Positions 1 through 64,000 of a stretch of DNA of 64,000 nt are shown piece by piece (within the stretch, counting starts at the first letter, position 1; each line of letters starts with the position of its first letter). The stretch comes from Vigna angularis (Eukaryota; Streptophyta; Magnoliopsida; Fabales; Fabaceae), in contig NC_068978.1 of assembly GCF_016808095.1 (NCBI RefSeq), positions 27,105,306-27,169,305 on the forward strand, read 5' to 3'. The notes beneath the pieces were generated by a model. The model ran no database searches, was not told the origin of the DNA, and saw only the letters and a list, made by a program, of their open reading frames with translations. Made by a program: the position numbers and the translations under genes.

Positions 1-510
1 ATAATCAAATCATTCAACAATTACACAAGATTCAAAGGCTACAACTAATCCCAACAAAGATGGGTTTGGTTCTCCATTTCCATGGAGAACCCTAAAGCTT
101 ACAAACATGGAAGATGGAAGAAGAAGGAGACCCAAAGGAAGAAGAGGAGATGTTCCCACAAGCTCCTCACGCCCTCCATGAGCTCCAGCCGTGAAATCAC
201 ACCTCCAAAGAACTAAAGACCCAAACCCCTTCGCGTTTTGCTGATGTGTCAGATCCAGCTTATTTAACCCTAAAACGCGAAGGGGTTTGGGTCTTTGGTT
301 CTTTGGAGGTGCATCTCACTCAGAGGAGAGCTTGGAGGGCTGCTAGGGTTCGTGGGAACACTCGCTTCTTCCTCTTGGGTTGTTCATCTTCTTCCATGGC
401 CATTTTGTAAGCTTAAAGGCTCTCCATGGGAATGGAGAGCCAAACCCATCTTGTTGGGATTAGTTGTAGCCTTTGAATTCTTGTGTAATTGTTGAATGAT
501 TTGATTATAT
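1..510. repeat. Inverted repeat inside LTR A
   Basis: Bases 1-240 are an imperfect reverse complement of about 273-510, with a loop of about 32 bases (241-272). Both arms contain the 'caacaattacacaag' block and the 'cccaaaccccttcgcg' block next to the loop. LTR C contains only the right-arm orientation, so the left arm looks like an inverted duplication specific to this LTR copy. The left arm may continue beyond the window. Confidence 0.85.
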
Positions 511-1151
511 ATATGCCTTTTCTATCAATTGCTAGTATTCTTGTTTCCGATCTTAAAGCTTGCATGTAATGGGGACGTTCATGACTTGATTTTGGGGTTT
601 TATGGATTATGGGGACGTAAGATGAAACCTTGAACTGAAATAGGAGTCCTTGTGGGTCATTGATTTTAGGGATGGAAGATGATTCACATGTTGTCTTAGA
701 TCCTAGTTCTTAATGCGGGTTTTGCTTGTTAGATTGTCCAAGGGATTGGAGTTTGATAAGGAAAACCTAGGCTCTTTCACCTAAGGGATTAGGGCTAGAG
801 TGTTTTAGTGGATTGACTTTAGTAAATTGATAGAGAGGAGATGAAATTGGTCATAGACAAGAGTGCATTGGTGAAAACTAACCTTAGCAATGTCATTTCT
901 TACCATTTCTAGTCTTTTCCATTTCCAAGTGCCTTCAATACCAAAGTCCAACCTTGTAATTTTGTATGAATTTACATTTCTGCACTTGTTTTGTAAATTG
1001 ATGTTATGTTATTGAGTCTATGTGATTTGTTAATCGCACAATTCTCTAGTATTACGAGTCTCTTGGGAAAACGATACCCGGTCTTACCGGTTTATTACTT
1101 GAACGATTCGGTGCACTTGCCGAATTTGACCAACAAGTTTTGGGCCTAACA
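1..1151 (+). mobile_element. LTR of Athila-like element A (5' part cut by window edge)
   Basis: Left LTR of the Ty3/gypsy element whose coding region follows on the plus strand. It aligns in reverse complement with LTR C (9953-11240), sharing blocks such as the 'cgttcatgacttgatt' stretch, the run of 'cctaagggattagggct' type sequence, and the end with 'cttgaacgattcggt'. It ends in CCTAACA, followed six bases later by a tRNA-Asp primer binding site. It holds no credible gene; the 66-codon frame at 295-495 is LTR sequence. The first 510 bases form an inverted repeat, listed separately. Confidence 0.8.
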
Positions 1152-1157
1152 AGTTTT

Positions 1158-1175
1158 TGGCGCCGCTGCCGGGGA
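1158..1175 (+). other. Primer binding site (tRNA-Asp), first copy, element A
   Basis: TGGCGCCGCTGCCGGGGA matches the complement of the 3' end of plant tRNA-Asp (TGGCGCCGTTGCCGGGGA) with one mismatch. This tRNA primes minus-strand DNA synthesis in Athila/Tat-type Ty3 elements. It lies six bases after an LTR-like end. Confidence 0.85.
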
Positions 1176-1264
1176 TTTGGGGATTGAACCCGAGTCCCAG
1201 CAACGCCCAATCAAATAATTGGTCAACAAGTTTTTCTTCACTTGCGAGAGAGTTAACAAGTTTT

Positions 1265-1282
1265 TGGCGCAGTTGCCGGGGA
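1265..1282 (+). other. Primer binding site (tRNA-Asp), second copy, element A
   Basis: TGGCGCAGTTGCCGGGGA is again one mismatch from the tRNA-Asp complement, 107 bases after the first copy and also preceded by a 'TTAACAAGTTTT' LTR-type end. Either this or the first copy could be the one used. The stretch between them looks like an LTR end that has been extended or duplicated. Confidence 0.75.
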
Positions 1283-1441
1283 CTCGGTGTTAATACTTTA
1301 CTGCTGTGTAATTCTTAACCAACTTAGGCTTTATTCTTATATTCTTAATTTTCTTTATACTGTGAATAAATTTGTTTTTATTGTTCTTAAAGCTGACCTG
1401 GTGCTCTAGTATTGTTGTTTTTACTGAATGTAAAGAAAAAT

Positions 1442-2129
1442 TCGTACTAGAAGCACACCATCATCTGAACCTCTTCTATTGGATCCTGAAGTTGAAAAGA
1501 CAGCAAGAAGAAACAATAGTCGAAGAAGAAGAGAAAACAGGACTTCAAGAGAAATTTCTCTCACACCTGTAATCTCTGAGCGACCAAACTCTCCCACAGC
1601 TAATCAGGAAATGGGGGATATGGCTGACAACATGAATGATAACGGTAGACAAGCAAGGCGCACCTTGGAAGACTACTCTACTTTCCAGGGCCTCTCCACT
1701 TTAATAATATTGCTCGACCACGGGTAAATGCCGTGAACATGGAAATGAAGCCTGCTCTCATCCATCTAGTGCAGAGTAATCAGTTCAATGGCCTATCACA
1801 CGAGAATCTGTATAATCATTTGGCAACTTTCTTGGAAATTTGCAACACTGTAAAGATCCATCAAGTGCCAGATGAAGCAATAAGGCTTAGCTTGTTTCCA
1901 TTCTCCTTGGGAGGTAATGCTAAGATGTGGCTAAACTATTTCCCTGAAAATAGTTTTACTACTTGGGAGGATGTAGTGGCAAAATTCCTTAACAAATTCT
2001 TTCCACAGTCCAAGGTTAACAAAGGGAAACAGGAGATTTCATCTTTTCAGCAGGATGGCAATGAGACTTTGAGTCAAGCCTGGGATAGATTCAAAGGGCT
2101 ATTGAGAAAGACACTCACTCATGGGTTTG
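1442..2129 (+). pseudogene. Element A gag, 5' part (Athila-like, broken)
   Basis: N-terminal half of a Ty3/gypsy gag (retrotransposon gag, PF03732 type), the structural protein of the virus-like particle. The first frame reads R-T-R-S-T-P then an arginine-rich stretch with EKTARRNNSRRRR, as in the intact gag of element B. The second frame (from about 1733) reads MEMKPALIHLVQ, ALRLSLFPFSL-type and AKMWLN motifs, matching B almost residue for residue. A frameshift near 1700-1730 separates the two frames. The usual ATG seems lost, because an in-frame TAA lies just upstream of the arginine-rich start. The reading frame stops at the insertion of solo LTR D1 and resumes at 7528. Confidence 0.9.
2125..2129. 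repeat. TSD of solo LTR D1 (left copy)
   Basis: GTTTG here and GTTTG at 4735-4739 flank D1 exactly, a perfect 5-bp duplication. Confidence 0.85.
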
Positions 2130-4734
2130 TGATGAATCGATATTTTGCTCACTTCACTTAGTTTACTGTACTAGAATTAATCGGGAAATCGTGCTTAAAT
2201 GTCCAGTATTTTCCCATTTTTCTGAATTGTGCTTAATTCGATCAGAAATTTTGATTTTGATTAATTTGAATTATCTGAAGTTAATAAAGTGCATTATTAA
2301 TTGTAGGGAAATTTTGGATAACATTTTGGGACATTTGGAACCATCTCACTTTTTACAATTTGGAAGAAAGAAAATTGGTTTGGAAACCATGCCAATACAC
2401 ACGGCCATTCCCGGTTTGAAGCAGAAAAGGAATTGGTGTTGTGCAATTGAACGTGTGAAACAAAGATTAAGAGTTGCATATGGGCTGCTGTCACGTTGAA
2501 ATGAATTAATATAACTAACATATAGATTTTACGTGCAGCACCAACATGCAGCAAATGATGGAGGAATCTAGTTCTTGGTTTTATTTCTTTTATGGAAAAT
2601 GTGGAAAAGAGGTGCATACTCCACGGCCACCAAACACATAGTAGAATTGAAATGAAATAAGAAAAGGGGGAACTCACGGCCATCACCTTCTTCTGGGAGA
2701 AATACATGTTGTTATGCTAATTTATTTTGTGGCCTTGGTGACTCATTTTCACGTGTAAACAATACACATGCCCATTCATTTTGGTGAGCATCACATAAGA
2801 AAAGGGGGCACTCACGGCAAACAACAAACAAATACTTCTTTCTTTTAATGGGAGACAAGGAAAGGACCACCAAGTTCCAAGTAGTGGCCACCCTTTTGTC
2901 AAGTAATTGGGAAGAGTTCACGTGAGCTCATGGTCAGCTTTTGGTTCTTCATAAAAAAAACACATGACCTCCTTTTATGCTTTTGACAAATTAAATAAAC
3001 ATTTGTAAGTGACCATACATGAAGAAAACACACGGCCCATAGAGATTTTATTTTAGCAAAATTCTGTTGAGAGCATACATTCAGAAACTTGCAAGGGGCC
3101 ACCACTTGTTAGCAATTGAAAATTCATTTTGAAGTGTTAAAGCTTGATTAAAAAAAAGGGAGCTACCACCCCATGAAAGTTCACGGCCACATATGGGAAG
3201 TTCTAAAGAAGTGCAGGATTTTATTTGAAGTAGTGTTATTCAAGGAGAAAGATCATGGTGCAGCAAAGAGAAAGGAGAAGTGCAGCCCCACACAAGAACA
3301 CAGCAGCTGAGGTTGAGTTCATTAATATGAAGAAGCATCCAGCAGCCATGAGCAAAGGGGGCTGGAATGGGACGTGAAGAAGCAGCTTGGAAGCAGTTGG
3401 TCCAGTAGAGAAGACCTTCACAGTCCAGCACATCCAGCTGAGTTTGAAGAAGAAGCTTCACGGCAGAAGGCAGCTGATCCATGTCCAGTACACACTTCAC
3501 GGCCTTGTCCAGCTTATGGCTAAGAGAGTGGAGCTCATGGTGAGCAGAGCTTTGGTGAGAATGGTCCAGCAGCTTGGAAGCTTGGAGGTGCACGGTGACA
3601 TGGCTGGCTGGAAGAAATGGAAGGTGCTGCAAGTAGATGGAGCAGCCACCACCGAGAAAACTTCTTCACCTTCTTATTGATAGCACACGCAAATTGAAAG
3701 AAGGAAGAAGAGGGGAGCTGCACATGGGTTTTTAGTTTTAAAGGGAAGCCACCTCCTTGATGAAGAAGCTCACGGTCTTCACATCCAGTGGGTCCTTGAC
3801 CGAAGCAAGTGAAAGAGAAGCAAACACACCAGGCAGAAGATGATCAACGTTCCAGAAGCTGGAGTGTAGGCACCTAGGTTGGTTGAAAAGAATTTGGCAA
3901 CATCCGTAGGGGAAGCAAAGTCCACGGACACTACAAAAATTGAGGACCCACAACCTCATTTCTTTGGCACGGCTAGGAGCAATTTGTCCAAGAAATTCGG
4001 GACCAAGCTGGAGACAAAACAAAACGAAAAATCTGGATTGAAAGGCACACAACACACGGGCTGAACATTGGAGGGATACAGTCCAGATTTTTTGCAATAA
4101 AAGGAGAGGAAGACCAAAGAAGAAAGGCAGTAGTTTAGGAAGAGAGCAAATACGGACTTGTTTTATTTTCTGCAGCTTATTTTTCCTCCTCCCCTTTGGG
4201 GAGGTTTAGGATTTGTTTAATTTTACAATTTCATGTATTTGGTTTTAAATTGCATATTCCATTCTGTCAGTTTTCTATTTACGGTTTCAAAACTTCATTT
4301 TCTCAATTTGTTTTCACTGTACTGGTTAAATTAAGTTTTTTGGAAAAAGTTAAATTTCATTTTCATTTAAGTGTTTTATTTTTACCGTCTCTATATTTCA
4401 CCTTTTATTGTTTTCTGCATCGTTAAATTTTACCGTTTCTGCATATTTACTGTTCCATTTTTACCGTCTTTTACCGTTTTCAACATTTTTTACCATTCAG
4501 TTTTTACAGCATTTAAAATGTATTTCACAAGTTTTTAATTTCTGTTTTATTTAAATTTCAGTTTTAATTTAATTTTACCGCTTCAAAACCAAAATCACAA
4601 ACCCCCCACTTCGTGTTAAAATCTAAGACTGAACTCCAAACTTGGTCCTTGAGAGACGACCTAGGAGTCAAATCCTAGTCTATACTGCATTCTTAATTGC
4701 ACATCAAATTTGATCGGCCGCGACAGTCGTATCA
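2130..4734 (+). mobile_element. Solo LTR D1 (family D Ty3 LTR, 2,605 bp)
   Basis: Starts TGATGAATCGATATTTTGC and ends CGACAGTCGTATCA (TG...CA), flanked by the 5-bp duplication GTTTG. It is colinear with D2, D3 and D5. All share the start block followed by CACTTAG, a middle rich in 'cacggcc', a T-rich zone with repeated 'TTTTTACTGTT'-like units (about 4300-4590), and a conserved end box 'tggtccttgagag(a)cgacctaggagtca' (about 4640-4670). No internal retrotransposon sequence and no primer site follow, so it is a solo LTR produced by LTR-LTR recombination. Frames inside it (for example 3240-3680) are on both strands and match no protein I know. Confidence 0.85.
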
Positions 4735-4744
4735 GTTTGATAAG
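4735..4744. repeat. Abutting TSDs between solo LTRs D1 and D2
   Basis: The ten bases between the two LTRs are GTTTG (right TSD of D1) plus ATAAG (left TSD of D2). The right TSD of D2 at 7528-7532 is ATGAG, one mismatch. Removing both LTRs and one copy of each duplication restores the gag sequence found in element B, apart from ordinary substitutions. Confidence 0.85.
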
Positions 4745-7527
4745 TGACGAGTCAAAATTTTATTCATTTCACTTAGTTTATTGTGCTAGAATTAATCGAG
4801 GAATTGTGCTTAATTGTCCAGTATTTTTCCGTTTTTGCTAATTGTGCTTAATTTGATCGGAAATTCTTATTTTAATTAATATTGAATTATCTGAGCTAAT
4901 TATTCGCATTAGTAATTGCAAGAAAAATTTTGGAAATAAATTTAGGACGTTTGAAGGATAAATGAGAAATGGCAATTGAGCCAATGCATCTTAGCCATTT
5001 CAATTTTCGCTGGCTGCCACGTGAATGTTGTGTCAACTTGTGTGTCTTCGTTCGAGTTCAATTCTTATCCGTTTTCCATGCAATGTTTTTTCATAGTTTC
5101 GTATGGATGTCTATTTTCACGTATAGTTTTTCTTTTGTTCAAATTCGTTCTGTGTTGTTCCCAGTATTTTGTTTACTCTCCTATGTCAGTTCAGTGCTTA
5201 CTGTTTGAGTGTTCTAATATGTGTGCATTGTTTGCTTACTGCTTGGTACTTGTGGTGGCTGGAATTGATCATTGGACGGTGTTAAGACCTCACAACACTC
5301 TTAAGCAAGGTTGATTGGCATATCCACATAGAAAAGAATTTTAAATCATTTTGGTTGAAAGCTCACGTTAGGAGGAATCCAAAATGCAATGTGCTGAATT
5401 TTATTGAATTAGTGTTATGAAAGGAAGTGGTGTCATGGCCACATAGAAAGGAGGTGCATTCACTTTGGCTTGAAGTGCAGATGTTTGTTTCATAGCTGGA
5501 CACATGGCCTTTTGTCAAAAGTTGATTGAAGACAATTTGCAAGGGACAATACCACACAGCCATTCACCTTTCTTTGGGAGAAGCACATTTCATTCTCATG
5601 TGTTGTGCTAATTTATTTTGTTTATGGCCACTTGGTGACTTATTTCAAGTGGGAGCACAATTGGCTTAGCAATACACACCTCACACGGCCATACCAATCA
5701 ACAACATAAAAGGGAATCTTCCTTCTTTAAAGAGTTAAGCACATGGAGAAGGGGCCACCACTTGTACGTTGGGAACAACTCCAAATATAATATGCTGAAC
5801 TTTATTAGTGTTAGGTGGTGTCACGGCAAAAGAGATAAAGAAGCTCACGGTTTAAGGAAGTTGCTGCCAAGTTCTTATGCATTCACGGTCACACTACCAT
5901 CCAAGAGAGATTTGTTGTTTTTGGCTTCAAAACATGTGGTCACGGAAGAATAGCTTGGAGGACCCCCTCATGGTTTTTGGCACATCCAAAAGAAGCTATT
6001 ATTTGAAGAAGAGAAGCAGTGTTGCAGAAAAAGACCACGGTTTCTTTGAGAGCTCCACAGAAAATTTCTGAGTTTGGTGCATGAGGTTCCAAAAGGGAGA
6101 AGGAGGCCGTGAGCTCCAAAGGATGGTGGGAGGATGAAGAAAACAAATCACTGCTGGAATGGAGGATGATGTTGCTTGAAGTTCTTGTCTTCTCATTTGG
6201 TTTTGTACATCTTTTCATTTAAGCTTTCAATCATCTACTGTTATATCAATCTTTGTATTTCTTAAACTGTAATTTGTATTTTGTTTGTGCAAGTTGTTGT
6301 TGTAATTTTAGAAGCTTTGTAATTTCATTTTGAGAAGTGTTTTTCCTTCTTTTAAATTGTGGTGCAAGTTTACGGTTGTTTAAAGAGTGTACTCCTTCTT
6401 TCATTTACTTTTCTTTGATGAACTTTTGGTTGAATCCTTGTATTGTTTATGCTTGAATGTTCACGGCTCTTTAAAGGGAAGAAGAAAGAATTGTTTCATA
6501 GTTTTATTTTAAGCAAAGCAAAGGTGATTAAAATTGGAAGGAGGAGAAGAGGTTGGAATTGTTTGGGAGGTGGAGTAGCTAACGGTTCAATTAAATTCCA
6601 GTAGCAACCTTTTGATTCTTTTAGTTTCTTAGATGACATTTCATTGTGGAGAAGAGTAGGTGTTGTACGTCCAAAATTTTCTTCTTTGTAAAAACTAATC
6701 ATCTTTCTTCTATTGTCCATTAGCATTTAGTCAAAATGTGTGACCTTCTCTTACATTTGATTTTGTCTCTTTTAGTGTTTTGGAAGAAGAGTGTCGTGGC
6801 TAGAATGGTGTGCACACAATTTAATTTGCTTTTCATTTAGAAACAAAAAATGTTAATTGAAGTGCAAGCATATGTTTTCTTTGTAAAATAAAATTGGAAT
6901 GGATGATGTAAGGCATGGTGGTGGATGAAAGTCACGCTTTTTAATTTGTAATACACACTTTGAAAGTTTATTTTTACAGCATTGTGTCTCTTCTAATTTT
7001 ACCATTTACTATTTTCTACACTGTTAAATTTTGTCATTACCATTCACTGTTCATTTTATTTTCAACCGTTGTTTTATAGTTTATTTTTTTTTACTGATGT
7101 TTTGGCAAATTTTAATTGTTGTTACGTTTTCCACATATTTACTGTTATAGCCTTTTAATTTCAAGCACAAATGATTTTTACATTTTCTGAAATTACTGTT
7201 TTCTGTATTTAATATTTACTGTATTTTCGTTTTCTGTATTTTAATTTTCTGTTCCAGATTTAATATTAATGTTTTATTTTACTGAAAGTGTTTTTTTTTT
7301 ACTGTAGCAATTTAATATTTACTGTTTCAATTTTGTTTTATCGTTTTAGTTTAATTTTCACCGTATTTTAAGTTTCTGTTCAAACAAATTTTAAACCCCC
7401 CACTGTGTGTGTGATCTGAGACTGAACCCACATTTGGTCCTTGAGAGATGACCTAGGAGTCAATTCCTAGCACTGTACTGCATTATTTAATGCACATCAA
7501 ATTTGTATGACCGCGACAGTCGTATCA
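4745..7527 (+). mobile_element. Solo LTR D2 (family D Ty3 LTR, 2,783 bp)
   Basis: Starts TGACGAGTCAAAATTTTATTC and ends CGACAGTCGTATCA. It has the same architecture as D1, with a 'TACTGTT'-rich zone at about 6960-7380 and the conserved end box at about 7420-7460. The middle differs considerably from D1, so the two are separate old insertions rather than the two LTRs of one element. TSD ATAAG/ATGAG. It contains no gene I can support. Frames at 5762-6218 are LTR sequence. Confidence 0.85.
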
Positions 7528-8500
7528 ATGAGCCTACCGTTCTCAACATGTTTTTGGGAGGATTGAGATCCCAAACCAAATTGATGTTGGATGCCTCAGC
7601 TGGAGGAAATATTAGATGGAAGACACTAGAAGAAGCCCGAGTTAATAGAAAACATGGCTGCAAATGATAGTGAATTGCAGAATGAAAGGGCTCAACAAAA
7701 AGGTGTTTTTCAACTACAATCTTAGGATGCCTTACTAGCTCAAAACAAGATAATGACCCAACAGCTTGAAGCGCTCATGAACAAACTCTCTCAGTTACCA
7801 AAAGAGCTCCAAAATGTGTCACAAGCCCAACATCAAGGATGTGAATTGTGTGGTGGAGAACATACTAATGGTCATTGTGCTATGCAGGTCAATACCCAAG
7901 AAGATGTGAACTATATGGGTAATCAGAATCGTCAAAATCACTATAATCAAGGATGGAGACCACACCCAAGCATGGGCCAAGGACAAGCTGGACCCTCAAA
8001 CAGACCGCCACAACAACAATACCAACCACACCCTTCTTTATCATACAGGACCTCTAAATTGGAGGACACTCTTCAACAATTCATGCAAGTGTCCATCTCC
8101 AACCACAAAAGTACCGAAGCCTCCATCAGAAATTTAGAAATTCAAGTTGGACAACTGGCCAAGAAGCTAGAAGAAAAGTCTGAAAAGAATTTTGGAGCCA
8201 ACATAGAAGCTAACCCAAAGGAAGAATGCAAGGTAATCACCACAAGAAGTGGTAAGTTGCTAGTGAGTTGAGAGAAAAAGGACTTAGAAGAGAGTGATGA
8301 AAGAAACGATGAAAAAGAGAAAAAATTTGAGAATGGAAGAGAAGAAAAGAATGAGGGAAAAGAAAAAGAAGATAGTGTCAGTGGAGAGAAAGAAAAAGAT
8401 GAGGAGGATGAGAGAAGAAAAAGAAAAGAAAAAGAAGTTGAGAAGCCTCTTCCCTATCCACAAAAATACTCAAGAAAGGAGAAGGAGAAGCAGTTTGGGC
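7528..8500 (+). pseudogene. Element A gag, 3' part (broken)
   Basis: Continuation of gag after D2: the frame resumes with EPTVLNMFLGGL and KLMLDASAGGN, as in element B. It then has a frameshift near 7640 and an in-frame stop near 7724. From 7753 a clean 172-residue stretch reads MTQQLEALMNKLSQLPKEL, a zinc-knuckle-like CELCGGEHTNGHC (C-X2-C-X4-H-X4-C) and a long helical linker (TSKLEDTLQQFMQVS). It ends in a TGA at 8269. A lysine/glutamate-rich linker follows to about 8500, split over several frames; in B the matching linker is open. Confidence 0.88.
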
Positions 8501-8505
8501 GGTTC

Positions 8506-9144
8506 ATGGATATCTTCAAGCAATTGGAGATAAAAATAAGATTCTCAGAAGCACTACAACAAATGCCGGCCTATGCAAAATTCATGAAGGAACTCCTCAC
8601 TAAAAAGAGGAAATACATTGAGGAAGAGACCATTGAAGTACAAGGCAACTACAATGCCATTATCCAGAAGTTCCTCCCTCCTAAATTCAAGGATCCTGGT
8701 AGTTTCACCATTCCTTTCACTATAGGTAAGCTAGCTATTGGGAAAGCGTTGATTGACTTGGGTGCAAGCATCAATCTGATGCCTTTCTCTTTATTTGAGA
8801 GAATTGGAGAGCTTGAACTCAAACCTACTCGGATGAGCCTACAATTGGCAGACAGATCCATCAAGTATCCACTTGGCGTGGTGGAAGATGTTCTTGTACG
8901 AGTAGATAAATTTGTGTTTCCAGTGGATTTCGTGATCATGGAAATGGAGGCGGATGTGGAGGTACCACTCATTCTTGGAAGGCCATTCATGAAGACGGCA
9001 AGAGTACTCATAGACGTTGATGATGGTAAGCTCAAGGTGAGGGTGCAAGATGAAGAGGTAAACTTCAATGTTTTTGAAGCAATGTCCCACCCCACTGATG
9101 AGGGACTTGTTTTCAAGTTGATGTGCTTGACGAAGCCTGCATAA
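8506..9144 (+). pseudogene. Element A aspartic protease region
   Basis: Retropepsin-type domain that would cleave the gag-pol polyprotein. The active-site loop reads ALIDLGASINLMP, the DLGA form usual in plant Athila-type elements, followed by the flap-like ADRSIKYPLGVVEDVLV and the C-terminal LILGRPFMKTA motif. The frame is open over 212 codons. It ends and overlaps a second frame starting at 9123, so the protease-RT junction carries a frameshift. Confidence 0.88.
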
Positions 9145-9952
9145 ATGTGGAAAAGGAAATACATGTGTCATCCCCACTTATAAAGACCCTCATAGATGCA
9201 CGTGAGTCTCTCAATGAAGAAGAAGAGAGAATGATTGAAGAGCGTTTAACAGATTTGGATGTGTTGAAGGAGATTCCATCTCATGAGGTGAAGATTGAAG
9301 ATATGAAGACTGATGTCATGGTGGAAGAGAAGAAATTAGAACTAAAAATATTACCCTCTCACTTAAAGTATGTTTTTCTAGAAGAGGGCAACAATAAGCC
9401 TGTGATTATTAGCAGCTCCTTATCATCTGCTGAAGAGAAGAAGTTGATTGAAGTTTTAAAAAGAAACAAAGGAGTTGTAGGATGGTCTATTTATGACTTA
9501 AAGGGGATAAGTCCAACTTATTTCATGCACTGCATTTTCATGGAAGATGACTTTAAACCAGCAACTCAACCTCAAAGAAGGCTACATCCAGTCATGAAAG
9601 AAGAGGTGAGAAAAGAGGTTCTCAAGCTTCTTGAGGCAGGGATCATTTATCCTATCTCTGATAGCACTTGGGTGAGTCCTATGCAAGTAGTGCCCAAGAA
9701 GGGTGGCATGACAGTTATATGCAATGAGAAGAATGAGCTTATACCTACGCGAACTGTCACCGGTTGGAGAATGTGCATTGACTACCGGAAGCTAAATAAG
9801 GCCAATACAAACGACCATTTTCCGCTCCCCTTCATGGATCAAATGCTGGAGAGATTAGCAGGGCAAGCCTTCTATTGCTTCTTGGACGGATACTCTGGTT
9901 ATAATCAAATAGCTGTAGATCCAAAAGATCAAGAAAAGACCGCATTCACATT
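9123..9952 (+). pseudogene. Element A reverse transcriptase, N-terminal part
   Basis: N-terminal linker and fingers/palm of a Ty3/gypsy reverse transcriptase. It shows SPMQVVPKKGGMTV, WRMCIDYRKLNKAN, FPLPFMDQMLERLAG and the catalytic FLDGYSGYNQI motif (first catalytic Asp). The frame runs to the TSD ACATT (9948-9952), where solo LTR C is inserted, and continues at 18598. Codons after 9952 belong to the insertion. Confidence 0.92.
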
Positions 9953-9989
9953 TGCTAGGCGTTGTTGGGACTCGGGTTCAATCCCCAAT

Positions 9990-10007
9990 TCCCCGGCAAC
10001 GGCGCCA
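9990..10007 (-). other. tRNA-Asp primer-site sequence inside LTR C end
   Basis: The minus strand reads TGGCGCCGTTGCCGGGGA, a perfect match to the tRNA-Asp complement. It lies inside the TSD-bounded LTR, six bases (AGTTTT) after a first CCTAGCA end, with a second CCTAGCA at the true boundary. Confidence 0.85.
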
Positions 10008-10974
10008 AAAACTTGCTAGGCAATTAATTTGGCAAGTGTACCGAATCGCTTCAAGTAATATAAAATGGTAAGTCCAAGTATCGTTTTTCCCAAGAGACTC
10101 GTAATACTAAAGAATTGTGCGATTAATAACTCATCCAGACTCCAGAACATAACATCAATTTACAAAACAAGTGCAGAAATGTAAATTCATACATAATTAC
10201 ACAGTTGGACTCTGGTAGTGAAGACACTTAGATATGGAAAAAGGTCAGAAATGATATGGAACGACTTTGCTCAGATTAGATTTCACCACTTTCACTCTTG
10301 TGCATAAAAAGTTTCATCTCCTCTCCATTAATTACTAATGTCAATCCACTAAAACACTCTAGCCCTAATCCCTTAAGTGAAAAAGTCTAGGTTTTCCTTA
10401 TCAAATCCCAATGTCTTGGACAATCTAACAAGTGAAACCGCATTAAGAACTAGGATCTTAAGACAACAAGTGATCATCTTCCATCTCTAGAACCAATAAT
10501 CACTAGGACTCTTGTTTCAATTTGTTCTAGGTTCCACCTTACATCTCCATAACCCATGAAACCTCCAAATCAAGTCATGAACGTGTCCATTACCTGCAGG
10601 CTTTAAGCTCAGAAACAAGAAACTAGAAATTAACAGAGCAGGCATATATATATTCAAATCAGTCATCAATTACACAAGAATTCAGTAATTACATCAATTC
10701 TTAACAAAATGAAACTGGTTCTCCATTTCCATGGAAGAACCTCAAGCTTACAAACATGGTGGATGGGAGAAGAAGAAGACCCAAGGAGGAGAAAAGAGAT
10801 GCTTCCACATGCCCCAAGCGGCCTCCATGAGCTCCTACAGTGAAGTCGCGCCTCCACACTTTCGTTCATGAGCTTTAGGAGGGTTTCCCCCCTCCAAAAA
10901 CTGACTTCTCTGCCTCTGGTTCGCGTTCTTAAAGAGATGAGTCGTAAGTGATTTTTCACTGGGCGAACAGGGCT

Positions 10975-11235
10975 GGCTCGCTGGGCGAGCGTCATTTTTC
11001 GCTGGGCGCGCGCACTCGCTAGGCGAGCGTCCACTGCGCGCTGGACGAGCATCCACTTTTGCGTCCTTGCTGGACGAGCGTCCGCTCCTCGCTGGACGAG
11101 CATCCTCGCTGGTCGACGAGCCTCCTCTCGATGGGCGAGCGTCCACTTGCTGATCATGGGTGACCACTCGCTGGACGAGCGTTCAATGCTCGCTGGACGA
11201 GCGTCCTCGCTGGTCGACGAGCGTCCTCTCGCTGG
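10975..11235. repeat. GGACGAGCGTCC minisatellite in LTR C (part 1)
   Basis: Roughly a dozen irregularly spaced units of 'cgctggacgagcgtcc' and variants such as 'cgctgggcgagcgtcc'. The core GGACG-AG-CGTCC is itself an inverted repeat. The array resumes at 18155-18412 on the other side of element B. Confidence 0.9.
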
Positions 11236-11240
11236 GCGAG
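11236..11240. repeat. TSD of element B (left copy)
   Basis: GCGAG at 11236-11240 and at 18155-18159 flank element B exactly. The target was one unit of the minisatellite in LTR C. Confidence 0.9.
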
Positions 11241-12746
11241 TGTTGAGACCTCGGCAAGCGTACCGGATCGTTCAAGTAATAAATCAGTAAGTCTGAATAT
11301 CGTTTTCCCAAGGGATTTGTTTTGATTCACAGATTGATTAAAGTTTACTAATTTAGCGATTAATTTTACAACACAAGTAAGATTTGCATACAGATGAAAT
11401 TAAAGTGGTAAAAACAGATGAATTAAAGTTCACTGGGGTTGAAATTCAAGTTCATCACTCCGGTAATTTTCTACTAACACAATTCCTCAAAATTAAGCAT
11501 CGACATCCTAGGCGCATGCAGTCCTGATTCCTCAGAGACAGTTCTTAATCATTCAAACTAAATTGCTAATTCCTTAGCTAATTCAATTATCAGATTTGCC
11601 TTAAACACAATGTCACAGATGACTAAAAATTCCCTCCTATGTCTAGGACTCGAAATCCTTTAGCAGTTCTATCCTAGGTTCGCGGTCTCATACATTTTCC
11701 AATGATTTAACCGTTCAAATAGCTCAGATTTCCATCAAAAGCATGAAAAATAAGGATAGAACACAAAATTCATACAAGATCATGCATTAATAGAGAAATT
11801 ACAAAGAGTTCAGAAAGTTACTCTCAACCCCAGTGAAATGGAGTTTTAGCTACACATATACAACATAGAAGAGAGAAATGATGGATTGGATGGTGGAAAT
11901 TGGTGAATTTCCACCATGGAAGCCCCTTGGAGCAGCTGCAGCAGCGTCCCTGGTCTTCTCCCCGTTCCAGATCCCCTTCTGCAACTCTGAATCAGCTTTT
12001 TAAAATAGAAGAGTTCAATAATTGAGTGGGCCAGGGACGCGTGTCCAATTTCTGGATGAGCGTCCCAATTCTGGACGAGCGTCCAACTTCTGGACGAACG
12101 TCCAATTTCCTGGACGAGCGTCCAACTTCTGGACGAGCGTCCTCTCTTGGTCATTTTATGGACGAGCGTCAAAGTGCTTCTGCTGGACGAACGAGCGTCC
12201 TCTCCTATTCTGGACGAGCGTCCTCGACGAGCGTCCCATGCTGGACGAGCGTCCCTGTACGAGCGGCCTCACTCTGCTGGGCGAGCGTCATCTGCCGCTC
12301 TGGACGAGCGGGACGAGCGTCCCCTTCTGCGCGTTGGACGAGCGTCCTCTGCATGTCTGCACACTGGACGAACGTCCTGGACGAGCGCTGGACGAGCGTC
12401 CTCACTCTGGACGAGCGTCCTCTTTCTTCTATGTGGCGCCCAGGCGCCCCTTTTTATCTCGCGCCCGGGCGCGACCTTCTCGGTAAAATCGCGCCCAGAG
12501 TCCTTTTTCTCACGCCCGGGCGCGAAACTTTCGGCAAAACAGCGTCCATTAAGCCTGGTCCAAGTCTTTTATGATATCCAATCCTTATTTTTCATCAAAA
12601 TAAACAACAAAAGCATCAAAAACATTTAAACAATGAAAATTATACTTATATCAACAATTATACACTTTTCATGAGAATAAACACTAAAACTTACTCAAAA
12701 GCCACACAATATAAGCAACAAAAACAAGTAAACTTTTCACCTATCA
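11241..12746 (-). mobile_element. 3' LTR of element B
   Basis: 1,506-bp LTR, minus strand. It begins (minus) TGATAGGTGAAAAG and ends GGTCTCAACA. It is nearly identical to the 5' LTR at 16642-18154 outside the minisatellite, where unit number differs. In the coordinate direction it is followed by the polypurine tract. Confidence 0.93.
12040..12425. repeat. GGACGAGCGTCC minisatellite in 3' LTR of B
   Basis: Twenty or so units of 'ctggacgagcgtcc' with short variable spacers, followed by a GC-rich 'GGCGCCCAGGCGCC' and 'CGCGCCCGGGCGCG' palindromic stretch to about 12540. It is open in several frames on both strands (translating as repeats of LDERP or GRASS) only because the unit lacks stop codons. 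Confidence 0.92.
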
Positions 12747-12762
12747 AACTCCCCCAAACTTA
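12747..12762 (-). other. Polypurine tract of element B
   Basis: The minus strand reads AAGTTTGGGGGAGTT directly upstream of the 3' LTR start TGATAGG, the expected primer for plus-strand DNA synthesis. Confidence 0.88.
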
Positions 12763-13964
12763 TATATTTTCGTGTCCTCATGAAAATAGACAATAACAAC
12801 ACAAACGAACCCAACAAAGCAGTTATTATTCCATCACATAATATCTGTCACAAGAGTAAAGATTGTACCTACACCTCCAAATATTCAGATCAAATGTTAT
12901 AAGTTCTATATTGACAAGTTCTTGAATCCAAAATGATAAGACAACCAGAAAAAGAATAAAACAAATATGCTCAATCAGTGTTTATCTCCACCTGCAAGTG
13001 TTTACAACTCCAATTCATACTCAGATTGTCATCAACTACTTCATCAACTTTTGCAAGTCATCTCATATACACTTCAAACATTTTGATTCAAATCAAAAGG
13101 ACTTTCTCAGGTTATAACTTGGCTTGGCTAGAAGAAACATGGTTTTACAGGGAAACAAAACAACAATATAGAAGAGGAGAACAAGAACATAACAACATTG
13201 AAACTTTATTCATCAACTACCTCTTCATTCATCACATAACACATTTTTTTGAATTTTTCTCTAACTTTGATACTTTTTTTTTTTCAATTTTTTCATCAGT
13301 TTAAGACTCAACTGATTATGATTTCCCCCAAACTTAATTTCTACCTATCATCTTGACAAATATGTTTCTTGTTCTCTTCTCCTAGAGTGTTGGATAAGGT
13401 AGATTGTTCTGTAATAAGCTGAGGGTTCACAAAAATATATATAAGGCTCAAACAGGATAACAAAGGATGAATATTCACATATGGGTGGTCATCTGGCCAA
13501 GTAGCTAATTTCATCAAACAAAACTGCCTTTCTCATTTCTAAACCAGAATGTATCTGTGTTAATAAGAATTATGCAAAAACCAAATTCATAGCAATAACA
13601 ACTTCTCACTTGCTCTCAAAGCTTTCTCAGTACACTCAGATATTCAACTTCTGGGTCACAATCAATCAGATTCAAGAACAAATCAAATATAATCGTAACA
13701 CAAGTTCTAAAACTCAGATTTTTCAATAACAATCTCACAATCATGCCAGTTATCAAGGACAAAATTCCAAATTCAAATTCAAACATTCAAACACAATTCA
13801 CAATCAAATCAAATCAGAAACATAAATCAATCCACACAACCAGACATATTCAGATTCAATCCACACAACCAAAAGAACTGAAAACATAAATAGATAGAGT
13901 TAGAAAGCTGGGTTGCCTCCCAGTAAGCGCTTGTTTAACGTCTTTAGCTCGACACCTGTTAAGC
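12763..13964 (-). other. Untranslated 3' internal region of element B
   Basis: About 1.2 kb of AT-rich DNA between the stop of the gag-protease ORF and the polypurine tract. It has no RT, RNase H or integrase motifs in any frame. Phrases in it ('tttctcatttctaaac', 'cagtgttt...ctc') recur in the internal region 34193-35967, so it is a conserved non-coding part of this group of elements. Confidence 0.75.
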
Positions 13965-16511
13965 TCATGGTGGATTTTTTATTTTGGTGAGCTTCTTTCC
14001 TCTATTCCACCAACAACCCTTCCACTGTTTTCTAGATATCTTTCTGGTTACCCTGGAGTAAGGAGCTTCAACTTCAAATCTTCCGTCTTTGGTTTTGCTT
14101 TTGAAAACCCACAACTTATCTTTCAGTATAATTGGCTCTCCTAATCTGGGTTCCTTGCTTTGCATCAACAACTGGTAGTCATCTGATTTATCACTTACAC
14201 ACATGATTTCATTTGCAGCTTTAGGAATTGCCTTTTCTTCATTACACTGCTGCACATCATCAAATGCATTAAAAATTACCTCCTCATCTTTGTCTTTCAG
14301 TTTCAGCGTTCCATCATCCATATTAATGACAACTTTTGCTGTCTTCATGAATGGCCTTCCCAGAATCAGAGGAATTTCTGTATCTTCTTTCATTTCCATG
14401 ACAACAAAATCCACCGGAAATAAGAATTTATCTACCTTTACAAGAACATCTTCTACTACTCCCTGTGGATATTTGATCGACCTGTCTGCCAATTGTAGAG
14501 TCATGCGTGTGGGCTTTAACTCTAATTCTCCAATCTTATTAAACATTGACAGAGGCATAAGATTGATGCTGGCTCCAAGATCAATTAACGCATTCCCAAT
14601 AGCCAGTTCACCAATAGTGCATGGAATTGTAAAAGTACCTGGATCTTTAAACTTTGGAGGAAGCAACTTCTGAATGATAGCACTGCATTGGCCCTGTACT
14701 TCTATAGTTTCTTCCTCAATATACTTCTTCTTCTTCTTAGTGAGCAAATCTTTCATGAATCTTGAATAAGCAGGTATTTGTTTCAGTGCTTCTGAGAAAG
14801 GCATCTTGATTTCCAATTTCTTGAAAATATCAATGAAACTCTGGAACTGTCTTTCCTTATCCTTTCTAGAGACAACCATTGGATATGGAAGAGGTTTCTC
14901 GTACACATGTTCTTTCTTTTTCTCTCCCTCTCTCTCTTTTTCTTCATCTCCCTGTTTACTCATCTCATCTTTTTCTTCACTCACTTTTTTCTCAATCCCT
15001 CTTTCTTCCAGAATTCTTCCTGATCTTGTAGTAATAACATTGCAGTCTGCCTTTGGATTTACTTCAGTGTTTGCCCCAAAGTCCTTCTCTGGTTTTTCTT
15101 CCAACTTTTTAGCTAATTGACCCACCTGAATCTCCAAATTCCTAAGTGAGGCTTCTGTGCTTTTATGGTTGGAAATTGATACCTGCATAAACTGCTGAAG
15201 AGTTTCTTCCAGTTTTGAAGTTCTGTCTGTCAGAGTAGGTTGTTGCTGAAAGTTCTGTGGAGGTGGTCTGTTGAAAGGAACAGCTTGTCCCATACTCGGA
15301 TGAGGTCTCCATCCTTGATTAAAACTTTGACGTTGATCATAGTTTGGCTGAAAACCTTGATTTCCCATATAATGTACTTCTTCATGAGACATGCTTTGCA
15401 CTACACATTGACCATTATTATGATCTCCTCCGCACAATTGACAACTCTGAACCATCTGATGTTGAAATTGAGAAACATTCTGCAGTTCTTTAGGTAGCTG
15501 AGATAACTTCTTCATTAATGTCTCAAGTTGCTGAGTCATAATCTTGTTCTGAGCTAGTAAAGCATCTTGAGTTTGAAGTTGAAGAACACCTTTTTGTTGA
15601 AATTGAGCTCTCTCACTCTGAACTTCATTATCATTTGCAGCCATGTTTTCAATCAGTTCATGTGCTTCTTCAGGTGTCTTCCATCTGATATTACCTCCAG
15701 CCGATGCATCTAACATTAACTTTGTTTGAGATTTCAGCCCTCCAAGAAACAAATTTAACATTGTGGGCTCATCAAATCCATGAGTAGGGGTTTTTCTCAG
15801 TAGGCCTTTGAATCTATCCCATGCTTGACCTAGAGTTTCATCAGCATCTTGTTGAAAAGAAGAGATCTCCTGTTTCCCCTTATTGACTTTGGACTGAGGG
15901 AAGAACTTATTCAGAAATTTAGCAACCACATCATCCCAGACTGTCAGACTATTCTCTGGAAAAGAATTCAGCCACATTTTTGCATTACCAGCCAACGAGA
16001 ATGGAAATAAGCTGAGTCGGATTGCTTCATCTGGAACCTGGTGAATCCTCACTGTATTACAGATCTCCATGAAAGTAGCCAAGTGAGTGTATGGATTCTC
16101 ATGGGATAATCCATGAAACTGATTGTTCTGCACCAGATGAATAAGAGCTGGCTTCATCTCCATGTTGGCAGCATTCACCACTGGTCTTGCAATACTATTG
16201 AAGTGCAGAGGTCCTGAGAAAGTATTATAATCTGCAAGAGTACGTCTTCCTTGCGTAGAACCTTCTCCACTGCGATTATCTTCCATTTCTTCTTTTTCTT
16301 GAACAGATGAAAAGTCCAGAATTTCTTTAGAGATAGCAGATGATTCTCTGGATTCTCTACTTTGTCTCCTCCTTCTGCTATTGTTCCTTCGAGCAGTTCT
16401 TTCAATTTTCGGATCGAAAAGTAGATTTTCAACCTGTTCTCTGCTTCTCATACAAAAAACAAACCAAAAAGAAACAATCCAAAAATACACAATCTCTACA
16501 GATGATAACAA
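13965..16511 (-). CDS. Gag-protease polyprotein of non-autonomous element B (intact)
   Basis: An uninterrupted frame of 848 codons from the first Met. The better start is probably Met21 (16451), where the sequence becomes MRSREQVENLL as in related gags. Order: basic N-terminus with EKT/ERTARRNNSRRRR; gag domain (about residues 100-260: ALIHLVQNNQFHGLS, AKMWLNSFPEN, AWDRFKGLLRK); zinc knuckle CQLCGGDHNNGQC (spacing C-X2-C-X3-H-X4-C); coiled linker; glutamate/lysine-rich linker; retropepsin with ALIDLGASINLMP and LILGRPFMKTA; then a tail ending KLTKIKNPP. There is no RT, RNase H or integrase in B, so it would have to borrow them from an autonomous Athila such as A. The intact frame and near-identical LTRs make it the youngest complete element here. 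Confidence 0.93.
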   Translation of the reverse strand: MLSSVEIVYFWIVSFWFVFCMRSREQVENLLFDPKIERTARRNNSRRRRQSRESRESSAISKEILDFSSVQEKEEMEDNRSGEGSTQGRRTLADYNTFSGPLHFNSIARPVVNAANMEMKPALIHLVQNNQFHGLSHENPYTHLATFMEICNTVRIHQVPDEAIRLSLFPFSLAGNAKMWLNSFPENSLTVWDDVVAKFLNKFFPQSKVNKGKQEISSFQQDADETLGQAWDRFKGLLRKTPTHGFDEPTMLNLFLGGLKSQTKLMLDASAGGNIRWKTPEEAHELIENMAANDNEVQSERAQFQQKGVLQLQTQDALLAQNKIMTQQLETLMKKLSQLPKELQNVSQFQHQMVQSCQLCGGDHNNGQCVVQSMSHEEVHYMGNQGFQPNYDQRQSFNQGWRPHPSMGQAVPFNRPPPQNFQQQPTLTDRTSKLEETLQQFMQVSISNHKSTEASLRNLEIQVGQLAKKLEEKPEKDFGANTEVNPKADCNVITTRSGRILEERGIEKKVSEEKDEMSKQGDEEKEREGEKKKEHVYEKPLPYPMVVSRKDKERQFQSFIDIFKKLEIKMPFSEALKQIPAYSRFMKDLLTKKKKKYIEEETIEVQGQCSAIIQKLLPPKFKDPGTFTIPCTIGELAIGNALIDLGASINLMPLSMFNKIGELELKPTRMTLQLADRSIKYPQGVVEDVLVKVDKFLFPVDFVVMEMKEDTEIPLILGRPFMKTAKVVINMDDGTLKLKDKDEEVIFNAFDDVQQCNEEKAIPKAANEIMCVSDKSDDYQLLMQSKEPRLGEPIILKDKLWVFKSKTKDGRFEVEAPYSRVTRKISRKQWKGCWWNRGKKLTKIKNPP

Positions 16512-16617
16512 TTATGCACAAGAATTCAAATATAATCACAATATACACTTAAACAACAGATAGCTAAAATCAACTAAACCAGATAAACAACAAATAATCA
16601 ACGAAAACAAAAACAAA

Positions 16618-16635
16618 TCCCCGGCAACGGCGCCA
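16618..16635 (-). other. Primer binding site (tRNA-Asp) of element B
   Basis: The minus strand reads TGGCGCCGTTGCCGGGGA, a perfect complement of the tRNA-Asp 3' end, six bases after the 5' LTR. Confidence 0.93.
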
Positions 16636-16641
16636 AAAACT

Positions 16642-18154
16642 TGTTGAGACCTCGGCAAGCGTACCGGATCGTTCAAGTAATAAATCAGTAAGTCCGAATA
16701 TCGTTTTCCCAAGGGATTTGTTTTGATTCACAGATTGATTAAAGTTTACTAATTTAGCGATTAATTTTACAACACAAGTAAGATTTGCATACAGATGAAA
16801 TTAAAGTGGTAAAAACAGATGAATTAAAGTTCACTGGGGTTGAAATTCAAGTTCATCACTCCGGTAATTTTCTACTAACACAATTCCTCAAAATTAAGCA
16901 TCGACATCCTAGGCGCATGCAGTCCTGATTCCTCAGAGACAATTCTTAATCATTCAAACTAAATTGCTAATTCCTTAGCTAATTCAATTATCAGATTTGC
17001 CTTAAACACAATGTCACAGATGACTAAAAATTCCCTCCTATGTCTAGGACTCGAAATCCTTTAGCAGTTCTATCCTAGGTTCGCGGTCTCATACATTTTC
17101 CAATGATTTAACCGTTCAAATAGCTCAGATTTCCATCAAAAGCATGAAAAATAAGGATAGAACACAAAATTCATACAAGATCATGCATTAATAGAGAAAT
17201 TACAAAGAGTTCAGAAAGTTACTCTCAACCCCAGTGAAATGGAGTTTTAGCTACACATATACAACATAGAAGAGAGAAATGATGGATTGGATGGTGGAAA
17301 TTGGTGAATTTCCAACATGGAAGCCCCTTGGAGCAGCTGCAGCAGCGTCCCTGGTCTTCTCCCCGTTCCAGATCCCCTTCTGCAACTCTGAATCAGCTTT
17401 TTAAAATAGAAGAGTTCAATAATTGAGTGGGCCAGGGACGCGTGTCCAATTTCTGGACGAGCGTCCCAATTCTGGATGAACGTCCAATTTTCTGGACGAG
17501 CGTCCAACTTCTGGACGAACGTCCAATTTCCTGGACGAGCGTCCAACTTCTGGACGAGCGTCCTCTCTTGGTCATTTTATGGACGAGCGTCAAAGTGCTT
17601 CTGCTAGACGAACGAGCGTCCTCTCCTATTCTGGACGAGCGTCCCATGCTGGACGAGCGTCCCTGTACGAGCGGCCTCACTCTGCTGGGCGAGCGTCATC
17701 TGCCGCTCTGGACGAGCGGGATGAGCGTCCCCTTCTGCGCGTTGGACGAGCGTCCTCTGCATGTCTGCACACTGGACGAACGTCCTGGACGAGCGTTGGA
17801 CGAGCGTCCTCACTCTGGACGAGCGTCCTCTTTCTTCTATGTGGCGCCCAGGCGCCCCTTTTTATCTCGCGCCCGGGCGCGACCTTCTCGGTAAAATCGC
17901 GCCCAGAGTCCTTTTTCTCACGCCCGGGCGCGAAACTTTCGGCAAAACAGCGTCCATTAAGCATGGTCCAAGTCTTTTATGATATCCAATCCTTATTTTT
18001 CATCAAAATAAACAACAAAAGCATCAAAAACATTTAAACAATGAAAATTATACTTATATCAACAATTATACACTTTTCATGAGAATAAACACTAAAACTT
18101 ACTCAAAAGCCACACAATATAAGCAACAAAAACAAGTAAACTTTTCACCTATCA
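16642..18154 (-). mobile_element. 5' LTR of element B
   Basis: 1,513-bp partner of 11241-12746. The complete element B is 11241-18154 (6,914 bp). Differences from the 3' LTR are a few substitutions plus gain or loss of minisatellite units (for example an extra 'ctggacgagcgtccaactt'-type unit near 17480, and a missing unit near 17640). Confidence 0.93.
17445..17830. repeat. GGACGAGCGTCC minisatellite in 5' LTR of B
   Basis: Same array as at 12040-12425 with a different unit order and number. Array length is therefore changing faster than the rest of the LTR. Confidence 0.92.
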
Positions 18155-18592
18155 GCGAGCGTCCACTGGTCGCTGGACGAGCATCCGTTCGCTGGCGAGC
18201 GTCCGTTCGCTGGCGAGCGTCTGTTCGCTGGCGAGCGTCCGTTCGTGGCTAAACGAGCGACCTCTACTCGCTGGACGAGCGTCCACTCGCTGGACGAGCG
18301 ACCGTTCGTGGCTGGACGAGCGTCCTCTGCTCGCTTGATGAGCGTCCACTCACTGGACGAGTGTTCATTCACTAGGCGAGCGTCCGCTCGCTGGGCGAGC
18401 GTCCTCTGCGTCCTAGCTCACTGGTTCTTCCCAATCCTTATTCTGTTGCAAAATAAACACACAAAAACACTCAAACTGATATAAAATCAATAATATATAC
18501 ATTTTATACAACTTTTGATGAGATTTTACTCCATAATGCATCAAAGGAGATTAAAATAAGTGCTCACGATATGCAATTCTTGACACTTATCA
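18155..18592 (-). mobile_element. Solo LTR C, part 2
   Basis: The remainder of LTR C on the other side of element B, beginning with the GCGAG TSD of B. The minisatellite goes on to 18412, then AT-rich LTR 5' sequence to the end TGATAAGTGTC (minus strand). The right TSD ACATT is 18593-18597, after which A's RT frame resumes. Confidence 0.85.
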
Positions 18593-18597
18593 ACATT

Positions 18598-19801
18598 CCC
18601 CTTCGGTATATTCCCCTATAGAAAGATGCCTTTTGGGCTTTGCAATGCCCCAGCCACTTTTCAAAGAAGTATGCAAGATATATTCTCCGATCTTGTGGAG
18701 AAATGTATAGAAGTCTTCATGGACGACTTCTCAGTGTTTGGAAGTTCATTTGATCTATGTTTGGCAAATTTGGAAACAGTCTTGAAGAGATGCCAAACCA
18801 ACCTCATTCTTAATTGGGAAAAATGTCACTTCATGGTGACGAAAGGGATTGTCTTGGGACATAAAATTTCATCCAAAGAAATTGAAGTGGACAGAGCTAA
18901 AGTGGAAGTCATTGAAAAGCTTCCACCGCCGACCAATGTAAAAGGAATTCGAAGTTTTCTTGGGCATGCTGGCTTTTACAGAAGATTCATTCAGGACTTT
19001 TCCAAGATTGCTAAGCCTTTAAGCAGCCTCCTTGTAAAGGATACACTATTTGAAATGAATGATGAACGTTTGAAGGCATTTGAAGTTTTGAAAGCCAAGC
19101 TAATTTCCGCTCCGGTGATTATAGCCCCTGATTGGAATAAAGGTTTTGAACCAATGTGTGATGCAAGCGACTATGCTATAGGTGCAGTCCTTGGGCAGAG
19201 AAGAGAAAAAATGTTCCACACAATCTACTATGCAAGCAAAGTCTTGAATGGAGCACAACTAAATTATGCAACCACAGAAAAGGAGTTTCTTGCCATAGTG
19301 TATGCGTTAGAAAAATTTAGGCCTTATCTCATTAGGTCTAAAGTGATTATATACGCTGATCATGCTGCCATCAAGTACTTGCTAACCAAGCCTGACTTCA
19401 AACCACGCCTGATCAGATGGGTGCTCTTGTTACAAGAATTTGATGTGCAGATTCATGACAAGAAAGGCAGTGAGAATGTCATCGCAGACCATCTATCACG
19501 ACTCATCAACGATGAAGTCACAAGCAAAGAAGAAGAGATTCGGGAATCCTTTTCGAATGAAACTCTCTTGCACATTCAACAGAGGCCATGGTTCGCTGAC
19601 ATGGCAAATTTTAAGGCAGCAGGAGTTATCCCAAAAGATTTATCTTGGAGCCAGAAAAAGAAGTTTTTCTATGATGCAAAACAATTTATCCAGGATGACC
19701 CTTTCTTGTTCAAGATTGGGGCTGACAACTTATTGAGGCGCTGTGTAACTGATGAAGAAGCAGCAGGAATCCTTTGGCACTGTCATAACTCACCGTATGA
19801 G
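18598..19801 (+). pseudogene. Element A RT C-terminal part, RNase H, integrase zinc finger
   Basis: The frame resumes with [21 protein letters not shown] and the catalytic FMDDFSVFG (MDD form of the RT YxDD box), then the thumb ([16 protein letters not shown]). RNase H follows ([48 protein letters not shown]), then the linker ending VIADHLSRL. The integrase zinc-finger region begins (WHCHNSPY) and is cut at the D3 insertion. More than 400 codons are open, so this part of A has decayed little. Confidence 0.93.
19797..19801. repeat. TSD of solo LTR D3 (left copy)
   Basis: ATGAG at 19797-19801 and 23104-23108 flank D3 exactly. Confidence 0.9.
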
Positions 19802-22800
19802 TGGTACGCGGGTCGCACCGCATACAAATTTGATTGCATAAAAGAATGCAGTATAGTCTAGGATTTGACTCCTAGGTCGTCTCTCAAGGACCAATATTGT
19901 GCGATTCAGTTTTAAGTCAATTACGAATTGGGGGGAGTTTTGACAGTTTGTTTTTGTGTTTTTATATGCAGAAAAATGTAAATGTTGAAAGCAGTAAATT
20001 AACAAACCGTAAAAATAAAACAGTAAATAGTAAAAACGAAATTTAACAGTAAAACTCAAAATCACAGTGAAAATAAAATGCAGAACACTAAACGGCTTAA
20101 AACGGTAAACTAATTACTGACAGATAAAAATATTGAACGCGAAAGTTAAAACATCAGTAAAAATAAACTGTAAAAAGTAAAAATGAATTAAAAACAGTAA
20201 AACAAAATTAAAATAGTAAAAACCAAATTGGTACAGTAAAAATGAAATTACAGCAACATAAAACAGTAAAAATAAATCTGGAACAGTAAAAACGAAAATA
20301 CAGAAAAACAGACAATACAAAAAACAGTAAATACAGAAAACAGTGAAAACAGAAAACAGTAAATTTTAGAAAACAGTTAAAACGAAAATACAGTTACATA
20401 AAACAGTAAAAATTAAATTTGGAACAGTAAAAACGAAAATACAGTGAAACATAAAATACAGAAAATTGTAAATACAGAAAACAGCAAAAACAGTAAAACA
20501 GTTAAAACAAAAAAAAATGAAATTACAGCAGTAAATAATAACAGTAAAAACAGTAAGTACAGAATTTTCAAAATCAGTAAAACAGTAACAGCAAAATACA
20601 GAAAACGAAAATACAAAAAATAGTAAATACAGAAAACAGTAAAAACAGAAAATAGCAAAATTCAAATATGAAAACAGGGAAAAAATTACAGCAGTAAAAT
20701 ACAAATAACAAAATTACAATGAATGATTCAAAGTGAAATAATGAACATCAAAATAAAATTCAATTTTGCAAAGAAAACATACCTCTTTTTGGCACTTCTT
20801 GTCATCTTTGAAATGAAAAGCAAATTGAATTCTATTCTCCACAACATAGGCAAGAGTATTCTTTCTCAAAAACACTAAAGAAGAGTCAAATTCAATTGCA
20901 AGAAAAGGTCCCTCATGGACTAAATGCTCATGGAATTTTAAGAAGAAAAAAATATGATGACTTCTTACCAATTAAGGTTGCTTTTCACTTACACACACAT
21001 CAGCTTCCCACTAAATTACTTCTTCAACTTCAAACACTTAATTATATGCTTACCATTCCAGCCATGATATCAACTCTTCCTTTGCTTCTTAATTAAGACA
21101 AAATCAAAGATGTATTAAAAGAGAAGGAACCTTGACAATTTTCATAAGTTACCAATTTCTTTGTTTTTATTTTTATTTTTTTACTTCTTACAAATTTAAA
21201 ATAAAATCATGAATCAATACTTCATCACTTACCTCAAAACAGCCATGACAATTCCCTTAAACCATAAAAGGATTCAACCAAAAACTTACCAAAAAAAAAC
21301 AAGCAAATGAAAGAAGAAGAATAACACTTACACATCCATTGGTTTTTTTTAGCACAAGTGAATAGAATGAAACACTTCCAAATTGAAATTACAATGCTTC
21401 TAAAATTACAACAACTTACAAACTCAAAATACAAATTAATACAAAGATGAAAACAATAGATGAATGAAAGCTTAAATGGAAAAGTGTACCAAACCAAAGG
21501 TGAAGGCACCAAGAACTTCAAGCTACATCATCCTTCATTCTTTCTAGCAATCATGGTTTTTTCTCATCCAACTCCAAACTCACTCTCTAGCTCATGGCCC
21601 TCCTCTCCAAACTAGGAATAGAATGGTGTCTTCCCCTCTCCTTCAAATTCAGAACCGTATCACACACCACCAACCAACCTCTTGAAAAATTTTCTTCTCC
21701 TTGGTTATAGCCATGACTTCAACTCTTCCTTTTTTTCTCCCTAGTGCAGCATTTTTTTTCCACTCAAAATGATGATGAATTCCTTAGTGGATGGAGCCCT
21801 CAAGGTAATGGAGCACTTCCACTAGCTGCCCTTTTCTCCAAACTAAGAATTGTTGCAGCTGGAAAGTGAAGTTGTTGCTGCTGGAAAGTGAAGCTCTCTT
21901 GCTTATGTTAAATCCATTGGCTTCCATGGGTGTGATAGCTGCTGAGAGTTATGATTCCTTTGGTGCTCCACTTCACCTTTCCATGAGCATGTGCTAATAA
22001 AATAAAGGAAGCAAGACTCCATTCAATGTTGGCTGCCCATTTCCACGTGAATGTGTGCTCTTTCATGTGCTAACAAATTGTTAAAAGTGATTGGAAGCAA
22101 ATTGCCAAGAATGTGCACTCCCAACATGGTCTTTTGCTTTCTTTGCTTTGGGTCCACTTGTCCCATGCTCTCCTTGGTTGGATGCTTCATGTGACACACC
22201 AAAGATGTTCCAAAATAATTCTCTATGTGCTTCATGTATGAATTGGAAGAGTGTGACAAATTCAAAAAAATTGTGGCAGCATCTTCATGCTTCATTCCAT
22301 CATCCATGTACATTGTTTGTGCAACAATATTCACATAAAACTTTGTGTGCTTATGTGCTTGGTTTCCAATTCATTTCAACTGTGAGATGCATCTCTAAGC
22401 CAATACCTTGATATTCCAGCCACCACAAATACCAAACAACAATCAAACAATGCAAAGAGATTAGACATTACCCAAACAGTAAACACTAGACTGACATAGG
22501 AGAGTAAAACAAATACTGGGAACAGCACAGAACGAATTTGAACAAAAAAAACTATACGTGAAAATAGACATCAATACGAAACTATGAAAAAAAATTGCAT
22601 AGAAAACAGATAAGAATTGAACTCGAACGAAGACACACAAGTTGACACAAAATTCACGCATCACTAGACTGACATAGGAGAGTAAAACAAATATTGGGAA
22701 CAACGTAGAATGAATTTGAACAAAGTGAAAACTATACGTGAAAATAGACATCCATACGAAACTGTGAAAAAAAATGGCATGGAAAACGGATAAGAATTGG

Positions 22801-23103
22801 ACTCGAACGAAGAAATACAAGTTGACACAAAATTCAAACAGCAACCAGCGAAAATTGAAATGGTTAAGATGAAATTGGCTCAATTGTTATTTTTCATTTA
22901 GCCTTCAAATGTCCCAAATTGTATCTCCAAATTTTCCTTGTAAAATAATTAGCTCAGATAATTCAAATTAGTTAAAATAAGAATTTTTTATCAAATTTAG
23001 CACAATTAGGAAAAATAGAATAAATACTGGACAATTAAGCGCAATTTCTTGATTAAACCCGGTGTAATAAGCTAAGTGCAGTGAGTAAAATATTGATTCA
23101 TCA
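19802..23103 (-). mobile_element. Solo LTR D3 (family D, 3,302 bp)
   Basis: Minus-strand LTR. It starts (minus) TGATGAATCAATATTTTAC and ends GCGACCCGCGTACCA, with a perfect ATGAG TSD. The conserved end box is at about 19860-19895 (plus-strand reading 'cctaggtcgtctctcaagg'). A long zone of 'aaaacagtaaa'-type units spans about 19980-20710 and explains its greater length than D1/D2. A ~180-bp tandem duplication lies at about 22490-22845. No genes. Confidence 0.9.
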
Positions 23104-24165
23104 ATGAGGGACATTTCAATGGAGAAAGAATAGCTGCAAAAGTCCTTCAGTCAGGATTCTATTGGCCCACGTTATTCAAGGATGCTCACAATCATGCCAA
23201 AAGCTGTGATAGATGTCAGAGAACCGGGAGCATATCAAGAAGGCATGAAATGCCACTACAAGCAATCTTAGAGGTTGAAGTCTTTGATTGCTGGGGCATA
23301 GACTTTGTTGGCCCACTTCCGCCATCTTTCAATAATGAATATATTTTGGTAGCTGTCGATTATGTAAGTAAATGGGTGGAAGCAGATGCATGAAATGATG
23401 TTAAAACTGTCATTAAATTCCTGAAAAGGAATATTTTCTCAAGGTTTGAGGTGCCTAGAATTCTTATTAGCAATGGAGGATCTCATTTCTGCAACTCCCA
23501 GTTAGAAAAGATACTAAATCACTATGAAGTGAGGCACAAGGTTGCATCCCCATACCATCCTCAGACCAACGGCTAGGCCGAGGTTTCAAACAGGGAAATT
23601 AAGAGGATTCTTGAGAAAACAGTTTCGTCTTCAAGAAAAGACTGGTCAATAAAGTTAGATGATGCCTTATGGACCTATAGAACAGCATTGAAGACACCTG
23701 TTGGAATGACTCCATTCCAACTAGTCTATGGAAAAGCCTGTCATTGGCCAGTGGAGATGGAACATAAAGCTTATTGGGCTTTAAAGTTTCTAAACTTTGA
23801 TCATGTCTTGTCTACAGAGAAAAGGAAGTTACAACTACAAGAGTTGGAAGAACTGAGACTAACAGCCTATAAAAACTCCAAGAATTACAAGGAAAAGGTC
23901 AAGATGTATCATGATAAGATGCTGCTAAATAGACAATTTCAACCTGGCCAACAAGTCTTACTCTTCAACTCTAGATTCAAAATTTTTCAAGGCAAGTTGA
24001 AATCAAAATGGTCTGGACCTTTCACCATAAAGGAGGTAAAGCCTCATGGAGCCATCGAATTAGTAGACCCTACATCTGATGATCCAAAGAGAAGTTGGGT
24101 GGTAAATGGACAGCGGTTGAAACATTACTTGCGTGGTAAATGGACAACAGTTGAAACATTACCTG
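23104..24165 (+). pseudogene. Element A integrase, core and C-terminal part
   Basis: Integrase after D3: EGHFNGE of the HHCC finger, [11 protein letters not shown], then the catalytic core with first Asp in [11 protein letters not shown]. The second catalytic position reads ISNGGSHF, so the usual SDGG aspartate is Asn. An in-frame TAG replaces the codon after HPQTNG (usual NGQAEVSNREIK), and another stop precedes it near 23392. From 23688 an open frame covers MTPFQLVYGKACHWPVEMEHKAYW and the C-terminal SKWSGPFTIKEVKPHGAIEL. At the end a 36-bp segment ('ggtaaatggaca..gttgaaacatta') is tandemly duplicated just before the junction with the inverted repeat. There is no 3' LTR of A. Confidence 0.9.
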
Positions 24166-27045
24166 GGCGCGAGCTTCTCGCATTAAGTTGCGCCCGACGC
24201 CCTCTTGGTCGCGCCCGGGCGCGAGGCTTGCGCAAAAACTTGCGCCCAGCCTCCTTCTTCTATGGCGCCCAGGCGCCAACTTCCTTCTATGCTCCTTCAG
24301 ATCTTGCTTTTGTGTCTTTTCATTGGCTCCCACTCTTGATAATTACAATACTTCTCCAACAACTTGCAAATCGCCTACAAAGTTGAGGAATTAATGATGA
24401 AAACTTGTATGTAAAGCTTAAGCTAGACTTATTCACAAACTTAGAAAAAAAAGGGAGGATTAAACATATTTCAAGCTTCAAAAGGTTCGATTTGATACGA
24501 AATTTGGTTCAAAGACAACGGTAAAAATTGTCGTTATTACAACCCCAAACTTGAAATCTTGCTTGTCCTCAAGCAGAAAAATTGAAATGGCTTGAACAAA
24601 CAACTCAAATCTAATGATTCAACACTCAAGAAGAGTAAAATTCAATCATATTTGCTCATCATGTTGCACTTGATTTTTAAGAAAATAAATTTTTGTCATG
24701 AGAAGTAAAGCTTTCACTGATGGTACTCACAAAATTACAAAAGTCCGCTATATATGTTCTAAGAGACTAACATACATGACAATAGTATTTTCTTTACTAA
24801 CATGGAACCCTTCTTTTGAGAAGAAATTGTTTCTCTCTCTTTCAACGGTGTATGGAGATGTGTATATCTCACTCAATCATCACAATATCACACAATTCAA
24901 TTTTACCTTTCATTTCTCCTACAATGAACACATTTACCTATAAATTTGCATTACAAGGACATTCAAGGCTTGTATTTTGGCTGAGCTAAGAAGGAGTTTT
25001 GGTTTTTCTAGATAAAACAAATACCTTTAATTAAGAGAGCATTCACTTTAGCACAAGATAACAAAGTCGTCTCTTATACTTCAACCAATTGTACCCAAAT
25101 CTCACTTCTTTTTCCACTTTGTCATATTTTGATTCTTGTTCTTTTTCCTTTTTCTTTTCATTTTTCTTTTTGACTCTTCTTATCATTTTTCTCTTGTCAC
25201 CTCAAATACCCCAAACTTGAACCATTTTCCTGTACCAAATTTGAATTCTCAACTTAACTCAAGGTAGAGGGGTCATAGATTTTCCACATTGATTTTAAGG
25301 TTCATGGATGGGCTTCATATGGTTACAATAGGCTTTGGGTTCAAAAACTTAAGACAAGATGGGAGAACAAGACAGCCTTGATCATGTGTAGTATACAAGC
25401 AAATGATTCAATTTAGAGAAAATCAGGCAAAACTCAATTGTGCTTCTAAAGTGATACCATTCAACAATAATTCTAGAGCACAAGATCTCACTAGGTTACT
25501 CAGGGTTCCATATTTGTTTTCAAACACAATGCCATGCATATTAATCACAAGAAAAACAGAGCATGAAATTCATTCACTCAAGAGTAACCACACTACGTAA
25601 CTTCACAACTCAATCCTATTTTCTCAAAATCTCGCAGAGTAAGAGCAAACATAAAAGATTTCTAGTCAAGTCGAATTCAAAACATTTTCATCAACTTATT
25701 CATTCAACCAAATTCAACATTTAACCAAAGTTCTAAGAGTAAGAGTGCTGAAATTAAATTAAAAACTGAAATTAAAGCATGAAGGAAATGAAAGAAAAAA
25801 TTGTTGCCCCTTCTTTTCTCATATCCTCAAGAATCACTCTCTGTTTCCTCATCAGTGGCTTCCTCCTCATCTTCTTCTTCCACCACCTCCGTTGTATTGG
25901 GTCTGGTCCCCAGGCCAAGCTACTCTAGCGGCATACTCCTCTGGAGTCATGAAACCTTGGTGAGAGGATGCGTAGACATGGCGCATCATGTCCGCGTGAG
26001 CAAGGCCCATCCAATTGATAGCCTCAAGCTTAGCATCGATCAAGGCCATCCTCATCTTATACATTTGGTAGGGATCTTGTGGGCCAGGTTCATCAGGCTG
26101 GGCCGGTGGGTCAGGACGGTTACTCCTATGCGGTCTTGGTGGCTGGGATGTAGGGATATGTTGACCCTCTTCATCAATAAAACAGTATTGTAGATAATAT
26201 GACCGATCGATTGTTTTCCGCGATCTCTCAAATGGTGGATTTGAAGTGTAAACCCCAGCAAGCTCACATAGGTGTGTGATCAGAGATGGGTGTCCGAGTG
26301 GGGTATTGGTCAGTTGAGTATGTGCACAATCGTTGATCTCATGTGCTATAATGTGACCCACATTAATTGGTTGGCCCTGCAATATGAAGAAAAAGGAGGA
26401 TGGCCCTACTCACATTAAGGTCAGAAATATGGGAGCATGGAGATATATTAGCATGGATGAATGCCACCCAGTATTTGGAGAGAGGTGTCAAGAAGGAACG
26501 CTTGATGTGCAGTGGTTGTCCTTGTCTGTTTCTATGGAAATGACCTCTTGGAAGGCATAGAGTCCTCTCAATCTCCTGGAAGTCAACTCCCGCAAAGTTA
26601 GAGGTGAGGGGTTGAGAATACTGACATCGAATATCTCCTCCTGGCCACTGAATGTTGAGGAAAGCATTAATTGCATCTGCATTGAATGACACTTGCCTCC
26701 CCCTCACATAACTCATAAATGGCTCTGCTTCATCAGAATATATGCGGGCATTTGCATAAAATTCACGGACAACCGTAATATTAACTAGAGCAGGGAAGTT
26801 GATGAGGATGCTTCAGTGCTGACGCCATACCTCTTCTACAAATTGTGGTTCTTCGAGAGGTAATTGTTCCACTACTCTTTCCATGAGGAGCCGTCTGTTT
26901 TGAGATGCCTCAAAATTCTTCTGATGTTTCTTAGAAAGAAAGGTAGGTTGAGACATCTTTTTCTTTCCTGTGTGCCCCTTTTTGGTATTGGCTGTTGTGG
27001 TTTTGATCCTCTTGGATCCTGAGGCAGAGGCCATTTCTGCATATT
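24166..27045 (-). mobile_element. Left arm of giant inverted repeat (element E fragment)
   Basis: The whole stretch is the reverse complement of 27258-30185 at high identity with small indels. In order along the minus strand: an ORF for a plant transposon protein (27034-25867), a ~1.3 kb AT-rich untranslated region, a polypurine tract (24541-24553) and the first 374 bp of an LTR (24539-24166), which begins TAATAACGACAATTT in place of TGATAACGG. The LTR is cut where A's integrase ends. Confidence 0.9.
25867..27034 (-). pseudogene. Plant transposon protein ORF, left arm (broken)
   Basis: Begins MASASGSKRIKTTTANTKK and continues through RRLLMERVVEQLPLEEPQF, then FMSYVRGRQVSFNADAINAF, LSKYWVAFIHANI and SYYLQYCFIDEEGQH, ending with an acidic/proline tail and GGGGRRR. 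The central part resembles the 'putative plant transposon protein' domain (PF20167) often found in extra ORFs of Athila/Tat-type elements; the function is unknown. Damage: a TGA in place of the Trp after WRQH near 26820, and a frameshift near 26380 (AGPTN versus the QGQPINVGH frame). Confidence 0.75.
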
Positions 27046-27257
27046 TTTTCTGCATACCTCGCGCCGGGCGCGAATGGCTCGGCCAGATTTTTGGCCATGA
27101 CTGTGTTCTTCTATTGTTTTCCAATTTTGCTGTTTTGGTCTTCTTTTGATTGTTTGTGCTGATTGTCTTACTTTGACTGAACATCATTTTGTAAAAATGA
27201 CAAAATTCACAAATATTATTTGTTGTTTTTACTTACAAACACAATTCTTGTATGTTT
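27046..27257. other. Unpaired centre of the giant inverted repeat
   Basis: About 210 bases that do not mirror each other. The left part has a GC-rich CGCGCCGGGCGCG piece like the LTR repeats. The right part looks like a 3' intron end running into 'tttgtgcag' (acceptor AG at 27262-27263) just before the ATG at 27266. Confidence 0.7.
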
Positions 27258-30185
27258 GTGCAGAAATGGCCTCTGCCTCAGGATCCAAGAGGATCAAAAC
27301 CACAGCAGCCAATACCAAAAAGGAGCAGACAGGAAAGAAAAAGATGTCTCAACCTACCTTTCTTTCTAAGAAACATTAGAAGAATTTTAAGGCATCTCAA
27401 AACAGACGGCTCCTCATGGAAAGAGTAGTGGAACAATTACCTCTGGAAGAACCACAATTTGTAGAAGAGGTACGGCGTCAGCATTGGAGCATCCTCATCA
27501 ACCTCCCTGCTCCAGCTAATATTGCGGTTGTCCGTGAATTTTATACAAATGCCCGCATATATTCTGATGAAGCAGAGCCATTTATGAGTTATGTGAGGGG
27601 GAGGCAAGTGTCATTCAATGCAGATGCAATTAATGCTTTCCTCAACATTCAGTGATATTCGATGTCAGTATTCTCAAGCCCTCACCACTGACTTTGCGGG
27701 AGTTGACTTCCAGGAGATTGAGAGGACTCTATGCCTTCCAAGAGGTCATTTCCATAGAAACAGACAAGGACAACCACTGCACATCAAGCGTTCCTTCTTG
27801 ACACGTCTCTCCAAATACTGGGTGGCATTCATCCATTCTAATATATCTTCATGCTCCCACGTTTTTGACCTCAATGTGAGTAGGGCCATCCTCCTTTTCT
27901 TCATATTGCAGGGCCAACCAATTAATGTGGGTTAAATTATAGCACATGAGATCAATGATTGTGCCCATACTCAACTGACCAATACCCCACCCGGGCACCC
28001 ATCTCTGATCACACACCTATGTGAGCTTGCTGGGGTTGACATTTCAAATCCACCATTTAAGAGACCGCGGAAAACAATCGATCGGTCATATTATCTACAA
28101 TATTGTTCGATTGATGAAAAGGGTCAACATATCCCTACACCCCAGCCACCAAGACCGCATAGGAGTAACCGTCCTGACCCACCGGCCTAACCTGATCAAC
28201 CTGGCCCACAAGATCCCTACCAAATGTATGAGATGAGGATGGCCTTGATCGATGCTAAGCTTGAGGCTATCAATAGGATGGGCCTTGCTCACGCGGACAT
28301 GATGCGCCATGTCTACGCATCCTCTCACCAAGGTTTCATGACTCCAGAGGAGTATGCCGCTAGAGTAGCTTGGCCTGGGGACCAGACCCAATACAGCGGA
28401 GGTGGTGGAAGAAGAAGTTGAGGAGGAAGCCACTGATGAGGAAACAGAGAGTGATTCTTGAGGATATGAGAAAAGAAGGGGCAACAATTTTTTCTTTCAT
28501 TTCCTTCATGCTTTAATTTCAGTTTTTAATTTAATTTCAGCACTCTTACTCTTAGAACTTTGGTTAAATGTTGAATTTGGTTGAATGAATAAGTTGATGA
28601 AAATGTTTTGAATTCGACTTGACTAGAAATCTTTTATGTTTGCTCTTACTCTGCGAGATTTTGAGAAAATAGGATTGAGTTGTGAAGTTACGTAGTGTGG
28701 TTACTCTCGAGTGAATGAATTTCATGCTCTGTTTTTCTTGTGATTAATATGCATGGCATTGTGTTTGAAAACAAATATGGAATCCTGAGTAACCTAGTGA
28801 GATCTTGTGCTCTAGAATTATTGTTGAATGATATCACTTTAGAAGCACAATTGAGTTTTGCCTGATTTTCTCTAAATTGAATCATTTGCTTGTATACTAC
28901 ACATGATCAAGGCTGTCTTGTTCTCCCATCTTGTCTTAAGTTTTTGAACCCAAAGCCTATTGTAACCATATGAAGCCCATCCATGAACCTTAAAATCAAT
29001 GTGGAAAATCTGTGACCCCTCTATCTTGAGTTAAGTTTAGCATTCAAATTTGGTACAGGAAAATGGTTCAAGTTTGGGGTATTTGAGGTGACAAGAGAAA
29101 AATGACAAGAGTCAAAAAGAAAAATGAAAAGAAAAAGGAAAAAGAACAAGAATCAAAATATGACAAAGTGGAAAAAGAAGTGAGATTTGGGTACAATTGG
29201 TTGAAGTATAAGAGACGACTTTGTTATCTTGTGCTAAAGTGAATGCTCTCTTAATTAAAGGTATTTGTTTTATCTAGAAAAACCAAAACTCCTTCTTAGC
29301 TCAGCCAAAATACAAGCCTTGAATGTCCTTGTAATGCAAATTTATAGGTAAATGTGTTCATTGTAGGAGAAATGAAAGGTAAAGTTGAATTGTGTGATAT
29401 TGTGATGATTGAGTGAGATACACACATCCCCATACACCGTTGAAAGAGATAGAAACAATTTCTTCTCAGAAGAAGGGTTCCATGTTAGTAAAGATAATAC
29501 TATTATCATGTATGTTAGTCTCCTAGAACATAGCGGACTTATGTAATTCTGTGAGTACCATCAATGAAAGCTTTACTTCTCATGACAAAAATTTATTTTC
29601 TTAAAAATCAAGTCCAACATGATGAGCAAACATGATTGAATTTTACTCTTCTTGAGTGTTGAATCATTAGATTTGAGTTGTTTGTTCAAGCCATTTCAAT
29701 TTTTCTGCTTGAGGACAAGCAAAAGATTTCAAGTTTGGGGTTGTGATAACGGCAATTTTTACCGTTGTCTTTTAACCAACTTTCGTATCAAATCGAACCT
29801 TTTGAAGCTTGAAACATGTTTAATCCTCTCTTTTTTTCTAAGTTTGTGAATAAGTCTAGCTTAAGCTTTACATACAAGTTTTCATCATTAACTCTTCAAC
29901 TTTGTAGGCGATTTGCAAGTTGTTGGAGAAGTATTATAATTACCAAGAGTGGGAGCCAAGGAAAAGATACAAAAGCAGGATCTGAAGGAGCAGGGAAGGA
30001 AGTTCGCGCCTGGGCGCCCTAGAAGAAGGAGGCTGGGCGCACGTTTCTGCGCAAGCCTCGCGCCCGGGCGCGACCAGGAGGGCGTCGGGCACAACTTAAT
30101 GCGAGAAGCTCGCGCCCGGGCGCGACCAAAAGGGCGTCGGGCGTAACTTAATGCGAGAAGCTCGTGCTCGGGCGCGACCAAGAGG
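27258..30185 (+). mobile_element. Right arm of giant inverted repeat (element E fragment)
   Basis: Mirror image of 24166-27045: ORF 27266-28421, untranslated region 28422-29730, polypurine tract AAGTTTGGGGTTG (29731-29743) and LTR start TGATAACGG at 29744. The LTR continues beyond the palindrome to about 31130. The two ORF copies point away from each other. Confidence 0.9.
27266..28421 (+). pseudogene. Plant transposon protein ORF, right arm (broken)
   Basis: Same protein as on the left arm, with different lesions. A TAG follows FLSKKH (left arm has Gln), and an 11-bp deletion after AFLNIQ (left arm reads WPGGD there) shifts the frame at 27652. A further stop (GTTAAATTATAG) lies in the VGHIIAHE region. 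The segments SFLTRLSKYWVAFIH, SYYLQYCS-type and MALIDAKLEAINRMGLAHADMM remain readable in separate frames. Confidence 0.75.
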
Positions 30186-31130
30186 GCACCGGGCTCAACT
30201 TAATGCGAGAAGCTCGCGCCCGGGCGAGACAGAGGGGGCGCCGGACGAGACAGAGGGGGCGTCGGGCGCGACTAAACCGAGAGGCTCGCGCCCAGGCACG
30301 ACACAGAGGGCGCCGAGCGCGACTTTATGAGAGAGTTTCGCACCTGGGCGCCCTTGAGGAGGGGGGTTGGGCGCGACTTTTGTTGACCTGGAACCCTAGA
30401 CCTATTTAAAGCATTCTGGAACCGAGGGTGCGTTCTTCTTGGTGGCTGAAGCTCTAAAGACCATTTTTGGACCTCAGGGAGCTGGTTTTGGGCAGTGGGA
30501 ACTCTCCATTCTTCCTCCTTGGATCCCCATTCTTCCATTTTTCTCCATTGTAAGCTCAAGTTCTCCATGATTACGGAGAACTAATTTCAATTTGTTGAGG
30601 AATGATGTAATTACGAAACTTTCATATAAATGCAATTGTGTTTAATGAATTTAAGCTTCTTTCATTGATTGTGAGTGTTTATTTCCTTCTCTTAAAGCTT
30701 GTTGTGACTTGATCAACCATAGCATGAATCTTAGATTTGCTTGATATTGGAAAGTATTATGTGGATCTTGACATGGAATAAACACCTAAGGGAGATTGTG
30801 TCTAGGGATAGAGCTTGACCCTTTAGTTGTCTTAAACCATTATTTGTAATGCAGATGAACTTTCTAGGTTACCAAGGGACTGCAAAAGTGAGTCTAGGCT
30901 CTTTCTACCAAGGAATTGGGTCTGAGTAATGTAGGAAGGTTGACATAAGCAATTAATTGAAGTAGTAATTTGCATTTGCATGATAGTGTAGTAATTACAA
31001 TCATTCTCCAACATCTCAAATCTATATTGTTTCATCTTCCATTAACAACTTTTAATCAATCAGAGAAATGACAATTGAAAGAAGCATATCAGAACCTTTT
31101 TGTTTTGGTTCAAATCTGAAGTTTTGAAAT
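29744..31130 (+). mobile_element. LTR of element E (3' LTR, right end truncated)
   Basis: Begins TGATAACGGCAATTTTTACC right after the polypurine tract. It contains the 53-bp GC-rich repeat (30055-30345), a 'ttctccatg...ggagaac' block and a closing part with 'cacctaaggga' phrases like LTR A and C. No primer site or TG/CA end is found. The sequence passes into CACTA coding remnants at about 31130-31150, so the end is cut. Confidence 0.78.
30055..30345. repeat. 53-bp tandem repeat with GCGCCCGGGCGC palindrome
   Basis: Five or so units of about 53 bp, each with a 'gctcgcgcccgggcgcgacc' type core, 'agggcgtcgggc' and 'aacttaatgcgag'. Units diverge toward the right. A partial copy stands at 24166-24270 in reverse complement. 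It is one of the most GC-rich pieces in an AT-rich window and full of CpG. Confidence 0.9.
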
Positions 31131-31139
31131 AATCAAGGT

Positions 31140-31760
31140 CTTCTAAGACTTTCTTGTGGCTAGAAAATGGTTTAAAGTTTGATGTTGTATGTTATACAGG
31201 CTATGAAATTAATAATTGCACATTCTATACGAAAACTTTGGATGATAAAAGCACAGTACAAAATAGTGGCGTCAATCTAGATGCTGAGTCACCACAATTT
31301 TCTAAATCTAAAGATCAAAATCATGTAGTTGGTTCAATGAGATATTATGGTATAATAGAAGAGATATGAGAGGTTGATTACACTAAGTTTTATATTTCAC
31401 TGTTTAAATGTAAGTGGACTAACAATAAGAGTAGTGTCAAAATAGATGAATCTGGTATGACACTAGTTGATTTTCGAAAAGTTGGTTATGAAGACGAACC
31501 GTTTATAATGACATATCAAGCAAGTCAAGTTTTTTATGTCAAAGATCCTGTATCTGACCATTAGTATGTTGCTATTCAAGGAAAAAGACAAATTGAAGAT
31601 AAAGAAGATAATCTAAGTAATCTTCATATTGTTGACAACCATCCATTTAAAATGACAATAAATTTGGATTACGACCCTCTGGTTGATGATGTACATGCAA
31701 TTCGGGAAGATCGCAATGAGAGAATATTCATACAACCAATTCATTTGATTATGTATGAAT
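31140..31760 (+). pseudogene. CACTA element ORF fragment, DUF4216-like
   Basis: Reads GYEINNCTFYTKTLDDKST, VVGSMRYYGIIEEI, then after a stop FYISLFKCKW, MTLVDFRKVGYEDEPFIM and QVFYVKDP. This is the order of the DUF4216 domain that accompanies TNP2-type transposase in plant CACTA (En/Spm) elements. At least two in-frame stops (TGA near 31368, TAG near 31562) show it is dead. The upstream transposase part is missing, cut at the LTR E junction. Confidence 0.8.
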
Positions 31761-31856
31761 TTTATATTTGTGTAAAAATTTATGGCTTTTGTTAAATAAT
31801 ATATATTATTTTATAAGTCTTTCATTAATCTTTCATCTTATTTATTGTGACAGATA

Positions 31857-32135
31857 TATGGCTGAGGCACCACATTCATCAGGGGATGAAGTCCCCACTT
31901 CTAGACCCACCAGAGGAGCAATGAGGTTAAGACAACTTATACTTAGAAGAAATGCAGGTGAGAGGAGACCTGTCATTATTGACGTAGTCATCGGAGTAGC
32001 ATATAGACCGAATGCAAATGTTTTTAGGTCTTAGCTTAGAGTACTAGTACATGATCGCATCTTTATCCTTACTTTATCATTTGACCATGTATCTAAGACT
32101 GATCAAAATCTAATTTAGCAAGATTTATTGGTAAG
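31857..32135 (+). pseudogene. CACTA element ORF fragment, plant transposase (Ptta/En/Spm)-like
   Basis: Starts MAEAPHSSGDEV and reads PTRGAMRLRQLILRR, then VLVHDRIFILTLSFDHVS and, after a stop, QDLLV followed by a GTAAGT-type donor near 32130. This resembles the start of the second CACTA ORF (transposase_24, PF03004 type). It continues the same element as 31140-31760, broken by stops and by the insertion starting near 32200. Confidence 0.65.
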
Positions 32136-32214
32136 TTAATTGATATTGTTCCACATTTTAGTTTTACACCATTACCATCCTTTAAAACTGATTTCTTCCA
32201 TCACTGTGCCAGAA

Positions 32215-34192
32215 ATAAATAAGGTGGGGCCCTCAGTACACTTCCGCATGTTCTGCACACCAGCACTGCCCATGCTGCCTTCCCTCTTCTACGCATGCTG
32301 CCGGACATGCTGGACCGGTGGGGGTGAGCTGGTTGACGCTGCTGGAGGTTGAGGTTTCTACTCAAAGGCTGAACGTGGAGGCCGTGAGCTTCCTTCCTAA
32401 GCCAAAACGTGAAGTGTTCTTTCATTCCAGCTTTACTATGAAGTGGCAGCTCTTTCTTTTCTCTCTTTTGCTTCACCATGCTGCACCACTTGCTCACCGT
32501 GCTCATCCATTCCTCCATCGTGAGTTGCTGCTCCAATGGCTGTGATGAACGTTGCCTGTGTTTGATGCTGGTGGGATAAAGCAAATGTGCTTCCCAACAC
32601 TGCACCAATACGTTCCAGCTTTCTGCTCAACACTGTTCCTCTTCTGGACGCATGAAGATAGCTAGGAGAATGAAGTCTGCTGGACCAAGCTTGCTGGACT
32701 TCTAGATGGAGCCTCGCTGCTGTGTGCACCCAGCCAAGACCGTGTGTTGCTCTTGTCAGCCGTGCTTCTTCTCCCTGGCGTGTGGACGTGGCTGTGTTGG
32801 TGTCTCATGGCTGCACCCTCTTCTTTTATGAATCAAGAACGTGAGCTCCCCTTGATTCAAGACTTGCTGGATGAATGGAGGCTGCTTCCTGAATCAGCAT
32901 GTGTTGCTGCATGGAAGTTGGACGTTGCTTCTTCATTCTCTGCTTCACGTGCTCCCCTTCGCTTCTCATGGTGGCGGTTGCATCAGCTCTGGATCGAGAC
33001 ACCTCTTCCATCTTGCTGGACTGTGAGCGTGCTGGACTCTCCTTCAAGTTGTGACCGAGAGCTCCCAACCTTCTGTGTTGGACCATGTTGAAGATAGCTG
33101 GTTGTGATCTCCATGCAGTCTGCTGCTTCCTTCCGTCCGATACACCTTCCAAACTGCTGTAGTTGCTTCAACTCTTGCTTGCTTCTTCTTTGCTAGCTGA
33201 AAGTGTTGAGGTATTTCCATGTGCAGCACTTCTTCTCAAGGCTTCTCTTCTAGTCGTAACAGCTCCTCTTGCTACTGGGCTCCGGTGTTAAAATGAAAAT
33301 AAAATCTCTCCCCAAAAACGTCCGTGGCGACTCTCACATGTCCCCTAAGTGGCGGCTGACTACTACTTCAAAATTGAAATAGGATGAAAGTGCTCCGTGT
33401 TCTACTCAAGGTCGAGTGCAAGTGGTATCTGGCTGCTGGACGTGTCCCTTTTGGTGGCTTTGCTGGATGGACCAAGCCGTGAAGAAGAGAGAAAAGAATT
33501 CTTTTCAGCAGCCTTTTCACATGCTGCCTCCCAACGTGTAGTAGCCTCTTAATCCAAGAATGAAATGCACCCTTTTACTTCACTTTTCAGTTGCACATGA
33601 TACCAATCCCACTTTTCCAATTTTTCTGCAAGTGTGGGCCGTGTGCTTTTCCCATTCATCATTTAATAACCACTTTTCCTTTAAGAAAGAAAACGAATAT
33701 GTGTGAAGTGTAAACAGCACGTTTGAATAATAAGAGCTGAATAGTAAAAGCATTGAACTAAATTGTTCACGTGACAACTTTTGTCCTATAAAAATGCAAA
33801 TGGATTTGGTATGCTTGGCAAGGTTGTACGTGAAATCAACATCTTCTCCCAACATTAATTCACTAAGGAGTTTGATTACTTCTCATAAGCCTTCTCTTCT
33901 TTTCTAATAAATGAAATTAGCAAAAAAAGGAATTTTACTTAGTTTCTCATATTAGTTTTAAAATAAAAATGATGAGAAATTTCTCTTTGAGTCCCAAAAT
34001 ATTATCCAACAATTTTTCTTCAATTAACAATGCAAATAATTAGCTCAAATAATTCAAATTAGACAAAATAAGAATTATTGGGCAATTAAGCACAATTAGT
34101 GAAAACGGGAAGATACCGGCCATTTAAGCACAATTCACCGATCAATTTTAGCACACTAAACTAAGTGAAGTGAAAAAAGTATCGACTCATCA
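32215..34192 (-). mobile_element. LTR D4 (family D, minus strand, 3' end truncated)
   Basis: The right end is a clear family D start on the minus strand (TGATGAGTCGATAC...CACTTCACTTAG). The body is rich in 'gctgga', 'cgtgag' and 'ttcttcc' phrases, as in the middle of D1 and D5. The conserved end box is absent, so the LTR's own 3' end is missing or replaced near 32200. Frames of 60-135 codons on both strands in 32200-33230 are not supported as genes. Confidence 0.6.
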
Positions 34193-35967
34193 AAATAGAC
34201 CACACTTAGTCCTTTGCACTCCTGGGCAAAATCTAGACACGAATCAGGGAATCGTTCAAAGGACATTAGATGTACGACACAAACTCACTACACAGAAAAT
34301 GAAGACTCGTACGGAAAAGAAAAGAATTTTACAGTTCTAAAGAAATCTAGACAACGAAAAAAGGTAGACAATTTCTGTCACAAAATCACAGAAAACAGAT
34401 ACTCACAGAAATCATCCAAGCAATTCAAAACGTGGTAAAACAATTAATCAGCTCAAGAGGTGAATCAAAAATAACAAAACCTCACAGATGCACTATCAGT
34501 GTTTCTCTCAAGTGTCTAGGATAAAGAATTTCAACTCAATGCACTCAAGAGAGCAAACACAAACAGACTTGGCAAGCCTCTAAAATCAACACTCAGAAAC
34601 ATATGCATGTTCAAATCAAAAGGTCTTTTATGGCTGTAATGGGGCCAAGGACAAGGAAGGATAAATATGGATAAGTAGCTACAAACCACAAGAAATAGAG
34701 GAGCAATGGGGAACAAGTGTAAACACAGTCAAATCACACCCAAACCTCTAATTCAATCTTCTTCTTGACTCCATTATTCACAAAATTGTTTTTTTTTATT
34801 TTTTTTATTTTTTTTTTTCATCTTGTCTCTTTTCTTTTCTTTCTTTATCACTCAACAGGATCATATTTCCAAAAATAAAACAAGATGAGGAACCAACTAG
34901 CCAATTTATAAGAATCCCCAGGGAGACCACACTTATTCACAAAACACTTCCAAAGCTCCAAAATTTCCTAAGGTTAAGGTAATCATGGTTTTTCACTTAG
35001 GTCGAATGTATGAGCTTTAAAACAAAGAAATGGATACAATATAGGCTCAAAGGGGTTATCAAATGATAATAACAGGGTAGGCTTATTTGGCTAATGAGGT
35101 TCAAGAAATAAAATGCCTTTATCATTTCTAAACATGCATATCCATCAAGAGTCATCAATAAGAGTCAAGCCAAGGCATATGTGCAAGCAATCAAGAGACA
35201 TGTCACACGCAAGAAAGAAATAAAGTGGCTCAAATTCTCACACAGGGTATTTGTCACAATCAATCAACCTCTTAAACATCATAATCATTTTCCAAGCAGA
35301 GAAAAGCAAGGATTTCAAACCATGAGTATTAAGTAAGTGAAGGAAATATCTACAACTTTAACAGAGTCCAGAATTTAAGGGAAAAATCTAAAATTGCACA
35401 CAAAACACACTAAAAACAATTTAAAATAGAAAAAATTTAACACTCAAACAAAAATTTTAACACACAAAACAAAGAACAATCAGAATCTCTCCCAATAGAC
35501 CACACTTAAACTACACATTGTCCTCAATGTGTTCTAAGCATACATCAGCAATAACAGGAAACATATTATGGACAAGTGCAATAAAAGGTAAGGAAAAATA
35601 GAAGAAATTTTCAGTAACATCCACAGTAGATGTTATCATTGACATCCATCAGTAGATGCCTTAAATCACCCAACACCCATCAGTAAATGCTAATATTATT
35701 ATTTATTTATTTATTTTGAAAAAGGGACGACCGGCACTGTGACAACAGTTTCGGTGGGAATGACCGGAACTGTTGCTATAGTGAAAAATAAATTTGCCTA
35801 TAAATAAGCCATTCTTCGGCGTCCGAGCGGCATTTCCCGACTGCCCACTCTCTCTCTACTCTCCTCCGAGCGTCTGGAGTCTGCGCGGAGCCTCTGCCAC
35901 CGTGCCTTCTGAAGAGTCTGAGATCCGCGAGGAGCTTCTCCGCCAGCCCTACTTCTCCAGGTCAGTC
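34193..35967 (-). other. Non-coding retrotransposon internal region next to D4
   Basis: AT-rich, no protein homology seen. It shares phrases with the untranslated 3' region of element B ('tttatcatttctaaac', a long T-run at 34790-34820). On the minus strand it runs into D4 as internal DNA runs into a 3' LTR ('aagtgtggtctattt' then TGATGAG). It is probably the 3' end of a minus-strand D element. The last 170 bases (35795-35967) differ: a TATA-like CTATAAATA at about 35797 followed by a GC-richer, CT-rich leader-like stretch of unknown origin. Confidence 0.5.
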
Positions 35968-38133
35968 TGATGAGTTAATATTTTCTTCACTTTAATTAGT
36001 TTATTGTACCAAATTTAATCAGGGAAGTGTGCTAAAATGTCCAGTATTATTCCGTTTTTGCTAATTGTGCGTAATTTGATCGGAAATTCTTATTTTAATT
36101 AATTTGAATTATCTGAGACTAATTATTTGCATTATTAATTGAAGAAAAATTATTGGATATTATTTTGGGACTGAAAGAGAAAATTATCATCAATCACGTT
36201 TTAAACCAAAATGAGAAACAAAGTGAAAAAGATTTTATTTGCATTTTGTACACAGAAATGGCTTATGGAAACCGTACAGCAACGTTGCTCTACTACATCC
36301 ACATAGAGAAGTTTTCAATTTGGTTGGAATGCAAAGGTAGAGTGCGGTTTTCAATTTGGAAAACTGATTCACGTGGTGAAATAAAGGGCTGCCACAATTC
36401 CTAAGCAATTGTCACGGCATGGGTCCATCTACCAAGAGAAAAGTTATTTTTTTTAATTCTTGGAACAGATATGCAGACATTCTCATTCCTTTTCTCAAGT
36501 GATGGCACAAGGGCCTATTGGAAAACTTATTTTTTTGGACAGCATCTACTCTATGTTGGCACAAAGGTGGGAGCCACTACACTTTCTCTTGGCTGGAACG
36601 TGATTAACATATGAAAGAGCAACACTTATCCAGCTCACATTCAGCTCACGGTATTTGCACATGTAAGAGAAGCTTTTTGCTGTCACAGCTGCACTTGGAA
36701 AGAACACGCTGCCATGTCCAGCAGAGGAGAGCTCACGGGAATGAGGAGCTAGCATCGTGAGAAGGATCAGCAGTCACACCAGCTGGAAGGAAAGCACACA
36801 GAAATGAAAGAGGAGCATCCAGCAGTTGGGAGAAAAACGTCCAAACTGCCAACCAAGAATGAGGAGTGATGATGGGCTTTAGGTGTGTGCTTGGAGAGAA
36901 TACAGCAGTAGCACCATCCAACAAGCATCACCATCCAGCAAGAAATGAAGCTAAGTCCAGCAAGAGAAGAAGCATCATCCAACTCATCATCCAACAAGCA
37001 TGAGAGGTGCACGGAGATTAGATTCAAGGGAGCACAATAATGGTGATTAATTGGTTGAAGGAAGTCAAAAAGATGGAAGACCCCTTGCTGTTTTGGAACG
37101 TCCAGGAGAAGCATGTCAATTCATTGACTTTGGAGAGAAAGAAAGAAGCTCTCACGGCTGGATGGAGAAGGAGGCAGCCCTTATGCACATTTTGGAAGAT
37201 CCAGAGACACTCACGGTGCTTGAGAAGACCACGTTCCAGCTAGGAGAAAGAAGTGGTGTAGTGATGTTTTAGGTGCTGATTCAAATAAAAAAGGAGGCAC
37301 ATTCATTTTATTTTTAAGAGAAATGTGGACATTCATTTATGGAGGGGTCAATTTCTTTTAAAAGAAGCATATTTTATTCATTCATCAAAGAAGTGGCATG
37401 GTCATGAAGTGGCAATATGAGAATGGAGGGCCCCTTTGTTGTTTTTGATACGTAGGAGGTGATAAGAAATGTGCTAGGAGGAAAAGGTCAAAAGGTGGGC
37501 ATCATATTACTGTATTTTCGTTTTTACTGTTCCAGATTTATTTTTACTGTTTCATATTACTGTATTTTCGTTTTTACTGTTTTGTAAAATTTATTGTTTT
37601 ACTGTTTTTACTGTTTTCTATATTTTTCATTTTTGTATTTTATGTTTTTCTGTATTTTCGCTTTTACTGTTCCAGATTTATTTTTACTATTTCAAATTAC
37701 TGTGTTTTCGTTTTTACTGTACCAATTTCGTTTTTACTGTTTTAAATTCGTTTTACTGTTTTTAATTCGTTTTTACTTTTTATGGTTTATTTTTACTAAT
37801 GTTTTTACTTTCGTGTTCAATGTTTTACGTTTTTTTTTCACGTTTACTGTTCCAGCGTTTTATTTTTCAATGTCCTGATGAATTTTGCATTCTTTTATTT
37901 TTACTATCTTTTACCAGTTCAGTTTTTACCATTTTGAAATTTATTTCAACATTTTAATTCAGTCGTGTTTAATTTTCATCTGCAACCAAAAACAATCAAA
38001 ACCCCCCTTTTCGTGTTAAATCTGAGACTAAACCATGATATTGGTCCTTGAGAGATGACCTAGGAGTCACATTCTAGAACTATACTGCATTATTTTCGTG
38101 TAATCAACTTTTGTGTGCGGTGATCGCTCAACA
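35968..38133 (+). mobile_element. LTR D5 (5' LTR of a family D element)
   Basis: Starts TGATGAGTTAATATTTTCTTC, has the 'TTTTTACTGTT' zone (37510-37930) and the conserved end box 'ggtccttgagagatgaccta' (38042-38061), and ends CTCAACA just before a tRNA-Asp primer site. This is the copy that shows what D1-D4 are: LTRs of a tRNA-Asp-primed Ty3 element. Confidence 0.82.
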
Positions 38134-38136
38134 AAA

Positions 38137-38153
38137 TGGCGTCGCTGCCGGGG
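38137..38153 (+). other. Primer binding site (tRNA-Asp), D5, first copy
   Basis: TGGCGTCGCTGCCGGGG: two mismatches to the tRNA-Asp complement, three bases after the LTR end. Confidence 0.8.
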
Positions 38154-39020
38154 ACCAATGCAGGTTTGGTTTCAGATTTCATTATGTAAATTTTTTGTTA
38201 ATATGTGTGTTTTGTCTTGTATATTTTTGTAGCCGACAACGACACCTTCAGCAAATTTTGACAGCATTGTCACTTCAGTTCAGATTTTTGTTTTAGATTT
38301 TTACTGTGTTAATATATGTTGTGTTAATATATGTTTAGTCTTTTATATTTTTATTGTGTTATGTTTTGTATTATGTCTGTTAAATAAAAAAAAATTATTT
38401 TTGTGTTGTTTTGTGTGCGTGTAACATGTATAAATGTGTTGTGATTTATCTGTTTCGTAATTTTTAGTATTTAGTTTTTATTTGTTTTATTGTTTTTACT
38501 ATTTCCTATATTTTTCATTTTTTGTATTTTATGTTTTTCTGTATTTTCGCTTTTACTGTTCCAGATTTATTTTTACTGTTTAAAGTTACTGTATTTTCGT
38601 TTTTACTGTACCAATTTCGTTTTTACTGTTTTAAATTCATTTTACTGTTTTTAATTCGTTTTTACTTTTTACGGTTTATTTTTACTGATGTTTTTACTTT
38701 CGTGTTCAATGTTTTACGTTTTTTTTTCACGTTTACTATTCCAGCGTTTTATTTTTCAATGTCCTGATGAATTTTGCATTCTTTTATTTTTACTATCTTT
38801 TAGTTTTTACCATTTTGAAATTTATTTCAACATTTTAATTCAGTCGTGTTTAATTTTCATCTGTAACCAAAAACAATCAAAACCCCCCTTTTCGTGTTAA
38901 ATCTGAGACTGAACCACGATATTGGTCCTTGAGAGACGACCTAGGAGTCACATTCTAGCACTATGCCGCATTATTTTTGTGCAATCAACTTTTGTGTGCG
39001 GTGCGACCCGCTCAACAAAA

Positions 39021-39036
39021 TGGCGCCGCTGCCGGG
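39021..39036 (+). other. Primer binding site (tRNA-Asp), D5, second copy
   Basis: TGGCGCCGCTGCCGGG, one mismatch. It lies in the second unit of the tandem duplication, after GCGACCCGCTCAACA, which matches the end of D3 (GCGACCCGCGTACCA). Confidence 0.82.
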
Positions 39037-39480
39037 AACCAATGCAGGTTTGGTTTCAGATTTCGTTATGTAAATTTTTTGTTAATATGTGTGTTTTGTC
39101 TTGTATATTTTTGTAGACGACAACGACACCTTCAACAAATTTTGGCAGCGTTGTCACTTCAATTCAGGTTTTTATTTTAGATTTTTACTGTGTTAATATA
39201 TGTTGTGTTAATATATGTTTAGTCTTTTATATTTTTATTGTGTTGTGTTTTGTATTATGTCTGTTAAATAAAAAAAAATTATTTTTATGTGTTGTTTTGT
39301 GTGCGTGTAACATGTATAAATGTGTTGTGATTTATCTATTTCGTAATTTTTAGTATTTAGTTTTTATTTGTTTTATTTTTATTTTTCCATGTCTACCTAT
39401 TCTGGCTATGTGAATACTGCTTATTCTGTTGATGCCTCTAGCTATGACTCTATTCCTGCATATTACTATTTTTAATTCTG

Positions 39481-40137
39481 TTGATTTCTATGATGAGAAC
39501 AATGTCTCATCCTCAAACTTCTGAGACCTCCCGTTGGGAGCCGGTTCCACCTACTGAGGATGGTGATCATTTAATTCTCACCACTGGACTGATAAATTTG
39601 TTGCCCCATTTTTATGGAGTTGCGAATGAATGCCCACATACGCATTTGGAAAAGTTCTATGGAATTTGCTGTTATATGAAACCTCTAAATGTCCCGGATG
39701 ATCACATTTTCTTGAGGGCATTTCCACATTCATTACAAGGAGCAGCTAAGGATTGGCTGTATTGTCTTCCTCCAGGACTCATTACCAAATGGGAAGATCT
39801 TGAGAAAAAATTTCTGAGCAAATTCTCCCCTGTGCAATATGCTTATAACAACGATCCTAGATGAAATGACCCGAGTTTGGGATGGTTCGATGCTCCACAG
39901 AAATATCAGGAAGCACCATCTCAGGATACTTTTATGCCTCCGCTAGTCCAGCAATATCAAAGTCAGCAGTATAATGCTTATGCCCAAACAACCCCTCAGC
40001 CTTCTACTTCTGAGCTCACATTGCAGGAGTTATTGGAGCAGATGACCATGCAGAACATGCAGTTTCACAAAGAGAGCATGAAGATCCAGCAGGAAACTCA
40101 AACTGCCATGCAGAATCTGAGTGATCAGATCGGGTAG
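39481..40137 (+). pseudogene. Family D element gag (broken, internally deleted)
   Basis: Reads LINLLPHFYGVANECPHTHL, then FYGICCYMKPLNVPDDHIFL, AFPHSLQGAAKDWLYCLPPG and LEKKFLSKFSP, a typical plant Ty3 gag domain. A TGA follows NNDPR (39862), where related gags have Trp. Then SLGWFDAPQKYQEA and a glutamine-rich helix (LQELLEQMTMQNMQF) lead to a TAG where Gln is expected (40135). The segment between KFSP and NNDPR is shorter than in full gags, so the middle is deleted. Confidence 0.78.
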
Positions 40138-40990
40138 ATGGTCACTCTTGCACCTAAGGAGAATGCTGAAGATTTTGAGGCCCAGGCAGGAATAAGCAAT
40201 ACCTTTCAGATAGGTAGACCATTTTTATCTTCCACCGTGGAGGTAAACGTACCTCAACTTGAATGTGCAGTTGATGAATTGGAAATTCATGAGAAAATTT
40301 ATACTGAGCAAAAACATGTTTATTCTGAAACTGAGATTACAAGCTCTTTATTTGATTTGCTTATACATTCAATTGCTTGTGATTTGTTGCACAATGATTC
40401 TACAGATTTTAGGATTGAAACTGATATAGATTTGATTGACAATTCTGAAGTTTTTGATTCAGTTTTAGTCTCTGAAACCATTGGTATAAATGTTGTGTTG
40501 AATGAACATGATTACAGTGATGAAATTTCCATTGATAATAGCTTTGAACTGAATGTGGATTTTGTTGATGATGCATATGTCAATATTGATTTTGAGACAG
40601 GAATTTTGCAATTGCATAACATGATAGAGTTAGAACAAAACTTCGATCTGACTCAGTTTTCTGAGAATTGTGTGATTGTGAATCTGATTCTTGCCCGATT
40701 TGTATTGAAATTGATTATGTGTTACAAACAGATTCTAAATTCATAACAGATGCTATTGATTATGAGTTTGATGACCAGGTTACAAAAGTAAATGAGAATA
40801 CAGGTACTGACATAGAGGAAATAATGATAGATGAAGGAAAGTATACTGCTATTTCTCTTATTACTTCGGTGTCACAGACTGAAAACCTGTTGGTGGACAG
40901 AAGGCTCCTGATTTTATTGATTCAACAACTTCCTCGGAGAAGAAGAAAGAAAAGTCTCGATTTAAGTTAGAGGGCAGTACTGGGCGAGCT
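40138..40990 (+). pseudogene. Acidic ORF following gag in the D5 element
   Basis: A 202-codon frame (40138-40746) that overlaps a second one to about 40967. It is very rich in Asp, Glu, Ile and Asn (for example DFRIETDIDLIDNSEVFDSV) with no RT, protease or integrase signature. Where the frames overlap, frame two gives the cysteine cluster CDCESDSCPIC. Its start continues from gag after the TAG, so it is probably the C-terminal part of a gag-like polyprotein in a non-autonomous element. I do not recognise the family. Confidence 0.5.
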
Positions 40991-41288
40991 GCTCCTGAAG
41001 ACATCTTCGCCGGATCCTGAGGTGGAAGATATCTCACTGATGGTCCAGATTTGACAATTGCCACCATGACCAGGAGTACTCTTCTTCCTCATTATGTACA
41101 TATTATTTAGCTTTTCTGGTGTGTTTTCATGGTTGTATTTATTTCATTTTAATTTTTAAATTGTGAGCATGAAATTAAAAAAAAAATAAAAAAATTAAAA
41201 TCATAATAAAATTAAGTGTCCATATTACAGTCCTTATTCAAATTTTGTTCAAATTCTGGCTACACTCGCCAACAAAAACATAAAAAAA

Positions 41289-41304
41289 ACATATATATAT
41301 ATAC

Positions 41305-41337
<33 letters not shown>

Positions 41338-41601
41338 CGTGTATATATACATACCTATATATACATGTATATGTATATACATATACATACATGTATATGT
41401 ATATACATATACATGTATATGTATATACATATACATGTACATGTACATGTATATACATATACATATATACATGTATATGTATATACATATACATATATAC
41501 ATGTATATGTATATACATGTATATGTATATACATATACACGTATATATGTATATGTATGTATATATATGTATATATATATATGTATGTATATATATATAT
41601 G

Positions 41602-41679
<78 letters not shown>
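41289..41679. repeat. (TA)n/(TACA)n microsatellite
   Basis: About 390 bases of TATA, TACATA and TGTATA mixtures just 3' of the left-arm WOX-like gene. It is absent from the mirrored position of the right arm, so it expanded after the palindrome formed. The tyrosine/isoleucine-rich frames on both strands are an artefact of the repeat. Confidence 0.95.
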
Positions 41680-41689
41680 AATATAAACT

Positions 41690-42227
41690 TTAAAATGGAA
41701 AGTGGTTATTGGATGGCAATCTTAAGGTAAGCTCCGTTGAGGGAGCTCTGGTACGGAATGCAGGAGGCATAGGTGGAGGGATTTGTTGTTCATCTCTTTC
41801 GTCGTCGATGATGATCCGAATGGGGAACAGATCCAGCAGCCTCATTGCCCTCATAACTACCCAGTCATATTCTTTCAACAAAAATTTGTATGTCAATAAT
41901 AGAAAAGGAAGAGTAAAATTCAACAAAAATAGAGATATGATCAGAGTTCTTACCATACATGTATCGCGGCAGCAAAGAAAAGATAGTGCCAGTGGGGTCT
42001 ATCTCTGCTTGCATGCGCCTGACCCGATTGCCATGGTTGTTGAACCAGCATTGCACGTTATATTCGCCGGCTTCTTCGAAAGTCCTTAGTCGAGACGCAA
42101 TCTCGAAGACTTGGGCTCTGCTTGGGTGTGTGATCCCATAATTGTATATGTTGGTCATCATCTTGATCTGATCATCAGTAAGACGCCACCGCTGACAGGT
42201 GGATCTCTCTATTTCCATCTCACTCAT
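41690..42227 (-). CDS. Miniature WUSCHEL-clade-like homeobox (WOX) gene, left palindrome arm
   Basis: Two-exon model: exon 1 42227-41954 (donor GTAAG), exon 2 41856-41690 (acceptor TAG), 146 residues, TAA stop. Residues 13-73 form a WOX-type homeodomain: [24 protein letters not shown] and [12 protein letters not shown], with the helix-3 Trp61, Phe62, Asn64 and Arg68 kept. Known WOX proteins have WFQNHKAR, so Gln, Lys and Ala of that box are changed. After the splice, LLDLFPIR (98-105) resembles the WUS box (TLxLFPxx), and ELTLRLP (133-139) resembles the C-terminal EAR-like LxLxL repression motif. WUS-clade WOX factors are nuclear regulators of stem-cell niches and are usually 170-300 residues, so this is very short. 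Start chosen because both arms keep it and the domain begins 12 residues later. It may be a decayed or captured copy; expression is unknown. Confidence 0.7.
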
Positions 42228-42956
42228 CTTTCCTCTCGAAGTATTCTAAAACATAAAATTAAAAAAATAATAATAATAAAATAAAAAGAACAATAACAAA
42301 ACAAAAAGCATAACATAAAAAAAAATATATTAGATTCTTAGTTCAGTGTTTTCTTTATTTGTTTTTGTTTCCTTTTATGTTTATTTTGTCTAGTCAGTCT
42401 TTGATGTTTCAGTGTCTAGTCTCAGATCCGTTTCACGGTCCTTGCAAAAGGGTCCTAAAAGGATCTATGTCCCGTTGTCCTTGTCCATGTTGCTCATGTA
42501 AATTAAGTTTCTGTGTTTATTCAGTTTTAAGTGGGGTACGTGGCGTTGTTATACCCGATTGTCTCTGCCATACCTTCATCGGATCTATGTCCAGTCTCAT
42601 ATATTTGATTGAAGGTATGACAGAGACAATCGGGTAGAACAACGCCACGTACCCCACTTAAAACTAGATAAACACAGAAACTTAATTTACATGAACAACA
42701 TGGACAAGGACAACTGGAGATAAATCCGTTTAGGACCCTTTTGCAAGGACCGTGAAACAGATCTGAGACTGGACACAGAAATATCAAAGACTGACTGGAC
42801 AAAATAAACCTAAAAGGAAACAAAAACAAATAAAGAAAACACTGAACTAAGAATCTAATTTTTGTTATGTTATGCTTTTTGTTTTTTTTTTGTTCTTTTT
42901 ATTTATTTTTTTTTTATTTATTTTTTTATTTTTTTTAGAATACTTCGAGAGGAAGG

Positions 42957-43494
42957 ATGAGTGAGATGGAAATAGAGAGATCCACATGTCAGCGGTGACG
43001 TCCTACTGATGATCAGATCAAGATGATGACCAACATATACAATTATGGGATCACACACCCAAGCAGAGCCCAAGTCTTCGAGATCACGTCTCGCCTAAGG
43101 ACTTTCGGAGAAGCCGGCGAATATAACGTGCAATGCTGGTTCAACAACCATGGCAATCGGGTCAGGCGCATGCAAGCAGAGATAGACCCCACTGGCACTA
43201 TCTTTTCTTTGCTGCCGCGATACATTTATGGTAAGAACTCTGATCATATCTCTATTTTTATTGAATTTTACTCTTCCTCTTCTATTATTGACATACAAAT
43301 TTTTGTTGAAAGAATATGACTGGTAGTTATGAGGGCAACGAGGTTGCTGGATCTGTTCCCCATTCCGATCATCATCGACGACGAAAGACACGAACGACAA
43401 ATTCCTCCACCTATGCCTCCTATATTCCGTACCAGAGCTCCCTCGACGGAGCTTACCTTAAGATCGCCACCTAGTAACCACTTTCCATTTTAAA
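42957..43494 (+). pseudogene. WOX-like gene, right palindrome arm (two lesions)
   Basis: Same gene model as the left arm in mirror image: exon 1 42957-43230 ending at GTAAG, exon 2 from 43327. The codon for the first homeodomain Trp is TGA (CGGTGA against CGGTGG on the left), ending the protein after 13 residues. A one-base C insertion in 'gagctcccctcg' (about 43438-43446) shifts the frame before the EAR-like motif. The rest of the homeodomain ([37 protein letters not shown]) is intact. The two copies diverge outward from the shared centre, so each has about 350-380 bp of mirrored upstream DNA. Confidence 0.8.
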
Positions 43495-43719
43495 GTTTAT
43501 ATTTTTAGCTTCTTTTTTTTTATGTTTTTGTTGGCCGAGTGTGGCTAGAATTTGAATAAGGACTGTAATATGGACACTTATTTTTTTATGTTTTTAATTT
43601 ATTTTTTTTATTTTATTATTACGAGTGTCCGAACTCAAACTGACAATAATATGTATTTATGTTTTTGTTTTTATTATGTTTTTTTTTTTAATTTCATGCT
43701 CAATTTAAAAATTAACATC

Positions 43720-44300
43720 ATTGCATATGCACCGATGATTGTACCATGGGATTCTACTACATTTGGAAGACATGTTGAGATTCCATTGCACTTGCAATAG
43801 ACCAATGTTATGGAGCTTACGTCGGGGAGAGAAGAGATTAATATTTCACTCGTTCAGTTGTAGATGCAAGCTTAGGAGAACTTTTTTATATAAAATTGAT
43901 TTATCAAGTTACTTATATCAGATCATTTCTTGATTTCAGGTATATGTTTGGTGTCAGTATCAAGATAGGGTTCAATGATGTATATGGTTTCACTAACCCC
44001 AAATGACTCGTGAAGGAAATAGATTTGATGACATTCAAGCATACATCACCAGCAATTTTGCAATGGGGAAGGAGATATATTTTCTCCCTTATATACTTGG
44101 ATAAGTGAAGTTTATTAATTTTAAAGTTTCATTTATGATTTTAGTATATGACAATTAAATTATTACCAATTTCATGCATCATTGGCAGCTACTTGTAATC
44201 TTCATACCGGAGAACATTGTTGTATGATTTTGTTTATTACACAAGTCTTCTCCCAACCTTCTTAGACAAGTAGTAGATTAGCAAGAACCTCAATGTTTGA
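43720..44300 (+). pseudogene. CACTA element C-terminal fragment (C48/Ulp1 protease-like)
   Basis: Reads APMIVPWDSTTFGRHVEIPLHL, then after an intron-like stretch VYGFTNPK, FDDIQAYITSNFAMGKEIYF (in shifted frames) and, after a probable intron ending near 44187, HHWQLLVIFIPENIVV. The HWQLLV block holds the catalytic His of the Ulp1-like peptidase region often found at the end of the CACTA ORF. Several stops and frameshifts. It belongs with 31140-32135, the middle having been filled by the insertions between. Confidence 0.6.
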
Positions 44301-44614
44301 ACTTTCTTTGTTATATAAATGTATGCTAAAGTAATTATTTTCTTAATTAGGATATAGTAAGTTCTAAGTTTATGCTTCTAAGTTGATTTATGCTTTGTAA
44401 AATATTATAAGTTTAACTTTGTATATTGAATAGATTTATGCTTCTAAGAAGTTGATTTATGATTACATTGAATGGATTTATGTTTTAATATAATTTTTAT
44501 TGAAAATATTAGCTTGTGGATTGTTCTGGACTGTTCTGGTTATTAAATGTATGCAGTTTGTTTCTACAGTTGGGAATGTTGCATAAACGAACTTGTTCTT
44601 AAAACAAACAGGGG

Positions 44615-44978
44615 AATATGCCTCGATTATGACCATAACTGAGACAGAAAACCCTGTATGGCATCGGTTCAAGTCACAACCGAGGTAGAAAGACTGGCAA
44701 AAAAGCAAAAAAAATAAAAATAAAAAACATTCTACTGCCTCGGTTGAGACCTGAATCGAGGCAATAGAGTCCGAGATATTGCATCGGTTCAAAAGGAACA
44801 GAGGCGAAAAGTCATTTGAAAAGAAAAAATAAAAAAAGCAAAAACCATATTGTTGCGGTTATCCTTGAACCGAGGCAAAATCCTACTTTTTTTTTGCCTC
44901 GCCTCTATTTGTCTCAATTTAAGAACCGTTGCCTATGAGCGAAAATAATTGTTATCATTTCCCTTGACTGTACTAGTG
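44615..44978 (+). mobile_element. CACTA 3' end with subterminal repeats
   Basis: Repeated inverted phrases 'gcatcggttcaa', 'ctcggttgagacc' and 'tgaaccgaggcaa' (at least six in both orientations) followed by the terminus GACTGTACTAGTG, ending in TAGTG (44974-44978). CACTA elements end CACTA...TAGTG and carry such subterminal transposase-binding repeats. Copia sequence begins immediately after. Confidence 0.8.
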
Positions 44979-45746
44979 ATTGAAGGTCTACTAAAGAAGT
45001 TCAAGACGAATGATTGTAAACTTGTCGTTACCCCGTTGGTGCTAAACGAGAAGCTACAAAAAGATGATGGAGCACAGGAGGCAAATGCATCATGTACAAA
45101 AGCTTAATTGGTAGTCTTCTCTATTTCACAACCACACAACTAGACATTATGTATGCTACAAGTTTTCTATCAAGATTCATGCAAAAGCCAAGTCAGATTC
45201 ATTATGAAGTAGGAAAAAGAATTTTAAGTACAAGGCACCAAGGAGTTTGGTATATGGTACAAAACCATGACTAACTCAAGGATGACTGGCTACACAAATA
45301 GTTATTGGGCAGGATTAATGAACGAAATGAAGAATATGTCAGGATATGCTTTCTCACTAGGATCAAGTATTTTATCTTGGGCATCAGAGAAGCAAGCAAC
45401 TGTGGCACAATCAACAGCAGAAACAGAGTATATAGCAGTTGCTAAAACCACGAGTCAAGCAATATGGCTACAAAGAATACTCGAAGAAATGGGTGAACCA
45501 CAAGATGGACTGATTATTATCTATTGCGACAACAAATCGATTATAGCAATAGCTAAAAATTCAGTTCATCATCAAAGAACAAAACACGTAGGCATTAAAT
45601 ATCACTTTATTCGAGATGAAGAAACAACTAAACAAATTCGACTCGAGTACTGTCCAACAAAAGACCAAATTGCTGATATTTTTACGAAGGCTACCAAGGC
45701 CAAGAATTTTACCGAATTTGCATTAAGAAGGAGTATTAAAGTGTAA
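44979..45746 (+). pseudogene. Copia element fragment: end of RT and RNase H
   Basis: Starts with GLLKKFKTNDCKLVVTPLV and KLQKDDGA, then a frameshift and SLIGSLLYFTTTQLDIMYAT, SRFMQKPSQIHYEVGKRIL. A 159-codon frame (45267-45746) follows with GYTNSYWAG, GSSILSWASEKQATVAQSTA, ETEYIAVAKTTSQAIWLQ, YCDNKSIIAIAKNSVHHQRT and DQIADIFTKA. This is the usual C-terminal Ty1/copia RNase H. The 5' part of the element is missing because the CACTA element lies directly upstream. Confidence 0.9.
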
Positions 45747-46093
45747 TACAAATTCTAGAAGAATGTAGAAACTCCATAGATAAAAGAATTGAAATATAAT
45801 ACAAGTTCTAGAATATTGTAAAAAAAAACTAAGATAGGAAGAAAAATCAAGAAAATTCTACATAGATAAAAATCTAGGACAATCCACATAAGTTGTGGTT
45901 AGCATGTTCTAGAATAATTTATGGGTCTATAAATACCCATGAACTCTACCATTTGATGTTAAAAGCCAACATCTAACACATGTAAGCCAACATCTATTAC
46001 AACTAAAAACAACACAACCTTAACATACTAACACAAAAGTCCAAAAAAGAAAAGCAAAAGAACAAAATGCCTAGTTTCTTGATATCAATAACT

Positions 46094-46097
<4 letters not shown>
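45744..46097 (+). mobile_element. Copia 3' LTR (probable)
   Basis: Directly after the RNase H stop, a purine-rich 'agaaggagtattaaag' leads into TGTAATACAAATTC. The stretch has a TATA-like TATAAATAC at about 45931, repeats of 'gccaacatct', and ends near ACTTACA before the TA run. No second LTR is in the window to compare it with. Confidence 0.6.

Positions 46098-46167
<70 letters not shown>
46096..46167. repeat. (TA)n microsatellite
   Basis: About 35 uninterrupted AT dinucleotides at the end of the copia LTR. Confidence 0.97.
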
Positions 46168-46169
<2 letters not shown>

Positions 46170-46589
46170 GTTTTTTTCTTTGAACATGATGAATTGCTTT
46201 AATGTGTCCATAACCTCATGTGATGAGTCCTTTATTCTCCTAAAATCAACGAGATGGCCGCTAGCAATAATGGTGTGGGGTGCACAAATTAATTTCAGTT
46301 GCATTATAAAATTATAGATTTCAGATGTGAGAATTGTAGTTTTCTATTAATCAATTATTTGGAATCCAGTCCTTGTTTTAAAACATGATTTAACTTCTTA
46401 GTGTAGAGTTGTCATGATGAAAACCTCTTTTTTCCTAGATAGGAACTGCATATGTCGTGGTGAGTGCTGCGGGTGTCAATATAGATAACGAAAGCATAAT
46501 AACTTGGTATCTTAGTCTTTAAATAAAACATGTTGAATGAAATGTTGCTAAAGAATGGATTAATATGGCGTTGAAACTGAATTTGGTAC
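46168..46589. other. Unassigned AT-rich stretch
   Basis: No ORF or repeat recognised. It lies downstream of the last readable clathrin exon and may be its intron or captured flank. The minus-strand terminus expected for the CACTA element ending at 54248 was not found here. Confidence 0.5.
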
Positions 46590-48207
46590 CTGATCAATGA
46601 AATAAACAAGCAACTCCTCAGCAAGTTCACGGTCATCAGATTGTGAAGTTGTCTCCATGGCGTCTTTGTAAAGGTTATCCATTTTAGACAATGCAATAGA
46701 CTGCTTCCATCTACCTGCCTGCTTGTAAATGTAAGCAGCAACATGCCTAATCTCAAGAAACTCATGCTTTTCAATCTGTATTTCAGAATAATAGATAATC
46801 TATCAGCTTCCTAATATTGAATTGAAAATAGTCAACACTGAATTAATGCAACTAACCTTCTGTGCAAGGCCTAATTGGTCAAATTTATCATGCAAATCAA
46901 TTGACTCGCGCAATCTATCATAGTCTTCCTCCTCGACATATATTTCATTCAGGGCTTCATTAACAGCAGACACATTGTTACTCTAAACTGTAACCACGTA
47001 TGGCTTGACAAGACAGAGATGACCAACCTATAATACAATGCAGGGAAAACATTCATTAGTGAAATAGAAAAAAAGGTTATAGAGTAAAAAACTGATCAAA
47101 CTGTTGCCAGTATTAAAGCTACCTTTCGCATGACCTCTTCCAAGTCATCCACCTACTAAATTCACAATCAAAATTGACTGAACAAGCATCCGAAAGAGTA
47201 TAAGCTCATAAGCAGCAGACTCAAGTAATGTTCACAAAATCTTCCAATAACAAGTTCACAGCATATTTATACATTGTAGTATACTATTTCCCCATTACAT
47301 TTTGAACGAACAAATTATTCAACCTTTATAATTTGGAATCAGATGACAGCTAAATAAAAATATCGAGTTAATTTAAAAATTTAGTTAATGAATTGTCAAA
47401 CAAAAACAACAATTTACCTTAATAATGTTAAGCCCACATATTTGGGCCAAAAGGAACTCCTCTGCATCAATACAGGCAAAGCAAACTTCCTTCCATGTTT
47501 TTGCACTGTTAACTTTCCTTGCTGCATCAACTGCACCTTGGAACTATTTTAACTTCACAAGTGTAACTGCTAACTTGGTCCAGTTAGATATAAAGGCAAA
47601 TATGATTTTGGCAGCTTCATATAGTTCTCATCATATAGATTGGCTACATTTGGCATAAGAACGAACTCCTCAATGTCACCGAGCCTATCAATCTCTGCAT
47701 ATGCATAAACGAGCTCACTGTCCACCTTGGGTTCTTTAGTCTTCTGTCGAGCCATCAGCAAGTATCTCACCAAGTCATGGTAAACATTAGAATCTTCAGA
47801 AGCACGGATAACATATAAAAATTGTGTAGTACTATCGTCTGCTCGTATAAAGGACTCATGGCATCACTTACTAGTCCCATATAATTGAGCCTCAATAGCC
47901 ATTTCTCCAACTGCATGCCCATCAAAATTATCCAGTCTATTAATATAATCCATAACTCTGAATGGATCAGCCTTTATTGCTGTTAAAATAAGTATATTCT
48001 GCAGATTAAAGTTGCCACTGAATGCAGAATTATGAAGGACGATCTTCTCAAGAAGCTCAATCAATTCATGAGGTAGATCAGCAGTCATGAAAGCCTTAAC
48101 AGCAGCAGATACTTGTTCAGGGCTCTTGCTTTCAGGCAGAGCTGTAGATACAACTTGATCAATTAGTTGCCTTCTGTAGACATTATCAGGGTTAAGAACT
48201 TTGTCCC
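46590..48207 (-). pseudogene. Clathrin heavy chain pseudogene, 3' exons
   Basis: Minus-strand pieces of clathrin heavy chain, the leg of the clathrin triskelion in vesicle coats. In gene order: [20 protein letters not shown] and [18 protein letters not shown] (48202-47864), a deletion of about 40 residues, then [19 protein letters not shown] and [15 protein letters not shown] (to about 47640), [19 protein letters not shown] and [10 protein letters not shown] (about 47620-47420), VDDLEEV (47155), [20 protein letters not shown] (about 46990-46858), and [16 protein letters not shown] to FIDQ (46775-46590). Introns with GT/AG ends are kept between pieces, so it came from genomic DNA, not from an mRNA. 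In-frame stops, a frame break at 47864 and the copia insertion make it non-functional. It covers only the repeat region of a ~1,700-residue protein. Confidence 0.9.
48203..48207. repeat. TSD of copia element 2 (left copy)
   Basis: GTCCC at 48203-48207 and 53039-53043 flank the element. The target lies within a clathrin exon, between the Trp-Asp and Lys codons of DLWDKVL. Confidence 0.95.
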
Positions 48208-48365
48208 TCTTAGAGAATTTAGAGAAAGAAACTCTCTTTTTATTATCTTCACTTACATCTAATACACAGTAAACACATACTTATACAATAAAGAAGAAAC
48301 AGTAATCAATAGTAAATAGTAGGCTCCTATTGAGTCTATATCTAAAAACATATTACATTTCAACA
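48208..48365 (-). mobile_element. 3' LTR of copia element 2
   Basis: Minus strand begins TGTTGAAATGTAATATG and ends CTCTAAGA, so it ends in GA where CA is usual. Both LTRs share this end. Confidence 0.93.
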
Positions 48366-49420
48366 CTCTCCCTCAAGCTGGAGCATATAAGTCATATGCC
48401 CCAAGCTTGGAACATATGAATTGAATTCTAGGCCCCTTAGAGATTTGGTCAACATGTCTCCGAGTTGTTCATTAGAGTTGACAAATTCAGTAACCAGTTC
48501 CTTTGACAACAACTTCTCTCTAATAAGATGACAGTCAATTTCTATGTGTTTCGTCCTCTCATGAAACACAGGATTGGAGGAAATGTGTAAAGCTGCTTGA
48601 TTGTCACAGTACAGTTTCATTTGCTCACTTTCACAAAACTTCAATTCTTGAAGAAGTTGTCTAATCCACACAAGTTCACATGTAGTTAGAGCCATAGATC
48701 AGTATTCAGCTTCAGCACTAGATCGAGCAACAACGTTTTGTTTCTTACTTTTCCAAGATACAAGGTTCCCACCAAGTAAAACACAATATCCTGTAGTAGA
48801 TCTTCGATCAATTGGACTACCAGCCCAATCTGCATCACAATATCCTTCAATCCGAGTGTTTCCCTTGTTCTCATACAACAGTCCCTGTCCCGGGCTTCCT
48901 TTTATGTATCTGAGAATGCGAAGTATTGCATTCCAATGATCAACATGTGGATTTTGCATAAATTGACTCACAACTCCAATTGGATAAGAAAGATCAAGTC
49001 TTGTTATGGTAAGATAAATGAGTTTTCCAACTAGCCTTCTATATTTCTCTGGGTCTGAGAAAGGTTCACCCTGATCTCTCATTAACTTTTGATTTGGGTC
49101 CATGGGATTATCAATGGGCTTGCAATTTGTCAGACCTGTTTCCTCTAAAATGTCAAGAGCATATTTCCTTTGTGAAATGATGACACCTTCTTTTGATTGT
49201 GCCACTTCAATACCAAGAAAATATTACCCAGATCTTTAGTTTGAAAGTGATTGAACAAATGATTCTTTAACTGATTAATTCTAGTGATGTCATTCCCTGT
49301 AATAACAATATCATCAACATACACCATGAGATAAACACATTTGTTAGGAGAATTGTGACCATAAAACACTGAATGATCCGCCTCACAACGTTTCAATCCA
49401 AATTTTTCTAAATTTACCAA
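48360..49420 (-). pseudogene. Copia element 2: RT C-terminal half and RNase H
   Basis: Contains the RT catalytic YVDDIVITG (about 49330), [12 protein letters not shown], then [20 protein letters not shown] and the RNase H motifs [41 protein letters not shown] and HIEIDCHLIREKL. Broken by a frameshift near 49205 (after KDLGN), a stop after AEAEY (48696), and a frameshift with the upstream RT frame near 49400. Confidence 0.93.
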
Positions 49421-50861
49421 ACCAAGCTCGAGGTGATTGCTTTAAGCCATAAAGGGAACGACGCAACTTACAAACTAATCCAGACTCCCCCTGAGCAACA
49501 AATCCAGGAGGTTGCTCCATGTATATCTCCTCTTCCAGATCACCATGAAGGAAGGCATTTTTAATGTCTAACTGATAAAGAGGCCAATGACGAATGGCAG
49601 CCATAGCAAGCAAAATACGAACGGTACTGGTTTTAGCCACAGGAGAAAAAGTATCACAATAGTCTTGGCCGTAAACTTGAGTATAGCCATTAGCTACCAA
49701 TCGAGCTTTAAGGCGATCAATTTTACCAGTAGGACCAACTTTAACAGTATAAATCCATCTACAACCAACAGGCTTCTTATCAGGAGGAGGAGGGACAAGA
49801 TCCCAAGTGCCATTGTGTTCAAGTGCCTTCATCTCATCAACCATGGCTTGTCGCCATCCAGAATGACCAAGTGCCTCATGAATATTATTAGGAACCTTAG
49901 TCGATGATAATGACGAAACAAAGGAGAAATATGTAGGAGACAAATTATGATAACTCACAAAATTATAAATAGGATATGGATTGCGAGTAGAACGAATACC
50001 TTTCCGGAGGGCAATGGGCCAGTTATCATCTGAATCAGTAGAAGGTGAAGATGATGAAGGATCCATGGTTTGAGGATCTGATGCAGAAGGATCTGAGTCT
50101 CGAGGATCGTTAGTGTTAGGAGTTCGAGATTGGGTTCGACATTGATATGTGATAAGAGGTGGAGGAACAATGTTATTTGGATTTTGATTTTGAGGTACAG
50201 AATCAGGAATAATTAGAGGATCACATGTTGGTAAAGGAAACATTTGTTGAGTAGAGGAACGATCCTCCATGGAGGAAGGGAAAAAAGGTGTATCCTCAAA
50301 GAATGTGACATCAGCTGACATATAATATCTCTTGGTGGAGGGAGAATAACATTTATACCCTTTCTGAAGACGAGAGTATCCTAAGAAAACACACTTGATA
50401 GCTTTTGCTGAGACCTTATCAAGACCTAGAGAAACATTATGAACAAAACACATACACCCAAATACACGTGGGGAAACATGGTATAAAGTGTCGTTGGGAA
50501 AAATGGCAGAGTGAGGAATTTTATTATTAAGAGAGGAAGAAGGCATCCTATTGATAAGAAAACAGGCAGTGAGGACTGCATCGCCCCAATGATGTACATG
50601 AACATTAGTATTCAACATTAAGGAACGTGTAGTTTCAATGAGATGTCTATTCTTTCTTTCTGCAATGCCATTTTGTTCTGGAGTGTGAGGACAGGTTGAC
50701 TGGTGTAAAATTCCTTGGGAAGATAAGAATGAAGAAAATGCTAGAGAGAAGTATTCCTTAGCATTATCACTTCGAAGAATTTTAATTGTCCTCCCAAATT
50801 GGTTCTTAATTTCAATAAAAAAAGACTTGAATATGGACAAAAGTTCATATCTCTCTTTCAT
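49383..50861 (-). pseudogene. Copia element 2: integrase core and RT N-terminal half
   Basis: 492 open codons. Integrase continues with [11 protein letters not shown] (second catalytic Asp) and [16 protein letters not shown] (catalytic Glu). A Ser/Pro/Asp-rich linker follows. RT begins at [20 protein letters not shown], with [41 protein letters not shown] (first catalytic Asp) and [15 protein letters not shown]. Separated from the upstream frame by one TGA near 50880. Confidence 0.93.
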
Positions 50862-50879
50862 TAAATAAACCCAAGTACA

Positions 50880-52501
50880 TCAAGAGAATTCATCAATAAA
50901 AGTTATAAAATAATTAAAACCAAATGAAGTAACACGACTTGGTCCCCAAACATCTGAATGAATTATTGAAAAAGGAAAATCACACTGTGTCTCAGATCTT
51001 TTAGGATAGGAAGATCTAACATGTTTTCCTAATTGACAAGATTCACAATCTAAGACTTGGATGTTTTTGAGACTTGGAACCATCATCTTCAACTTGAACA
51101 AACTTGGATGGCCTAGACGATCATGCAAAAGTTTGGGGGATGAAGTGGTAAAGCAGGAAACTGAGAAATGAGGTTTTAAGAAATAAAGTCCTTGAGACTC
51201 ATGTCCTTCTCCAATCAGACGACCTATCCCATGTTCCTGTATAACAAAAGAATTGGCCATAAAGGTTATGGAACAATTTAAGGTACGAGTCAACTGACTC
51301 AAAGAGATTAAATTGTATGGACAATTGGGAACATAGAACACAAAATTTAAACTTAGTGAAGGAGATAAGGAAACTGTTCCAGTTCCCTGAGATTTCACTT
51401 TAGATCCATTGGCAAAGGTAATAAGATGAGGAATTCTTGGAGAAGACAATGAAGAAAATGAAGTAATGTTACCAGAGATATGGTCTGAGGCACCTGAGTC
51501 CAGAATCCATGGATTATGACCTTCCACAGATTGAGATAGGCTGGCTGTAGGCACACTAGTCATGACAGAGGATTGGCCAGGATTAGAAGGTTTTCCAGAC
51601 TTGTAACGTAAAAATTCTTCATACTCTTCATTTGAAATTCTGGATTCTAGATCACCAGATTTAGACACATGAGCAACTTTGTCTGGATATCCATGTAGAA
51701 CATAACATTTGTCTCGAGTATGGCCTAGTTTCTTACAGTATGTGCATTGAGGAGGACGTATGCTAAGACCACCACGTCCTCGGTTGCTTCTGCCTCCTCC
51801 TCTTCCTTGTGGCACTCCTCTTCCTTGTGGCACTCCTCTTCCTTGTGGCATTATCATAGCTGATGTTCCAATAACATCGATTGAATTCTCATCTTTCACC
51901 AATGGAGGTACTCGAAGAAGTCGAGTAACCAAACCATCCATTGAAGGGATTTGATCACCAGCTAAAACTTGATCACGTACATGATCATAATCGGAGTGTA
52001 AGCTTCTCAGAATTAGGACCATGTAAAACTTGTCAAGCTTTTTATTGATCCCTTCTAATGAATCAGCTACAAAGAAGTTCTTCAATTCTTCTACAGCAGC
52101 CCGAGCCTTTGCTATATGAGAAACCATGTCATGGTTGACTTATTTTAGAGAAGCTACTTTTTGGGTTACATCAAAAAGACGTTGTACATCATTAGCAAAA
52201 ATATCTTCTGCCTTTTCCAGAATGATGAACATGTCTTATAGGGTCTCAAGATATCTAGAACCTCTTGCTCCACTGAATGCCACAAAAGTGCGCATAACTG
52301 AAAATCTAATTTTTACCATTGAGATTTTTCTTCATCTGGAACCATAGAGATATCTTGTTCAAGATGATCATGGTGTCCTTGACCAAGAAACCATAATTCC
52401 ACTGCAGAATACCAAGATAAATAATTTTTCCAATTGAGTTTTGCAGATGTGATGATAGGAGTTGCAGATAGAGAGGAATTAATTCCAGTAGTAGATGCCA
52501 T
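50880..52501 (-). pseudogene. Copia element 2: gag, protease, integrase N-terminus
   Basis: Gag starts MASTTGINSSLSATPII near 52501. There is a break between 52313 and 52127 (an in-frame TAA before the Met of MVSHIAKARAAVEEL). It continues to the zinc knuckle CTYCKKLGHTRDKC (C-X2-C-X4-H-X4-C), preceded by three tandem PQGRGV units. Protease: WILDSGASDHISGN. Integrase zinc finger: HDRLGHPSLFKLKMM and CESCQLGKHV, then the core start HSDVWGPS (first catalytic Asp). The frame ends at a TGA after FIDEFS. Confidence 0.93.
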
Positions 52502-52866
52502 TACAGATATGGAAAATGAACCAAACTTGGAGAGAGAAAACCCTAGGTGTCAACTACACCCCCTAAAACAGTGAAGTAAGGTCCGAAACAGGCTCAGGAG
52601 AGTGAGGCGAGCGGAACCCTAGGTGCGCGGTGAAATTCCGACCAACATAGGGCGGCGCGTGAACAGTACACACGCGAGATCTGGCGAACTTCGGCAGCGC
52701 GTGAAGACGATGCAGGGACGGCGACCACCAGGGTTGGGTCGCGCTCACGGAGGCGCACAAAACCCCTAAATTTTCCTGAGAAAATGAGATACCGACGGCG
52801 ACGGCGGCGACGACGACGGCGGCAGCTGGTAGTTGACGGCGTCTACAGAAGAGAGCCTCGGTGCTA

Positions 52867-52880
52867 GGCTCTTGATACCA
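52867..52880 (-). other. Primer binding site of copia element 2 (initiator tRNA-Met type)
   Basis: Minus strand TGGTATCAAGAGCC directly follows the 5' LTR end CTCTAAGA. Copia elements usually have TGGTATCAGAGC, so one extra A is present. Confidence 0.88.
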
Positions 52881-53038
52881 TCTTAGAGAATTTAGAGAAA
52901 GAAACTCTCTTTTTATTATCTTCACTTACATCTAATACACACTAAACACATACTTATACAATAAAGGAGAAACAGTAATCAATAGTAAATAATAGGCTCC
53001 TACGGAGCCTATATCTAAAAACATATTACATTTCAACA
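52881..53038 (-). mobile_element. 5' LTR of copia element 2
   Basis: 158 bp, partner of 48208-48365. The TSD GTCCC follows at 53039-53043. Confidence 0.93.
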
Positions 53039-53075
53039 GTCCCAAAGATCAACATCCATTCTCTCAACAACATAT
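53039..53075 (-). pseudogene. Clathrin heavy chain pseudogene, 5' edge of the interrupted exon
   Basis: Reads (R)YVVERMDVDLWD directly after a splice acceptor (GGATTACAG, AG at 53077-53076). It joins [14 protein letters not shown] across the copia insertion. Known plant clathrin heavy chains have YVVERMDGDLWEKVL here. Confidence 0.85.
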
Positions 53076-53662
53076 CTGTAATCCAAACAAATGCGTTTAA
53101 TCATTGGATCCAATGATAATTGTTTAGAGAAAAAAATATATAAATATAACCCAGAAACCTTGCTAATTCTCTTCTAATTAACGTCATGAAATCTCCAGAC
53201 TCAACTTCACATCAAAATTATTCCTCACGCTGAAAACAATGTAAAATATAGTACTCAATCCCATAAAAATTTAGCACCGTTACTTTACCTTGGAAACATA
53301 TAAACTCATGCTACCACAGTTCAAACATCATAAACCCCTGCACAAATATATACCAACCAGAAACGAAACAAAACCCCATTCCCTTATCCAAAAAGAATAC
53401 CCAAAATATATTCTCAATTCAAACAACTCACAAATGAACATGACAAAACATAAAACACAACATAAGAAACCAAATTTGACCGAAACTTACCTTAATATCA
53501 ATTCAAATGTTCTCAAAATGCACCTCAATAGCTAACAAACGAATAACATCTCCCGAACCACACTGTTACATGCCAATGACATTAGATGGGTTAAATTAGG
53601 GTTTTCTGAATTTTCAATTTTAGGGCTTTATGAATGAATGATGAGAGAGGGTATTACTTACC

Positions 53663-53953
53663 AGATGCTCTGACCGTCACCGACAACGCCAAGGCCAGAG
53701 AGAGTGACACCGAGATGGACTGACGGCGAGAAAGAGTAATGACGACAGGGTGTGAAAGCCAGTAGGAGTGATACGGAGATGCACTCACGGCGAGAAGAAG
53801 ACAACCTTTCAAGGAGGAACGGACTAATGGCGAAGCACTGTAGGAGTGATTGGTCGAGTGAGGCTCACGAAAATCAGAACGAGGAAGAATGAGAAATGAG
53901 AACGATGATGAACGGGAAGTGAAAATGGGAAGTGAAAACGAGACCCAGAACAA
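53663..53953 (-). other. Possible leader exon upstream of the clathrin fragment
   Basis: A GC-richer block whose minus strand has a 99-codon frame (from MFWVSFSLPIFTS) and runs into a splice donor CATCTG|GTAAGT at about 53662. No homology recognised. With the CACTA terminus just beyond, it looks like the element's own first exon, which would be spliced to the captured clathrin exons. The intervening 53076-53662 is AT-rich and fits an intron. Confidence 0.4.
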
Positions 53954-53989
53954 AACGAAAACCTACATTTCTACTTTTATTTTTATTAA

Positions 53990-54248
53990 TTTTTAATATT
54001 TTTTTTTTAATTTCGTATATAATATCTGTAAGTAATGCTTCTTGATATTAGTCACGAATTTTAATTTTAAATGCTTCCATACGGATTAGATAATGTTAGA
54101 TATAAAAATATATGCAACTAAATTTGTATGTAACTCTCTTTTCAACGTTGGTATGTAATATTTGTGTTACATACAAATCGAAATTCGTATGTAAATATAT
54201 GTAAATATGTGTAAATATATGTAAATAATTCTTATTTATTTTGTAGTG
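53990..54248 (-). mobile_element. CACTA terminus with 'TATGTAA' subterminal repeats
   Basis: The plus strand ends TTTTGTAGTG at 54248, so the minus strand begins CACTACAAAATAAATAAG. It is followed inward by many copies of 'TTACATA/TATGTAA' and 'ACATACAAAT' motifs, typical of CACTA subterminal regions. The matching second terminus was not found in the window. Confidence 0.7.
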
Positions 54249-55206
54249 ACAAATGAAAATTTTATTAAATGGCTCTATTAATAGAATTCAAAGAAACAAA
54301 TACAACTTTTATTCTTTAACAAACTCTTAAATAATTACATTAATAAATCTCTGTGTTACCTATTCAACGATCACAATTTTATATAATAAACAAACTTAAT
54401 CTAAGTTGACACTATGTCAAAATCATTTGCAATGATAAAAGGTTTTTCAAACTCAACGAGCACCAAGTTTAATAAACTTTAATAAATCTTCTAACACACT
54501 ATCTTCAGAGTGACGAAGTTTCAAATTAAACTCTAGTGACTACAGCACAGATGCTAAAGTAGCATTTGGACTCTCCAAGCCGGTCCATTTAACACAAAAA
54601 CCATTGAATATATAATAATACATAAAGGATCCATGGACAACAAATCCTTATGTCGCATTCTTTAAAGTGCATGTTAATGAAAATAATAACATGCAGTAAA
54701 TACATTGATTCAAAATAACAAAATATCAAATCTAATCCTGCTTTGATCGTTTGAAACTTTTTTACCATGGTACACCAAATAGCATAACATTAATTATATC
54801 AATACATTGGCATACATACCCAGATATTTCATCCAGAATGATAATTTTAGACTATCTATTTAGTGTAACAATAATTAGTGTTTAGCGTGTTCTATCTACT
54901 AAATTATGTTTGTCTTGTTTATAAACAGAGAAGGAAAAAACTGTTTAAACTTATTATTCAATTCCCTTCAATATGTTATTCATTTCTTAATAACCAAAAG
55001 TACTAAGTTTGATCCTTCATCCAAAATTGCCATGCATGTTGTATTGTAATCCTCACACAAAATATGTACATAGATGACTAGAGAAATCGAACATTCGCAA
55101 AGGAAATATTAGAGGAAATGGATTTCTCTATTAAATATTAAAGATATTAGGAAAAGGAATTCAAATACGGATATAACAAAAAGGATCGCGATATTCTAAC
55201 AACGCA
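54249..55206. other. AT-rich intergenic stretch, possible exon remnant
   Basis: Mostly AT-rich without repeats I can name. On the minus strand 54600-54459 reads LESPNATLASVL, a stop, then SLEFNLKLRHSEDSVLEDLL and KFIKLGAR followed by TGA, which looks like the C-terminal exon of some protein. I cannot name it. Confidence 0.35.
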
Positions 55207-55602
55207 ATTTTGACAAAAAATTGACAACCTTACGTGTCAAAAGGCTATGGGATTATTTAAAATATTTTTTTTTTCGTTAAAGTTGACAATGAATTTGGCT
55301 TCCGAAAATGTCCCTCTCATTTTTGTTTTCATTCTTCTCCACTGTTGCATTTTGGTTTTCATTTTGTGTGTGTTTTCTCTCCTTTCTCTCTTTCTCTCTC
55401 ATGAAGGAAGCTTCATCTTCTCCGGCGAGACTCCGGTGAAGCAATGGAAAGCTCCGGTAACAAGGTATTTTCTTTTCCCTTTCCATTTTCCGTTTCCCAT
55501 TTTCCATTTCCCATTTTTCATTTCCCTTTTTTTCCTTTTCACTTACTCCATTTTCATCCTCTCTTTAACCTCTGTCACCGTTCCCTCTCCTTTCTCTCTC
55601 CA

Positions 55603-55705
55603 AGCTTTCTCCTTTCTCTCTTCAAGCTCACTCCTTTCTCTCTTCAAGCCTTCTCCTTTCTCTCTTCAAGCTCTCTCCTTTCTCCCTTCAAGCTTTCTTT
55701 TTTCT
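55603..55705. repeat. 22-bp minisatellite (CT-rich)
   Basis: Four to five units of about 22 bp of the type 'aagctttctcctttctctcttc'. The long frame 55247-55813 (Phe/Leu/Ser-rich) is a reading of this low-complexity DNA and not a credible protein. Confidence 0.88.
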
Positions 55706-56444
55706 CTTTCGTTTCTATTTATTTTAGCTTCATCTTCTTCGGCGAGGCAACCCAGCGAGAAACATGTTCTCCTTTATATTGATTTTGTTGTGGGAAATGG
55801 AAAACTCTGGTGACTTTGGTGATGAGAGCAAGATATCTCCACTATTCTTTTTCCCCTTTCGCGTTTTCCCTTTCCCCTTTTCCACTTCCTCTTTCCCATT
55901 TTCCATTTAGCCTTTCCCCTTTCCTCTTTGCCAATTTGTGTTTCTTGTTTTGTTAATTATTTTTTGGATTGTTCTAACATGAATTTTTTTTATGCAGTTG
56001 TGTGTGCAACATTCTTTCACAACCAAGTTTATTGATGTTTTGAATGGAAGATTAACTCATGAGGAGAGGAATGTCTACTTGATAAAATTATGGAATGTCC
56101 ACTTTCCAATCATGCTGACGTTAATATTTTAAAAAATTATTGTAATAGATTGTATTGAACATTTCCAATTCACAACATATTTTTTCAATGTTAATATTCA
56201 TGGATTGAACCAAAATATGTTCTCATCATAGAATGTTAATGGATTTGATACACATGACCATTAAACTCACTCAACCATCTCAAAAGTTGGAAAAAAGTCA
56301 CCAAAAACACAGGCAAAACCATCATGGGGAGTCCAGTTGAACTACCTTGGTTTAAACACCTATAAAAGCCCCTGTCAATCAATTGCAGTGACAAAAATAG
56401 AAAAAAATCACCCATAGGGACAGAAAAATGACCCTGGGAGTGTT

Positions 56445-56593
56445 GTTCATCCAGGTGGGGAGTATAATTGAAGTTTCTGTACAAATGACAATTTTTTCTC
56501 TAGTAATCGATTACAGGGGTCTTGTAATCGATTACCAGAGAAAAAATTGTCATTTGTACAGAAACTTCAACTGTACTCCCCACCTGGATGAAC
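56445..56593. repeat. Hairpin 1 with paired TAATCGATTA
   Basis: Arms of about 70 bases (GTTCATCCAGGTGGGGAGTA... against ...TACTCCCCACCTGGATGAAC) around a 7-base loop at about 56516. The base of the loop is TGTAATCGATTACA-like on both sides. Confidence 0.92.
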
Positions 56594-56860
56594 AGTACTC
56601 CCCATGCTCTAAGAGGGAAAGATATACGTATAAGATAACATGCTGTCAACTTTGACCTTTGTTGACAATTTTAATCATAAATTTTTCCACAGACCTCCAA
56701 ATGATGTGATTCTTTTTTTATTAGATAGTAGACTCAAAAAATTTTCCAATGACTACTAATTTATAATTTTTGGACATCTGAGTAGGTACAGTTAATTCCT
56801 TAAAGTTAATGTTTTATATATTTCTACCACCTCTGACTTTTGCTGGTTGTTTTCCTCAAA

Positions 56861-56971
56861 ACTTTCTCTACCGAACTCCAAATGAGTTGATTCTTGTTTT
56901 GTTGGAAAGCTCTTTGAGTCTAGATTCCAACAAAACAAGAAGCAAGTCATTTGGAGTTCGGTGAAGAAATT
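56861..56971. repeat. Hairpin 2
   Basis: CCGAACTCCAAATGAGTTGA...TTGTTTTGTTGGA against TCCAACAAAACAAG...CATTTGGAGTTCGG, arms of about 40 bases with an internal mismatch zone. No TAATCGATTA. Confidence 0.88.
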
Positions 56972-57021
56972 TAAGAACAAAACAAGTAGCAAAGGTCAGA
57001 AAAACAGAGTTGGGGAGCAGT

Positions 57022-57170
57022 GTTCATCTAGCTCAGGAGTACAGTTGAAGTTTCTGTAAAAATTACTCTTTTTCCTCTGGTAATCGATTACAAGACCCCT
57101 GTAATCGATTACCAAAGGAAAATGGGTATTTTGTACAGAAACTTCAACTGTACTCCCTAGCTAGATGAAC
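57022..57170. repeat. Hairpin 3 with paired TAATCGATTA
   Basis: Arms of about 70 bases, related in sequence to hairpin 1 (both contain 'cagttgaagtttctgta' / 'tacagaaacttcaactg'). The two differ by several substitutions and in the loop. Confidence 0.92.
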
Positions 57171-57357
57171 ATTACTCCCTATTCTCTATTTTTGTTGAAT
57201 TTTTCATTTTTTGAGATGGGTAAGTGAGTTAAATGTTATTGGGTGTGCTCCCTGCACGAATAATGAGGTTAGGTCATTGATTTCTTCAAAAAAAGTGTCC
57301 ATTTAGGTGGTTTTCTCCAACTGAGGTGAGGTGCATGATCATTGTTTGTTCGTCATC

Positions 57358-57923
57358 ATTGACACAGGACTGATGTTGTTGTAATCGATTACAGGGAGCT
57401 GGTAATCGATTACCAGTGGAAAAATCCCCTTGTGTACCAAAAGTTGAGGAGTGCTACCCAGATATGGCCGAAGCACTCCCCAACAGTCATGACGACTGTG
57501 TTTTCAAGGTTTTGTGGATTGATCCCCCTATTGGTCATGGTTTAAGGCGTCCACAACAAGCAATTTCAACTTTGGTGAGTCCTATGTAGATGGAAGACCC
57601 ACGAAGGGTGTTTATAGGTTGAGAGGTAAGGTTCTGCACCATTGACACATGAATGATGCACTTGTAATCGATTACAGGGACCCTGTAATCGATTACCAGT
57701 GGAAAAATCCCCTTTTGTACCAAAAGTTAAGGAGTGCTACCCAGACATGGCTGAAGCACTCCCCAGCAGTCCTGACGACTGTGTTTTCAAGTTTTTATGG
57801 ATTGATCCCCCCTGTTGGCCATGGTTTAAGGTGTCCATAACAAGAAATTTCAAGTTTGGTCAATCCTATGTGGATGGAAGACCAAGTAAAGGTGTTTCTA
57901 GGTCGAGAGGTGAGGTCATGCAC
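57358..57923. repeat. 283-bp tandem duplication with TAATCGATTA pairs
   Basis: Two units beginning 'attgacac' at 57358 and 57641. Each has a TGTAATCGATTACAGGG...GTAATCGATTACC hairpin, then a segment whose best frame reads VPKVEECYPDMAEALP or VPKVKECYPDMAEALPSSPD and DDCVFKFLWIDPP. A third, partial start is visible at about 57930 with the palindrome lost. The 164-codon frame at 57699-58193 comes from the second unit and matches nothing I know. Confidence 0.85.
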
Positions 57924-58199
57924 CCTTCAAACAGGAATGATGCACTTGTAACCAAAGAGGAAGGAACAATGCACCTAAGTGACGAAGGAACAACGGTGCC
58001 AGCGGAAAAACGAGAGCTTTGGAAAAATGGCGCACAGAAAGCACTTCAATGGCGTAGAGAGAGAGAGAGACGACTTCCTCCAAAGACACTGGTGGACCCA
58101 AGCGACGGACGAACAACGGTGGACAGAGACACCACTTCAATGACGGAGAGAGTTTCAAAGGAAGGAACTTCAATGACGGAGATAGAGTTTTGAAGGATC

Positions 58200-58292
58200 T
58201 TTCGGTGAAGGGGGAGAGAAAGTTTCGAAAAGGGGAGAGAGAGTTTCGAAAAGGGGGAAAGAGAGTTTCGAAAAGGAGGAAAGAGACTTTCG
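58200..58292. repeat. GA-rich minisatellite (about 20-22 bp unit)
   Basis: Four units of 'gagagagtttcgaaaaggg' type. In reverse complement it resembles the CT-rich minisatellite at 55603-55705, consistent with both lying in the terminal repeats of one element. Confidence 0.85.
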
Positions 58293-58756
58293 CAGGGTTA
58301 GGTTTCAGAAATTAAAAAGCGTCAAAAAGTTTCTGAAAATTATTCCAAAAATGCCCTCCAAAACAAAATGAATCTTTAAAGAAAATTTAATAAAAATAAC
58401 CAATGACAGTGAGACACGTGTTATTGTCAAATTGTTGTCAAAAATCTGTTGTTGAAGAAACGTTTTCCTAACAAAAATGTAACCTAAGTTTATGAAGATG
58501 ATGGTATGCCATATTTCACACATTCATCAAACATTTTAGCAGCAACCCTCTTAAAATAGTCAATTCAGAGTAAATTTCAATTCTTATTTGGACTTTTAAT
58601 ATTCCCACATCATACTGAACACGATCGACATTATTACAACGACAACGATAATGGTGAAACCTTAAATATATATATATATATATAATGATGAAAAATGAAC
58701 AACTGAGAAACCCTTCAGAGTGTGAGCTAGACAATCATCAACTATCTTAGAGAGAT

Positions 58757-61700
58757 TTATGTATCATTTGGAATACTCTCTAAGAATGCGGTTTTTGTAG
58801 CAAGGTCAGTCGAAAAGCGTCCCAATGCAGCAATGGTAGCAGTATTACTACCGAACTTCTCAATTCCCCGAGAAATCATACAGGTGTGACTTGCTTCCAC
58901 CACTACTATCACATTTTCACCTATCAATGCAGAAACCGTTTCTGCGATCTGCTTGGTCACCCTTTCTTGAACCTGCAGCTTAATACCATAAAAGTGCACT
59001 ATTGACTGCAAGAGCCTTTTCTCAATGGGATGAAACCCTTTGGAAATGTAGTATCCTATGTGAACAACACCATAAAATGGAAGCAAATGATGTTCACACT
59101 GTGACAAGAAAGGCAAGTTCAGCTCTGAGTGTATCTTTTCATCAAAACCTACAACCCCATTAGTGTTCAAAGCACCATTCCCAAGCGAACCATTCAGCGC
59201 CCTCTCAATGCTACTACATTGGAAGTTCATCAGCCACTTGGTATATCTAGCAGGAGTCCCTTGTAATTCCTTCCTAGTTGGATCCTCACCTAAAGACTTG
59301 AGAATTGAAACTACTGCAGTGACCATAGCAGGGTTCATTTCTTGATTCTTTGGTGAAACTTTAGAAGACAAAGAAGGACACCAACAGTGGTCCAATGACC
59401 CCTTATCAATAATTTTGTCCTTGTCAATGCCCCTAAAGTTAAGGAGACCGAAAAAGTCAGTCCACAAGTTTGCATCTTTGTTTTGAAAAACACCAGAGCC
59501 TGAAGAAACGAGTATTCCCAGGACCCCTTTGTGGTTTGAGTGAAGAGAATTTGATTCCATGTCTGGAAAGGGAATGTGTTTGCATTGAAGCAGAACAGCA
59601 ACGCCTGTGGGTTGTATTCCTTCATGCAAAGCGGAACAGACCTGATTTGCAAGACGCTGAGGCTCTTGGAGACGTTTTGCAAAGACATCGGTGACACGAG
59701 AGAGTTTGCTTAAACCGAGAACTCTTTGAGCAGAAGGGACATAGCCCACATGACACTTGAAATAGAATGGTAGCATGCAAGACTCACAGTAGGAGTAAAA
59801 GTCAAGGTCTCTCACAATCACAAGTCCACCTACTCCTCCTGCATCACCAACTTTGTTCTTTTCTACTCCGCCTTCAGGGAATAATGCACCTTCCACAATT
59901 TCCTTAACACTTTTAACATAACCTGGGATACCATTCTTGTCAAGATTGGAGCTAAAATATTTGAGAAAACATGATACTTTGTATATGGTTAGTGTTTTAC
60001 CTTTTTTGAATTTTTGGTTGCTGAATAGATTAGTAGTTAAAGGTTGTTCTAGGAGCTCTACCAAGACGCCATGGATAACCAACCAGCAGAAGCAAAATTT
60101 ATTGAAAAAGGCAAAGCCATATGTAGAGGGACAAAGGTTTATATATAAGAGTTAGACTTTAACATGGTATCAGAACTAGGTTAGAACTTATATCAGTAAA
60201 ATTTTATGTTTATTGAGTATATTGTTCCACTCACTATCAAACCGATATTGGATTAGCTATTAATGTTTAGTCTCATACTCGAGATGTATATACCTTGATG
60301 TGAGGGGGTACGTTGGATGTCTCACATCAAATAAAGATAAGCTTAATTTAAAGTATATAAGTAGATACAAACCTCACCTTATAAATAAATTTTGTGGAAT
60401 AGAATTAGGCTTAAAATTTATTTCTTACGATGATGTAATATCTTTTATTAGTCTAGACTTCTTTAACAATAAATTTCAACTTCCTATGTTTATTATTTTA
60501 GGTCTTGTGTAGAGTTTGCTTTATATTTATTTATATAGTTTGATTTAGTTCTCTTTATTTTTATTTTTTCTTCTTCTTTTGTAAAATATTTCATAGCATG
60601 TGATTATTTAATTTTGAGATGGCAATCTCAATGTGTTATCATATTCCTTGTGATACATAACTTGAATTATTTATATATATATATATATATATATGATTTT
60701 GACTCTCAAATTTTATATTAAAATAAAATTTATAATATAACTATAATTATAAATATAAGGATTTTATTAAGTTAATTCATATTACTTTACTTTTTTAGAA
60801 CAAGCATAGAATGTGACCACCAAAATTTGTTTAGTCATGGAAACAAAATTATTTTGTAGAATGTTTAAATTAAAACAAATTATAGCTTTTCTATGAGAGA
60901 GAAAAATATGTCAATAACACTAACACTAGTGTAAAAATAGTTTTTCTTATCATGACTTATTATGGTTGTTATAATTTATTAATATAATAAATGACGTGGT
61001 TTCAAAATTGTAAATATGATAAGACTTTCATTGTATGTTATCTTTAGAATAGGCATAGAAAGAGGGTGCGATGATATTTTTATAATAAAATAGAGCTTTC
61101 TACGTCGATTATCACCAAAGCTGACATAGAAAGTGGATGTAGTGGTAATTTTGTAATAAAGTATGAGATTTTCTATGTCATTTATACCTAGAACCGATAT
61201 AAAAAGTTGGTGTCTGTGTTATTTTAAATTTAAAAAACATATATTATGTTGTTCTTCATTATAACCAACAGAGAATCTTTATTTTTCATCTTCTCTCTTC
61301 TCCCCCATCGTGCTACACTTCCCTATTCTACTCACATATTCTCCTCCCTTGCAGTGTTGTTGTTGATGCCTTTCAACATCTCCCTCACACTACACTTGGT
61401 TGTCACTCTCGTCATCTCCCTCTCGATTGTGGCCTTTGTCATTCTCGAAAAGGTCACTCTCGTTGGTGCTGCTCTCGCCCTTGTAAACCCTTATTGCCTT
61501 TAGTGATGCTTGATTTATGGTTTGGGTACTTCCTATCTCGATGGCACTCCATAGGTTTCAATCTTCACCATAGTGGTCTTACTGTTATCCTACATTGTTG
61601 TCTTCTCCCTCACAATTGTTTTGTTTCGCTTCTTCTGATTTTTAGGTTAGGAATTCTAAGGTACGAAATTAGTGGGTACTTGGCTGTTTTTATGTCTATT

Positions 61701-63104
61701 GATTTATGAAATCATTTGTGAAACATAATAACGAAGAGGAGGGAAAGAAAAATAAGGAATGAATGACAATAATAGTGTTGAGTGTTTCAAAGTAACAAAC
61801 AACAAATAATAGTTAAATTAGGGTTTCATGAAAAATTTGAAAGTGAGACTTTATTTATCCGTTGTCTCTATAATCCAAGTAAAAGTTTAAAACTTTCTAT
61901 GCTCATTGTATTTATGTAAGTTTTAAAATTCTTCACAAAATGGGGATAAAAGATGATAAGAACAGGTTATAAAGCAAAAATCTCAATAAAATAGTAGCCT
62001 GTTTCACCAACTCGTTGTATGATCGTATTAAAGAGGTGAGAAGGATAAATAGAAAAGTTAATATTAATTTGTTTTCTATTACTTTTACAAATTTCTGCGG
62101 ACATTAAAAATTACCTTAAGAGAGCAAAACTTACTTTTTAATGAAAGCAAAAATCAAAAAGTTCTAGATATACTATAAGGGGGAAAACGAAAATCTAGTG
62201 GGACAAATTGCCTCCTATAATGGCCAAGCTGCATCCGTCCCAGATCACTTTATAATAAGTTTCTTTAAGATACTGATTATAAAAAACAAAAAAGCATCAC
62301 TTTCTATTAAAAAGAATATTCTTTTAATATGTTGTCATAAGATTTATAATAAAAAAATGTTTTAATATTGTTTATCAATACTCCTAAATACCAATAGATC
62401 AGAGTCGTCTTAATATTACTAATTAAGTTAGAGTGCGTACTACATCTCACAATGATCATAGTTTAAAGAAAAATAAGAAAATATAAATATTAAAATTAAA
62501 AAGAAAAAACTTTTATTTGTATACTAATTTACATATATATAGAAAAAAAAAACAGACCTCCTTGTAGGCCTTCTGAGATCGATTAACAAGTAAAATCCAT
62601 AACGATGAAAAACCTAATAATATGAAAACATTTTTAAAAGTAAATTTTAAATCTAATGTAGTTTTATAAAACTAGTTTACAAAATGAGATTGACACATGT
62701 TAAGATAAGTTTTTAAGTTTAATTAATAATTTGATTTTTATATTTAAATTAAATATTTAATTATTTTGTTAATAACTTGTACTTAATTATATCTCAATTT
62801 TCTTTAAAATTGGACAATGACAGCCCTTCTATTATATTATCCTTAAGACCGTTTAGTGAGTAAAGAGAATGCTAAGGGAGGAATAGTCACCTCTGGTTCC
62901 TTCACAAAGGGCCTTGGCAACACGAAGTGGTGTTTTTCTAATGCCTTCTCTGTTGATATCTTCTCCTAAACCCATCAACAACACTTTGACAGCATACTGA
63001 ATGGAAGTTGTAACTATTTCTTTCTCAGAACACTGTTCATCACAGCACAAAGTGACTCCATTTTCAAGCTCAGAGATCAAACCATTCTGACCCAAATGCT
63101 CCAT
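58757..63104 (-). CDS. GCH1: GTP cyclohydrolase I, two-domain plant type (2 exons)
   Basis: Makes 7,8-dihydroneopterin triphosphate from GTP, the first step of the pterin branch of folate synthesis, in the cytosol. Exon 1 is 63104-62891 (donor AGAG|GTGAC), exon 2 59922-58757 (acceptor CCCAG|GTTATG); the split Gly codon rebuilds GTRGYVKSVKEIVEG. From this Met the protein has 459 residues; an in-frame Met five codons upstream (63119) would give 464, both within the family's usual ~460. The N-terminal domain has GLGEDINREGIRKTPLRVAK, LVIVRDLDFYSYCESCMLPF and VLGLSKLSR. The C-terminal domain has LGEDPTRKELQGTPARYTKW, FLSQCEHHLLPFYGVVHIGY and EASHTCMISRG. The CEHH and SHTC residues (zinc ligands and catalytic His in the bacterial enzyme) occur only in the C-terminal domain and the N-terminal one lacks the HH pair, the usual plant situation. 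No stop or frameshift. The intron is large (2,968 bp) and transposon-laden. Confidence 0.95.
60120..60435 (+). mobile_element. TRIM-like LTR remnant in the GCH1 intron
   Basis: 'gttagactttaaca' followed by TGGTATCAGAAC (60165-60176) looks like an LTR end plus a tRNA-Met primer site. About 135 bases later CGTTGGATGTCTCACATC (60311) looks like an LTR start (usual TGTTGGATGTC), running through 'tataagtagatacaaacctcacctta' to 'taggcttaaaatttatttctta' (about 60432), which matches the end before the primer site. The internal part is far too short for genes, so a miniature (TRIM) element is likely. Confidence 0.55.
60924..61750 (+). mobile_element. CACTA-like terminus and derived sequence in the GCH1 intron
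   Basis: CACTAGTGTAAAAATAG at 60924 resembles the ends of legume CACTA elements. Within the next 300 bases 'tctacgtcgatt', 'gacatagaaagt', 'ctatgtcattta' and 'ccgatataaaaag' repeat in both orientations, like subterminal repeats. A matching TAGTG end was not pinned down, so the right boundary is uncertain. Confidence 0.45.
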
Positions 63105-63189
63105 TAAAAAACAACACAAATATCAACTCCTCAAGCTAAATACACTACACAACACACCTTGTTTTGCTCATTTTTGTTTTGAGATATGC

Positions 63190-63202
63190 TTCCTATTTAT
63201 AG
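63190..63202 (-). promoter_or_regulatory. TATA box of GTP cyclohydrolase I
   Basis: Minus strand TCTATAAATAGGA, about 90 bases upstream of the chosen ATG, which gives a 5' untranslated leader of roughly 50-60 bases. No other TATA box of this quality is near. Confidence 0.65.
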
Positions 63203-64000
63203 AACAGACATATGCATAAATGGTGACAAGAAGGGAAGGCAGTTTGTGGGTGGGTCAATTAGTGAATAAATTAAAAGAACACGTTTTAATGTTGCGTTTA
63301 TAGTTTTAAACTAATGGAAATAAAAATGGTTTTCTAAAACTAAACAATCTCATGATTACGATTGAGAATTGAAAGCTGGTAAAAATGTGAGGGAACGACA
63401 TGACCTTTTCCAAATCTTGCACAACACCTGAGTTAACAGGAACGAGATAAAGAATGCAATGAAATCATAAATGTAACTTTCCAAGTGTGTTGGATAATGC
63501 GGTTGGCTTGGAAGTATCTAAATTTAATTAAAATACTTCCATTTGATTTTCTTTTATATAAATTTCATGTACTTTTATAACTTACTGTGTTAAAAAAAAA
63601 CTTACTCTAATGTGCTATAATTATTAAGAATTTATTTTGAATAATTTTATAAGGCTTTTAATTGGATATGATTCACATTAAGAAAAGTTTGAATTAATTG
63701 TCGATCAAATTGCGATGCTATGAGAGTGAGCTTAGTCAACTCTAGTGCAACACAAAAAGTTATTTTTTTTAAAGTTAAAAAATGTAAAATTATTTTTACT
63801 TTTTTAATAATTAAATGTTTGCCTGTAATAAAGTTCATTTAATGTTAGATGCTAATAGAATTAACTTAGTCAACTCCAAACGTAAGAGGTTATTTTTTTT
63901 ATTTAAAAAGAATTAAAAGCATAAAATTATTTAATGACTTTTTTAATGAATTTTTGTTTTCTTAGTGTCACATGACATTAGTCGATAATAGAGTTCGTTT
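63203..64000. other. Upstream flank, no gene seen
   Basis: AT-rich sequence upstream of GCH1. The right end has a doubled phrase ('gttagatgctaatagaattaacttagtcaactc' resembling an earlier 'gctatgagagtgagcttagtcaactc'), at 63715-63750 and 63843-63880. The 63-codon minus-strand frame there is not supported. Confidence 0.6.

Follow-up and report, generated by a model that had tools for sequence, protein, structure and literature searches.

WOX-type homeodomain genes carried, mostly in antisense, by LTR retrotransposons of azuki bean, and a palindromic copy that is probably a relic

The window analysed here is a stretch of 64,000 nt from the genome of Vigna angularis (contig NC_068978.1, positions 27,105,306 to 27,169,305), in which a palindrome with two mirrored two-exon WOX-like genes around a 31-nt loop had been predicted. 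Comparison of the inverted arms confirmed this architecture, with paired blocks at 41861-42307/42877-43323 (447 nt, 93% complementary), 42255-42578/42610-42933 (324 nt, 88%) and 41679-41861/43322-43504 (183 nt, 92%). The following features were located.

39021..39038, plus strand: Athila-type primer binding site (2 mismatches; second copy at 38137-38154)
39502..41066, plus strand: gag-like region in several frames, sense relative to the host element (tblastn with gag of loci L024 and L021)
41150..42578, minus strand: left arm of the palindrome (inverted-arm comparison)
41291-41685: TA-rich microsatellite of about 400 nt, extra in the left arm and absent from the right arm
41690..41871, minus strand: left WOX-like copy, exon 2 with WUS-box-like and EAR-like motifs and stop (translation, comparison)
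41872..41953, minus strand: left copy, putative intron of 82 nt, GT..AG (from comparison)
41954..42227, minus strand: left copy, exon 1 with the homeodomain, open (translation, Pfam match)
42532..42581, minus strand: truncated conserved 5' element of the left arm (4 mismatches in 50)
42579..42609, no strand: loop of 31 nt (arm comparison and other family copies)
42607..42656, plus strand: truncated conserved 5' element of the right arm (1 mismatch in 50)
42610..43718, plus strand: right arm, outer end at about 43718 (inverted-arm comparison)
42957..43230, plus strand: right copy, exon 1, interrupted by the stop TGA at 42996-42998
43313..43493, plus strand: right copy, exon 2, with a 1-nt deletion near its start

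Comparison with other copies places the junction of the palindrome at a short hairpin, CCTTCGATTGAAGG, which belongs to the conserved 5' element. The left WOX-like copy is antisense to the gag-like region; assignment to the Tat lineage by a second RNase H is not applicable to the element in the window. Because its outer ends resembled terminal inverted repeats, the palindrome was considered as a Pack-MULE or TIR element; other copies sit in LTR elements, and this candidate was rejected. At Rfam gathering scores the sole match in the window was snoR71, away from the palindrome.

The left reading frame was open as predicted, over 151 codons rather than 146. Its WOX-type homeodomain was recovered by Pfam (28.2 bits at a cut-off of 22.9, residues 12-70), the best matches among solved structures being WUSCHEL (6ry3, E 4e-8) and STENOFOLIA (6wig), and helix 3 indeed reads WFNNHGNR. 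The region of its intron is excluded in most of the annotated relatives aligned. The predicted LLDLFPIR and ELTLRLP motifs were both present, each with one residue private to this copy (R in LLDLFPIR, the second L in LRLP); relatives mostly have LFPIP or LFPVP and LRSP or LRPP at these sites. The LxLxL EAR motif of the window copy (LTLRL) was completed by the private change S143L. In the right copy, TGG of codon 14 is changed to the stop TGA, and the deletion in exon 2 shifts the frame.

To place these copies, the V. angularis genome (448 Mb) was searched with the window gene, and the best 150 of 620 candidate matches were scored. All 150, the window copy included, matched at E <= 2.1e-53, a level well outside chance similarity, so that the suspected multicopy family was found, with at least 150 matches in the genome; a search with the subfamily-B protein P0059 gave at least 278 matches (150 of 1018 candidates scored). 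Eleven canonical WUS-clade homeobox exons were detected in the same genome, with 84-122 bits and 64-86% identity to WUSCHEL. The match that follows them reaches 59 bits; lower still is a pair of incomplete WOX3-like pieces (57-59%). Some gene models bear the name WUSCHEL-related homeobox.

In a full cassette of the family, a TATA-containing 5' module is followed by the conserved 5' element, by exon 1 encoding the homeodomain, by a short intron, and by exon 2, which bears WUS-box-like and EAR-like motifs. Of 20 loci, 10 had the TATA pattern (<= 8 mismatches) and 16 the 78-nt 5' element (<= 12 mismatches); the TATA module had no match within the window. Mean distance in the 5' block was 0.140 against 0.158 at fourfold sites, and lower in 63 of 91 pairs with one badly aligned row included; the block as a whole is thus not clearly conserved beyond fourfold sites. 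Folding energy of the conserved 5' element was no better than that of shuffled sequences (z -0.10).

Palindromes were also found at three other loci, L011, L012 and L018, with loops of 73, 30 and 612 nt, all centred elsewhere than that of the window. In the tree of arms, those of the same locus paired for the window (without support value), L011 (98) and L018 (100), and not for L012. Several palindrome events are likely in the family. The original prediction, that a WOX gene was captured and inverted-duplicated inside mobile DNA, holds on both points; the palindrome itself appears to be a secondary rearrangement of one copy in a large family borne by LTR retrotransposons, and not the capture event.

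The orientation of the gene was next compared among non-palindromic loci carrying a polarity mark (primer binding site, gag or pol). The WOX-type gene was antisense in 13 of 14 (L016, L017, L019, L020, L021, L022, L024, L025, L026, L028, L069, L070 and L071). At the exception, L014, a same-strand reverse transcriptase fragment ends where the WOX homology starts; this copy is broken, with its exon 2 interrupted. Three kinds of element host the gene: Tat-lineage elements, which have pol, and two families in which no pol was found, namely Athila-like elements with gag and elements whose primer site is of tRNA-iMet type. The pol of L025 includes RVT_1, RT_RNaseH, RVT_3, H2C2 and rve, and that of L069 the same domains without a match to rve; in both, RT_RNaseH and RVT_3 lie ahead of the integrase domains, as in the Tat lineage, and the WOX-type gene is downstream of pol (the 3' LTR lies outside the captured sequence). 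With flanking repeats read as LTRs and gaps ignored, the two members of a pair differed at 1 of 1631 bases in L021, 7 of 1589 in L024, 15 of 3137 in L028 and 7 of 1147 in L071. No target-site duplication was seen by eye at L020, the one locus inspected for it.

Genes and flanks do not always share one history. L018 resembles L028 more closely on the upstream side (92% for the 5' part, 94% for 254 nt of flank) than in exon 2 (82%); it resembles L013 at 95% in both exons, without alignable flank. L070 has a 5' flank 87-93% like those of L028 and L018, yet carries a subfamily-B gene. As judged from these alignments, the coding part is exchanged between LTR families.

Selection was examined by pairwise dN/dS (ratio of sums) for 46 copies in 1035 pairs, binned by rising dS. 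The values were 0.92, 0.53, 0.36, 0.29, 0.30, 0.27 and 0.27, and the median fell from 0.94 at the lowest to 0.14 at the highest dS; the copies were picked from the best matches, a choice biased to intact ones, and 17 of the 46 lacked ATG or contained a stop. Among 35 indel entries, many shared by descent, 29 were multiples of 3. A ratio near 1, which had been named as one mark of a decayed fragment, was observed among recent copies, whereas the family as a whole departs from it. The fall from 0.92 to 0.27 with age indicates that the source gene was kept as a protein and that the source lineage is under purifying selection.

The WUS box has the consensus T-L-x-L-F-P and the EAR motif LxLxL. At the WUS-box position the window copy has LLDLFPI and subfamilies A and B mostly LLDLFP, and four of the five subfamily-C proteins listed have exact TLDLFP. 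At the EAR position LSLRL is found in many B and C proteins; most A copies have LTLRS, LTLRP or LSLRP and so are without a full LxLxL. Subfamilies about 50% identical keep the homeodomain, LFP and LSLR-type motifs, except that P0068 and P0074 miss parts. The proteins had been predicted to be WUS-clade-like. In a midpoint-rooted tree of the homeodomain alone, the three subfamilies A, B and C are separated from the WOX genes of the host (aLRT 98.5, bootstrap 78), and the family is thus filed as WUS-like and not as a member of the clade. Best host scores were to WOX8/9 for subfamily B and to WOX2-type genes for A and C, host labels being assigned by resemblance; these scores tentatively favour a WOX2-type parent for A and C and WOX8/9 for B. 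Because residues of the recognition helix differ, the proteins may bind DNA in another way or no longer bind it. AlphaFold2 placed helices at the homeodomain positions of the relative P0001, with a mean pLDDT of 48.9. Among the WOX proteins scanned, the homeodomain matched and the TRP28 domain (PF04195) did not.

Taken together, we consider it probable, at roughly 0.8, that LTR retrotransposons of azuki bean carry an accessory gene family for a small WOX-type regulator, mostly antisense and under selection, and that the window palindrome is a relic of it. The integrated cassette would be transcribed from its own promoter and then spliced, its intron surviving retrotransposition because, relative to the genomic RNA, it is on the other strand. 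The resulting protein, about 150 residues long, would enter the nucleus, bind DNA by a homeodomain whose recognition helix is altered, and repress its targets through the WUS-box-like motif and, clearest in B and C, the EAR motif, probably by way of TOPLESS-type corepressors; the regulator is thus probably a repressor. Purifying selection on the source lineage suggests that the protein helps the element, in the simplest form by controlling transcription, of the element or of the host, in those meristem cells that give rise to the germ line. In the window, one cassette would have folded back on itself at the hairpin in the 5' element, lost both promoter modules in doing so, and be decaying now. 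A rearranged, decaying relic is the best explanation of the window copy.

Other readings of the palindrome itself were considered. The proposal that a small homeodomain repressor is still produced from the left copy draws on the 151 open codons and detectable homeodomain of that copy, but it is highly improbable: no TATA module was found in the window, all four coding changes assignable to the left arm are nonsynonymous with no synonymous one, one of them at the end of LLDLFPIR, and six positions are unlike all 43 other copies compared (the right arm, its stop counted, and L012 likewise have six, the count for L012 being inflated by its palindrome junction). Small RNAs against the parent WOX gene, another proposal, are also unlikely, as no exact match longer than 13 nt links the stem to the homeobox exons of 17 host-type WOX genes (the part of these genes covered, about 270-310 bp in each). 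At least three 21-mers of the stem are shared with every one of the 44 other family copies (range 3-269, in windows of about 700 nt), and the retrotransposon family would therefore be the target. Mu killer, an inverted duplication believed to be transcribed by read-through from an adjacent gene (PMC3440606), is a precedent for such a locus, whose hairpin RNA would yield siRNAs silencing the whole family. With arms of about 900 bases, 88-93% complementary around a loop of 31 nt, the window palindrome could act likewise; this reading is rather unlikely, since the TATA module has no match in the window and, with three other palindromes in the family, this one may be a by-product.

For the family as a whole, the cassette might act as antisense RNA, through transcriptional interference or dsRNA control of the element, and not as protein. 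The antisense position in 13 of 14 loci agrees with this, and the same role is proposed for other antisense ORFs (PMC7264820); the fall of dN/dS with age, the 29 of 35 in-frame indel entries, and the motifs kept between subfamilies (save in P0068 and P0074) argue for selection on protein and make RNA action alone unlikely. Presence of the cassette in unrelated LTR families would also fit a small transposon inserting into LTR elements. This is very unlikely, given the single orientation in 13 of 14 polar loci and the lack of shared ends, as judged by eye, where alignments stop. Genome papers may have read such copies as dispersed host WOX genes amplified by segmental duplication, in line with the gene-model names and with the significant WOX expansion reported for Vigna reflexo-pilosa (PMC10357499), a reading made barely credible by the gag, pol, primer sites and flanking repeats that surround the gene, and by its consistent orientation. 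Under the preferred reading, an accessory gene of retrotransposons, the genes counted as WOX expansions in published Vigna genomes may belong to retrotransposons. A further step is possible but tentative: Vigna LTR retrotransposons would have recruited a regulator of stem-cell type, trading between families a WUSCHEL-like repressor gene whose action from within the element tips meristem or germ-line cells, or the silencing state of these cells, toward transposition; the cassette would then be a plant counterpart of antisense retroviral regulators such as HBZ.

Antisense extra ORFs, aORF-3R, are already known in such elements, among them Tat/Retand, Grande (gene23), RIRE2 and PvRetro13 (PMC7264820, PMC11963269, PMC4093653). 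Like the azuki cassette they are antisense genes in many copies per element family; they lie between pol and the 3' LTR, a nuclear function is suspected, and that of Grande has its own promoter. They differ in that their products are described as TRP28, SMC-like or unknown proteins that have no relative among host genes, where the azuki cassette is an intron-containing WOX-type homeodomain gene in several LTR lineages. PMC7264820 states their origin and role as unknown and thinks host-gene capture unlikely because no gene resembled them. At about 150 codons the azuki cassette falls below the 250-codon cut-off applied by Neumann et al. 2019 (PMC6317226). Among the CC-licensed PMC papers listed by the searches, none described an LTR retrotransposon with a homeodomain or WOX gene. 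The azuki gene is recognisable, selected and intron-keeping, has a promoter module in many copies, and is exchanged between LTR lineages; its function is therefore testable by ordinary WOX assays.

Relative to the WUSCHEL clade, homeodomain, WUS-box-like and EAR-like motifs stand in the same order, but the azuki proteins have about 150 residues and a WFNNHGNR or WFQNHGNR helix and split from host WOX. Mu killer of maize is likewise an inverted duplication of a transposon gene with a possible hairpin RNA (PMC3440606), whereas the window palindrome duplicates an LTR-retrotransposon accessory gene. In bdelloid LTR retrotransposons one type of extra ORF is likewise spread across diverse retroelement types (PMC5408684); the azuki cassette differs in its plant host, antisense position and homeodomain. 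In orchids a host-type protein domain is similarly fixed in Tat-type Gypsy elements (PMC9289625), there as an AlkB-type m6A demethylase ORF and in azuki as an antisense transcription-factor-like gene that occurs in non-Tat families as well.

The palindrome with mirrored two-exon genes, seen in the window by the original prediction, was borne out, with arms 88-93% complementary around a 31-nt loop and one gene on each arm:

42227-41690, minus strand, left WOX-like gene with an 82-nt intron, open over 151 codons
42957-43493, plus strand, right WOX-like gene (right arm), interrupted at codon 14 by a stop and lacking 1 nt through a deletion

The left product gave a Pfam homeodomain match of 28.2 bits (cut-off 22.9), and the solved structures nearest to it are WUSCHEL and STENOFOLIA. 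The WUS-type motifs first named for this copy were found again, although two of their residues, the last R of LLDLFPIR and the second L of LRLP, occur in this copy alone. Among the arm differences that could be assigned, the remainder being unassignable, four coding changes fell to the left arm, all nonsynonymous, and five to the right arm, of which four were nonsynonymous. The palindrome junction is a hairpin within a 78-nt element of the WOX cassette, and the TATA module of this cassette was not detected within the window. The window copy is a decaying and rearranged copy. Three more head-to-head palindromes of the cassette, with centres different from that of the window, were found at loci L011, L012, and L018 (loops of 73, 30, and 612 nt, respectively; complementarity of 93-100% between arm segments). 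The retrotransposon-borne WOX family may often undergo fold-back duplication.

Searches of the genome (448 Mb, 33 contigs) indicated a large family. With window exon 1 as query, at least 150 matches including the window (best 150 of 620 candidates scored) were obtained, all with E ≤ 2.1e-53, and with the subfamily-B protein P0059 at least 278 (best 150 of 1018 candidates scored). The WUSCHEL homeodomain, used as query against the same genome, detected 11 exons at 64-86% identity and 84-122 bits, followed by a match of 59 bits, below which two partial WOX3-like pieces (57-59% identity) were ranked. As judged from these scores, the canonical WUS-clade genes form a small group apart from the retrotransposon-borne family. 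Small RNAs against the parent WOX gene, proposed for the palindrome, were not supported, because the longest run shared between the window stem and 17 host-type WOX homeobox exons was 13 nt, whereas at least three 21-mers were common to the stem and each of 44 other family copies. A hairpin RNA, if made, would target retrotransposons rather than WOX genes, likewise acting on transposable elements as described for Mu killer (PMC3440606).

The WOX gene is carried by three kinds of retrotransposon in the stretches examined (20 of 10 kb around near-top-ranked copies, 20 short, and three of 8 kb). At L025 and L069, pol shows reverse transcriptase, RNase H, a second RNase H, and parts of integrase in a single orientation, and downstream of it the WOX gene is encoded on the opposite strand; a second RNase H is described as a mark of the Tat lineage (PMC6317226). 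The Athila-like kind has gag and an Athila-type primer site (L016, L017, L019, L021, L024, and L026), and the window element, with gag and primer site, was placed here. The third kind (L020, L028, L070, and L071) has repeats of 1.1-3.1 kb or more and a primer site that we take to be of the tRNA-iMet type. No pol was found by tblastn in the stretches examined for these Athila-like loci, nor in those for the third kind. Of 14 loci outside palindromes whose polarity is marked, 13 carry the WOX gene in antisense; this count omits L009, L010, L013, L015, L023, and L027, which have no such mark, as well as the palindromes at L011, L012, and L018 and in the window. The exception, L014, is a broken copy split by about 2.6 kb with exon 2 interrupted, and a reverse transcriptase fragment of like orientation stops where its WOX homology starts.

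At several loci, the WOX gene is enclosed by long direct repeats, read as LTRs. Ignoring gaps, and with some repeats clipped by stretch ends, the repeats differ at 1/1631 bases (L021), 7/1589 (L024), 15/3137 (L028), 35/2430 (L020), 7/1147 (L071), 21/1873 (L070), and 26/1693 (L019). Taking 1.3e-8 substitutions per site per year, every compared pair is younger than 0.6 My, and the insertions are recent.

Other features were noted in the window. At 11064-18404 there are several tandem arrays whose units are 11-63 nt long, most with GACGAGCGTCC-like sequence; they lie near gypsy-type frames (reverse transcriptase, 18584-19858) and Athila-type primer sites. A match to the C/D-box snoRNA snoR71 (15775-15881, plus strand; 44.3 bits, cut-off 40) sits within a retrotransposon gag-protease frame (13968-16511) on the opposite strand. 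A tandem duplication of about 0.9 kb (37571-39383, 93.8%) takes in the gag element's primer binding site, Ty1/copia-type frames (48205-53041; RVT_2, Pol_BBD) are flanked by 164-nt direct repeats of 95% identity, and a frame in which GTP cyclohydrolase I was matched twice (58760-60151, minus strand; whole-protein E 5e-65) is a host gene on the margin of the transposon nest.

Upstream alignment of seven copies indicated a common TATA region, with CTATAAA in six, then a mostly pyrimidine-rich leader and the near-invariant 78-nt element. The TATA pattern (up to 8 mismatches) was detected in 10 of 20 loci, a search that overlooks some divergent copies such as L028, whose TATA shows in the alignment, and the 78-nt element (up to 12 mismatches) in 16 of 20. 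Conservation of the whole 5′ block was not clearly above that of fourfold sites, and no special RNA fold of the 78-nt element was found. Where tblastn gave both exons as separate in-frame matches, the gap between them was mostly 74-85 nt, the spacing expected of an intron preserved by the antisense position of the gene relative to the genomic RNA.

A dN/dS near 1, combined with a lack of transcripts or phased small RNAs, was to have marked a simply decayed fragment. Among 46 copies (1035 pairs), recent pairs are indeed near 1 (0.92 at dS < 0.05), but the ratio falls through 0.53, 0.36, 0.29, and 0.30 to 0.27 and 0.27 as dS rises, with medians dropping from 0.94 to 0.14. By these ratios, recent copies are in neutral decay and the source lineage is under constraint. 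Indel entries were in multiples of three in 29 of 35, many common by descent; the six frame-breaking ones belong to the window right arm, L015, L038, L020, and L012 (twice). In this sample, biased toward intact copies, 29 of 46 have an ATG start and aligned codons without stop.

The coding part is also exchanged. L018 and L028 are alike in the 5′ region (92%) and 254-nt upstream flank (94%), less so in exon 1 (89%), exon 2 (82%), and 634 nt downstream (75%), and L018 and L013 are 95% identical in both exons with unalignable flanks. L070 encodes a subfamily-B protein, yet its 5′ flank is 87-93% like L018 and L028; the pol proteins of L025 and L069 are 86-90% alike, and their WOX genes belong to subfamilies A and C. 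It follows that the coding part is passed from one element to another.

Single-sequence protein search detected 57 proteins, all of V. angularis, and alignment-based search 73 (best 7990 candidates scored), all of V. angularis apart from a single V. radiata protein and two WOX2-like ones, of Henckelia and Dorcoceras. A third search, partly WOX2-seeded, gave 3542 proteins, with V. umbellata copies and the third subfamily among the 120 matches listed. The homeodomain tree separated subfamilies A, B, and C from host WOX (support 98.5/78), which makes their single origin likely. The best-scoring host WOX was WOX2-type for A and C, and WOX8/9 for B. The host WOX2-like paralogue L057 (G000:C11:3752207-3752509), which groups with an Abrus protein, was the top scorer of the host panel against subfamily C proteins, and is a candidate parent. 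Significant WOX protein expansion is reported for Vigna reflexo-pilosa (PMC10357499), and may represent the same family as the azuki genes.

We propose that the cassette would be transcribed from the TATA module and spliced, and that the protein would enter the nucleus, bind DNA, and repress targets to the benefit of the element. The full EAR motif is a common feature of the B and C proteins but not of those in A, so the case for repression is stronger in B and C. The recognition helix, unlike that of canonical WOX, is nearly fixed across subfamily A, which suggests targets of its own.

No case of a WOX gene in LTR retrotransposons was found among the literature matches listed (openly licensed PMC papers), and a 2026 gene-capture review (PMC13317346) was listed without any WUSCHEL or homeobox match. 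Antisense extra ORFs of plant retrotransposons are known, their origin being termed unknown (PMC7264820). Those of Retand carry TRP28 and those of bean an SMC-like domain, whereas the azuki family carries a WOX-type homeodomain.
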